Below, piece by piece: positions 1 to 47,352 of a DNA stretch of 47,352 nucleotides (positions within the stretch are counted from its first letter, which is position 1; each line of letters starts with the position of its first letter). The translations under genes were made by a program, and so were the position numbers. The notes beneath the pieces were generated by a model. It was not told where the DNA came from. It made no database searches and saw only the letters and a list, made by a program, of their open reading frames with translations. This stretch comes from an archaeon (GTDB taxonomy: Archaea > Iainarchaeota > Iainarchaeia > Iainarchaeales > DTGL01): the NCBI GenBank assembly GCA_029258755.1, contig JAPDKC010000004.1, positions 1-47,352 on the forward strand, written 5' to 3'.

Positions 1-312
1 TGAACAGGCTTACCAAGCCGCTTGCTGTCCTTTCATCCGCCTGGAATAGTTCCGCAAGCAGAACGGCTTTTGCTTTATCCTTTGCACTGTGCTTAGCGGT
101 CTTCCTGGCCTCTGTTCCGCAACTCTATAAGCTCCACACTATCAACAGAGCTTTTTATGAGGTAAAGAATGTTTTTCTAAGCACTCTATCCTGGCTCTAT
201 TGTAAGCAGCCCAATTAACCTTTTTCTTGTTCCTTTCTTTGTATGGGAACTTTTTGCTTGATATTTGGTCAAGCAGGTCGTTTAGTATTCTGTCAGGCAT
301 CCACTGGGACAT
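1..312 (-). pseudogene. Degraded transposase-like ORF remnant
   Basis: Minus-strand translation gives fragments such as MPDRILNDLLDQISSKKFPYKERNKKKVNWAAYNRARIECLEKHS and, in another frame, GTEARKTAKHSAKDKAKAVLLAELFQADERTASGLVSLF; frame is broken by stops/frameshifts. Resembles IS transposase N-terminal sequence, by eye only. Confidence 0.4.
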
Positions 313-319
313 AAAAAAC

Positions 320-358
320 AATAGAACCGAAACGCTTGCACAGATTTTCGGTTCTATT
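320..358. repeat. Perfect 13-bp inverted repeat, AATAGAACCGAAA ... TTTCGGTTCTATT (terminator-like or IS-end remnant)
   Basis: Arms at 320-332 and 346-358, followed by a T-run. Confidence 0.75.
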
Positions 359-490
359 TTTCTAACCTCACCACCCTAAAACTATGCGAATATTTAATCC
401 TTATTTAGGTAGCTATGAGTAGCTGCGATTTTGATGCAAAGCCCTTATTGTAGAAAAATTTATTAACTCCAAATAACCTATTGTTTTCTT

Positions 491-3400
491 ATGAAAACAA
501 AAAAAGAAATGACATCTAAGTCTATTTTTACTTTTCTTGTGATTGTTATATTCATATTTTTACTTCTATTCTCATTATTTTTTATTAAAGCTGTTTGGGC
601 TCCTGGTGGCCCAGCTCAACCACCCACAAATCCAGCCCCGGGAGAACCACCAGAGGAACCCTCTCCTACACCAACACCAAGTAATGGTGACGAAGATGGA
701 TCTGAAGCTCCTGGTGGCCCAGCTCAACCACCCACAAATCCAGCCCCGGGAGAACCACCAGAGGAACCCTCTCCTACACCAACCCCTACTCCAACGCCTC
801 AAACTTGTGAAGAAAAATGTTGGTGTGAGGGAGATACGCTAGTTTGCCAGCACGAGGATTGTAGCACAGAAAGCAAATATTGTAAATATGGGTGTGCAGG
901 AGGCAAATGCATCGAGGATAAGTACCCTCCAACAACACGGAGTAATCTTATTCACAATATGTGGTACGCTAACCCAGTTTATGTTTCGCTTAGCTGTTAC
1001 GATGCTATTAGCGGCTGTGAGCATACTTATTATTGTTATGATACTAAACCAGGGTGCAAGCCAAATAAAGAAGGAAAACGATTTAGCATTTCGTGTCCTG
1101 GTGGAGAGGTTTGCAAGTATTATGTGCGTTTTTATTCTGTTGACAAGGAGGGGAATGAAGAACATATAAAAAGTGTTAAGTTTCGGATAGATAATGCAAA
1201 GCCTGAAGTTGAATATACTGGAAGCACAGGCACGGTTGAAGGAAAGGCAAAAATAAGCTTTAGCTGCAAGGATGAAGGCTCTGGTTGTGCGGCAATTAAA
1301 TACCGCTTGGACAACAGCAGCTGGCGTACCTATGCAAATGAATTTTATGTAAGCGATGAAGGAGCGCATGTGATAAAGTTCTATGCTGTGGATAAAGTAG
1401 GAAATGAAAGCGAAAGAAAGCAAACAAGCTTTACTATAATAAATCCGTTAGAGACGTTGGAGATATACAATGTGCGTGTTTTAGAGGTAAAGGCACATAG
1501 TGCTAAGATAATGTGGGAAACAAGCGTAGAGGCTTATGGTGAGGTGCTGTATGGAACTACAAAAAGCTTAGGGCTTAGCAAAAAAAGCAGCTTTGGAACT
1601 TTGCATGAAGTTTTGCTCGATGATTTGGAGGAAGCGACAACCTACTACTTCAAGGTTCGAGCTTGGAATAGTGCTAAAAGCGTTGAAACAGAGATACTTG
1701 AATTTAGTACCTTATATGAAAACTTTCAGATAAAAGAAGTGTTGGTTAAGGCATTTACGAGCCATGCTGAAGTAAGCTGGTTTACAACAGTTGCTAGCGA
1801 GTGCGAACTTTTCTATAAATTAACTTATGACAATGCCTTGCAATCTGTTAAAAGTGAAGGAATAAGCCATCAAGTAATGTTGCAGGATTTGGAACCAGAT
1901 AGCAGCTATTGGTTCGAGATTGTTTGTAAAAGAGGAGCAGAAGCTGTAAGGTATGAAGGAAGCTTTATTACCTCAGAGGTGCCAGCAAAACCAGCCATAA
2001 CAGAAATAATTGTTGAGCCTAGCGCTCAAGCGATACCTGAAGGTTACTTAGTTAAATTTATAGGCGTACTCACCAATGTAGAAGAAGCTAGCTACGAATG
2101 GAACTTTGGTGATGGAACAAAAGAGGAAGGAACAATTAGCGAAAGCAATGCTGAAGGGACAGAAATAAGGCGCATAACCACTTTGCATGCATTCTATTTG
2201 GAAGAGGAAGATGAAAAGATCTTCGAGGTAAAGCTGAAGCTAATACAAGAAGGCAAAGTTGTTGATGAAAAGAGTGTTAGTGTAGTTGTTACAAGAGCGT
2301 ATATAAAAGCCGTTATGCTTGAGCCAAAATACGCTGCAGAAAAATCAAGGCCTGTTACCGTTAAAATAAAGCTTTTGGACAAGTACAATAATCCTGTTGA
2401 TTCTAGTAGGCTCACCTATCTCCAAGCGTATGTGCTCGGAAATAAATTAGATCTTAAAGAAGAAGAGGCAGGAATCTTCAAAGGAACAATTTATGAACCG
2501 TATTTGAGAATAAATAATATAGAATTTGTGACTGTAAAGGCGGCAGCTCCTGTAGAAGGTGCTCTAAGAGAGCTAAGCACAAGGCTTGCAGTTAGATTTA
2601 GGCCTTTAGAGCTTAAGATCGCAAACCCATTCGCTAATGAGCGCTTTTATTTGGGCTCAAAGCTCGGCACTTATAGATTTGCTTTTATGCTGAATGAAAG
2701 AATACCTGCTACTTATCCCTACCTCAGCGCAAAGCTTGTTTCTAAGCATTGGGAGAAGAACCTTGATGTTACTATTAACGAATCGTTTGGCAATGCTGTA
2801 TATGTTGATATAAATCATGTAATCACTGAAGAAGACGTAGAAAACGGCTTAGCGATCCTGCTTGAAGGACAAGACGCTTACGGCAACCAGCTCAGTGCTA
2901 AAATAGACATTCCAATCGAGAAAGAGAATCCTTTATTTGATATAGTAGTTGTTGCTCCCAGGGAGAAAGTGCTTGAAGTACTTAAGGAAAAGAATCTTGT
3001 TGTGAGAATAAATTCCATTCAGAATCTAAAAGGCAAGATAAGCGTGCAATGTAACGGAATAAGCGGTTACATGAAATATGATGAAAAGAGCGATCTCTAC
3101 TATTTTCCAATAAAACTTCCAGCAACCTATAATAAAGACGAACTTCACTGCAAAATATTTGGAACTGCCATAAATGCAGACGCTGCAGATGTGGAGGAGG
3201 TAAGCTTTACAGTTCTCTCAGCGCTCAAGATAGAATTCATTCAGCCAAAAAGCGGCGAGCAAGCAAGGTTAGCGCCTATAGATGAAATAAAGATAAAAGT
3301 GCGCTATGCAAACAACGAGCCTTTAGCTATCTCAGAATTGAAAGGCACCCTTATTGTGGACGATGAATCCCATAACATCACTCTCAAGAAAGAAAATGGC

Positions 3401-3802
3401 TTCTATGTTGCTAAGCTCCCTAAAGCGATTGATTTTGGCGAGCATAAAATAAGCTTGAAGCTCGAAGAGCCGCTTAAGGGAGAAAAAACCGCATATGTTA
3501 AGATAAATAAAGCATTGAAGCCGCAAGAAGTTTTGCTAGCGCTTGCAATAATATTCGCTAGCGCCTTATTCGTTTACTTCGTAATTAGAGTAGTGCTTAA
3601 GATTAAGGATGCTAGAGCATTGCTTTTACATCACCGCAAAAAACTTATAGCCCTTCTGAAGAAAACTAAGGCAGAATACTTTAAGAGACACATTAGCGAG
3701 AGCGAATTTAGAAAGCGCTATGAAAAAGCTAAAAAAGAGTTGCGCGAGGTTGAGAGGAAACTTAAGAGGAAGGAATACTTATTCTTCTGGCGCAAACTCT
3801 AA
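491..3802 (+). CDS. Large surface protein: N-terminal TM/signal, Pro-rich linker, fibronectin III/PKD-like domains, C-terminal TM and Lys-rich cytoplasmic tail
   Basis: 1103-aa ORF; hydrophobic segments IFTFLVIVIFIFLLLFSLFFI and EVLLALAIIFASALFVYFVIRVVL; FnIII-like (TSAKIMWETSVEAYGEVLYG...) and PKD-like (YEWNFGDGT) motifs. Confidence 0.85.
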   Translation: MKTKKEMTSKSIFTFLVIVIFIFLLLFSLFFIKAVWAPGGPAQPPTNPAPGEPPEEPSPTPTPSNGDEDGSEAPGGPAQPPTNPAPGEPPEEPSPTPTPTPTPQTCEEKCWCEGDTLVCQHEDCSTESKYCKYGCAGGKCIEDKYPPTTRSNLIHNMWYANPVYVSLSCYDAISGCEHTYYCYDTKPGCKPNKEGKRFSISCPGGEVCKYYVRFYSVDKEGNEEHIKSVKFRIDNAKPEVEYTGSTGTVEGKAKISFSCKDEGSGCAAIKYRLDNSSWRTYANEFYVSDEGAHVIKFYAVDKVGNESERKQTSFTIINPLETLEIYNVRVLEVKAHSAKIMWETSVEAYGEVLYGTTKSLGLSKKSSFGTLHEVLLDDLEEATTYYFKVRAWNSAKSVETEILEFSTLYENFQIKEVLVKAFTSHAEVSWFTTVASECELFYKLTYDNALQSVKSEGISHQVMLQDLEPDSSYWFEIVCKRGAEAVRYEGSFITSEVPAKPAITEIIVEPSAQAIPEGYLVKFIGVLTNVEEASYEWNFGDGTKEEGTISESNAEGTEIRRITTLHAFYLEEEDEKIFEVKLKLIQEGKVVDEKSVSVVVTRAYIKAVMLEPKYAAEKSRPVTVKIKLLDKYNNPVDSSRLTYLQAYVLGNKLDLKEEEAGIFKGTIYEPYLRINNIEFVTVKAAAPVEGALRELSTRLAVRFRPLELKIANPFANERFYLGSKLGTYRFAFMLNERIPATYPYLSAKLVSKHWEKNLDVTINESFGNAVYVDINHVITEEDVENGLAILLEGQDAYGNQLSAKIDIPIEKENPLFDIVVVAPREKVLEVLKEKNLVVRINSIQNLKGKISVQCNGISGYMKYDEKSDLYYFPIKLPATYNKDELHCKIFGTAINADAADVEEVSFTVLSALKIEFIQPKSGEQARLAPIDEIKIKVRYANNEPLAISELKGTLIVDDESHNITLKKENGFYVAKLPKAIDFGEHKISLKLEEPLKGEKTAYVKINKALKPQEVLLALAIIFASALFVYFVIRVVLKIKDARALLLHHRKKLIALLKKTKAEYFKRHISESEFRKRYEKAKKELREVERKLKRKEYLFFWRKL
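599..783 (+). repeat. Exact 77-bp direct repeat (599-675 and 707-783) encoding APGGPAQPPTNPAPGEPPEEPSPTPT
   Basis: Identical nucleotide copies offset by 108 bp (36 codons), in frame. Confidence 0.9.
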
Positions 3803-4005
3803 AGCTGCTTTGCCGCTAACCTTATGTCGTCAGCGGTTATCGTTTTCCTTTTTGCATGCTCTGCCAATGCTTTTGCCTTTAAAGAAAGCCTCATTCCTTC
3901 CTCCTCAAGAAGCCTTGCAAGTTCTATTACTGCTGATTCGCTTACACGCAAGCCGCTGGCCTTTCTTATTATTCTATCTACCGCAGCAAGTGGCAACTCG
4001 CCCAT
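3799..4005 (-). CDS. Archaeal histone
   Basis: MGELPLAAVDRIIRKASGLRVSESAVIELARLLEEEGMRLSLKAKALAEHAKRKTITADDIRLAAKQL: histone fold with the typical N-terminal and RKTITADDI motifs. ORF track extends to 4017; internal Met preferred. Confidence 0.92.
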   Translation of the reverse strand: MGELPLAAVDRIIRKASGLRVSESAVIELARLLEEEGMRLSLKAKALAEHAKRKTITADDIRLAAKQL

Positions 4006-4165
4006 AAACAACACCAATAAAGAGTATAAAGCTAAATAATAAAAAGCTTTGCTTTTTTGCTCAAAATAAGGTCTTTTAGGTTTTTAATCTTTAAATTCGG
4101 CTGAAATAAGGTTTTTTATTTAAGCATTTATCATTTAAAACCTTTTAATTTCTATTTTTGCTATT

Positions 4166-5746
4166 ATGGAATTTTTTGAGCATCCTCTTATAAAACCGCA
4201 AAGCATCGAGAAGAGAGCTTATCAGGAGCGATTGGTAAAAAGTGCTTTGGAAAAGGGCAATACGCTCATAGTTGCTCCAACCGCTCTTGGCAAAACTGTT
4301 GTTGCTGCTGTGCTTGCAGCTTATGCGCTTGAAAAAGGCAAGAAGGTGCTTTTTTTAGCACCAACAAAGCCGTTAGCGATGCAGCATCAAAAAACCTTGA
4401 AAAAAATCCTTAACATCCCTAAAAGCAGCATAGTTCTTATTACGGGGGCAAAGCCAGCCAAACACAGGTATTTGGCTTACAAAGAAGCAAAGGTAATAAG
4501 CGCTACGCCTCAATGCATAGAGAATGACTTAAAGCAAAAGCTGCTTAAGCTTGAGGAATTCGGCTTATGCGTATTTGATGAAGCCCACAGAGCCGTAGGA
4601 AATTATAGCTATGTGTTTATCGCTAATATGCTGAAGCAAACAAGCTGTTTAATTCTTGCACTTACGGCATCACCCGGCCATGAAAGAGAACGCATAGAAG
4701 AGATCTGCAAAAACCTAAATATAAAGAATGTTGAAATAGTTACGCTAAGCGACAAGGATGTTAAGCCATATGTAAGCGAAATAAAGCTTGAATGGCGAAG
4801 GGTTGATCTACCGCAAGAGTTTAAGGAAATAAAAAAAGCTTTAATGGAATTCATCAGGGAGAATGCTTCTAAACTAAAAGAGTGTCCGCTTACAAAGATG
4901 CCAAAGCAAGATTACTTCAATAGGGCAAAGCTGCTTAAACTTCAGGAGAAGGTAAGCAAGCTTATTGAAAAGAATGGAAAAGCGCAGCCAGAGCTTTATA
5001 CGCTAGCAGCAAGAATAGCAGCTCTTATAAAGGCAAATCACGCATTGCTCCTTATAGAAACTCAGGGACCAGAAGCTTTATGGGCATACTTAAATAGATC
5101 TTATAAAAAGGATAGGAAAAGCAAGGCAGGAAGCTTATTTTTCAAGGATAAAAACATTGCAAAAGCTGCCTTTTTCGCTAGAGAGCTTGTCGAAAGAAAT
5201 GAAAAGCATCCAAAGATAAAAATGCTTAAGCAGATAATAGCAGAACAGCTCGCTCAGAACCCAGAAAGCAGGATAATAGTGTTTAATCATTATCGCGACT
5301 CTGTAGCACTAATCGAGGAAGAATTAAATAAGATGCCTGATGTAAGGGCAAAACGCTTCGTTGGCCAGGCAAAGAGGCAGAGCAAAGGAATGAGCCAAAA
5401 AGAGCAAGCGCAAGTAATAAAGGAATTTGAAGCCAATAAGATCAATGTTTTGATAGCAACAAGCGTTGCTGAAGAGGGCTTAGATATTCCTGCCTGCGAT
5501 TTGGTTATTTTTTATGAGCCGGTGCCAAGCGAAATAAGGCATATACAAAGACGCGGCAGAACAGCCCGCTTGCGAAGCGGCAGGGTTGTAATCCTTATAG
5601 CAAGAGGAACGAGGGATGAAGCGTACTATTGGGCAGCAAAACACAAAGAAAGAAAAATGATAAGCGAATTAAAGAATATGAAGGAAAGGAAAAAAGGTGC
5701 TAAGCAGAAAACGCTAACTGATTATGCAGGTGATTGGGTTGGCTGA
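4166..5746 (+). CDS. Hef-type DEAH helicase (helicase half of Hef)
   Basis: APTALGKTVVAAVLAAYALEKGKKVLFLAPTKPLAMQHQ (motif I), FDEAHR (II), LTASPG (III), IQRRGRTAR (VI). C-terminal QKTLTDYA is PIP-box-like. Confidence 0.88.
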   Translation: MEFFEHPLIKPQSIEKRAYQERLVKSALEKGNTLIVAPTALGKTVVAAVLAAYALEKGKKVLFLAPTKPLAMQHQKTLKKILNIPKSSIVLITGAKPAKHRYLAYKEAKVISATPQCIENDLKQKLLKLEEFGLCVFDEAHRAVGNYSYVFIANMLKQTSCLILALTASPGHERERIEEICKNLNIKNVEIVTLSDKDVKPYVSEIKLEWRRVDLPQEFKEIKKALMEFIRENASKLKECPLTKMPKQDYFNRAKLLKLQEKVSKLIEKNGKAQPELYTLAARIAALIKANHALLLIETQGPEALWAYLNRSYKKDRKSKAGSLFFKDKNIAKAAFFARELVERNEKHPKIKMLKQIIAEQLAQNPESRIIVFNHYRDSVALIEEELNKMPDVRAKRFVGQAKRQSKGMSQKEQAQVIKEFEANKINVLIATSVAEEGLDIPACDLVIFYEPVPSEIRHIQRRGRTARLRSGRVVILIARGTRDEAYYWAAKHKERKMISELKNMKERKKGAKQKTLTDYAGDWVG

Positions 5747-6434
5747 GCAAAAGCAAGATACGCTTGCAAAATATGTTAAAAGCGATAAGCCGATCGTTTT
5801 TGCCGATGTAAGAGAAAGCCATTCTGAGGTAGCTGAATTTCTGCGCAGAAAAGGCGTTGATGTAAGGGAAATAATGTTGGAAATAGGGGATTATCTTATA
5901 AGCGATCAAATTGTTATAGAAAGAAAAACGGCAAGCGATTTCTTAGCAAGCTTGATAGATGGCAGGCTTTTCAATCAATTAACTCAAATGCTAAACTATG
6001 AAAAACCGTTGCTAATAATAGAAGGCACTCCAAGAGAGCTTTTCTTTCTGAGGAATATAAATGCAAATGCTTTAATAGGCGCTTTAGCTTCGATAGCTTT
6101 GGACTTTAGGGTTCCCATACTTTTCTCAGATGGCAGAGCTCAAACAGCCAACTATATATACATAATCGCAAAAAGAGCACAGCAAAGCAAGGAAAAAGAA
6201 ATAAGCTTGCGGAAAAAACAAGCTTTTTCGCTTAAGGAATGGCAGCAGTTTATAGTAGAATCTTTGCCGGGAGTTGGACCAAAAACAGCCAAAAGCTTGC
6301 TGAAGCATTTTGGCTCTGTCAAAGCTATATTTAATGCCTCTCTAAAAGATTTAGAAAAAATCCCCGGTATGGGTAAAAGGAAGGCGAAAAAAATAATAGA
6401 GGTTTTGGAATCAAAATATAATAATAAGGAGTGA
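5724..6434 (+). CDS. XPF/Mus81-like nuclease with helix-hairpin-helix (nuclease half of Hef)
   Basis: FADVRE...EIGDYLISDQIVIERKTASDF (ERK-type XPF nuclease) plus LPGVGPKTAKSLLKHFGSVKAI...IPGMGKRKAKKI (two HhH). Confidence 0.9.
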   Translation: MQVIGLAEQKQDTLAKYVKSDKPIVFADVRESHSEVAEFLRRKGVDVREIMLEIGDYLISDQIVIERKTASDFLASLIDGRLFNQLTQMLNYEKPLLIIEGTPRELFFLRNINANALIGALASIALDFRVPILFSDGRAQTANYIYIIAKRAQQSKEKEISLRKKQAFSLKEWQQFIVESLPGVGPKTAKSLLKHFGSVKAIFNASLKDLEKIPGMGKRKAKKIIEVLESKYNNKE

Positions 6435-6526
6435 GCGACCGTCGTCTAGTGGCAGGACACCAGCCCCCCAAGCTCCGAACGGAGCATGGAAAGCTGGTAG
6501 CCCGGGTTCGAATCCCGGCGGTCGCA
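6435..6526 (+). tRNA. tRNA-Gly, anticodon provisionally CCC, with about 21-nt intron in the anticodon loop
   Basis: Acceptor GCGACCG/CGGTCGC+A, D-arm GTCTAGTGGCAGGAC, anticodon stem CCAGC/GCTGG, T-arm CCGGGTTCGAATCCCGG; extra GCTCC-GAAC-GGAGC hairpin in the loop. Position 33 would be C in this reading. Confidence 0.75.
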
Positions 6527-6529
6527 TTT

Positions 6530-7315
6530 TTAAAGCTTCAAAAAAGCAAGCTTTTTCGCTGGCGCGATTATCTCGCAGCGCTCAGCAATCTTTATCAAAA
6601 AATCCTGGAACATCACAGTAGCTTTTATTTCTTCTTTTTTTATAAAATCTAAGATTTCAGCTACATCGCTTGCGGGTACTATGAGAGCATTACTTTGCAT
6701 AACACCGCTTATCTTTGCAAGCTTTTCTAGCGCTGCTGGCTCTGCTGTGATTATAACTTCCTTCGGCTTTTCTTTCTCCAGAAGAAGCTTTAGTATTTTT
6801 GCTAGCGAACTTTTATCTAAGATAACTCTATCTCGAAAGCCCAATTCCTTCAGCATCTCTATCTGCTTTTTTAACACCTTGTTTATATAGCTCAGCTGGC
6901 TTATCTTTTTTTCCAAGGAGTTTTGAACCCTTTCTATATCGCTAACATAAAAACCAATGCTTTTTTTCGCTACTTCCAGTAAATCCTGGTCTTCTTTACT
7001 CCTTTGTACAAGAATTGAAAGCTCTTTTACTATCTCCTCAGGGCTTTGCTCTTTAAGCACGGCTTCATTAAGCTTAAGGATAAGCTTGTTTTTCATCTCT
7101 AGCTGAAGCATCGCTAAGCCCTTATCTGTTATGAAAATCGCGTTTTTCTTCCTTCTTATAAACCCCAGAGCTTCTAGATCCTTTAGAGTTCTGCTTAATG
7201 CAGCTCTTGCCGAGTTTATGTTGGAATAATCCCCTAAAATACTTGCAAGCAAAGCAGTATAGCTAATGCCCGGCTTTTGCTTTATAATTAACAAAATAGA
7301 ATTTTTTGAAGCCAT
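6530..7315 (-). CDS. Winged-helix DNA-binding protein with C-terminal Rossmann-like domain, putative regulator
   Basis: N-terminal MASKNSILLIIKQKPGISYTALLASIL...ALSRTLKDLEALGFIRRKKNAIFITDKG wHTH pattern. Confidence 0.6.
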   Translation of the reverse strand: MASKNSILLIIKQKPGISYTALLASILGDYSNINSARAALSRTLKDLEALGFIRRKKNAIFITDKGLAMLQLEMKNKLILKLNEAVLKEQSPEEIVKELSILVQRSKEDQDLLEVAKKSIGFYVSDIERVQNSLEKKISQLSYINKVLKKQIEMLKELGFRDRVILDKSSLAKILKLLLEKEKPKEVIITAEPAALEKLAKISGVMQSNALIVPASDVAEILDFIKKEEIKATVMFQDFLIKIAERCEIIAPAKKLAFLKL

Positions 7316-7354
7316 GTTAATAGAAAGGAGCAAAATTAGTTTAATCGTTTTTAT

Positions 7355-7639
7355 TTATACAAGCTGCACGCGCTTCATGCGCTTTCCTAAGCTGAAAACC
7401 TGTTTTGCACCGCAAACAGAGCAAACGGCAACAAAGGTCGGCTTCTTGTTAAGCTTCTTCTTCAACGCTATCGCTTTATACTTGCCTCCGTAGCCGGCTA
7501 TGTTTGCCTCGTGCCTTCTCGTACCCTTTGCAAGCGTTCTTGCCTTTCCGCCTCTATATTCCTTTATCGTATGCTCAGTATGCCTCTTGCACTTTTTACA
7601 ATAGCGCTTTATTCTCTTTGGAAGCTCCATTTTAAGCAC
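7355..7639 (-). CDS. rpl44e: 50S ribosomal protein L44e
   Basis: LPKRIKRYCKKCKRHTEHTIKEYRGGKARTLAKGTRRHEANIAGYGGK...VCSVCGAKQ. Confidence 0.93.
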   Translation of the reverse strand: MLKMELPKRIKRYCKKCKRHTEHTIKEYRGGKARTLAKGTRRHEANIAGYGGKYKAIALKKKLNKKPTFVAVCSVCGAKQVFSLGKRMKRVQLV

Positions 7640-7691
7640 CCTTTATGCAAAATGAGATTAATATTTTTTTGGTAAGGAAACTTTAAAAAAG

Positions 7692-8213
7692 CTATTCGAG
7701 TATTCTGCATAACGCCTGCTTTTCCAGTATTGCTAGCTCCAAGGCATTTTGCTTTGGCATGTGTTTGTATGCAGAAAGGCAAGCGATTTTGTATAGCTTA
7801 GAAAGTTTTGCAACATTGGGCTTTAATTTGAATTCCCTCTCCTCGAATCCGTGCTTTTTCGCGCATTCAAGCATTTTTTTAGCTAACTGCTTGCTTTTGG
7901 AAGCTATCACAAGCACGTGCTTTTTTGTTCTTTTACAAGCAATCTCAATAGCTCTATTTATTTGTGTGGTGCAATAAAGGAAGAGTAGAAACTCTAAAGA
8001 AAGGTTTTTAGCAATCCCCTTGTTTTGTTTAAACGCTTGCTCTGCTTTTTCGATAGCGCTTATGATCTGGAGTTCGCTAACTATAGTTTCAGCAGGTATT
8101 AAAGCAAAAATAGCATGTTTTGAAAGCAAACATTTATTAATCATTTCCTCCATATCTTCAGTAGAAGCAAAGCCCTTTTTTGTTATAACATGCAAATCGT
8201 TTATAGTTGCCAT
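7692..8213 (-). CDS. KEOPS complex subunit Cgi121-like
   Basis: LSLEFLLFLYCTTQINRAIE core and overall length. Confidence 0.65.
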   Translation of the reverse strand: MATINDLHVITKKGFASTEDMEEMINKCLLSKHAIFALIPAETIVSELQIISAIEKAEQAFKQNKGIAKNLSLEFLLFLYCTTQINRAIEIACKRTKKHVLVIASKSKQLAKKMLECAKKHGFEEREFKLKPNVAKLSKLYKIACLSAYKHMPKQNALELAILEKQALCRILE

Positions 8214-8259
8214 AAAAAGCTTTTATTTGCAAAGTTTTTAATCCCTAACAGGTGATCGC

Positions 8260-8667
8260 ATGGCAATCTATCATATGAGGTCTCGAAGAAAAGAAACCGG
8301 TGGCTTGAGACATTCCTTGGAAAGATGCGATAAGAAGCTTGCATGGAAAGGAAGCGAACCAACCAATACAAAGCTTAGTGATGAGGAGGAAAGGGAAACT
8401 GTTAGGGTAAGAGGCGGCAATATAAAGGTAAAACTCAAAAAAGCGGCTAAAGCTGCTGTTTCCATAGGAAGCAAAACTGTTGTTGCACCAATAAAAACCA
8501 TATTAGAGAATAGAGCAAATAGGGAATTCGCAAGGAGCAATATAATAACAAAAGGGGCTCTCATAGAAGTTGAACTTGAGGGCAAGCCGGCAAAAGCAGT
8601 TGTAACAAGCAGGCCTGGCCAGCATGGCGTTGTTCAGGCAAAGCTATTAGAAGAAGCTAAAAGTTAA
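8260..8667 (+). CDS. rps8e: 30S ribosomal protein S8e
   Basis: RSRRKETGGLRHSLERCDKKLAWKGSEPTNTKL...NIITKGALIEVELEGKPAKAVVTSRPGQHGVVQAKLL. Confidence 0.95.
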   Translation: MAIYHMRSRRKETGGLRHSLERCDKKLAWKGSEPTNTKLSDEEERETVRVRGGNIKVKLKKAAKAAVSIGSKTVVAPIKTILENRANREFARSNIITKGALIEVELEGKPAKAVVTSRPGQHGVVQAKLLEEAKS

Positions 8668-9811
8668 CGGCGAACAAAACAACCGAAATAATGCTAATTG
8701 CCGCACCGTAGATAAATGGCATGCTTGGGCTAATTTGCCATAAAAATCCGGCTACCAAGCTTGCTGGTAATGCTGCCAAACCTGTTGTGGTATGGAACGT
8801 TCCCAACGCTGTGGCCCTTAATTCCTCTGAAGATAAATCGGAAACATAAGCCCTCTGATTGCTATCCACTATGGCATGAACTATTCCATAAAGAGCGAAT
8901 AAAACTATAAATGCCGGCAGCGAATTAGAAAACGCGAATCCAACAGAGGTCAGTGAAAATAATAAATAACCGAAAAGGATGACTTTTTTCCTGCCTATTT
9001 TATCGGAAAGCTTACCGAAGGGTATTGCAAGCATAGCATAAAAAATGTTAAAGAGAACGTACAAAAGGATCGGTACGGCAATCGCTAATCTGCCTGAAAA
9101 GAGTTGCTGCGCTCTAAGAATAAAGAACATATAGTTAAAATTTGCCAAAGCAAATATGCCCGAAATCAAGATAAATAACTTAAGCGGTTGAGATAGGCCC
9201 TTCAACCCGATTTTTAGGTCTATGTTTTGCGCACCCCTTTTTCTTTCCCTTACAAAATATAAAGGGATTAAGGAAAGAAAAGACAAAATAGCCGCTATAA
9301 GAATAAGTGATTTAAAATCGAACCCAAGAAACCAAAATAAAAGAAAAGCGGCAATCGATCCTCCGATAGCTCCTAAGGTATCCATCGCCCTGTGAATCCC
9401 AAACCCCTTGCCCCTTTCTTTCGGCATGGAATCCGCAATAATAGCATCGCGTGCTGCAGTCCTCAACCCTTTACCGATTCGTTCCAATCCAGCAAAAACT
9501 AAAATATGCTGCCACATTTGGGAAAACGCTAAAGATAGCTTGAAGAGCGCCGAAATCAGATAACCAGAAAAAACAAAAATTTTCCTTTTCCCAGATTTAT
9601 CAGACCAATACCCGGCAAAAACTTTCAGAATGCTTGAAACGCTGTCTCTTAGCCCTCCGATCAATCCAACGATAGGCCCGGTGCCGCCTAACGCTGTGAT
9701 GAACATCGGCAGAATTGGCATTATCATTTCACTGCTCAAATCATTCAGAAAGCTGACAACCCCCAACCAAAGCACGTTTGCGCTAATTCCTCTCGAATAC
9801 TTATTTCCCAT
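8657..9811 (-). CDS. MFS transporter
   Basis: Multi-TM 384 aa; DKSGKRKIFVFSGYLISALFKLSLAF and GKLSDKIGRKKVILFGYLLFSL MFS loop motifs. Confidence 0.85.
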   Translation of the reverse strand: MGNKYSRGISANVLWLGVVSFLNDLSSEMIMPILPMFITALGGTGPIVGLIGGLRDSVSSILKVFAGYWSDKSGKRKIFVFSGYLISALFKLSLAFSQMWQHILVFAGLERIGKGLRTAARDAIIADSMPKERGKGFGIHRAMDTLGAIGGSIAAFLLFWFLGFDFKSLILIAAILSFLSLIPLYFVRERKRGAQNIDLKIGLKGLSQPLKLFILISGIFALANFNYMFFILRAQQLFSGRLAIAVPILLYVLFNIFYAMLAIPFGKLSDKIGRKKVILFGYLLFSLTSVGFAFSNSLPAFIVLFALYGIVHAIVDSNQRAYVSDLSSEELRATALGTFHTTTGLAALPASLVAGFLWQISPSMPFIYGAAISIISVVLFAVNF

Positions 9812-9856
9812 AGCTTACCAGAATTATAGAAATTTATAAAATTTTACTGAGAAACT

Positions 9857-10087
9857 TTATCGAAGCCCAAAAAGCTTTTTATAGCACTCTTTGCACCACA
9901 TTGAGAGCTGTACTGCTTTTTTCGGCACTACTTCAGCGGAATCCTTTTTCTTCACAAATTTCTCCTTACTTAGCACCAAAGAGTAATAATACTCGCCTCT
10001 CTTTATCGCTTTTCCGCAATAGTCGCAAACGAAACCAGCATAGCCCAAAACCCTTGTAGAGTCTGGAACCCACAAACCCTCTTTCAT
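9857..10087 (-). CDS. Small zinc-finger protein (CxxC...CxxC)
   Basis: FVCDYCGKAIKRGEYYYSLVLSKEKFVKKK...LSMWCKECYKKLFG. Start set at MKEGLWVPDS rather than the track's 10165. Confidence 0.55.
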   Translation of the reverse strand: MKEGLWVPDSTRVLGYAGFVCDYCGKAIKRGEYYYSLVLSKEKFVKKKDSAEVVPKKAVQLSMWCKECYKKLFGLR

Positions 10088-10183
10088 AATAACCACCTCA
10101 TTACCTACTGCAGGCCCATGATTTATAAATTTGTGTAATACATTTTTTCGCCTGCTGTTATACAAAATTTTAAATTAAAAATT

Positions 10184-10630
10184 ATGGAAATTTATGATAT
10201 GCCACGCAAGACAGAGCGGAAGCCAAAGAAAGATGAGATTATAGTAGTAAGGGTTCCAAAATCACATAAGGAAAAAATAAAAAGAATCGCTGGCTCGCGA
10301 GGCGTAAGCTGGTTTATAAATACCTTGATAAAAGCCCATCTAAGAACGATAGACAAGCACAGAAGTGCATATTACAGATGCGATTCTTGCAATAAAACTC
10401 TCGAAGTAAACGAGCCCTACTACTGCGAGCTTGCAAACAAGGAAAAATTCGTTGTTTCGGAAGAAAACCCGGAAGAGCTGGAAATCGAAGTAATTGATTC
10501 TATGCCTAAAAAGATTCTCTGCATGCACTGCGCAAAAAAGCAAGGCAAACTCAAGTGCTTTAAGGAACCCTTTCCAGACACCAACGAAACGTTCTTTGTA
10601 AAAGATTCCAGCAGAATTTGCAACATTTAG
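10184..10630 (+). CDS. RHH-like N-terminus plus CxxC...CxxC zinc finger protein
   Basis: VVRVPKSHKEKIKRIAGSRGVSWFINTLIKAHL then YYRCDSCNKTLEVNEPYYCELANKEKFV...LCMHCAKKQG. Confidence 0.55.
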   Translation: MEIYDMPRKTERKPKKDEIIVVRVPKSHKEKIKRIAGSRGVSWFINTLIKAHLRTIDKHRSAYYRCDSCNKTLEVNEPYYCELANKEKFVVSEENPEELEIEVIDSMPKKILCMHCAKKQGKLKCFKEPFPDTNETFFVKDSSRICNI

Positions 10631-10825
10631 CTCTCTCAACTAAGGCAAGATAATTATACTGTAGAGGCCGAAGCCGTTATAGAAAGAAAGGTAAAACCTT
10701 TTAGAGCATCTTCAGCTCACGTAACAGTGCCAAAAAAGCACATAGGAAAAACCGCTTGGATTGTAATTCTCAAAAAGACACGCCAATGGGCAGAGGATTG
10801 TCTAAAAAGAGCTAGCAAAACATAA
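10631..10825 (+). pseudogene. DUF2080-like transposon-associated small protein, no start codon
   Basis: Translation LSQLRQDNYTVEAEAVIERKVKPFRASSAHVTVPKKHIGKTAWIVILKKTRQWAEDCLKRASKT*; matches the EAVIERKVKPFGNSAHVxVPKKxIGK pattern. In frame with and immediately after the TAG of the previous gene. Confidence 0.65.
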
Positions 10826-10849
10826 TTTGGCTAAAAATAAGTATACATA

Positions 10850-10900
10850 AAAACACAAATCTCACCGGAAACGCGCTTGAGAAAGAGATTTATGTGTTTT
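10850..10900. repeat. Imperfect inverted repeat in the leader of the helicase operon
   Basis: AAAACACA-AATCTC (10850-10863) versus GAGATTTATGTGTTTT (10885-10900); 2-nt difference between arms. Confidence 0.65.
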
Positions 10901-10927
10901 GGTCTATGGAACTTCGTAAGAGAAATT

Positions 10928-13900
10928 ATGGTCAGGTATATAGTAGACAATAAAGCTGGGATTGTACAAGAGGAAAAGACTGTTTTGAACGTATTTGAAA
11001 AAAATATAGACAGGGCCCTAAAAGATGGCTTTCCATTGTCTTTGTATATCGCAGTTGGATTTTTCTTTTTTGAGGGTTTTCAGAAAATTTATCCGAAACT
11101 TAGAGAGCTTCATGAACGCGGCCTCCTTAAAAAGTTTTTCTTGATTATGGGGCCTGAAACCAGAAAAACAACCAAAGAGATTTTAGAGGCTTTAAAAAAC
11201 GATGCATCAATACTTGATAATGAAGCCTTTAATTTTATCAAAGAGTTATATGGTGAGGGCAAATTCGAGTTTAGAATATTTTTAGATAGGAATTTTCATA
11301 TAAAACTCTATATATTCGAAGTAGGCAACGATATAGAAATATGGGTTGGTTCAGCAAATCTGACAGAAGCAGGGCTTGAAGAAAATATAGAGCTGATAGT
11401 GCCTGTGGATGCACCAATATCTGAAGATAAGCAGCTGTATAAGACATTCTTCAGTGAAATATGGAAACGATCTACAGACAAAGTCGAAAAATTAAAAGTA
11501 ATAGATATAGTTAAAGAAGCTTCAGCAGAGAATTACCTTTACCTTTCCCCGCGAGAGTTTTTTGCTTATTTGCTAAAAATTCTCAAAAAAGAAAGGTTGC
11601 TTGAGAATATAGGAATAGAACTTGATTATCTTGGAAAATTTCAGAGAGCTACGATTGATCTCATAATGGACAGGATGGAGAAGTATGGAGGTTGCATTTT
11701 AGCTAATTCTGTTGGGTTGGGAAAAACAGATACTGCCTGTGCCATAATTAAATACTATATTGATAAAGGTAATAAAGTACTCCTAATTATACCGCCCATA
11801 TTAGAGAAACACTGGAAAAGGACACTGGAAAGAGTAGGGATTGATGAGAAGTATGTTACAATCCTTTCTCGTGGACTCTTGCAAAAGGCGGATTTTAATT
11901 GCGAAAAATACTCTGAATATCAGCTTATAGTAGTAGACGAAGCACATCACTTCAGAGTTTCGAAATCAGGAACAAAACAGAAATCAAATAGGAGGAAAAA
12001 TTTGGAAGAAATAACAAAAATCAATGAAAATGCACACGTACTTTTAATAACCGCAACACCCATCAATATAAGTCTTGTAGATCTTACAAGTTTGATAAAA
12101 TTGTTCGAAAGAGGTAAGTACTTATCTGCTTTCGAAGAAGAGGGAATCTCCTATTTGATAAAAGAACTGGAAAGAAAAGTTAAAAAGAAGGAGGGAATTG
12201 ATGAAAACCTGATTAAAATGGTAAGAGGAATTTCAGAAATTTTCGTGATAAGATTTGATTGGTTGGATATAATCAAACATTTCAGAGAGGATTTAATGAA
12301 AATTGCCGGAGTAAATAAAGTTGAACCGCCAGAAGTGGAAAAGGTTGAGTTTGAATACAAAAAAGAGATAGTTAATAAAGTTTTTGATAGGGTTGTCGAT
12401 TTTCTGGCAAAATTGAATTATGAGTATACGAAACTTTGGGAGGGAGAGTATAAAGAAGATAAGAATCTAATATGGTGGTATAAATGGAGATTATATAAAA
12501 GGCTTGAAAGCAGTTTATATGCTTTTAAAAGAAGTTTGGAAAAAATGAAAAAAAGAAACGAATTTTTAATTAAAATTTTTTTAAGAAAGAGCGAAAGAGT
12601 TTCTAAAACCGATCTCTTCTCGAAGGACAGGTTAGAAACAATACTCAATACCTTCAGCACGTTAAATAAAAACCAAAAAAATAAGGTAATAAGAAATATG
12701 AAGGAAGATATAAAAGAAATTGAAAAAATGCTCAAAAATGTCGAAACAGCTGAAAAAGAAGCTGGAGAGGATTCTAAACTAGAACAATTGTTGGCCATAA
12801 TAAAAAAAGAAAATAAGCCTATGCTTATTTTCTCAGAATCAAGAGATACTGTAATTTACATTTGTAAGTTTCTCAAAGAAAATGGCATTAAGAAATTTAC
12901 TTATGCTTATGGCGGTGGAATTGAAGAAGGAGAAGAATTCTATGGAGAACATATAAAAGAGCTGGATAAAGATAAAATCCAGGGGGAATTTAACGAAGGA
13001 AAATACAATATAATAGTTTCAACCGATATCCTTGCAGAGGGCATCAACTTACCTAGGGCGGATATTGTCATAAATTTCGATCTTCCGTACAACCCCGTTA
13101 AATTAATTCAAAGAGATGGAAGGGCTTTAAGATTAAACAATCCAAAGAAAATAAAAATCTATAATTTTGTCCCAGAAAAAAGTATTGATAAAGAACTGGA
13201 GCTGTTTGAAAAACTGAAAACAAGAGTGGAACTTATACTTGCTGCTGTTGGCTTGGATTTCGTTATATGGAGTGTAGAAGAAGGTAAATTGAAAAAATTT
13301 TCAGACAAACATAGAAAAAGAGCCGCTAGACTCATAAGAGAATGGAAGGAACTCCTAGCAACAAGAACTCCAGAGGAATTAAAATCCAGGATACTAACAT
13401 CTGTTTCTAAAGAGAATAAAATTTTGAAAGAGTTTGCAGAATTCTTTGGCATTTCCCGAGAAACCTTAGAAATATACAATAGAATATTCAAAAAACCAAT
13501 TTACACTTGCTTTAAAAGCGAGAAAGAAGGGTATTGGGTTGTATTTAAAAATAAAAAGAATTATTTATTTGCAGGAGAACTACAACCGACAGAGTTATTT
13601 AAAGGGGGAGCTAAGGGAAAAATAACCCGAAATGATGAGAACGCTATAGGGTCTCTGGTTAAGAAAGAGGTTGAAAAAAGAAGTTTAGAAATTCTGAAAA
13701 CACCAAAAGAAAGAGACAAAATTAGCAGAGAGATAGAAAAATTGCTGGGAAAATACCTTCCAGATATTCTACCAAGTTTTAACTCTAAAGCGTTTTCAGA
13801 AAAAGAAAAGAAAGAAATTCTCTCAAAACTTAGAAGATGTGAAAATGCTCCTTTATGGAGAGAAGAAGTTACTAAAAAAGAAGTTCGAGAACTTATATTG

Positions 13901-13972
13901 AGAAAAGTTTCAACAAAATACGAAACAGAAAAACCTCAAATAATTGCGGTGATAAAATATGTCAAAGTATGA
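10928..13972 (+). CDS. PLD-like nuclease domain fused to SNF2/DEAH helicase, defense-associated
   Basis: PLD: HIKLYIFE...WVGSANLTEAGLEENIEL. Helicase: ANSVGLGKTDTA (I), VVDEAHHFR (II), LLITATPIN (III), IIVSTDILAEGINLPRADIVINFDLPYNPVKLIQRDGRALRL (V-VI). Start placed at ATG 10928 (track start 10877 is an upstream alternative). Confidence 0.85.
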   Translation: MVRYIVDNKAGIVQEEKTVLNVFEKNIDRALKDGFPLSLYIAVGFFFFEGFQKIYPKLRELHERGLLKKFFLIMGPETRKTTKEILEALKNDASILDNEAFNFIKELYGEGKFEFRIFLDRNFHIKLYIFEVGNDIEIWVGSANLTEAGLEENIELIVPVDAPISEDKQLYKTFFSEIWKRSTDKVEKLKVIDIVKEASAENYLYLSPREFFAYLLKILKKERLLENIGIELDYLGKFQRATIDLIMDRMEKYGGCILANSVGLGKTDTACAIIKYYIDKGNKVLLIIPPILEKHWKRTLERVGIDEKYVTILSRGLLQKADFNCEKYSEYQLIVVDEAHHFRVSKSGTKQKSNRRKNLEEITKINENAHVLLITATPINISLVDLTSLIKLFERGKYLSAFEEEGISYLIKELERKVKKKEGIDENLIKMVRGISEIFVIRFDWLDIIKHFREDLMKIAGVNKVEPPEVEKVEFEYKKEIVNKVFDRVVDFLAKLNYEYTKLWEGEYKEDKNLIWWYKWRLYKRLESSLYAFKRSLEKMKKRNEFLIKIFLRKSERVSKTDLFSKDRLETILNTFSTLNKNQKNKVIRNMKEDIKEIEKMLKNVETAEKEAGEDSKLEQLLAIIKKENKPMLIFSESRDTVIYICKFLKENGIKKFTYAYGGGIEEGEEFYGEHIKELDKDKIQGEFNEGKYNIIVSTDILAEGINLPRADIVINFDLPYNPVKLIQRDGRALRLNNPKKIKIYNFVPEKSIDKELELFEKLKTRVELILAAVGLDFVIWSVEEGKLKKFSDKHRKRAARLIREWKELLATRTPEELKSRILTSVSKENKILKEFAEFFGISRETLEIYNRIFKKPIYTCFKSEKEGYWVVFKNKKNYLFAGELQPTELFKGGAKGKITRNDENAIGSLVKKEVEKRSLEILKTPKERDKISREIEKLLGKYLPDILPSFNSKAFSEKEKKEILSKLRRCENAPLWREEVTKKEVRELILRKVSTKYETEKPQIIAVIKYVKV

Positions 13973-16900
13973 TCTTGAATTTCTCAAAGAGAAAGGTTTC
14001 TTTAAAGAAATTGTAAAAGATGAAATAGATGGAAAGACTGTGTTTTTAGACCCAAAAACCTCTTTTGCATACGTAGAAGTTGACAATTCTTCGCAAGTAG
14101 AAGAATTCAAAAAGAAAATCCTTAAAAAATTTGAGAGTGTTTATTACATCTGGTTTTGGATTCCAAACGAAACTAAACTAAAATTTTTTAGAAAAATAGG
14201 TGGAATTAAGTGGTTTTGGTTTTCCCCACGAAAAGAAAGGAAGGAAACTAAGAAGAGCAAAAAGGAAAACTTAGGAAAATTTTCAGCTAAAAATATAAAT
14301 ATTCTTTTCGATACCAAAGACATTGTAAATCGTTTTTACAATGAGTTATGGAAAATAAGAATAAAAATGGCTAAAAGCATTAGAGAGTTGAAAGATGAAG
14401 GAAATAAGCTCTTTGTGGCCCAAAAATTCATAGACCGACTAATTTTCTTTTATTTTGTTTCTCAGTTAGGCTTAATAAAAATTAGATATAGAGGAAACGA
14501 AATAAAACTAACAAAAGAGAAAACTAGAAAATTCATGGAAGATATTGGCAAATATCTTAAAAATGATAGCAAGATTCTCGAATTCTTCAATAATATTTTT
14601 TTCAATGTTCTTGCCAAGGTTAATGAGTTAGGTTGGGCGGCCCATTCATTTACCATAGCAGGAGATTATATTGAAGTGAAAGGTCCTGCTTTAGATGGAG
14701 GCCTCTTCAAAGAAGATTGTTTTGAAGGTAAGAAAGAAGGGGAAATCAAAATAAAGCACATTGGTGAGCTAATCCAATTTTTAAACCGGTATAACTGGAT
14801 TGTAGGCGAAGAACTACCTGACGAAGATAGAATAGGCGATCTAACACCAGAGGTTATTGGACATATTTATGAAAAATTGGTTGTTTCTTTAGAACAGATG
14901 GGAGAAACCTTAAAGAAAATTAATCTTAACAAATTCTCAGTAACAAAAAAAGGTTTGAAAGCGGGAAGAAAGAGAATAGGGGCTTATTACACACCTGAAG
15001 AGATTACGAACTACATTTCGAAAAATACAATTTTCCCATTCATAAAAGACAGATTAGAAGAAAGGTTTGGACAAAAAGGAAGAGCTTTCTTCGAAAAAGA
15101 ATCTGAAAAATACATCTTTCACAAAGGAAAGAAAAGATATTCTCCAGAAGAATTAAAAATAATAAAATACCTTTATTTTGAAATTTTAACTAAACTCAAA
15201 ATTTGCGATAATGCTTGCGGCTCTGGCAGTTTTTTGATTGCTGCGGGCGATATTTTACTCAGATTGTATAGCAGAGTTTTGAAGATCCTAGAAGAAAACC
15301 TCCCTGAAGACAAAGATGTAAAGAATGTTTTAGAAAAAATAAGAAGATCTCCGAGTAGAAATTACTATGTCGTGAGAGAAATTATTGTAAACAATTTATA
15401 CGGCGTAGATATAATGAAGGGTGCTGTTGATATAGCGAGATTAAGATTGTGGCTTTGGTTAATTTCTCAAGTTAAATCAGAAGAAATAGAAGGAAAAAGA
15501 TTGGAAACCTTGCCAAACTTGGATTTTAACATAATGTGTGGAAATTCTTTAGTAGGTTTTATGGATATAGAAGATATTGATTTTATAGATAAACAGAAGA
15601 CACTTTCTGCTTGGCTAGGAGACAATAAAATAGAATGGTTAAAAAGCCTAGCAAAGAAAAAGCAAGAATTTAAGAAAATGCCTATAAACGAGACTCAAAA
15701 ATTTAGAGAAAAATTGGAGAAAGAACTAAATGAAGCAAGGAAAGTTTTGAATGAAGAGTTTTATAACAGGTTAAAAGCCAAAGGAATTAAAATTTCTTGG
15801 GGAGAATTTTTGAAATTAAAACCATTTCACTGGGGCTTTGAGTTTTACGAAGTGTTTGATTTAGAGAAGCCAAAGGAAGAAAGGGGTTTTGATGTGATAA
15901 TTGGGAATCCTCCACACGGCGCAAAAGTTTCTGATATTGAAAAAAAATTGTGGCGTAGCTTTTATAAATTAAAAGAGAGGGGATTAGACAGCGCTAAAAC
16001 ATTTATTGAAAGGAGTCTCTTATTACTTCGTCTAAATGCCTCCTTAGCACTTGTAATACCAAAACCTTCAACTTACTCCTATTCATGGGAAGACTTTAGG
16101 AAGTTCGCTAGAACATATAGAATTACTCATTGTATTGACTTAGGCAAAGCTTTTGAGGATGTAAAACATGAACAAATAGTGATAATTTTGAGAAACAGCC
16201 AAGTAAGAGAGCGCAAATATGTTGGAGGTTATTTTGACAAAACAAAAGGTAAAATCATAGAGAGGGCTTTTATTACGTATGATATCTATCACATTTTACC
16301 ATGTAATGTTACTTCTGATGAAATCACCGTTATAAAATATTTACTTGAAAAAGATTTTATTACTCTTTCAGGTTTTGACGTTTTTAGAGGATTGCCAAGG
16401 AATCTGGCTTCTAATCGTGGAGAACCTTGTATAAGAGGTAAAGAAATTGATAGATATTATGTTTCTCAACCAAAAGATTGTGTAAAGTTAAATAAAATTG
16501 ATCAAAGAAGAGTTTTTCGGCTAAAAAAGAAAAAGGTTATTACTCAAAGAATTATTGCACACGTTACAAAGCCGATACACAGGATAATAATTATGGCATA
16601 TCCTGATGAAAAGGGATTGTTGACTTTTGAAACTGTGACTAACATAGTTCCTAAAGAGGGTCATTCCCCTAAAACCCTTTCCCTGCTCCTAAATTCTAGA
16701 TTTGTTAGTTGGTTTACTTACTTGGTTATTTACAATAAAGCAATAAGAGACATGGATTTTGATGCCTTTTTTGTTAAAAGAATTGTTATACCAAATTTAT
16801 ATAACAATACTTCTCACACGTTAGATATTTTAGCTGAATACATGCTTTTCCTCAACGCAACAGAAGAAAGAAGAATAAAAGAAAAAAAACTAATTGATTT

Positions 16901-17252
16901 CATTGATAAGCAAATAATTGACTCTTTGGTTTACGAGCTTTACTTCAAAGAAAAATTCTACGAGGAGAAACTATATGGGAAAAATGATTATATTTTGCTC
17001 AGATTAGTAGAACCATATTTGAAATCTATAAATTACGATAGGTGGAACGCATTGTATTGGAAGAAACAATTAGGAGAAAAACTAAGTGAAAGAGAAGAGA
17101 GTGAATTAGCTAAACTTGAAAAAGAAAATCTTAAAATTATTAAAGAAGTTATTGAAAAGATTAAAAAACACAAGAAAATTATAGAGTACATAGAGAAAAT
17201 AAAATCCTATCCATGGATAGAAATTGTTGAGGGTAGAAAAAATGGAAAATGA
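13959..17252 (+). CDS. Eco57I/COG1002-like DNA methyltransferase (Type IIG/PglX-like), NPPH motif IV
   Basis: CDNACGSGSFLIAAGDILL (motif I), FDVIIGNPPHGAKVS (motif IV), IGAYYTPEEITNYI (motif X-like); 1097 aa with long C-terminal TRD-like region. Confidence 0.85.
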   Translation: MSKYDLEFLKEKGFFKEIVKDEIDGKTVFLDPKTSFAYVEVDNSSQVEEFKKKILKKFESVYYIWFWIPNETKLKFFRKIGGIKWFWFSPRKERKETKKSKKENLGKFSAKNINILFDTKDIVNRFYNELWKIRIKMAKSIRELKDEGNKLFVAQKFIDRLIFFYFVSQLGLIKIRYRGNEIKLTKEKTRKFMEDIGKYLKNDSKILEFFNNIFFNVLAKVNELGWAAHSFTIAGDYIEVKGPALDGGLFKEDCFEGKKEGEIKIKHIGELIQFLNRYNWIVGEELPDEDRIGDLTPEVIGHIYEKLVVSLEQMGETLKKINLNKFSVTKKGLKAGRKRIGAYYTPEEITNYISKNTIFPFIKDRLEERFGQKGRAFFEKESEKYIFHKGKKRYSPEELKIIKYLYFEILTKLKICDNACGSGSFLIAAGDILLRLYSRVLKILEENLPEDKDVKNVLEKIRRSPSRNYYVVREIIVNNLYGVDIMKGAVDIARLRLWLWLISQVKSEEIEGKRLETLPNLDFNIMCGNSLVGFMDIEDIDFIDKQKTLSAWLGDNKIEWLKSLAKKKQEFKKMPINETQKFREKLEKELNEARKVLNEEFYNRLKAKGIKISWGEFLKLKPFHWGFEFYEVFDLEKPKEERGFDVIIGNPPHGAKVSDIEKKLWRSFYKLKERGLDSAKTFIERSLLLLRLNASLALVIPKPSTYSYSWEDFRKFARTYRITHCIDLGKAFEDVKHEQIVIILRNSQVRERKYVGGYFDKTKGKIIERAFITYDIYHILPCNVTSDEITVIKYLLEKDFITLSGFDVFRGLPRNLASNRGEPCIRGKEIDRYYVSQPKDCVKLNKIDQRRVFRLKKKKVITQRIIAHVTKPIHRIIIMAYPDEKGLLTFETVTNIVPKEGHSPKTLSLLLNSRFVSWFTYLVIYNKAIRDMDFDAFFVKRIVIPNLYNNTSHTLDILAEYMLFLNATEERRIKEKKLIDFIDKQIIDSLVYELYFKEKFYEEKLYGKNDYILLRLVEPYLKSINYDRWNALYWKKQLGEKLSEREESELAKLEKENLKIIKEVIEKIKKHKKIIEYIEKIKSYPWIEIVEGRKNGK

Positions 17253-17811
17253 AAAGTTAGATGAATTAGAGGTAATAGAAAGATATATCATTCTATTATT
17301 GGGAGTTAAAAATAAACCCATCCCTTCGCGTGAACATCTTCAAAAAGAGTTATTTATTCTCTCAAAAGCGAATCCAAAAATTTCTGAATATATTACTTTC
17401 GAAAAACATTACGAGGGACCTTATTCCATAGATGTAGACGATATCATAAAGAATCCTACGTATTATCCTGGAGCCATCTGGATTGATAAAAAAGGGCGAT
17501 GCGGGCTTACCCCTAAAGGAAAAAACATATATAATAAGATTATTAAAAAATATTCTGAAAATTTAAAATTTCAGGCTCTTATCAATTCAATGAAGATGAT
17601 TAGAAAAATATATGAAAAACTGTCTAAAGATGAACTTCTTTTCATAATGTATGCAACCTATCCAGAATACAGAGAAAAATCAAACCTTTCAGATAGATTA
17701 TTCTCTCCTACGAAAAGAAAGGAGTTAGCTGAGAAGTTATTAAAAAAAGGGGTTATTACCAAGAAAAGATACAAAGAGCTGGTAAACTATGATCAAGGTA
17801 GTTCCCGATAG
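17242..17811 (+). CDS. YwgA/DUF4065-like protein (possible antitoxin or accessory)
   Basis: ILLLGVKNKPIPSREHLQKELFIL...FEKHYEGPYSIDVDDII...LTPKGKNIYNKI pattern. Confidence 0.5.
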   Translation: MENEKLDELEVIERYIILLLGVKNKPIPSREHLQKELFILSKANPKISEYITFEKHYEGPYSIDVDDIIKNPTYYPGAIWIDKKGRCGLTPKGKNIYNKIIKKYSENLKFQALINSMKMIRKIYEKLSKDELLFIMYATYPEYREKSNLSDRLFSPTKRKELAEKLLKKGVITKKRYKELVNYDQGSSR

Positions 17812-18328
17812 CAGCTTTTACATATGTTTCATTGATGATATAAATAAACCAGAATACTTGGCAAAGATATTAATTCATGAATTTTTCACATTTGTTATTG
17901 GAGAGAAAGTTAAAAAAGAAATCATGAAATCGCCTCACTATAGTGCAATAAGAGAAATCCTTTGTAATCATACTCAATATTTTGAGTATTATAATTACGG
18001 TGAAATATTAAGGCCCTTCTTCTCACTTGATGAAATAAAAAAAGGTGAACATGAAGTTATTGCAATTTCATATATACTATACCTACACAAAAATACATTC
18101 ATAGCGATTCTCGACGATTGTGCAGGGAGAAAATTTATAGATTGTAACCTCCCCCAAATTTCCAAAAATGTAACTGGGACAGTGGGTTTCATAAAACTTT
18201 GCTATTGCAACTATCATGTCTTTTCAAAAAAAGAAACCATAACTATTTTAAATTTGATAAAAAGTTCAAGATTCAGAGTTGAAGAGGAAGTTGTGGATGA
18301 GACCTTGAAAGAAATAGAAAGGTGTTAA
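17789..18328 (+). CDS. PIN-domain protein
   Basis: VVPDSSFYICFI, KKGEHEVIAISYI, AILDDCAGRKF, TGTVGFIKL: PIN acidic residues and terminal G-T-x-G. Confidence 0.7.
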   Translation: MIKVVPDSSFYICFIDDINKPEYLAKILIHEFFTFVIGEKVKKEIMKSPHYSAIREILCNHTQYFEYYNYGEILRPFFSLDEIKKGEHEVIAISYILYLHKNTFIAILDDCAGRKFIDCNLPQISKNVTGTVGFIKLCYCNYHVFSKKETITILNLIKSSRFRVEEEVVDETLKEIERC

Positions 18329-18330
18329 AA

Positions 18331-19506
18331 ATGACAAAAAGCATAGATATAAAAGAGAGTATTTATGATAAAAACTCTGAGTTTAATATTAAAAGATTCA
18401 AAATTGGAAAAATAACTATAGAGAGACCAACTAGAACAATAAATGCCAAAATATTAACAAAGAACTTATTGAGGTATGTAATAGAAAATTTTTCAAATGC
18501 TATTTTTGAATATTCTAAACTAGTGAGTTTAAAAGCAGTTAATTATATACTATCAGAAACCAGTGATGTAAAAATTCAAAAGTTTTTCGGATTCAAAAAT
18601 TGGATGGAAGGAAATCCCTACATCTTTTCTCAGACGCTTACGTTCAACCCATACAAAGAATTTGGAGATATTGAGAAAATGTCTGGCTATCTTGATTATT
18701 GCTACAATTTTTCAGATCCAATTTTATTAATACCAAACATAAAAATTGAAAAATATGATAGAAATACGGGCAATAAAGTACCGATAATAAATATAAAAGA
18801 ATATATACAATTTGTTAAGGCTGCGTTCCAAATATTAAATTACAAAAATAAGAAACCAATTTTTGTTCCAATGTCTTTAAAATTTGGAATTGATGATACT
18901 AAAAAACTGGCGCGCGAATATATAAAAAATGAATTCTTCAATGTCTGGATTGATTTTGAAAGTTCTGCGATTACTAAATCAAAGGTGTCAAGAATAAGAG
19001 CATTCCTTAGAGAGTTCGATTTTGCTGAAAGGTTAGATAATCTTATAATTTTTTCAACAAATATAAAAAGAGAAATAATTTCAAACCTTAAAAGCGATAG
19101 AACACCTGCGTCTGATGTTCTAGCAACTCTAGTAGGATGTAATCTGGTTGGAGTTAATAGAGAGCCTCCAAGACCAATAGAAAATACTTTGGACAAAGAG
19201 CACCTTGCTGAATTAAAAAAGCATAAAGCCAGAGTATTTGACCCCAATACGTATTATTACCTCAAGCTGGAAATATCAGATTATAATCACAAAATTCGTA
19301 ATTTACTTATGGACCCAAAATTTAATATTTTATTTAACTCAAGTCTAATTGATAAAGAATTTTTCTCTCAAACAAACTATTTCCTAGAAAAAGAAAGTAT
19401 TAAAGATTATATCGCCAAAAAAGCAATGATGAAAGAATATAAAGAGGGGGAGCTTATAAAATTGCTTTTTCATGGAGAGGCGAGGAAAATAATAGAATGG
19501 TTTTAA
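18331..19506 (+). CDS. Hypothetical protein, possible TIM-barrel-like fold, last gene of the operon
   Basis: 391-aa ORF with repeated hydrophobic strands (DPILLIPNI, KPIFVPMSL, FNVWIDFE, NLIIFST, CNLVGVN). No family recognised. Confidence 0.7.
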   Translation: MTKSIDIKESIYDKNSEFNIKRFKIGKITIERPTRTINAKILTKNLLRYVIENFSNAIFEYSKLVSLKAVNYILSETSDVKIQKFFGFKNWMEGNPYIFSQTLTFNPYKEFGDIEKMSGYLDYCYNFSDPILLIPNIKIEKYDRNTGNKVPIINIKEYIQFVKAAFQILNYKNKKPIFVPMSLKFGIDDTKKLAREYIKNEFFNVWIDFESSAITKSKVSRIRAFLREFDFAERLDNLIIFSTNIKREIISNLKSDRTPASDVLATLVGCNLVGVNREPPRPIENTLDKEHLAELKKHKARVFDPNTYYYLKLEISDYNHKIRNLLMDPKFNILFNSSLIDKEFFSQTNYFLEKESIKDYIAKKAMMKEYKEGELIKLLFHGEARKIIEWF

Positions 19507-19560
19507 ATAGATTATAAAATAGATTGAAAAAGTTTTATAAAGGGTTTAACTTTTACAACT

Positions 19561-19689
19561 AAAGCTCCTTCTAAAATGGAAGGTAGTTTTCTAACTACCG
19601 GTACCAAACTGATTTATGTAAATCCGCAAGAAGCGGTGTTCTTGCAAGAACACTTACAGGCAAAATTAAGCTTCAGAAATCTCTTATGA
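19561..19689 (+). other. Structured region: consecutive hairpins overlapping a short open frame (possible TnpB C-terminus/omegaRNA remnant or ncRNA)
   Basis: Hairpins CCTTC/GAAGG (19567-19583), GGTAGTT-TTCT-AACTACC (19582-19599), CCGC-AAGAA-GCGG (19624-19636), perfect 18-bp palindrome GTGTTCTTGCAAGAACAC (19636-19653). Open frame reads KAPSKMEGSFLTTGTKLIYVNPQEAVFLQEHLQAKLSFRNLL*. Confidence 0.4.
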
Positions 19690-19757
19690 GTAATATTCTC
19701 ATAATCTCTAAGAATGTTCTCATTTTTTATGAGAAAAGTTTAAATATTTTATGAGAA
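19684..19757. promoter_or_regulatory. pAgo operon promoter/operator with repeated TTCTCAT/ATGAGAA heptamers and TATA-like box
   Basis: TTCTCAT at 19696-19702 and 19717-19723; ATGAGAA at 19729-19735 and 19751-19757; inverted pair TTATGAG(19684-19690)/CTCATAA(19698-19704); TTTAAATATTTTAT at 19739-19752. Confidence 0.7.
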
Positions 19758-19768
19758 TTATAATCTAT

Positions 19769-20212
19769 ATGAAAATGCAAATTGTAGAAAACAAAGAAAG
19801 AAAGAAAATAGAAAGCTATCTTGCACAGGTCGGTAAAGCTTCTATTAACCAAATTGCGGAGGCTACAGGCTTATCTTGGGCAACAGTTAAAAAACATCTT
19901 GAGTATTTGGAAGGCATAGGAAGAGTCCATGGCGAGCACTTAGGAAATTCTATTATTTACTTCTTTAATGGTAATGGTAAGTGGCAAAAGAGAGTTCATT
20001 TGAACTCCACTCACATTTTATTTCTTGATACATTTATTTCGCCATTTGGTGAGCCATTCATTAGAATCAAAGAGGTTAAAAAGAAGGGGGATAAATGGGT
20101 AACTTTCGGAGAAGTGATGATTACTAAAGAACGTATAGAAGATGTGAAAGAATTTTTGGAGACAATCAAAAGACATATTGACATATATAGTGCGAAAATT
20201 GATTCGAGGTGA
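19769..20212 (+). CDS. Winged-helix protein with possible PC4-like C-terminal domain, co-transcribed with pAgo
   Basis: SINQIAEATGLSWATVKKHLEYLEGIGRV (wHTH) then TFISPFGEPFIRIKEVKKKGDKWVTFGEVMITKERIEDVKEFLETI. Start 19769 chosen from TATA-box spacing (track 19751). Confidence 0.7.
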   Translation: MKMQIVENKERKKIESYLAQVGKASINQIAEATGLSWATVKKHLEYLEGIGRVHGEHLGNSIIYFFNGNGKWQKRVHLNSTHILFLDTFISPFGEPFIRIKEVKKKGDKWVTFGEVMITKERIEDVKEFLETIKRHIDIYSAKIDSR

Positions 20213-22500
20213 GGAAAGTGTACTCAAATATGTTTCTGTCAGTAGCTCCAATAGAAAATGTAGAGGCTTATTATTATATGCCAGATCAGGTTATGGATCC
20301 TAAAGAATTTTATAAAGTTATGAAAGGTTTGGAGAACAAGCTTTTTCGCAGAGGGTTTTCCACTTGTACAAGGGGGGATAACCTAATAGTGGTTGGGTGT
20401 GGAAAATTAAACGAGAGTGAAAGGATAAATAAGTTTACATTTTCTTTGTCGAAGGATAAAATCGTTCTAACACCAGCCAAAAATCAACAACAGCTTAAAC
20501 AACTTGTTTATTCGGCTCTTAAACAAGTAGCAAGAAAAAAAGGGTATGAAGGCCCTGAAACACAAAAATTTTTTAAAAAAGAAGCTTATAAAAAGGGTTT
20601 CTTCACATATCACCAAGGTTTTTACTGTGCAATCGATGTATTTAATGATGGAAGAATTGGAATATGGTTAGATCCCACAGTAAGATGGCGGCAAACTATT
20701 CCCTGCTTTGTTGAGTGGTGCAAGCAACACAACAGGTTCGAAAAGAAATTAATTCGAGATTATTTAATAGGAAAAACTGCTTTATGTCCAGAGGTTAAAA
20801 CTTATAGAAAGTATAAAGTAAAAATCGTGGATGTCATTTTTAAACCGATCAACCGTTTTGAAATTTTTACAAACGGAAGAATTCTTACACTCTACGATTA
20901 TTGGACAAAATATAGTGAACCCCACAAAAGATGGTTGGAAAAAAATAACATTGTGTTGGATCCGGCGGAGAATTTGGTAATTCAAGTACAACTTTCGCAT
21001 ATCAATAGAAGATTATTTTTTCCGGCATCATTATTACAGCTCATCATTGATGTAAATGACCCTGTACTTCCCGAAGGAGTTCTTAGTGAAAAAATGACAT
21101 TAAAACCAAAAGAAAGAATAAGAGAAACATTTAAATTGTTTGAGGAATTACTTACAGAAGGTTTGAAAATTGGAGACAAAGTAATAAAATTCCAGAAAAA
21201 TCTTATCATGTGGGGCCTAAAAGAGAACGAGAAATATGGAGTACCACTCTATTTATCAACCCCTCCTTTAGTATTTGGGGAAAATAGAATATGCTACTCA
21301 GATGGTCTATGGAATGAGCCAAACCTAAGAGAATTTCTTTCAAAATATGGTCCTTACACCAAAAAAGAAACCGTTAAAATAAGATGTATTGTTCCAATGG
21401 AATTAAAACAACATGTAGATGCCTTTGTTACTACTCTAAATAGAAATGCGAACGAATTAAAATTAGGAAAATTAGCTTTAGTAGGGATAGAAACCATCGA
21501 TAGAAACCACCCAGACAGATATCTAAGAATTTGTAAAAAACTAGCAAGTAAAGTTAAAGACAAAGAAGAAATTATCATAGTTGTTTTACCAAAAGAAAAT
21601 GTGATGAAAGCATATTATTCATCTAAACGAGGTTTGGGGCAGTATCAAGTAAAAAGTCAAATGATAAAATACGAAACATTTCTATCTATTATAAAGAATA
21701 CTGCCCATCCTTCGATTCAGGATAACTTGGTAGCACAAATATATGATAAATCTTTAAGTTGTAGGGAATCTATTTGGCATTTAGCAAGACCTGCCGGAGG
21801 CGTTGATCCTAACAAAATTGTTTATTTTATGGGGTTTGACATCTCTCGGGCGCCAGAAAAGAGAAAAGAAGCTGCAGCCTACGCTGCAATTTGCGATAGT
21901 TATGGCCGGATACTTTATCGAAAAGCAATAGATTCTCATAAAGGGGAAAAAATTCAAGCAAAAGTTCTGAGTGACTGGTTTTTTGATGTAGCTTCGTCAA
22001 CTTATGATGAAACTAAAGAAAAAAAAGTTTTAGATGAGCTCATTTTATTCAAAGATGGTCCCATACCACAAAATCAACTAGTGGATTATAAAAAAGGCTC
22101 GTTAGATGCAAAGAATAGACTAATAGAGGAAGATATAATGAGCGAGTCAGGTAACATTCGGGTAATTTCGGTTACAAAAAAAGGGCCTTATAGAATATAT
22201 GGGTCAAAATCTCGTAATTTTCAGATTAAAAACGTAGGGTTATTGTTAGATGATAAGGAAGCCATTATAGCTACTAGTTTGTCTTTTCAGGGTACCCCTT
22301 CCCCTTTAAGGTTAAAATTGGAGTTTCAGATTCAAGAAAATATGAAAATAGATCAAATATTGAGAATTTTCAATGATTTACGATATCTTGATTGGAGTTC
22401 TTTATACAAACAGCCTAAAACAATACTTCCCCTACACATAGTCCAAAACCTTGCCAAACTAAGCAAAGAGGATATCGAAGTTCCATACATCCCAAGATAA
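20209..22500 (+). CDS. Long prokaryotic Argonaute (pAgo), probably catalytically competent
   Basis: PIWI: VYFMGFDISRA (D544, codon 21838-21840), SHKGEKI (E580), LILFKDGP (D616), QGTPSPLRL, C-terminal LPLHIVQNLAKL. MID: YYSSKRGLGQYQVKSQMI...DNLVAQIYDKSL. GTG start at 20209 or at 20218 behind GAGGTGAGG. Confidence 0.88.
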   Translation: MRKVYSNMFLSVAPIENVEAYYYMPDQVMDPKEFYKVMKGLENKLFRRGFSTCTRGDNLIVVGCGKLNESERINKFTFSLSKDKIVLTPAKNQQQLKQLVYSALKQVARKKGYEGPETQKFFKKEAYKKGFFTYHQGFYCAIDVFNDGRIGIWLDPTVRWRQTIPCFVEWCKQHNRFEKKLIRDYLIGKTALCPEVKTYRKYKVKIVDVIFKPINRFEIFTNGRILTLYDYWTKYSEPHKRWLEKNNIVLDPAENLVIQVQLSHINRRLFFPASLLQLIIDVNDPVLPEGVLSEKMTLKPKERIRETFKLFEELLTEGLKIGDKVIKFQKNLIMWGLKENEKYGVPLYLSTPPLVFGENRICYSDGLWNEPNLREFLSKYGPYTKKETVKIRCIVPMELKQHVDAFVTTLNRNANELKLGKLALVGIETIDRNHPDRYLRICKKLASKVKDKEEIIIVVLPKENVMKAYYSSKRGLGQYQVKSQMIKYETFLSIIKNTAHPSIQDNLVAQIYDKSLSCRESIWHLARPAGGVDPNKIVYFMGFDISRAPEKRKEAAAYAAICDSYGRILYRKAIDSHKGEKIQAKVLSDWFFDVASSTYDETKEKKVLDELILFKDGPIPQNQLVDYKKGSLDAKNRLIEEDIMSESGNIRVISVTKKGPYRIYGSKSRNFQIKNVGLLLDDKEAIIATSLSFQGTPSPLRLKLEFQIQENMKIDQILRIFNDLRYLDWSSLYKQPKTILPLHIVQNLAKLSKEDIEVPYIPR

Positions 22501-22505
22501 TTTCA

Positions 22506-22625
22506 CAATCTCCCTCACAAGCCTGCCACCATCAACCACCGGTACGTGAATGAAAGAGTGTTGGGCTGAATCGAGAAAAAACCTCCTTAAAAGTTTTGAG
22601 AGTTAAAATTTTGGGCATCTATAGA
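22506..22625 (-). pseudogene. Minus-strand gene remnant, transposase-like (weak)
   Basis: Frames give MPKILTLKTFKEVFSRFSPTLFHSRTGG and, shifted, LLRRFFLDSAQHSFIHVPVVDGGRLVREIVKLS; neither is a full ORF. Confidence 0.25.
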
Positions 22626-22654
22626 GATGAAATCTTACAAAAGGCGTCACAGGG

Positions 22655-22697
22655 AAATTAATTATCGAATTAATTTTAAAACATAATACATACGTAT
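22655..22697. promoter_or_regulatory. Inverted repeats upstream of the VapB-like gene
   Basis: AAATTAATT-ATCG-AATTAATTT (22655-22676) and palindrome ATACGTAT (22690-22697) just before ATG 22706. Confidence 0.45.
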
Positions 22698-22705
22698 ATA
22701 CATAC

Positions 22706-22924
22706 ATGGCAAAGGTAATTAGTCTTTCGGAAGCCGCTTATAAAGAGCTAAAAAGGATTAAAGGAAACAAAAGCTTTTCTGAGACAATACTTTCCTTAAT
22801 AAAGGAAAAAAGAAGTTCTAATAAGGAAGCTTTGCTGAGGTTTTTTGGCGTAGGCAGAATTGACCTAAATAAAATTGCTTCTCTTAAAAAAGGTTGGAAA
22901 TTCAGCAAAAGCCCACTAACCTAA
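22706..22924 (+). CDS. VapB-like (DUF217-type) antitoxin without adjacent toxin
   Basis: MAKVISLSEAAYKELKRIKGNKSFSETILSLIKEKRSSNKEALLRFFG; next ORF is convergent, not a VapC. Confidence 0.65.
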   Translation: MAKVISLSEAAYKELKRIKGNKSFSETILSLIKEKRSSNKEALLRFFGVGRIDLNKIASLKKGWKFSKSPLT

Positions 22925-23471
22925 CAAGAAGTATCCATTCCCTCAATAAATCGCTCATGCAGTGGAGCATTATTTTTTCTAGGAGTTGTGTATTGCCGCT
23001 GAGTAAGTATTGTTTCCAAAGAATTGGCACATTTTTGCCGCTTATTTTTTGCTCGCGAAAATAATCTTCTGGTTCGCTTATGAGGTCATCTAAGCGAGGC
23101 CATTTTATACATAATTTTTCTGCCTTTTCGCGAAACGGCTGCATTATATCGATAAGTTCAGCGGAGCTTAACTTAAGCGCTAGCTCCTTTTCCATTATTG
23201 CTCTTTCAAAACAAGCATTGTAAGCGTAGAATGGCTTTGGAAGTGTTTTAAGTAGATTTTTAAGCTCCGCATAGAAGGGCTCTTTTTCTTTAGTCACGCG
23301 CTGCAGAACAACAACTTCATTTTCAGTAAAATAGCCAAGCGTAATTATCTCGTGCTCTCGGGTTTTATTGGGAATGCCTGTTGTTTCGAAATCTATCAGC
23401 GTGCCTTCAGGCATTGCAAGAGCTAGCGAATAGGAAAGCTTTGCTTGAGTTTTTGAAATGCTGAACTGCAT
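22902..23471 (-). CDS. Predicted DEDD/RNase H-fold 3'-5' exonuclease
   Basis: LIDFETTGIP, FYAYNACFERAIM, LHCMSDLLREW motifs. Confidence 0.65.
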   Translation of the reverse strand: MQFSISKTQAKLSYSLALAMPEGTLIDFETTGIPNKTREHEIITLGYFTENEVVVLQRVTKEKEPFYAELKNLLKTLPKPFYAYNACFERAIMEKELALKLSSAELIDIMQPFREKAEKLCIKWPRLDDLISEPEDYFREQKISGKNVPILWKQYLLSGNTQLLEKIMLHCMSDLLREWILLVRLVGFC

Positions 23472-23574
23472 AAAAAAATGCTAAAGGAAAAAGCGCAATA
23501 AGAATTTTCAAGCTTGAATTCCGATAAAGAATCCCTTTTAAAAATCTTCTTATTTTACTTTTAGAAGGGAATTC

Positions 23575-24828
23575 TTGCTAACAGCGGTTGTTGGCGCGCA
23601 GTTCGGGGATGAAGGAAAAGGTAAAATAGTCGATTTCTTGGCATCGAAGGCGGATGTTGTTGTAAGGTTTAATGGAGGCAATAACGCCGGCCATACTGTT
23701 GTTGTTGGCGATAAAACATACAAGTTCCATATTATGCCTAGTGGCGCTGTACAGAATAAGGTATGCTGCTTAGCAAGCGGCGTAGCAATAAATCCAGAAG
23801 TTTTGGTAAGCGAGATTGAAATGCTCAAAAAAACTGGTAAGAGATTTAAGCTACTTATAGATTCAAGGGCTCAAATAATAATGCCTTATCATATTCTGCT
23901 CGATGGTGCAAAGGAATCAAAAAGCAAAAACAAGATAGGTACAACGAAGCGCGGCATTGGGCCATGCTATGCTGATAGAGCTGCAAGAACCGGCATAAGA
24001 TTTGGAGAATTTGTTAGAGAAAAAATATTCAGGGAAAAGCTGCATGCTGTACTTCCATTCAAAAGAAAGGAGCTAAATTCTTATGGCATAAGGTGTCCTA
24101 GCGAAAGAACAATATTAGCGAAATATTTGCCACTTGCGAAGAAGCTTAAGCAATACGAAGCCGATGTTTCACTATTTCTGCAAAAAGCCCTAAAACAACA
24201 GAAAAGAGTGCTTCTTGAAGGCGCTCAAGGATTCTGCTTAGATAACGACTTTGGCACATATCCTTACGTGACAAGCTCTCGGCCAATTGCCAGCGCAGCG
24301 TTAGCAAGTATTGGCATCTCTGCGCGATTATTGGAGCGTATCATAGGTGTAGCAAAAGCATACTGTACGCGAGTAGGCTCCGGACCTTTCGTTACCGAGC
24401 TTAAAGGAAAGCTTGCTGATTTTATAAGGGAAAAAGGAAAAGAATATGGAACAACTACCGGAAGAGCGCGCAGAATAGGCTGGCTTGATTTGGTTATGCT
24501 TAGAACAGCAGCAAGGGTAAACGGTTTTACAGAGCTAGCGATAACAAAGCTTGATGTGCTTTCTGGGCTAAAAAAGGTAAAGGTATGCTATGCATACAGG
24601 TTCAAAGGAAAAACACTGAAAGAGGTGCCTGCTAACACATTCGAGCTGGCGAAATGCAAACCAATTTACAGGGAGTTTGAAGGGTTTGAAATACCGGAAA
24701 GGATGAGAAGTGTTGAGGATTTGCCAAAAGAGGCAAAAGCTTATCTTAGGTTTATAGAAAAACAGTGTAGCACGCAAATAAGATTGGTTTCTTATGGTCC
24801 TGAAAGAACACAAACGCTTAGAATTTAA
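23575..24828 (+). CDS. purA: Adenylosuccinate synthetase (TTG start)
   Basis: GAQFGDEGKGKIVDFLA, FNGGNNAGHTVVVG, GTTKRGIGPCYADRAARTGIR, TTTGRARRIGWLD. Confidence 0.95.
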   Translation: MLTAVVGAQFGDEGKGKIVDFLASKADVVVRFNGGNNAGHTVVVGDKTYKFHIMPSGAVQNKVCCLASGVAINPEVLVSEIEMLKKTGKRFKLLIDSRAQIIMPYHILLDGAKESKSKNKIGTTKRGIGPCYADRAARTGIRFGEFVREKIFREKLHAVLPFKRKELNSYGIRCPSERTILAKYLPLAKKLKQYEADVSLFLQKALKQQKRVLLEGAQGFCLDNDFGTYPYVTSSRPIASAALASIGISARLLERIIGVAKAYCTRVGSGPFVTELKGKLADFIREKGKEYGTTTGRARRIGWLDLVMLRTAARVNGFTELAITKLDVLSGLKKVKVCYAYRFKGKTLKEVPANTFELAKCKPIYREFEGFEIPERMRSVEDLPKEAKAYLRFIEKQCSTQIRLVSYGPERTQTLRI

Positions 24829-24842
24829 TAAAGATGATGTAA

Positions 24843-26192
24843 ATGTTCGAGCTTATAAGCCCTCTAGATTTTAGATATGCGAAAGGAGAGCTTGCTGAAA
24901 GAGCTAAGCGGTATTTGAGCGAGGAAGCAAAGATCGCTTACGAGCTTAAGGTAGAGCTAGCTTATATAGAAGCGCTTGCTGAACTTGGCGTATGTGAAGC
25001 AAATATAGTGAAAGAGGTTGAAGAAGCGGCAAGGAATATAAAAGCAGAGCATGTATATGAAGAAGAAAAAATAACGAAGCATGAAACTAAGGCATTGGTA
25101 AACTGTTTAAAAAGACGCGTTAGTGGAAATGCAAAGCTGTTCATTCATTTGGGACTTACAAGCTATGATGTTATAGATACCGCTAATGCTTTGCGCTACA
25201 AAGATTTTGTGCAAAAAGAGCTTATTCCAAAGTTGAAAGAGCTTGAAAGCACATTAATAAAGCTTGCTTTGAAATATAAAAGTGCTACTCAGATAGGCAG
25301 AACACACGGCATGTTCGCTGAGCCAATAACATTCGGCTTTGCTATGGCTGAATATGTGGAAAGGCTCGGAACGAGAATTCTTGCAATAGAAGAGGCTTCT
25401 AGCAAGCTCTGTGGAAAAATAAAAGGCGCTGTTGGGGCTTACAATTCTTTATGCTTGCTTTGCGATAAGCCAGAAAAACTGGAGAAGCTCACATTGGAAA
25501 AGCTTGGTTTAAAGCCAGCTCGCTACTCAACACAGATTTTGCCAAGGGAATATTTTGCTGACCTAATGCATGCTGTTGTAAGCACGATGGGCATACTAGC
25601 TAATCTAGCTGATGATATGAGACATTTGCAGAGAAGCGAGATTGCTGAAGTAGAGGAATACTTCGCAAAAGAACAGGTCGGCAGCTCAGCAATGCCTCAT
25701 AAAAGAAACCCCGTAACGTTCGAAAATATAAAAAGTTTTTGGAAGGAATTTGTACCAAGAATGCTGACCGTATATATGGATCAGATAAGCGAGCATCAAA
25801 GGGATTTAAGCAATTCGGCAAGCGAACGCTTTCTGCCAGAAATTCTCTTTGCTTGCTATTATATGAGCCATAGAGCAAAAACAGCCATGGAAAAAATTAG
25901 AGTAAATAAAAATGCATTGAAAAGAAACTTCGAAAACGCTAAAGAAAAGATTATTGCTGAGCCCCTCTACATTTTGTTATCTCTTCAACGCATACCGGAT
26001 GCACATGAGCGAGTAAGGAAAGCTCTTTTGGAATCGGATAAAAAAGAGCTAAAAAAGCTCATAGAAAAAATTCCAAAAGAAAAGCGCTTGTTACTGGAAA
26101 AGCCAGAGAAATATACAGGGCTTGCTGAAGAAATAACCGTTAAAATATGCAATTATTGGAAGGAAAAGTTAAAACTTAAAGGAAAGAAATAG
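24843..26192 (+). CDS. purB: Adenylosuccinate lyase
   Basis: GLTSYDVIDTANALR, GRTHGMFAEPITFG, VGSSAMPHKRNPVTFE signature. Confidence 0.95.
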   Translation: MFELISPLDFRYAKGELAERAKRYLSEEAKIAYELKVELAYIEALAELGVCEANIVKEVEEAARNIKAEHVYEEEKITKHETKALVNCLKRRVSGNAKLFIHLGLTSYDVIDTANALRYKDFVQKELIPKLKELESTLIKLALKYKSATQIGRTHGMFAEPITFGFAMAEYVERLGTRILAIEEASSKLCGKIKGAVGAYNSLCLLCDKPEKLEKLTLEKLGLKPARYSTQILPREYFADLMHAVVSTMGILANLADDMRHLQRSEIAEVEEYFAKEQVGSSAMPHKRNPVTFENIKSFWKEFVPRMLTVYMDQISEHQRDLSNSASERFLPEILFACYYMSHRAKTAMEKIRVNKNALKRNFENAKEKIIAEPLYILLSLQRIPDAHERVRKALLESDKKELKKLIEKIPKEKRLLLEKPEKYTGLAEEITVKICNYWKEKLKLKGKK

Positions 26193-26693
26193 TCATTTAG
26201 CATACTTGCTTAGAATACGGTCGCAGGTATTTACAATTTCCTCGAGAATGTTTGCTGTTTGAGCACAAAGTGCTTTTTCTATGGGAGTAACAATTTGCAT
26301 TGTTCTGAGCTCTTTTCTTTTTGCATTTAACTCCGCTTCTGCAACCATTTTCAGCATTTTAAAAAACGCAACTCTTTTTTCGTGGCTATCAAAAACGCTT
26401 GCATAAGCTATCATAACTTCCTTTATATGCTTTCTTCCCTCTTTTGATAGCTTTGGTACAGGAATTCCTCTTTCCATAGAGAGTTCTTTCAGGAAACGTC
26501 TTAGCTCATCCTCCAGAATGTGCTTTGCGGACAGCTTTGCTACCCGCCTTGGCGCCGGCACCTCATCAGAGAAAATGTATCTTGTGTATACCTTTGCTCT
26601 ACGAAGATCTCTGAGAACGCCGCTTTTTCTCAGAAACTTTTCCAATTTTTCGCGTTCTGGATTTTTTCTTCTCCTAAAAAACCTTCTAGGCAT
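26193..26693 (-). CDS. Hypothetical basic protein
   Basis: 166-aa ORF, Arg/Lys-rich N-terminus, convergent with purB. Confidence 0.6.
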   Translation of the reverse strand: MPRRFFRRRKNPEREKLEKFLRKSGVLRDLRRAKVYTRYIFSDEVPAPRRVAKLSAKHILEDELRRFLKELSMERGIPVPKLSKEGRKHIKEVMIAYASVFDSHEKRVAFFKMLKMVAEAELNAKRKELRTMQIVTPIEKALCAQTANILEEIVNTCDRILSKYAK

Positions 26694-26754
26694 CCAACCC
26701 GATAGAACTAATTGAAGGCAAAATTTTTATTTCCATAAGGAAATCTATTTCTAC

Positions 26755-27639
26755 ATGAGTGTCGAGAGAACTGAGCTGCTAAGGAGGGTTGCGGAGAAAT
26801 TTTACTCAAAATATTTGGAAACGCATGCGATCGTGCCTTTTGGAAGTACTTTTAGGAGTGGAAGGGCCTATAGCGAAGATGCCAAGAACCATGCTCCTAG
26901 CTCCACACTTCCAAAAAGCGATGTTGATATTATGCTTGTTTCTTTCGCTCCGAAAGCAAAACAAAGAATAATAAAAGAAACTATAGAAGGCATAGAAGTA
27001 TTTGCTATTGAAGTGCCTTATTCTATGTTTATTTCTTGGTTTTCACCAAGATATAGAAAAGCTGAATACGTTAGGCTGCTACCGCTTACAACAGATCTGG
27101 GCTTTGTCCAAGGAAAGAATGCTGAAAAAATAAGAAAGGTGCTTACAGAAGCCAATATCCAAAGCACAAAGCTTGCTTTGGAAAGATTTTTGTATGAAAA
27201 TCCCGGAGCAAAGATAGTAACACCTATGCAGCTGGCGAAAATAATAATGAAATATCTTGCACCTGCATCCCTTAAAGTGAAAGAGCCCCAATACTACAGA
27301 AGGCATCACTTTGTAAGGCAGGTCGCAAACAACATAGAGGATGCGCTCGAAGCTGGAAAACTAGCTAAAAGAATCGAAGCTAAAGGCAAATTAAGAAAAG
27401 CTGGTGCAAAGTTTGAGATAACCGCTGATTTGAAACCTAAAGCGCATAGATTTAAAGGTTTGAGGGCAGATTGGGAATTTCTTTTTGGGAAAGGTTGGCT
27501 AAAAGAGTTAAGGCCAAAGAGAAGGTTTGAGCTCTGGCTTCAAATGGACTATAGGCTTAAGCCAATGAAAAGAGCTGCAATATGGCTTTCGTTACCAGCA
27601 AGGATTGTAAAAACCCTCGTGCAAAGAAGAAAGCGCTGA
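26755..27639 (+). CDS. Nucleotidyltransferase-fold protein (archaeal CCA-adding enzyme/MNT-like)
   Basis: VPFGSTFRSGRAY...LPKSDVDIMLVSF: GS...DxD nucleotidyltransferase motif. Confidence 0.6.
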   Translation: MSVERTELLRRVAEKFYSKYLETHAIVPFGSTFRSGRAYSEDAKNHAPSSTLPKSDVDIMLVSFAPKAKQRIIKETIEGIEVFAIEVPYSMFISWFSPRYRKAEYVRLLPLTTDLGFVQGKNAEKIRKVLTEANIQSTKLALERFLYENPGAKIVTPMQLAKIIMKYLAPASLKVKEPQYYRRHHFVRQVANNIEDALEAGKLAKRIEAKGKLRKAGAKFEITADLKPKAHRFKGLRADWEFLFGKGWLKELRPKRRFELWLQMDYRLKPMKRAAIWLSLPARIVKTLVQRRKR

Positions 27640-27718
27640 TCTGAACAGGTATTTGTGAAATTATATCAGTTCGAAATAATAGCAAGGATTAAAATTATTC
27701 CTAAGGTAATAGAATAAC

Positions 27719-28429
27719 ATGCGAAAACTCAAAGCGCTTGTGTTTGATATTGGCGATACTATCTATCCCTCCAGCAGCATTCGGCTTGAGGCTTTAAAGG
27801 AAGTTATGAGGAAGTACGGATTGCCTGATTCTTTTTTGGAGAAATATTTAGAGGTGGAAAGCAGAATACACGCAACGGAAGTGAGCGATGAAAACACTCT
27901 ACAAAGGACTATTCAGAAAGCGTTGGATTTATTAAATATTGAAATGGATTCGAAAGAAGTAGCATGGAACGTACGCAGAACCCATTGGAGAAAAACAAAG
28001 GAATTTTTCACAGAAACTTGGCTCGGCAAAGAATTTCAAAAGGTTGTGAATTTTTTGAAGAAGCAAGGTTACAAAACCGCAATTCTTTCAGATAATGCAA
28101 TTATAAATAAGGTCTGGTATATAGGACTTTGGAAAGAGCTTCACTTAGAATTCGATGCGTTTGTGGTTTCTGAAGAGGTTCAAGCAAACAAACCAAGCGA
28201 GAAGATGTTTGGAACAATTATAGAGCTTCTAAGAGTAAATTCTGGGGAAGCTGTTTATTTTGGGAATGATCTAGAAAGAGATGCTGCAGCTTTAGATTAT
28301 GGCTGGCGTTTTGTATGGGTTTATGGATTTATGAATGCTAAGCCAGAAGAGTTTTCTGGAGAGAAGATAGAATTTATAACACTTGAGAATATAAGAAGAT
28401 ACTTAGAGGGCATCAAAGAATGCGATTAG
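27719..28429 (+). CDS. HAD-superfamily hydrolase
   Basis: LVFDIGDTIYP, AILSDNA, VYFGNDLERDAAAL. Confidence 0.85.
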   Translation: MRKLKALVFDIGDTIYPSSSIRLEALKEVMRKYGLPDSFLEKYLEVESRIHATEVSDENTLQRTIQKALDLLNIEMDSKEVAWNVRRTHWRKTKEFFTETWLGKEFQKVVNFLKKQGYKTAILSDNAIINKVWYIGLWKELHLEFDAFVVSEEVQANKPSEKMFGTIIELLRVNSGEAVYFGNDLERDAAALDYGWRFVWVYGFMNAKPEEFSGEKIEFITLENIRRYLEGIKECD

Positions 28430-29442
28430 AAAATCTTGGTTATTTCATCTCGAGCAGAACATTTTAAGGGTTTTATTCTACCATTCTGTACAAGCTTCAT
28501 CCCAAAGCTTTTTGGTTTTACCTCTCCTATAACAGCTGCTTTTATCCTATTTCTTTTATATACCTTTAGCAGCTTCTCAGCGTTTTCTTTACTTGCGGAA
28601 ACAAGCAATGTTCCGGAACTTATTGTGGCTAGCGGATTTAGTTTGAACTCTTCGCAAAGGATTTTTGCTTCTTTAAGAATTGGAATTCTGTCAGCATAAA
28701 CCAAGCATCCCTTTTTGCTAGCAAGCATCATCTCATATATACCAGCTAATAAGCCGCCTTCTGTTGGATCGTGTAAAGCGTTAGCATATCTGCTTGCTAA
28801 CAAAGCATCTTTCACAACCGAAATCCCGGGATCGAATAGATAACGCTTAGCTTTTTCAATGAATTTTTCGCTAAACTTTTTCCTGAGCACATTTTCCTTT
28901 TCGCGTGCAATTATGGAAGTACCTTCGATAACAACCCCTTTAGTAATTAGGAGCAAATCCCCTTCCTTTGCGCCAGCGCTTGTTATAAGCTTTTTTCTTG
29001 TTGTTGTGCCAAACATACTACCAATAACTATAGGCCTAGGTAAGCCAGCTGTTATTTCAGTATGGCCTCCAATGAAAGAAATGTTAAGCTTCTTGCATGC
29101 TTGCGAAATTTGGGCAAATATATGCTCAACTAGCGCTTTGCTGGTTTTTCCTTCGGGAAGTAAAATCGTTGCTAAAAACCATCTTGGTTTAGCGCCGCTA
29201 ACTGCAACATCATTGGCATTAACGTTTACGGCATACCAGCCAATAAGCTCGCTAGCAAAAGTAATTGGATCTGTTTTTGCAACTAAGAGCTTATTATGCA
29301 AGCGCACAACAGCTGCATCCAAGCCGATATTCGGCTTAACCAAAACACTTGAATCACATACGCAATATTTAGCAAGCAGCTTTTCCAGCAACCTAAAATC
29401 TAATTTTCCAACGGGCAAGGGCATAATAAAAGTTTTAGGCAA
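28426..29442 (-). CDS. AIR synthase-related/HypE-like protein
   Basis: VNVNANDVAVSGAKPRWFLATILLPEG, FIGGHTEITAGLPRPIVIGSMFG, DPTEGGLLAGIYEM. Confidence 0.75.
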   Translation of the reverse strand: MPKTFIMPLPVGKLDFRLLEKLLAKYCVCDSSVLVKPNIGLDAAVVRLHNKLLVAKTDPITFASELIGWYAVNVNANDVAVSGAKPRWFLATILLPEGKTSKALVEHIFAQISQACKKLNISFIGGHTEITAGLPRPIVIGSMFGTTTRKKLITSAGAKEGDLLLITKGVVIEGTSIIAREKENVLRKKFSEKFIEKAKRYLFDPGISVVKDALLASRYANALHDPTEGGLLAGIYEMMLASKKGCLVYADRIPILKEAKILCEEFKLNPLATISSGTLLVSASKENAEKLLKVYKRNRIKAAVIGEVKPKSFGMKLVQNGRIKPLKCSARDEITKIF

Positions 29443-29461
29443 AAGAATTAAATTTTCTCAG

Positions 29462-29689
29462 CTATTTCTCCACCAAGATGTAAGCAGGCAGCTTTTTAAA
29501 AGCCATCAAAGAGAACATAACAATAAGAAGCAAAAAGAGCGCTGAAAGAAGGAGCCAACCTATAAAGCCAATCTCTTCACCACTTTTTGTAAAAAAAGTT
29601 TGATATGTGATGAAGCCCCAAATAATAACCATTAGTGGAACTAAGAAATAAATCTGCCATTTAGGTAAATACACGCGTTTTTCTTTCAT
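29462..29689 (-). CDS. Small membrane protein (2 TM)
   Basis: IYFLVPLMVIIWGFITYQTF and LLLSALFLLLIVMFSLMAF. Confidence 0.5.
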   Translation of the reverse strand: MKEKRVYLPKWQIYFLVPLMVIIWGFITYQTFFTKSGEEIGFIGWLLLSALFLLLIVMFSLMAFKKLPAYILVEK

Positions 29690-29715
29690 AGGAATTTTTA
29701 AAACTTCAAAATAGT

Positions 29716-30180
29716 TTAAAAGGGTTCGCTCTTAAAGACAGCGCACACTAAAGCGCAAACGGGCTTTTCTTTACATTCTATGCTAACTATCTTCTGCCCC
29801 ATAGCGGGATTTTTAATCCCTCTAATTTTGGCTAAATCCTTCAGTGAGGTTTCAATAAGCTTAGCTACCTCTTGTTTGGAATTGCCCACATGCTCAACTA
29901 GCACACCTTTGTGCTCGCGATCCAAAAACCAGCCCAGGCCTGCACAAGCTGTTTTGCCTTGCTCGCTCTCTACTTTGCTAGCGATAACAACATAGAGCTT
30001 ATTTCCATACTCTTCTTTTTTAGCCCTAAATTTCCTTACCAAAACCCTAGCGCCTTTAGGTATAATCGAGCTTAACTTTATTAGGTTGTAATTGGCTATG
30101 CCTGCGCTATTTAACGCCGAATCGAAAGCGCTCAGCTTAGTGTTTCCGCACCCAGTGCCATAAGTAATTATTATTTCCAT
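29716..30180 (-). CDS. pdaD: Pyruvoyl-dependent arginine decarboxylase
   Basis: YNLIKLSSIIPKGARVLV (Ser-Ser self-cleavage site), ACAGLGWFLDREHKGVLVEH. Start at MEIIITYGTG. Confidence 0.85.
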   Translation of the reverse strand: MEIIITYGTGCGNTKLSAFDSALNSAGIANYNLIKLSSIIPKGARVLVRKFRAKKEEYGNKLYVVIASKVESEQGKTACAGLGWFLDREHKGVLVEHVGNSKQEVAKLIETSLKDLAKIRGIKNPAMGQKIVSIECKEKPVCALVCAVFKSEPF

Positions 30181-30221
30181 TAAAGTTATGCACAATATAG
30201 AAAGTTTTTTATTTTTTAGAT

Positions 30222-30995
30222 TCAAAAATCAAAATTTTTAACAATTCTGAGCAATTTTTCGTGCAGTTTTGAATTTGAAGCCAAAAAGTTGCTTTGTTTT
30301 AATTCCCAGGCATTGCCCTGAAAATCGCTAACTTTTCCTTTTGCTTCTTCAACTAGCAGAACGCCAGCAGCAACATCGTAGGTAGGTATTTGCGTTGTTA
30401 TATAAGCATCGGCTCTACCACAAGCCACGAAAGCGCATTCTAAAGCAGCTGAACCAAGCTTCCTAAAATCAAGTGAGTTAGCGATAAGCTTTTGCCAGAG
30501 CAGAGAAAGCTTTTTTCTGTTTTTGAAGCCGCCTTCGCAGCAAACCAAATAACTCTTCTTCAAATCATCTATTTTCGAAACCCTTATGCGCTTTCCATTC
30601 AAAAAAGAGCCTTTCCCTCTTTCTGCAAAATAAAACTCTTTCAAAAAAGGAGCATAGATAGCTGAACATTTTAACTCATTCTCGATTTGCAAAGCTATCG
30701 AAACCGCAAAGAATGCATTACCGTTGATGAAATTAGATGTTCCGTCCAAAGGATCAACAATCCATAAATAGCTTGCGTCTCTCTCCTCATAACCAGTTTC
30801 TTCAGCAAGGATGCTATGCTCAGGATACTTCTTCCTTATAAGCTTTTTTATCAAAAGCTCTGATGCTTTATCATAGGTGGTTTTAGCTTCCTTTGGACTA
30901 AATCTGGCATGGCTTCTTTTTTTCTTGAATTCCCTAAGCAGAAGCATGCCTGCCTTTTTTGCAAAGATTTGTATATCACGTTTAAATGCGATCAT
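30222..30995 (-). CDS. Inositol monophosphatase-family phosphatase
   Basis: AEETGYEERDASYLWIVDPLDGTSNFINGNAFFAVSIAL; YDVAAGVLLVEEAKG. Confidence 0.9.
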   Translation of the reverse strand: MIAFKRDIQIFAKKAGMLLLREFKKKRSHARFSPKEAKTTYDKASELLIKKLIRKKYPEHSILAEETGYEERDASYLWIVDPLDGTSNFINGNAFFAVSIALQIENELKCSAIYAPFLKEFYFAERGKGSFLNGKRIRVSKIDDLKKSYLVCCEGGFKNRKKLSLLWQKLIANSLDFRKLGSAALECAFVACGRADAYITTQIPTYDVAAGVLLVEEAKGKVSDFQGNAWELKQSNFLASNSKLHEKLLRIVKNFDF

Positions 30996-31034
30996 ACGCA
31001 ACCTCTGCTAAAAATCTTTCAAACTTAAATATGC

Positions 31035-31745
31035 CTATGCAAATGCCCGCGAAACCTTGCTAGCTAGTTTGGCTATTTTACCGCCCCTGCTTTCTAACAA
31101 GGTTCTACAAACTTCTCTGAGTTCGGGTTCTTCATCAGGATTTCTTGAGATTCTGGAAAGTAGTATGGAAACTCTAGCGGAGGGAAGCCAAACAGAAAGT
31201 GCTTTCGCAGCTTCTATCCTCAGTTCAACAGGTTCGTCTGGGTTGAGAAGAACACCTTCAACTAACGAGTGGTAACCTTCCCTTTTAGCCAGATACCTAA
31301 CAGCAATCCTTTTCAAGAATAATGGACTACTTTCTGAACGCAGAACATCGCCCATGAAAGAAGGTAGCAAAGCGGGTCTCGACTTGACAATCTCACGAAA
31401 TCGTTGGATCCAAAGTTTAGCCCTAACACCTATTCTGCCAACTCCCGCACGTGCCCTAGCCAAACCATAAGCAATTTTTTTAGTAAAGACTCTCGCACCT
31501 CTTCGTGGCATAGGGTGCGAAGCTTTTGCGCTTATTTGAGAGGGGTGCTTTTTTGAGGGGAAGCTGCTTAACCTTATTCCTCTTGTTGGCACTCTTTTCC
31601 ATCTTCTGAGTTTAGCACCCGATGTAAAAACTGCTTTTTTGAGCACCGGCCTCGCTCCGTGATAGAGACCTTTAATAGAACGAGAAAAAATTCTTTTCGC
31701 ACTATGCAATCCAGACTTTATACGAGTGGCAGATAGCTTAGGCAT
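31035..31745 (-). CDS. HEAT-repeat-like protein with basic N-terminus
   Basis: C-terminal LRIEAAKALSVWL, KRIAVRYLAKREGY, ELREVCRTLLES helical repeats. Confidence 0.5.
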   Translation of the reverse strand: MPKLSATRIKSGLHSAKRIFSRSIKGLYHGARPVLKKAVFTSGAKLRRWKRVPTRGIRLSSFPSKKHPSQISAKASHPMPRRGARVFTKKIAYGLARARAGVGRIGVRAKLWIQRFREIVKSRPALLPSFMGDVLRSESSPLFLKRIAVRYLAKREGYHSLVEGVLLNPDEPVELRIEAAKALSVWLPSARVSILLSRISRNPDEEPELREVCRTLLESRGGKIAKLASKVSRAFA

Positions 31746-31833
31746 CTTACTTCCCCACACGATTACCGGATTTAACTAAAAATATTTTCATGTAAGGTTT
31801 TGAATCTTCTGGTATTTAAATTTTTTGGTTAAA

Positions 31834-32747
31834 GGTTCTGTTTCAAAAATTGTTGGTAAAATTTATTAAGTGGGGCAGTGTAGTATCACTGAGGTGATAC
31901 ACATAAACTGCCCCATATGTAAAAGGGGTGGTTGGGTTATTAAATATGGTGGTTATGAGAGCAGAGGGGCTTACAAGCACAGGTACAGATGCAAGCGTTG
32001 CGGAAGAACCTTTGTAGTGGATTATGGTTACAAATGGCTGCACTACAGGCCAAGCAAGGTTAGAGCAGCATTGGAGCTTTATGCAAAGGGTCTAACGCTA
32101 AGGGAAATAGCAACATTTATCGGTTGCTCAGCGAGCACAGTCTGGCGCTGGGTAATGAAATATGCACAAAAACTGTATGCATATGTTAAGAGGTTCAGGC
32201 CAGAGAAAGTTTTTCAGCTGCACGTAGATGAGCTGTTTTTGCGTATGAAAAAGCGCTTTTTCTATGTTTTCGATGCAATAGATAAAGCAAGCAGGTTTGC
32301 TGTATTCTCAGTACAGAGTGCAAGGAACACTGAAAACGCTAAGCAACTTTTCAGAGAGGCACCGAGAGCAGAGTTCATAGTGAGCGATGGATTGCACGCA
32401 TACAGGGAAGCACTAAAGAAGTTTTACCACTATAAATGGTTACGCTCGCACTATTACAGATGGCACAGGTTCAAGGGTAAGCATAACAACAATATTGTGG
32501 AACGCTTGCAGGGCACTCTGCGCAGGTGGTTGCATCCCAAAAGAGGGTTCAAGAGCCTGGTTACTGCCAGCATTATGCTCAGGTTCTTCTATGTGTATTA
32601 TAACTTTATCAGGTTCCACTCTACTGTTGGATGCACTCCTGCTGAAAAAGCAGGAGCTGTGCAGAAGGAAAAATTGAGAAACTGGAAGGTGCTGATAAGG
32701 AAGGCTTATTTTTTAATTTTGCTACCAACAAAATTTAGAACAGAACC
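31834..32747 (+). mobile_element. IS6-family-like insertion sequence, 914 bp, complete TIRs, 8-bp TSD TGGTTAAA (31826-31833 and 32748-32755)
   Basis: Left end GGTTCTGTTTCAAAAATTGTTGGTA; right end reverse complement GGTTCTGTTCTAAATTTTGTTGGTA; flanked by identical TGGTTAAA. Confidence 0.9.
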
Positions 32748-32754
32748 TGGTTAA
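31870..32754 (+). CDS. IS6-like DDE transposase
   Basis: N-terminal CPICKRGG...RCKRCGRTF zinc finger; LHVDELFLRMKKRFFYVFDAIDKASRF (D), FIVSDGLHAYREAL (D), NNNIVERLQGTLRRWLHPKRGFKS (E). Confidence 0.88.
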   Translation: MGQCSITEVIHINCPICKRGGWVIKYGGYESRGAYKHRYRCKRCGRTFVVDYGYKWLHYRPSKVRAALELYAKGLTLREIATFIGCSASTVWRWVMKYAQKLYAYVKRFRPEKVFQLHVDELFLRMKKRFFYVFDAIDKASRFAVFSVQSARNTENAKQLFREAPRAEFIVSDGLHAYREALKKFYHYKWLRSHYYRWHRFKGKHNNNIVERLQGTLRRWLHPKRGFKSLVTASIMLRFFYVYYNFIRFHSTVGCTPAEKAGAVQKEKLRNWKVLIRKAYFLILLPTKFRTEPG

Positions 32755-32758
32755 AAGG

Positions 32759-33532
32759 TTAACGCTTTAGATATGCTTCAACTATTTGGGTTGTGCCGAG
32801 AGCCACTGCTATTTTGTAAAGGTCGGCAAGAACGAAGTCTGCTGGTAATGAAACAAAGGTTATGGAAAAAATGTAGGAAAAAAGCATAACAAATGTGCAA
32901 ATAAGAATATCTGAAAGCTTTGCGTTGTAGGGTTTAAGGAGCCTCAATAGATGCTCTTCCTTCATCATCCTTAATGAGGAAAGAACAGCAAGCCCTTTCA
33001 AACCTGAATAGAGAAGCGGTAGCATGGAAATAATAACGCCGAGCGATAACGCCTTGCTATTTAAAAGGTATTCCAATGCAGACATTCCAGCAGGAATCAT
33101 TATCCCATATCCGATTAAAAGGGCATAGAAAAGCAACGCTAACTTTTCCCAGTTTTTAGCGTTGTGGTAAAAGCTTGCACGAGAGAAAGCATAGCTAAGC
33201 GATTTGCATATAGAGAAGATTAGGAATAGAGTAAAGGGAAGCAATGTGCAGAGCCCAAAAACCACAGTGAGCAAATCGTGAGCGCGGAGTAAGTTTAAGG
33301 CAAAAAGAAAAAGCGCTTCCCTATAATGAAAAGCGATGATGAGTGATGCCAAAGAAATATTATAGAATGTTAATTCGTCATAATAGCCAATCCATTTAAA
33401 GTAAAGCTCATTTATCCTCTCCTTCTGTTCCTTGCTCAGTTTTATCCATATAAGTCCAACTAAGAAAATAATTCCTAAAAGAACGATATAAGCATGCAGT
33501 CCTATCGGGCATTTTAGGATATACATAGGCAA
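32759..33532 (-). CDS. Polytopic membrane protein, unknown function
   Basis: Multiple hydrophobic segments; no family recognised. Confidence 0.6.
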   Translation of the reverse strand: MPMYILKCPIGLHAYIVLLGIIFLVGLIWIKLSKEQKERINELYFKWIGYYDELTFYNISLASLIIAFHYREALFLFALNLLRAHDLLTVVFGLCTLLPFTLFLIFSICKSLSYAFSRASFYHNAKNWEKLALLFYALLIGYGIMIPAGMSALEYLLNSKALSLGVIISMLPLLYSGLKGLAVLSSLRMMKEEHLLRLLKPYNAKLSDILICTFVMLFSYIFSITFVSLPADFVLADLYKIAVALGTTQIVEAYLKR

Positions 33533-33607
33533 CGCCTCGATAGAAAGATATTTTATGTGGAAAATATATTTTTAACAATTTTATAAACAAATTTTAAAGG
33601 TGCCTCT

Positions 33608-34636
33608 ATGGGAGTTGATCTAGGGGATTTGGTCGATAAGCAGGAAATTAGTTTTGATTACTTGCGCGGAAGGATTATAGGTATAGATGCTTTCAACATG
33701 CTGTATCAATTCCTCTCAATAATTCGCGGCGTGGATGGCTCGCCTCTAATGGACTCGAAAGGCAGAATAACAAGCCATTTGAGCGGCTTGCTTTATAGAA
33801 CCGCAAACATAATAGAGAACGAAATAAAGCCAGTTTTTGTTTTTGACGGCGAACCAAGCAAGCTCAAGGAAAAGACACGTGAGGAAAGAAAGCGCATAAG
33901 AACAGAGGCTGAGGAAAAATATAAAGAAGCCCTAAAAGAAGGCAACCTTGAAGAAGCTCGCAAGTATGCACAGCAAGCAGTAAAGCTAAGTGATGAGATG
34001 GTTGAAGAGGCAAAGGAGCTTATAAGGCTTATGGGTCTGCCTGTTGTGCAAGCGCCTAGCGAGGGCGAAGCGCAGGCAGCGGTTATGGCCGCAAAGGGCA
34101 AAATATATGCTTGTGGAAGTCAGGATTATGACGCCTTGCTTTTTGGCGCACCTTTGCTTGTTAGAAACCTTGCAATTACAGGCAAGCGGAAGCTTCCTGG
34201 GAAGGATATTTATATCGATGTTAATCCAGAGCTTGTATCGCTGGAAAACACCTTAAAGAACCTTGGCATAGATAGGCGAAAGCTCATATGGATCGGCATT
34301 CTCATTGGAACGGATTTCAATGAAAAGTTTCCGAAGGTGGGGCCAAAAAGGGCTTTAGAACTTGTGAAAAAATATGACTCATTTGAAGATATAATAAAAG
34401 CAACAAAGCACGAACCTGATTTTGATTGGAAAGAGGTGGAAGCGATATTTTTAGAGCCGAAATATAACGAAGATTTTAAGCTTGAGTTTAATCAGCCAGA
34501 TGAAGAAGGCATAAAACGCTTTCTCTGCGACGAACGCAATTTTTCCGAGGATCGCGTTTCTAAAGCGATAGAAAAATTGAGAGCAGGCTTACAGCAAAAA
34601 GGAACGCAAGCTCGCTTGGATGCTTGGTTTAAGTGA
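33608..34636 (+). CDS. fen: Flap endonuclease 1
   Basis: GIDAFNMLYQFLS, YKEALKEGNLEEARKYAQQAV, APSEGEAQAAVMAAKGKIYACGSQDYDALLFGAPLLVRNL, LIGTDFNEKFPKVGPKRAL; PIP-like QARLDAWF. Confidence 0.96.
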   Translation: MGVDLGDLVDKQEISFDYLRGRIIGIDAFNMLYQFLSIIRGVDGSPLMDSKGRITSHLSGLLYRTANIIENEIKPVFVFDGEPSKLKEKTREERKRIRTEAEEKYKEALKEGNLEEARKYAQQAVKLSDEMVEEAKELIRLMGLPVVQAPSEGEAQAAVMAAKGKIYACGSQDYDALLFGAPLLVRNLAITGKRKLPGKDIYIDVNPELVSLENTLKNLGIDRRKLIWIGILIGTDFNEKFPKVGPKRALELVKKYDSFEDIIKATKHEPDFDWKEVEAIFLEPKYNEDFKLEFNQPDEEGIKRFLCDERNFSEDRVSKAIEKLRAGLQQKGTQARLDAWFK

Positions 34637-34641
34637 ATTAA

Positions 34642-35322
34642 ATGCGCTTAGCGGTTTTATTTTCTGGCGGAAAGGACTCTTGTTTAGCGCTGCACAAAGC
34701 GGCTGAGCAGCACAGCATTGCATGTTTGCTTACTCTTATCTCTAAAAACCCAGCAAGCTATATGTTTCACACTGTAAATATAGAGCTTACAGAGCTTCAA
34801 GCAAAAGCTCTGCGCCTGCCTATTATGAAAAAAGAAACCGCTGGCGAAAAAGAAAAGGAACTTGCTGATCTGAAGAGCTTAATTAGAGAAGCTATAAAAG
34901 AATATGACATTGAAGGGGTTGTAAGCGGTGCTATTCGCTCAACTTATCAAGCAAGCAGAATTCAGCGCATATGCGATGAGCTTAAAATCCATAGCATCAA
35001 CCCCTTGTGGCACCAAGATGAAATAGCTCTGCTTAAAGAATGCTTGCAAAGAGGTTTCGATATTATAATAACAGGCGTATTTGCATATGGGCTAACAGAG
35101 GAACTTTTAGGCAAACCTATAGATAAAGAAATGATCGAAAAATTTGAGCTCCTTAAAAAAACCTATGGCATAAATCCAGCTGGCGAGGGCGGCGAACTCG
35201 AAACCTTTGTGCTGGATGCCCCTTTATTCAGCCAAAGAATAAAAATTATTGAGGCGGAAAAGGAGTATAAAGAAAATGCTGGAATATTTAGAATAAAAAA
35301 AGCAATACTCATACCAAAATAA
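34642..35322 (+). CDS. Diphthine-ammonia ligase-family ATP-binding protein (Dph6/MJ0570-like)
   Basis: VLFSGGKDSCLALHKA; EGVVSGAIRSTYQASRIQRICDEL; INPAGEGGELETFVLDAPLF. Confidence 0.88.
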   Translation: MRLAVLFSGGKDSCLALHKAAEQHSIACLLTLISKNPASYMFHTVNIELTELQAKALRLPIMKKETAGEKEKELADLKSLIREAIKEYDIEGVVSGAIRSTYQASRIQRICDELKIHSINPLWHQDEIALLKECLQRGFDIIITGVFAYGLTEELLGKPIDKEMIEKFELLKKTYGINPAGEGGELETFVLDAPLFSQRIKIIEAEKEYKENAGIFRIKKAILIPK

Positions 35323-35346
35323 CACTCCTGCACTCCATCTTAAGCT

Positions 35347-35991
35347 TTATTCTTCTGAAATCAAAGGAACAAAAACAAAATATCCGTTAGCGAAGAAACT
35401 TTTGAGCTTTCCTTTAGAATTCTTTGTTATTACCTGCATCTGCTGCATAAACCTTGTGCCGACAGGTGCAACGAGCCTGCCATTGTTTGCTAACTGATCA
35501 ATCAAAGCTTGCGGTACCTCGCTGCAAGCTGCAGAAACAATAATTCTATCAAATGGCGCTTCTTTTGCATAACCTTTGGCACCGTCACCCAAAACAATTT
35601 CTATGTTCTTATATCCGAGCTTCGCTAACGTATGCTTTGCCCTGTTTGCAAGCTGTGGAATGCGTTCTATGCCAATGACCTTGCCTTCTTTGCCAACGAT
35701 CTCGCTTAACAGAGCCAGCACGTAGCCAGAGCCAGCGCCAACCTCAAGTATCTTCTGCCCTTTTTTTGGCTCCAAAAGCTCGAGCATTACTGCAATAGTG
35801 CTTGGTTGCGAAATAGTTTGTCCGTAGCCGATAGGAAATGCGGAATCAACATATGAATAATTTTTCATATCTTCTGTAAAAAAAGCTTCACGCTTTACCT
35901 TAAGAAAAGCATCTATTATTTGCTTGCTTTTCAAAATACCGCTAGCAACCATACGCTCAACAAGCTTTTTTCTTTGCTCAGCAAAATCCAA
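35347..35991 (-). CDS. pcm: Protein-L-isoaspartate O-methyltransferase
   Basis: IGYGQTISQPSTIAVMLELLEPKKGQKILEVGAGSGYVLALL; VSAACSEVPQALIDQL. Confidence 0.92.
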   Translation of the reverse strand: MDFAEQRKKLVERMVASGILKSKQIIDAFLKVKREAFFTEDMKNYSYVDSAFPIGYGQTISQPSTIAVMLELLEPKKGQKILEVGAGSGYVLALLSEIVGKEGKVIGIERIPQLANRAKHTLAKLGYKNIEIVLGDGAKGYAKEAPFDRIIVSAACSEVPQALIDQLANNGRLVAPVGTRFMQQMQVITKNSKGKLKSFFANGYFVFVPLISEE

Positions 35992-36813
35992 TCAGACCAC
36001 TCCAGCCATAAAAGCAAATAGTGCTAATACCATTGCTATCTTTGTATAGCGCTGATTCTCTTTTGGCTTAACAAAGAGGGAATAAATAAAGATTAAATCT
36101 GCGATAGCGACAAGAATTAAATAATTTATACTTAGCATTCCCAAAAACCAGGGCAGAGGGCTCAAAATAACAGCTAAAAGGATAAATGCACTTGCAGCAT
36201 ATCTTGCTTTTCTTTTACCTATAACTATAGGCAATGTTTTTAGGCCGAGCTTCTTATCACCACGCATATCTTCTATATCGCCAAATATTTCTCTGCCAAC
36301 ATTGGAAAAGAATGCTAAAAGAGCTAACAACGGTACAGCATGCAGGTACTCAATGCCTATTATGAGAGCTCCGTAGAGGAAGCTTGAGGCAACAAACCAA
36401 GAATCAACAACATTGCCTATGAAGGGCATACGTTTGAAATCTCTTGCATAATATATTTCCAATAAGGTGTTTACCAAAGCAAGTAAAATACAATAGATGT
36501 TTATATGCAAAGCAAGAAATATTGCAATAAGAAACAGCGCATAGGAATAGAGCAGTGAATGGCCTCTTTTTATTCTTCCAGAAGGCAAGGGTCTATGAGG
36601 AGCATTTATCTTATCTATCCTATAATCGTAATAATCGTTTATTACTATGCCCGCGCCAGCAAACAAAAAAACAGAGATCATTCCAAGAAGCAACTTTGGA
36701 TAAAGCGTTGCATCTACGGTTCCTTGGGAAGCCACAAGAAAACCTATCAAAACAGCTAGCGAAGCCATTATGCAATTTGAAGGCCTAAGTATCTCGATAT
36801 AGTGTTTTGGCAT
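35992..36813 (-). CDS. UbiA-family prenyltransferase (digeranylgeranylglyceryl phosphate synthase-like)
   Basis: ILRPSNCIMASLAVLIG; NDYYDYRIDKINAPHRPLPSGRI; DIEDMRGDKKLGLKTLPIVIG. Confidence 0.85.
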   Translation of the reverse strand: MPKHYIEILRPSNCIMASLAVLIGFLVASQGTVDATLYPKLLLGMISVFLFAGAGIVINDYYDYRIDKINAPHRPLPSGRIKRGHSLLYSYALFLIAIFLALHINIYCILLALVNTLLEIYYARDFKRMPFIGNVVDSWFVASSFLYGALIIGIEYLHAVPLLALLAFFSNVGREIFGDIEDMRGDKKLGLKTLPIVIGKRKARYAASAFILLAVILSPLPWFLGMLSINYLILVAIADLIFIYSLFVKPKENQRYTKIAMVLALFAFMAGVV

Positions 36814-36839
36814 CTATCAAAAAAAGAGGATAAAACTAT

Positions 36840-37001
36840 TTAAGCTTTTTTGGGTTTCCGCTTAGGCCTTAAGCGCTTGCTTCCGCATTTCCTGCATTTT
36901 TCAGGTCTTTTCCCTGGGGAAGCGCGCATCTTTGCGTTGCAGCGCATGCATACCCAAACATTGGCAAACAACCTTTGCATCGCCTCTGGAAAAATCGGCA
37001 T
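36840..37001 (-). CDS. rpl40e: 50S ribosomal protein L40e (53 aa, below ORF-track cutoff)
   Basis: Manual translation MPIFPEAMQRLFANVWVCMRCNAKMRASPGKRPEKCRKCGSKRLRPKRKPKKA*; CMRCNAK...CRKCGSKRLRPK. Confidence 0.88.
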   Translation of the reverse strand: MPIFPEAMQRLFANVWVCMRCNAKMRASPGKRPEKCRKCGSKRLRPKRKPKKA

Positions 37002-37079
37002 CAGAAACACCTTAAAAACAGCTTTTTAACAAATTTATAGTTAGGTTACATTTAAAAAATATAAGGGATGTTTAAATGC

Positions 37080-40000
37080 TTATTGTTCTTTTACTATATA
37101 TTTGATAACAACAGATCTTATAATAGGTGTTGCATCACCATTTCCAGTAAGTTTTATTTTTAGTTTAAGGGAATCGCTCGTAATACTGGAAATATGTGCA
37201 TTGAGCGTTTCCAGATCATTATAATTATCTGTTGTTTCAACCCATGCAGAGCCATTCCAATATAACCAAGAGTTTCCATTATCAGTACTTACCTGGAAGT
37301 ATATCCCCGTCCCCGCTGGCTGATCTGCATCAAGCTCCACGGAAGACCACCTATTTTTATCAATAATTGTTATGTTTTGAGTTGTAAAATACCCTACGGA
37401 TGCATACTTATTGTAATCTACAGTCACACTATGCAGGATTGGAAGCTGGGTTACCGAATTTGTATCTAAAAACGCTTTAAACTGGAAGTAACGACCAGCT
37501 AAATTTAAAGAGCTGCCATCTGAATCTGTATAATAGCTGCCCGTTCCATTAGGCCCGGTAAAGTTAGAAGAAGAGCATGAAGAATCTGAGCATGCTCTAA
37601 CCTGCACTCTAATACGATTGTATTGTGGCGCAACACTCTGATTCCAGCTAAGGTTTGTCCAGGTAACGCTACTGTTAGCATCAAAAACAGGGCTTATAAA
37701 ATATGCATTCATCCAGGCATTATAATCGCTGGCTACTTCATTAGCGTTTAACTCGTCTGCAAATAGTTTTAACTCTTCCATAAGACCACTATAATTCTGA
37801 GCGATTATTATGTTCTCATCGTTTGTTGGTATAGTGCCAGCTGCAGTGTTTGTGTCTGCGAGTTGACCATTTACATACAGCTTTAAACCGTTTGTTGTGC
37901 TGTAGGTTATAGCAACATGTGTCCAGCTATAGGTGACCGTATTGTTTATTGTAAATGCGGAGTCGCTTGAATCAGTAGTATGGTTGCTGGATTCATCCCA
38001 AAGATTAAGGTCTATGTAGTATGTTCCATTAGTTGCCTGTGTAGTGTCCCAGCTGTAAGTACAGTTCGTTGAGCTGCTCCAGTCCGTACCATCGCAGCTT
38101 AACCCGGATATGTTAGCATAATCGTTCAGATTTAGGTCGCTTGCGATAATATTTTCAAATAACCCTGAACTAGAAGAGTAAGCAAGTTTTACGTGAAGTT
38201 CTGTACACGAACTACAGGAAACATTGAAATCTATCGTAACTGTTCCACTTAAGGACTCGCCGCCATTTGGGGAATTTATTATAGCAGTAATTGTTGGCTG
38301 TGCTGGAGCAAGAAGCAGGGGCAGGTAATCACCGCCTGTTTGGATATTTCCATCTGCATTATAAGGCAGCATTGTGTCGCCTATATAATCCCCATCGGTA
38401 TCTGTGCCGCTGTAATCGCTCCAATAGTTTCCGCCTAGATAAGGACCGCCAACTATATTTGTTCCCTCTCGTTTTCCTACATTCCAGTCCTGAGCGTTAC
38501 CGCTAGCGTCTATTGCGTTTATAGTGTTGAAGAAATAATTGTTGTAAATCAGGTTGTTTTGCGAATTAGAACCAGAAAGATAAATTCCAAAACCGTTATT
38601 TTGGCTTATGTTATTGTCCTTAAGCAAGATTTGGTAAGAGTTATCTATTTTTACGCCACCGTAATCGGAAGAATAGGAACCGTTGTCCCATATTGCATTC
38701 GCTACTATGTTCACATCATAAGTGTTATCCAACTTTATTCCATTCAAAAGATTGCCCTCAATTGTATTGTTTTTTATTATTACGTTGTTATCGTGTGAGG
38801 AAGAGCGTCTATATACGTATATCCCATATGTATTGTCACTTATATTATTATCGCGTACGATAACGTTATCTCTTGGGTAATAAAGCAACACTCCCGAATA
38901 ATCCCTAGATGTGCCGAAATAATTGTTGTTACCAAAAATGTTGTTATCCTCAATTACTATATATCTTAGCCCGTATCTAGTGCGTATGCCTCCTCTTCTG
39001 TTGTTATAAACAGTGTTATTGTGGAAATGAACTCTGCTGCTTAAATAGGCTCCGTAGGAAGAAGTATAAACGTTGTTGTCATATATTCTGTTATTCTTTA
39101 TTTCTATATAGGAATCCTCATTTCCATACTGGCGATATGCATATAACCCAGCATAATTTTGGAAGAAATTGTTATCTTCTATAAGCTCTTGTGAAGAAGA
39201 AACTTGGTAACCCCAAATATAGAAATATAACCCATAGGAAGTTGATCCAGAAAACACATTATTTCTAACTATGCTAGAATGGTGCAGTTTTAAATAAGCC
39301 CCATGGGTATAATTTTCCTGGAAAATATTACCTATTATATTATAATCATATCCATAGTTGGAAGTATATTCTCCTGCCCCATACAATCCATACCTTCTAT
39401 TGCTTACAAAATTATTATCTTGAACGATCACATGGTTTATGGTTTCGTTATTGGCATAGAAATAAACTCCATAATAATAATCCTGAATATGGCAATTTTT
39501 GATTGTGATATTGTCATATTGATTGTTGTCTATTGCTACTCCAGTATCATCTCCTATAAGCCGCATTCCGTTGCAATCTATTGTAACATTGTTTGAAATT
39601 ATTTTAAGTATCCCTTCATCCTTGGAATCTGCCACATTGCATGTAAGCGGAGAAAACACAGCATCCTCTTTTATATAGATAGTTCCTGAAGGGCAGTGAA
39701 TAAATGGAGAATGCGAATCGTTTTCAAAGTATGAATACGTAAAAGATATGTTCGAGCCGTTATAAACGCTTAACAACAGGTAATAGTTTCTATCATTTGG
39801 TATTTGAGAAAAATCTATATTTTTGTAACATCTGTAAGTATTCTGTGCCACTTCCTCACAAAGAGGGATGTGCTCATACATCACAAGGGTATTAGGGTTA
39901 TATTCTGATTTGACTATTATATCCACATCATCATCGTTGTCAAAATCTCTTGCAAATAAGGTAAGCGGATCGTCATCATAGTATCCTGAAACATTCCTAG

Positions 40001-41213
40001 CAATCGTATGTGGCATAAAACTGCCGCTCCCATCGTTTTCGAGCCAAAATAGGTACTCATCATCAATCCCAGCAAAATCTAAGTCACCATCGTTATCTAA
40101 ATCATAGAGATGCCCATCTGAGATGTAATATGGCATAGATGGCAAGCTCTGTGCTGTAAAATTTCCAGAACCATCGTTAAGATAAACATAAGAAGAGGTA
40201 ATAATATCTAAGTCACCATCGTTATCTAAATCACCTATGTCTACACCATAATAACCGCGTATGTTCTCGTATCCATATGTAAAGGTTCCATCGCCATTGT
40301 TCAACCAGAGAGCTCTTCTACTTGAATAATCTTTAGTTGGACCAATAATATCATTTGTTCCATCCCCATTGAAATCTGCTATAATAAGCTTCGGAAAGTA
40401 TCCTTGGTATATGTATACATCTGGGTAAATTAGATGAATTGTAAAGTTTGCATTACCATCGTTTTCACCCCAGTAAAAAGAAGCATTGCTATACTCGCCC
40501 TTAACAAAAGCGATGTCTATGTCATTATCACCATCTAAATCGCCAGCACCCAAATAAAAGATAGCATCTGTTGACTCAGATGTACCAGATTCGTAAATAA
40601 TCTCCTCTGTGAAATCCATGCTTCCATCATTTCTTAGCAATCTGAGCTGATAATAGTGTGTGCCTGCATCATAATACTTCACAGGGAGTACCATATCATA
40701 ATCATTATCGCCATCAAAATCTGCTATAGCTGCAACTTCATTGGATAAATCCCAATTACTGCCACTACATATCTGCGAGTATGTAAAATTTCCAAAACCG
40801 TCATTTTCATGAAAGTATAGGGAACCTTCACGCTCAAATTGTAAGATATCTATGTCACCGTCTCTATCAAAATCTATTGCCTCGCCGGCATCAAATTCAT
40901 AATAATAAGAGTATACATTCTCCGCATTCCAATCAAACGGTGTCTTATTATTTAGATCAAAATTTTCATCGTTGATTAAAGTTACACCAGTGCCTTGAGT
41001 CGGACTATTTGAATAATTTATATCGATAAGCCAGCTTGTTGCTTGCGAATCGTCAATGGTAAACTCCACAGGAAAAAGCGTCATAACATACTCATTATCA
41101 GGATGGTTTATGGTAACCGAAAGAGCGCTTATTGTTGGCAAAGCTAATGCAATGGCCAAAAGCATAACGAGGAATTCATTGCGTTGGCAATTGTGCTTTA
41201 ACAATTTTTCCAT
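37080..41213 (-). CDS. Large surface protein: VCBS/FG-GAP repeats, right-handed beta-helix (NosD-like), Ig-like, partial LamG
   Basis: Repeated D-x-D-x-D (DFDGDNDYD, DLDGDNDID, DLDNDGDLD...); beta-helix runs such as NVIVRDNNISDNTYGIYV; GGNYWSDYSGTDTDGDYIGDT; WTHVAITYSTTNGLKLYVNGQLA. Confidence 0.88.
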   Translation of the reverse strand: MEKLLKHNCQRNEFLVMLLAIALALPTISALSVTINHPDNEYVMTLFPVEFTIDDSQATSWLIDINYSNSPTQGTGVTLINDENFDLNNKTPFDWNAENVYSYYYEFDAGEAIDFDRDGDIDILQFEREGSLYFHENDGFGNFTYSQICSGSNWDLSNEVAAIADFDGDNDYDMVLPVKYYDAGTHYYQLRLLRNDGSMDFTEEIIYESGTSESTDAIFYLGAGDLDGDNDIDIAFVKGEYSNASFYWGENDGNANFTIHLIYPDVYIYQGYFPKLIIADFNGDGTNDIIGPTKDYSSRRALWLNNGDGTFTYGYENIRGYYGVDIGDLDNDGDLDIITSSYVYLNDGSGNFTAQSLPSMPYYISDGHLYDLDNDGDLDFAGIDDEYLFWLENDGSGSFMPHTIARNVSGYYDDDPLTLFARDFDNDDDVDIIVKSEYNPNTLVMYEHIPLCEEVAQNTYRCYKNIDFSQIPNDRNYYLLLSVYNGSNISFTYSYFENDSHSPFIHCPSGTIYIKEDAVFSPLTCNVADSKDEGILKIISNNVTIDCNGMRLIGDDTGVAIDNNQYDNITIKNCHIQDYYYGVYFYANNETINHVIVQDNNFVSNRRYGLYGAGEYTSNYGYDYNIIGNIFQENYTHGAYLKLHHSSIVRNNVFSGSTSYGLYFYIWGYQVSSSQELIEDNNFFQNYAGLYAYRQYGNEDSYIEIKNNRIYDNNVYTSSYGAYLSSRVHFHNNTVYNNRRGGIRTRYGLRYIVIEDNNIFGNNNYFGTSRDYSGVLLYYPRDNVIVRDNNISDNTYGIYVYRRSSSHDNNVIIKNNTIEGNLLNGIKLDNTYDVNIVANAIWDNGSYSSDYGGVKIDNSYQILLKDNNISQNNGFGIYLSGSNSQNNLIYNNYFFNTINAIDASGNAQDWNVGKREGTNIVGGPYLGGNYWSDYSGTDTDGDYIGDTMLPYNADGNIQTGGDYLPLLLAPAQPTITAIINSPNGGESLSGTVTIDFNVSCSSCTELHVKLAYSSSSGLFENIIASDLNLNDYANISGLSCDGTDWSSSTNCTYSWDTTQATNGTYYIDLNLWDESSNHTTDSSDSAFTINNTVTYSWTHVAITYSTTNGLKLYVNGQLADTNTAAGTIPTNDENIIIAQNYSGLMEELKLFADELNANEVASDYNAWMNAYFISPVFDANSSVTWTNLSWNQSVAPQYNRIRVQVRACSDSSCSSSNFTGPNGTGSYYTDSDGSSLNLAGRYFQFKAFLDTNSVTQLPILHSVTVDYNKYASVGYFTTQNITIIDKNRWSSVELDADQPAGTGIYFQVSTDNGNSWLYWNGSAWVETTDNYNDLETLNAHISSITSDSLKLKIKLTGNGDATPIIRSVVIKYIVKEQ

Positions 41214-42174
41214 TTACCTCACCAATGATATAACCGTTTTCTATATAGATTCTGTAAGCGTTACCTTTTGCGATTATGGTACCTTGTGAAGCGTTGTTGG
41301 GCTTTATCCATGCGGTTACAGTGATGCTATTTTCGATATCGAGGGATGTATTATCATCAACTGAAAGATAATTGTCGGCATTTCCATCAGTATATAGAGC
41401 ATTTGTTGTCCATAGGCCTGAAGCCAGTGAAGCAGAGCCTTTAATGTAAGCATGATTACCGTTTCCGCTTGCATCAGATATCTTGTTATTACCTATTGAA
41501 TTCATTTTTAGGTACATTTTCAAGGATTCTGGCAGCGAATCGCCATTGTAATCTAGCTCTCCTATCATCTCTATTGAGCCCACCTCCGTAAAGTAAAAGG
41601 TTCCGTTGGAAAAATCAGTATTTGTGAACGTTTTTGAGATGGTTTCCTGAGAAAGCATGATTGTGTTGGAATCTAAAACAACGCTATTTGTGTCACCTAT
41701 AGAGCCTTCCTGCATGCTTATTGTACTGCTTGCAATGTTGGAATAGGAACACCTAGTAGTAGAAAGACGTACAGATGGGCATGCGTTTGGATATAGAATT
41801 ATCTCCTCGGGAGGTAAATTGTGATCTGTGAGAAACTGGATCAAATTAATGGATTTTGCTGACAGCACGTTTGAGGTTGAATAAGTGGCTTTTAAGCCAT
41901 TTTGGTACAGGATATGTGCAGTAAAGCCGTTGAGGTCCTGAGGCGCTAACGATTCGAGTTGAACTTTTAGATAGCCAGGAGTATAAGAACAATCTCTCAA
42001 AATAAAAGAGACGCTCGAACAATCTATAAACTCGCTTGCCTGTGAAGCTTCTGAAGTTTTTTCGGAAACGAAACCTGCCGCCCATAAATAAACAAGGTAG
42101 CCTATGCCTGCAAGAACCAAAAGGAAAAGCACAATTACTACTAATTCAGAAACTCCCTTCTCAGAGTTGAGCAT
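41176..42174 (-). CDS. Pseudopilin-like membrane-anchored protein with truncated C-terminal LamG-like domain
   Basis: MLNSEKGVSELVVIVLFLLVLAGIGYLVYLWAAG (class III/pilin-like); C-terminal LKMYLKMNSIGNNKISDASGNGNHAYIKG...ITVTAWIKPNNASQGTIIAKGN. Confidence 0.75.
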   Translation of the reverse strand: MLNSEKGVSELVVIVLFLLVLAGIGYLVYLWAAGFVSEKTSEASQASEFIDCSSVSFILRDCSYTPGYLKVQLESLAPQDLNGFTAHILYQNGLKATYSTSNVLSAKSINLIQFLTDHNLPPEEIILYPNACPSVRLSTTRCSYSNIASSTISMQEGSIGDTNSVVLDSNTIMLSQETISKTFTNTDFSNGTFYFTEVGSIEMIGELDYNGDSLPESLKMYLKMNSIGNNKISDASGNGNHAYIKGSASLASGLWTTNALYTDGNADNYLSVDDNTSLDIENSITVTAWIKPNNASQGTIIAKGNAYRIYIENGYIIGEVNGKIVKAQLPTQ

Positions 42175-42355
42175 AATATCAGCAAAAATAAAAAAACAGT
42201 AATTTTTAAAACAATAATTCCTTGGTCGACTTTTATTTTGAAAATTCGTAAAAGTTTCTCTAGCTGTGTAGCTTTTTCTTTTAGTCGATAGATGTAAAGT
42301 GCGATGATTAGCTTTAAAAAACATTTTATCAGCAAAACTTTTATATCGCTAATTT

Positions 42356-42428
42356 GCCCCGGTAGTGTAGCGGTTAAGCACCCTGGCCTTTCAAGCCAGT
42401 AACCCGGGTTCGAATCCCGGCCGGGGCA
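42356..42428 (+). tRNA. tRNA-Glu (TTC)
   Basis: GCCCCGG...CCGGGGC+A; anticodon loop CTTTCAA; T-arm CCGGGTTCGAATCCCGG. Confidence 0.95.
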
Positions 42429-42495
42429 TTTGGCTGCTTTGGATTCAAGATTTTAAAACAATAGATTTAAATAATGCAAAAACATAATTTTTTAG

Positions 42496-42822
42496 ATGTC
42501 GCAATTAGATTATCTAAACTACACAAACTGCTCGCCCTACAAAGAGGTGCTCGCAGTTCTTGCTCTAGAGCAAGCTCTAAACGCTTATCAGATACATGAG
42601 CGCGTAAAGAAGAAACTTCCTTATGTAAGCATTATCGAGATTAAAAACGCTCTGTTTGAGTTGGAAAGGCGCGGCTTGCTCATGAATATAAACAACTGCT
42701 TTACTATTGCTGAAGATTGGCTGCGCAACTTGGTGCTCTTTTTGAATGAATTTGAAGAGCTTGAGGAAAGCTTAGCTAAATATAATGCAAAACTTCAGCA
42801 AAAATTTGCGGAGGAAAAATGA
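42496..42822 (+). CDS. Small winged-helix-like protein
   Basis: ALNAYQIHERVKKKLPYVSIIEIKNALFELERRGLL. Confidence 0.55.
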   Translation: MSQLDYLNYTNCSPYKEVLAVLALEQALNAYQIHERVKKKLPYVSIIEIKNALFELERRGLLMNINNCFTIAEDWLRNLVLFLNEFEELEESLAKYNAKLQQKFAEEK

Positions 42823-42893
42823 AAGCAAGGGTTTTTAAAAGCAACGCCACAAAATAATTTTCTTAATTTACCTCTACTTAGAAAGGGTTTAAC

Positions 42894-43052
42894 ATGAGGC
42901 ATAATAAACTTAGCAAGAAGGTTCTTGAACTAATTGAAGATTTAGATGTAAGCGCGGGTCTGCTTGAGGTAAAGAAGGAAGCGGATGAGCTTTGCAAGAA
43001 GGTTTATAATAGCACCAAGGTGTGCAAGCTTCCCAACTGGAATTTAATCTAG
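42894..43052 (+). CDS. Small hypothetical protein (52 aa)
   Basis: Manual translation MRHNKLSKKVLELIEDLDVSAGLLEVKKEADELCKKVYNSTKVCKLPNWNLI*. Confidence 0.45.
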   Translation: MRHNKLSKKVLELIEDLDVSAGLLEVKKEADELCKKVYNSTKVCKLPNWNLI

Positions 43053-43062
43053 CGGTGATTTC

Positions 43063-43194
43063 ATGGGCACTCGCTCGAAGGACACATCGCGATTTAAAAA
43101 AACGCATGCTAAGCAGAGATGGAAATGGAAGAAGAAGAAATACAGGCGCAGAAGGCGCAAGCATCGTTACTTGAGGCAGAGGGCAAAGTCATAA
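43063..43194 (+). CDS. Ribosomal protein L41e-like small basic protein (43 aa)
   Basis: MGTRSKDTSRFKKTHAKQRWKWKKKKYRRRRRKHRYLRQRAKS*; C-terminal 25 aa resemble eL41 ([25 protein letters not shown]) by eye. Confidence 0.5.
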   Translation: MGTRSKDTSRFKKTHAKQRWKWKKKKYRRRRRKHRYLRQRAKS

Positions 43195-43240
43195 ACAGGC
43201 TTATAATCATAGCCTCTTTCTCTATTCGAAATTTTTCCGA

Positions 43241-44170
43241 TTAAAACCAGATGTAAAGCGCAAGGAAACCAAGCATAAAGAGAATGCTGTGGAAGTAAAG
43301 GAATCTATAGAGGAGCTTGTATTTCTTAACGTTATCAACACGCTTCGGATCTTTTATAATTTTGATATAAAAAGGCACAGCAAATGCAGAGAGCAATGCC
43401 AATAGCAAATATCTTAAGGGCAGCCAACCGAGAAAGGGAAGCTTAAAAACACTGTTTGCGCATGCGAAAAAGAAAGAAAAGACGCTTATTGTAAGCGAAG
43501 CGTAGAATATTGGCTTAAGCTTGCTTCCATACAAAGCAACGCTGCTTCTATACTTTCTGTTTTTATCGTGCTCCTCGCTCATAAGCCTGTAAAGCCCATA
43601 GCCGCCGAACTGCAAACCAAGGATAAAAAGCAAGGCCAATAAAGGAGCATAAAAATGCGGAACGAAAAGAACCCAACCGGAGTAAAAGCGAAAGATCGGA
43701 TTAATTAAGGAACCGGAGATTAGATCTACTATAGGCTTCTTCTTAAAATTGAAGGGTTTCATGGTATAAAGTATCTGGTTTATAAGCATAGCAACAAGAC
43801 AAACAACAAAAAAAAGGTTTTTTGTTAGGGAAGCTATAAAAAGGCCTAAGGAAAACGCAATCGTAAGGAGAAACAAAGAGAAAGCTAAAGCAAAGTTTGC
43901 AGGCACCCTGCCAGAAGGAATCGCTCTTATCTTCTTCAAAGGATGTGCAGCATCTTCAAATCTATCTGTATAATCATTCAGTGTATAAAGGCCTGACCAG
44001 AGCAAGCAAACGCTAGCGGCACCTACTAAAAAAATCCACGGATCAAAAGAAATATTATACATAAAGCCCGCAAACACAACCGCAATAATCATATTCATTA
44101 GCGATTTGCTCCATTCGGCTGGTCGCATCAACTCTAAGAGGCCTTTAAGGAAGGGAAGCATAGAATACAC
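43241..44170 (-). CDS. UbiA-family prenyltransferase (second paralog)
   Basis: LMRPAEWSKSLMNMIIAVVFAG; YTLNDYTDRFEDAAHPLKKIRAIPSGRV. Confidence 0.8.
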   Translation of the reverse strand: MYSMLPFLKGLLELMRPAEWSKSLMNMIIAVVFAGFMYNISFDPWIFLVGAASVCLLWSGLYTLNDYTDRFEDAAHPLKKIRAIPSGRVPANFALAFSLFLLTIAFSLGLFIASLTKNLFFVVCLVAMLINQILYTMKPFNFKKKPIVDLISGSLINPIFRFYSGWVLFVPHFYAPLLALLFILGLQFGGYGLYRLMSEEHDKNRKYRSSVALYGSKLKPIFYASLTISVFSFFFACANSVFKLPFLGWLPLRYLLLALLSAFAVPFYIKIIKDPKRVDNVKKYKLLYRFLYFHSILFMLGFLALYIWF

Positions 44171-44376
44171 CGAAAACGCTGATAAGGGGTTAAATAGCTA
44201 AAAACACAGAAAGATTTTTAAATACCTGCACAGAAGTATTAATATAGAGAAACATAAAAACGCGCCAGGAGCCTCAGAGTTTCTCGTTGTAAATTTTTAA
44301 AAATATCGCTAGATTATGTTTATTTGCAAAAATCCTTATGCTAAATATGAGCGCCCAAGATTCTTTGGGCGTGATG

Positions 44377-44410
44377 GAGCCCAAAAGCCAGAGGTAACCA
44401 GTGCAGCTCT
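44377..44410 (+). promoter_or_regulatory. 5' strand of 16S pre-rRNA bulge-helix-bulge processing stem
   Basis: GAGCCCAAAAGCCA-GAGG-TAA-CCAGTGCAGCTCT, complementary to 45937-45970. Confidence 0.92.
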
Positions 44411-44435
44411 CGCTGAAAACCTCAAGTTTTCGGCA

Positions 44436-45927
44436 ATTCCAGCTGATCCTGCTGGCGGGCACTGCTATGGGAGTGCGACTAAGACATGCAAGTCTTAGAG
44501 CGCTAGCCATGGAGCGCTCTGGCGGACGGCTCAGTAACACGTGGGTAATCTACCCTGGGGAGGGGTTAATCCCGGGAAACTGGGGCTAATGCCCCATAGG
44601 CAACAGCTGCTGGAATGCGCTGTTGCCGAAAGGCAGCTGCACCATGCTGCAGCTTGCGCCCCAGGATGAGCCTGCGGCGGAATAGGTTGTTGGTGGGGTA
44701 ACGGCCCACCAAGCCTAAGATCCGTACGGGCCTTGGAAGAGGGAGCCCGGAGAAGGGCACTGAGATAAGGGCCCTAGCTCTACGGAGCGCAGCAGTCGCG
44801 AAACCTCTACAATGCGCGAAAGCGTGATAGGGGTACTCCCAGTGCCAGCTCTGCTGGCTTTTGCCGAGCCTAAAAAGCTCGGCGAATAAGTGGGGGGTAA
44901 GATACGTGCCAGCCGCCGCGGTAACACGTACCCCACGAGTGGTGCCCACTTATATTGAGCCTAAAACGTCCGTAGCCTGTCCGGCAAGTCGCCTGTGAAA
45001 TCGGTCAGCTCAACTGACCGGCGTGCAGGCGATACTGCCGGGCTCGAGGCCGGGAGGCGGCAGGGGTATTCCCGGGGTAGCGGTGAAATGCGAAGATCCC
45101 GGGAAGACCACCGGTAGCGAAGGCGCCTGCCGAGAACGGACCTGACGGTGAGGGGCGAAAGCCAGGGGAGCGACCCGGATTAGATACCCGGTTAGTCCTG
45201 GCCGTAAACGATGCGGACTAGGTGTTCCGTCAGCGTAAGCTGTCGGAGCGCCGAAGGGAAGCCGTTAAGTCCGCTGCTTGGGAAGTATAGCCGCAAGGCC
45301 GAAACTTGAGGGAATTGGCGGGGGCGCACTTACAAGGGGTGGATGCTGCGGTTTAATTGGACCCAACCCCAGGAACCTCACCAGGGCCGACAGCAGGATG
45401 ATGGTCAGCCTGAAGGGCTTACCTGACACGCTGAGAGGTGTTGTATGGTCATCGTCAGCTCGTGCCATGAGGTGTCCTGTTAACTCAGGCAACGAGCGAG
45501 ACCCGCGCCCCTAGTTGCTACCTCCCTAATTGCAGGGAGGGCACTCTAGGGGGACTGCCCTGGCAACAGGGAGGAAGGAGCGGGCGACGGTAGATCTGTA
45601 TGGCCCGAATGCCCTGGGCTACACGCGGCATACAATGGCCGGGTCAATGGGCTGCGAGCCCGAAAGGGTGAGCCAATCCCCTAAACCCGGTCCCAGTCCG
45701 GATCGAGGGCTGCAACCCGCCCTCGTGAAGGTGGAATCCCCAGTAATCGCGTGTTATCAACGCGCGGTGAATACGTCCCCGCGCCTTGCACACACTGCCC
45801 ATCAAGCCAACCGAGTAGAGCTTAGATGAGGCGCTCTCATCTGGGAGCGTCGATTCTAGGCTCTGCGAGGGGGGCTAAGTTGTAACAAGGTGTCCGTAGG
45901 GGAACCTGCGGACGGATCACCTCCTTC
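44436..45927 (+). rRNA. rrs: 16S ribosomal RNA
   Basis: ATTCCAGCTGATCCTGCTGG start, GTGCCAGCCGCCGCGGTAA, ATTAGATACCCGGTTAGTCC, CTTGAGGGAATTGGCGGGG, end GGATCACCTCCTT. Confidence 0.97.
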
Positions 45928-45936
45928 ATTTTAAAA

Positions 45937-45970
45937 AGAGCTGCACTGGCCTCAAATGGCTTTTGGGCTC
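45937..45970 (+). promoter_or_regulatory. 3' strand of 16S pre-rRNA bulge-helix-bulge processing stem
   Basis: AGAGCTGCACTGG-CCTC-AAA-TGGCTTTTGGGCTC. Confidence 0.92.
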
Positions 45971-46013
45971 CGAGCGAACCCGTGGTTTCATCTAGCATGC
46001 TCAAAAAAACTTT

Positions 46014-46112
46014 GGGCCCATAGCTCAGCGGAAGAGCGCTGCCCTTGCAAGTATCTCCATTTAAGGTAATCAAGAGAGGCAGAGGCCACGGGTTCGAATC
46101 CCGTTGGGTCCA
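46014..46112 (+). tRNA. tRNA-Ala (TGC) with about 27-nt intron, in the 16S-23S spacer
   Basis: GGGCCCA...TGGGTCC+A; anticodon stem CTGCC/GGCAG, loop CTTGCA then intron; T-arm CGGGTTCGAATCCCG. Confidence 0.92.
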
Positions 46113-46221
46113 CTTTACCTTTCCTTTAAAATCAACTGTCCCAAGCTTTTTTGGGGCAGAGGACTAGCATGCTTACATTAAGCATGTGATGATGTCCGCA
46201 TAGACCGCCGCGCTGCGTGTG

Positions 46222-47352
46222 AACAATAAGCCACCTAGTGGATGACTAGGCTCAAGAGCCGAGGAAGGGCGTGGCAAGCTGCGATAAGCCCGGGCGAGCC
46301 GCATGCAGGCTTAGAACCCGGGATTCCCGAATTGCTCCGTAAGGAGCGGGAACGCGGCGAACTGAAGCATCTTAGTAGCCGCAGGAAAAGAAAGCAATAG
46401 CGATGCCGTGAGTACCGGCGAGGGAAAGCGGCAGAGGGCAAACCGAATCCGCTAGCGAAAGTTAGCGGAGATGTGGGGTTAGGGCCCGGGTAGGCCTAAG
46501 GAAGCAAAGCCGAAGTCCCCTGGAACGGGGCGCCATAGAGCGTGAAAGCCGCGTAGGCAGAGCTTCTATGGCCATTCCCGGTGTCCCAGAGTAGCGTGCG
46601 TTGGATTTCGCGCGCGAAGGTGGGAGACTTTAACTCCCAACCCTAAATACTCCTTGAGACCGATAGCGCACTAGTACCGTGAGGGAAAGTTGAAAAGCAT
46701 CCCTAACGGGAGGTGAAAAGCGTCTGAAACTAGGTGGCTACAGGCCGGTGCGGCCCTTAAGAAGCGAAGCCCTCGAAGCGAGCTTCTGCAAGGGAGCGAG
46801 CGAAGAGGGCAGATCGGGGTTGCACCGTTCGTCTCGAAACACGAGCGAGGGAGTTTACCGGTGTGGCAAGGCTAACGCCTTCAAGGCGGCAGCCGTAGCG
46901 AAAGCGAGGTCCCCGCAGCCGCATAATGCGGTCAGGGGGAGCGTGTGAAAGCGCGTTAGTCACACCGGTAAGACCTGAAACCGAGCGATCTACCCCTGGG
47001 CAAGGTGAAGCCCTCCTTCCGGAGGGTCGAGGCCTTCAACCGGTGCTAGTCTATCTGCTCGGGTGACCTGGGGGTAGGCGCGATATACGACTCGCGCTCG
47101 GAGATAGCAGGCTCCCCCCGAAGTAACCCTAAGGTTAGCCTGGCCGGAGAGAGGCAATAGTGTAGAGATACTGATTAGAGGGTATCGGGCCGAGAGGTCT
47201 GGCCCTCTTATCAAACTCCGAAGCTATTGCCCTCGTAGATGGCCGGAGTAGGGGCACGTGGGAAAGCCGCGTGTCCTTAAGGGGAACAACCCAGACCCAG
47301 GTTAAGGCCCATAAGTGCCGGTTAAGTGCTAAGCGGAAGGGCGTCTTTGCCC
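46222..47352 (+). rRNA. rrl: 23S ribosomal RNA, 5' part (truncated by window end)
   Basis: AATAAGCCACCTAGTGGATGACTAGGCTC near the 5' end; ACCGATAGCGCACTAGTACCGTGAGGGAAAGTTGAAAAGCA. Exact 5' end uncertain. Confidence 0.93.

Follow-up and report, generated by a model that had tools for sequence, protein, structure and literature searches.

The five genes that lie at positions 10928–19506 of the window (the whole stretch of archaeal DNA that was analysed, 47,352 nucleotides) are two separable, independently recurring parts placed end to end, and not one five-gene system. Genes 1 and 2 are a restriction–modification (RM)-like pair. Genes 3–5, as judged from their sequences, appear to form a previously undescribed, autonomous three-gene cassette resembling a toxin–antitoxin system, which is found alone in other archaea. 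The best explanation of the locus, which we consider fairly probable, is that two defence modules share one operon, namely the RM-like pair (module 1) and a three-gene PIN toxin–antitoxin cassette with a third protein (module 2), and that they lie beside a third module. The observed part of this explanation consists of gene order, recurrence, separability, domain matches and conserved acids.

Organization of the operon

The coordinates of genes 1–5, all on the forward strand, were verified, as was the overlapping or nearly abutting arrangement described in an earlier sequence-only reading of the window: overlaps of 14, 11 and 23 nt at the 1/2, 2/3 and 3/4 junctions are followed by a gap of 2 nt between genes 4 and 5. 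The single co-translated unit proposed there is real in the window genome, making functional coupling of the five genes possible in that organism. The operon junction between modules 1 and 2 was found in the window genome only, and their coupling is not a conserved property.

All five genes share a low GC content (29–33% in the low-GC block, compared with approximately 40% in the surroundings), and the block extends past gene 5, through a winged-helix (wHTH) gene and an Argonaute gene, up to position 22500. The interval from 6.3 to 24 kb of the window is free of direct repeats (18 nt or longer) that might mark integration ends. A search of six relatives by way of the adenylosuccinate synthetase flank recovered no empty insertion site, because synteny at this flank is not kept.

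The helicase and methyltransferase genes

Gene 1 (10928–13972, forward strand; 1014 aa) encodes a PLD/HKD-type nuclease domain fused to a SNF2-type helicase, with matches to Pfam PLDc_2, Helicase_C, ResIII and SNF2 and with the motifs HIK (residues 124–126), GSAN (141–144), ANSVGLGKT (259–267) and DEAH (337–340). Gene 2 (13959–17252, forward strand; 1097 aa) encodes an Eco57I-type N6-adenine DNA methyltransferase (Pfam Eco57I, E=3e-21; also MmeI_Mtase, TaqI_C and N6_Mtase), featuring DNACGSG at 417–423 and NPPH at 650–653. The initial assignment of a PLD-helicase and an NPPH methyltransferase was right in outline, and the domain matches support the RM-like logic ascribed to the two genes. Judging by these domains, the methyltransferase would mark self DNA through adenine methylation, while the PLD-SNF2 helicase would travel along unmarked DNA and cut it.

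Homologs of genes 1 and 2 occur as a pair on two archaeal plasmids, pMETOK01 and a plasmid of Haladaptatus halobius, neither of which carries the gene 3–5 cassette. The identity of gene 1 to its plasmid homologs is 46% and 33%, respectively, and that of gene 2 is about 36–47% and 31–32%. In pMETOK01 the gene order is reversed and the genes are separated, unlike genes 1 and 2 of the window. Matches to the helicase profile of the pair in two relatives (G005 and G017) were set aside as other PLD-SNF2 helicases with different neighbours.

A three-gene cassette in other archaea

Genes 3, 4 and 5 follow one another in identical order in seven archaeal loci, the window and six others, with ORFs that overlap or nearly abut; the overlap of genes 3 and 4 is 4–29 nt in six of these loci, and a 13-nt gap separates them in L019. 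The seven members known all come from draft genomes, and for three of them the contig is short (3.2, 5.9 and 9.6 kb). No homolog of the helicase, the methyltransferase, the wHTH protein or Argonaute adjoins the cassette in the six other loci, and the corresponding genomes contain no full-length homolog of the gene 1 helicase; what matches there is partial and falls in generic helicase regions. The proteins of genes 3 and 4 had no matches in plasmids.

These observations bear on the composite DNA- and RNA-targeting system that the sequence-only reading proposed for all five genes, in which the helicase and methyltransferase would detect foreign DNA and activate the PIN RNase directly via genes 3 and 5. 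The 11-nt overlap of genes 2 and 3, which makes the five genes one translationally coupled unit in the window genome, and the low GC common to the whole unit are in keeping with such a system. However, the same reading had named a failure of the last three genes ever to co-occur with the helicase/methyltransferase pair as evidence against it, and this is what was found in all six other loci; around the homologs of gene 5 it is genes 3–5 that recur, not all five. With the pair alone on two plasmids and the cassette genomes devoid of the full-length helicase, we regard a composite system as very unlikely.

The two-module arrangement leaves a second question, namely whether genes 3–5 are an ordinary selfish addiction module that landed by chance behind an RM operon, with the third gene hitch-hiking or stabilising it and with no role in defence. 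The distribution of the cassette is patchy and UPF0175–PIN toxin–antitoxin loci are widespread (PMC2701414), as would be expected of such a module. In L012 the cassette is inserted beside housekeeping genes (a ribosomal-protein cluster) and has a GC content of 28% between flanks of 46% and 42%, a strong contrast which suggests that it is mobile. On the other hand, the gene 5 family is retained as the third gene in all seven loci, in overlapping register, and is therefore likely to be needed; moreover, RM genes and an Argonaute adjoin the cassette in the window, and another N-6 methylase adjoins it in L014. Neither point is proof of a role in defence. We judge a purely selfish module to be unlikely.

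Predicted antitoxin and PIN protein

Gene 3 (17242–17811, forward strand; 189 aa) encodes a predicted antitoxin consisting of a DarG-C-terminal/YwgA-like domain and a UPF0175-like tail, as indicated by PADLOC, by a Pfam match in a relative and by profile alignment. The C-terminal region of DarG is matched in all six core members (PADLOC), and the earlier description of the protein as YwgA-like stands only in this sense. In the most divergent member, L037, the tail matches UPF0175 with 30.0 bits against a Pfam cutoff of 27.9. The gene 3 profile aligns along its full length, tail included; in the core members the tail is short and falls below Pfam detection, and UPF0175 was not detected in gene 3 of the window itself.

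Gene 4 (17789–18328, forward strand; 179 aa) encodes a predicted PIN-domain RNase toxin of the DUF3368 kind. Positions D7, E44, G86/E87 and D109 are conserved in an alignment of the seven members, all of which keep the PIN acids, and PADLOC reports a match to PDC-S70 (E=3e-7). The gene had been called PIN and RNA-targeting from the outset; the conserved acids bear out the PIN call, and the putative RNA-targeting character is supported as well. Window gene 4 has no Pfam match and does not reach the DUF3368 cutoff, and the gene 4 proteins of two relatives match DUF3368 weakly, both below cutoff; the assignment of window genes 3 and 4 to UPF0175 and DUF3368 is one that rests on divergent relatives.

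The third component

Gene 5 (18331–19506, forward strand; 391 aa) belongs to an undescribed family with six homologs, which occupy the third position of the cassette every time. Both the conserved appearance and the orphan status noted earlier were borne out, as no family match was found in Pfam, PADLOC, NCBIfam, PHROGs or PDB sequences. Searches of plasmids, viral contigs and the phylum of the window genome returned nothing further, and the gene 5 protein of L037 had no matches in plasmids, phages or viral contigs. Defence-system catalogues cover uncultured small archaea poorly. Three weak profile matches (E 0.001–0.005) were discarded: that in G222 disappeared with a larger profile, that in G402 was a short, broken stretch, and that in G753 lay inside an unrelated ORF.

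Low-confidence models suggest that the fold is possibly a partial TIM barrel. In a search of viral folds the top two matches of the model were phage queuine tRNA-ribosyltransferases (E=0.005–0.008), and a tRNA-guanine transglycosylase (TGT) was among the PDB matches with higher TM-scores. These matches raise the possibility that gene 5 is a TGT/DpdA-like base exchanger acting on RNA or DNA, and that genes 3–5 constitute a modification–restriction unit, with the PIN protein cutting unmodified nucleic acid. However, the TM-scores are just 0.23–0.32 for a low-confidence model, and the L037 model prefers dihydroorotate dehydrogenase over TGT, so that a generic barrel resemblance explains the TGT matches. 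Profile comparison (hhalign, seven-member profile) did not confirm this identity, which sequence as well as fold matches had led us to suspect: the probability was 0.2% for E. coli Tgt, a weak test as this target is a single sequence, and no better than the 0.5% for dihydroorotate dehydrogenase. A base exchanger is accordingly a highly improbable identity. Should gene 5 prove to encode an enzyme, a new functional family would be established.

The adjoining Argonaute pair

A wHTH gene (19751–20212, forward strand; Pfam HTH_5, E=4e-5; PADLOC Csa3 HTH, E=1e-8) and a long prokaryotic Argonaute gene (20209–22500, forward strand; 763 aa; Pfam Piwi, E=1e-12) lie in the same low-GC island as genes 1–5. 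This pair, at 19751–22500, makes up the neighbouring third module (module 3) and was absent from the sequence-only reading. The region upstream of the wHTH gene, whose true start may fall a few codons later, contains palindromic TTCTCATAA/TTATGAGAA repeats and a TTTAAATA box. The Argonaute tetrad is D544-E580-D616-Q746; the first three residues align with those of Thermus thermophilus Argonaute, while Q746 was read by hand alignment. The canonical tetrad of nuclease-active long Argonautes is DEDX, where X is D, H or K (PMC6299218).

Proposed mechanism

For module 2, we infer toxicity, neutralisation, RNA cleavage, an antiviral role and a function for the third protein. As long as the cell is at rest, the gene 3 antitoxin would keep the PIN RNase silent and would probably repress the operon. 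If an infection upsets the cell or knocks out the restriction module, the antitoxin would be lost or displaced, whereupon the freed PIN enzyme would cut cellular RNA and bring growth and viral replication to a stop. The gene 5 protein would, at a guess, most likely be indispensable, either as a sensor or as a modulator of toxin release. In the window genome, translational coupling to the methyltransferase would turn module 2 into a backup effector for module 1, and its probable role is that of a backup shut-down effector behind the RM operon.

More tentatively, and with less confidence than doubt, genes 3–5 may represent a new class of archaeal three-component toxin–antitoxin/defence cassette, in which the possibly TIM-barrel protein senses infection or acts on RNA and so licenses the PIN RNase. 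As a fail-safe, a cassette of this class could be attached to a restriction operon through translational coupling. The trio offers a compact example of a toxin–antitoxin pair extended by a DarG-like domain in its antitoxin and by a third protein that is present in every locus and has no known relatives, and the junction of the two modules shows how translational overlap could capture a backup effector for an RM operon.

Comparison with known systems

BREX-related Type-2 (Hma) systems combine an HKD nuclease-SNF2 helicase with an N6-methyltransferase and are defined by the DUF499 ATPase HmaC (PMC12839542). Genes 1 and 2 resemble the helicase effector and methyltransferase of these systems, but DUF499 had no match among the main genes scanned (491 to 26192), nor was DUF3780 found nearby, and membership was rejected for want of the defining ATPase. 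Backup effectors of the PIN endoRNase type have been described for BREX and BREX-related loci (PMC12839542). BREX itself was rejected, as the scanned genes include neither PglZ nor the BrxC ATPase. In PADLOC scores genes 1 and 2 (SNF2-type helicase and adenine methyltransferase) also resemble DrmD and DrmMI of DISARM; in gene 1, however, the helicase and the PLD domain form one protein, in place of a separate DrmC. Membership in DISARM was rejected because DrmA and DrmB (DUF1998) are missing, the helicase core of gene 1 alone cross-matching a DrmA model. The lack of these partners, and of an HsdS-type one, among the scanned genes agrees with the original reading.

The cassette resembles DarTG in the DarG C-terminal region of gene 3, but neither the DarG macrodomain nor the DarT ADP-ribosyltransferase domain was found, and the toxin is a predicted PIN protein. 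The closer parallel is the VapBC-like composite of UPF0175 (COG2886) and a DUF3368 PIN protein (COG2405), a described predicted toxin–antitoxin pair in which the antitoxin gene lies upstream of, and overlaps, the PIN gene (PMC2701414; PMC6929052), as do genes 3 and 4. The likeness extends to the UPF0175 tail of the divergent member L037 and the conserved PIN acids of gene 4; the differences are the additional N-terminal DarG-C-terminal/YwgA-like domain of gene 3 and the ever-present third gene, of unassigned family, that follows the PIN gene. On sequence grounds, genes 3–5 are best read as an expanded UPF0175/PIN toxin–antitoxin cassette to which a new third component has been added and which, in the window, overlaps the end of an RM operon.

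Genomic setting

The window is archaeal, with complete 16S and partial 23S archaeal rRNA genes at 44436-47352, and its host genome is a 1.21 Mb draft. GC content is 29–33% from ~12 kb to 22.5 kb, against ~39–41% around, so the low-GC block extends beyond the five-gene stretch; it closes with a wHTH gene and then an Argonaute gene, both absent from the sequence-only reading. Among the genes flanking the island are ordinary ones: to the left a helicase, an ERCC4 nuclease, CGI-121 and a transporter, to the right an RNase H-like gene and the genes for adenylosuccinate synthetase and adenylosuccinate lyase. At 4166-6434, a DEAD/Helicase_C gene overlaps an ERCC4-HHH nuclease gene on the same strand, a pair that looks like a Hef-type helicase-nuclease split over two genes.

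Five genes, separable modules

The five ORFs at 10928-19506 exist and are collinear on the forward strand. Junction sequences give overlaps of 14 nt between gene 1 (10928-13972) and gene 2 (13959-17252), 11 nt between gene 2 and gene 3 (17242-17811) and 23 nt between gene 3 and gene 4 (17789-18328), with a 2-nt gap before gene 5 (18331-19506). Chance ORFs are not a concern for genes 1–4, since these are long and have domain matches and homologs; for gene 5, homologs in other genomes (17–37% amino-acid identity) confirm that it codes for protein. The proposal that all five form one composite system is unsupported: genes 3–5 recur without the helicase and methyltransferase in six other loci, and genes 1 and 2 occur without the trio on two plasmids. 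The best reading is a three-gene cassette, a variant of a known toxin-antitoxin kind, within a defence island.

A scan of the whole genome collection with gene 5 returned one locus (L006), with a YwgA-like gene, a PIN gene and a gene 5 homolog ordered as in the window. Profile searches added five loci, in G309, G345 and G421 (from a sample of 371 genomes of the phylum of L006), G479 and the divergent G686. The gene order is kept in 7/7 loci, window included, with junctions ranging from overlaps of up to 29 nt to gaps of up to 13 nt. Gene 5 is absent from all 86 other genomes of the phylum to which the window belongs. The window helicase, methyltransferase, wHTH and Argonaute have no tblastn match in the six other cassette loci, and whole-genome searches of those six genomes reveal no homolog spanning the whole PLD helicase, the best match being a partial helicase-C match (1e-30). 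This absence is strong but not perfect, given the draft state of the genomes and the shortness of three contigs (3.2, 5.9 and 9.6 kb).

At L012 the cassette has 28% GC between flanks of 46% and 42% and adjoins a ribosomal-protein cluster, the pattern expected of a mobile cassette. Inspection of the L014 sequence places a transposase-like gene and an N-6 methylase-like gene that differs from gene 2 near the cassette. Two loci have PD-(D/E)XK (Cas4-like) nuclease genes (Pfam PDDEXK_1) immediately upstream of the trio (L006 211-1419; L037 162-845), and at a third, L014, a gene that looks similar (2673-3320) is ~5 kb distant; these may be chance neighbours or a loose partner.

A candidate toxin-antitoxin cassette

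Gene 3 matches the DarG C-terminal region in all six core members; its top PDB profile match, also DarG (chain 7yk3), is weak (E=0.75). In L037, the most divergent member, the gene 3 homolog ends in a UPF0175 domain above the Pfam cutoff; when its profile is compared with the core set, the alignment covers nearly the full length of this homolog, tail included (98%). Gene 4 carries the PIN acids D7, E44, E87 and D109, and DUF3368 is matched, below cutoff, in two relatives. The pairing of UPF0175 (COG2886) with a PIN toxin has been described as a predicted toxin-antitoxin combination, the antitoxin gene lying upstream and overlapping (PMC2701414; PMC6929052). On these matches and this precedent, the simplest reading is that the trio would be an expanded toxin-antitoxin cassette. 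For the window itself the claim rests on the divergent members, because its gene 3 and gene 4 proteins fall below the Pfam cutoffs of UPF0175 and DUF3368.

A further YwgA-like N-terminal part was seen at L042 5180-6768 (relative G005, contig C7), with a DUF488-like continuation by eye and no NCBIfam match; an overlapping second gene follows, another PLD-SNF2 helicase is close by, and this may be another YwgA-type defence module.

Gene 5 and its relatives gave nothing worth following in Pfam, PADLOC, PHROGs, NCBIfam or PDB sequences. Two AlphaFold2 runs on the family (6–7 sequences) were weak overall (pLDDT 56.6 and 50.6), the central core, in which strands and helices alternate, being better. 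Most of the Foldseek matches are TIM barrels (dihydroorotate dehydrogenase, TGT, dihydrouridine synthase and others), the top viral ones being phage queuine tRNA-ribosyltransferases, all at TM-scores of ~0.3 or below. Profile comparison shows no kinship with E. coli Tgt or PyrD. Motifs invariant in seven members include N-x-K-P, A-x-D and K-x-R...Y-x-Y.

Cassette order, module separability and domain content are direct observations. In the mechanism we propose, the PIN protein would be an RNase toxin, gene 3 would neutralise it and probably autoregulate, and gene 5 may modulate or sense; upon infection, gene 3 control would be lost and growth would stop. The start of gene 3 lies within the final codons of the methyltransferase gene, tying cassette expression to the restriction-modification module in this genome; such coupling occurs in one of the seven loci. 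The tie would fit the concept of PIN-type proteins as backup effectors in BREX and BREX-related loci (PMC12839542).

The neighbouring Argonaute

The wHTH gene (19751-20212) is directly followed on the same strand by a long divergent Argonaute gene (20209-22500; Piwi E=1e-12). The 244 nt between gene 5 and this pair hold operator-like TTCTCATAA/TTATGAGAA palindromes, which recur there, together with a TTTAAATA box; this points to separate regulation of the pair. The tetrad D544-E580-D616-Q, its fourth position aligned by hand to T. thermophilus Argonaute, is apparently non-canonical, the canonical fourth residue being D, H or K (PMC6299218). A tblastn search of the regions retrieved around the other cassettes found no Argonaute. 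On a haloarchaeal plasmid of Natrinema zhouii (L045 6594-11233), a gene annotated as phospholipase D family comes 14 nt after a Piwi-domain gene, another Argonaute-PLD association.

The helicase-methyltransferase pair

In the gene 1 protein a PLD-like domain (HIK 124-126, GSAN 141-144) precedes an SNF2-type helicase that carries ANSVGLGKT and DEAH. Gene 2 encodes an adenine methyltransferase of the Eco57I type, in which DNACGSG, NPPH and a TaqI_C-like region are present. A tblastn search with gene 2 found both genes together on plasmids, pMETOK01 of Methanothermococcus okinawensis (helicase identity 46%) and one of Haladaptatus halobius (33%); genes 3–5 were found on neither. Among described architectures, the closest is that of Type-2 BREX-related (Hma-like) systems, which combine an HKD-SNF2 helicase with an N6-methyltransferase and have a DUF499 ATPase at their core (PMC12839542). 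The scanned neighbour genes here gave no DUF499 match. The pair is therefore not filed as a member of those systems, yet works like a restriction-modification or BREX-related effector pair.
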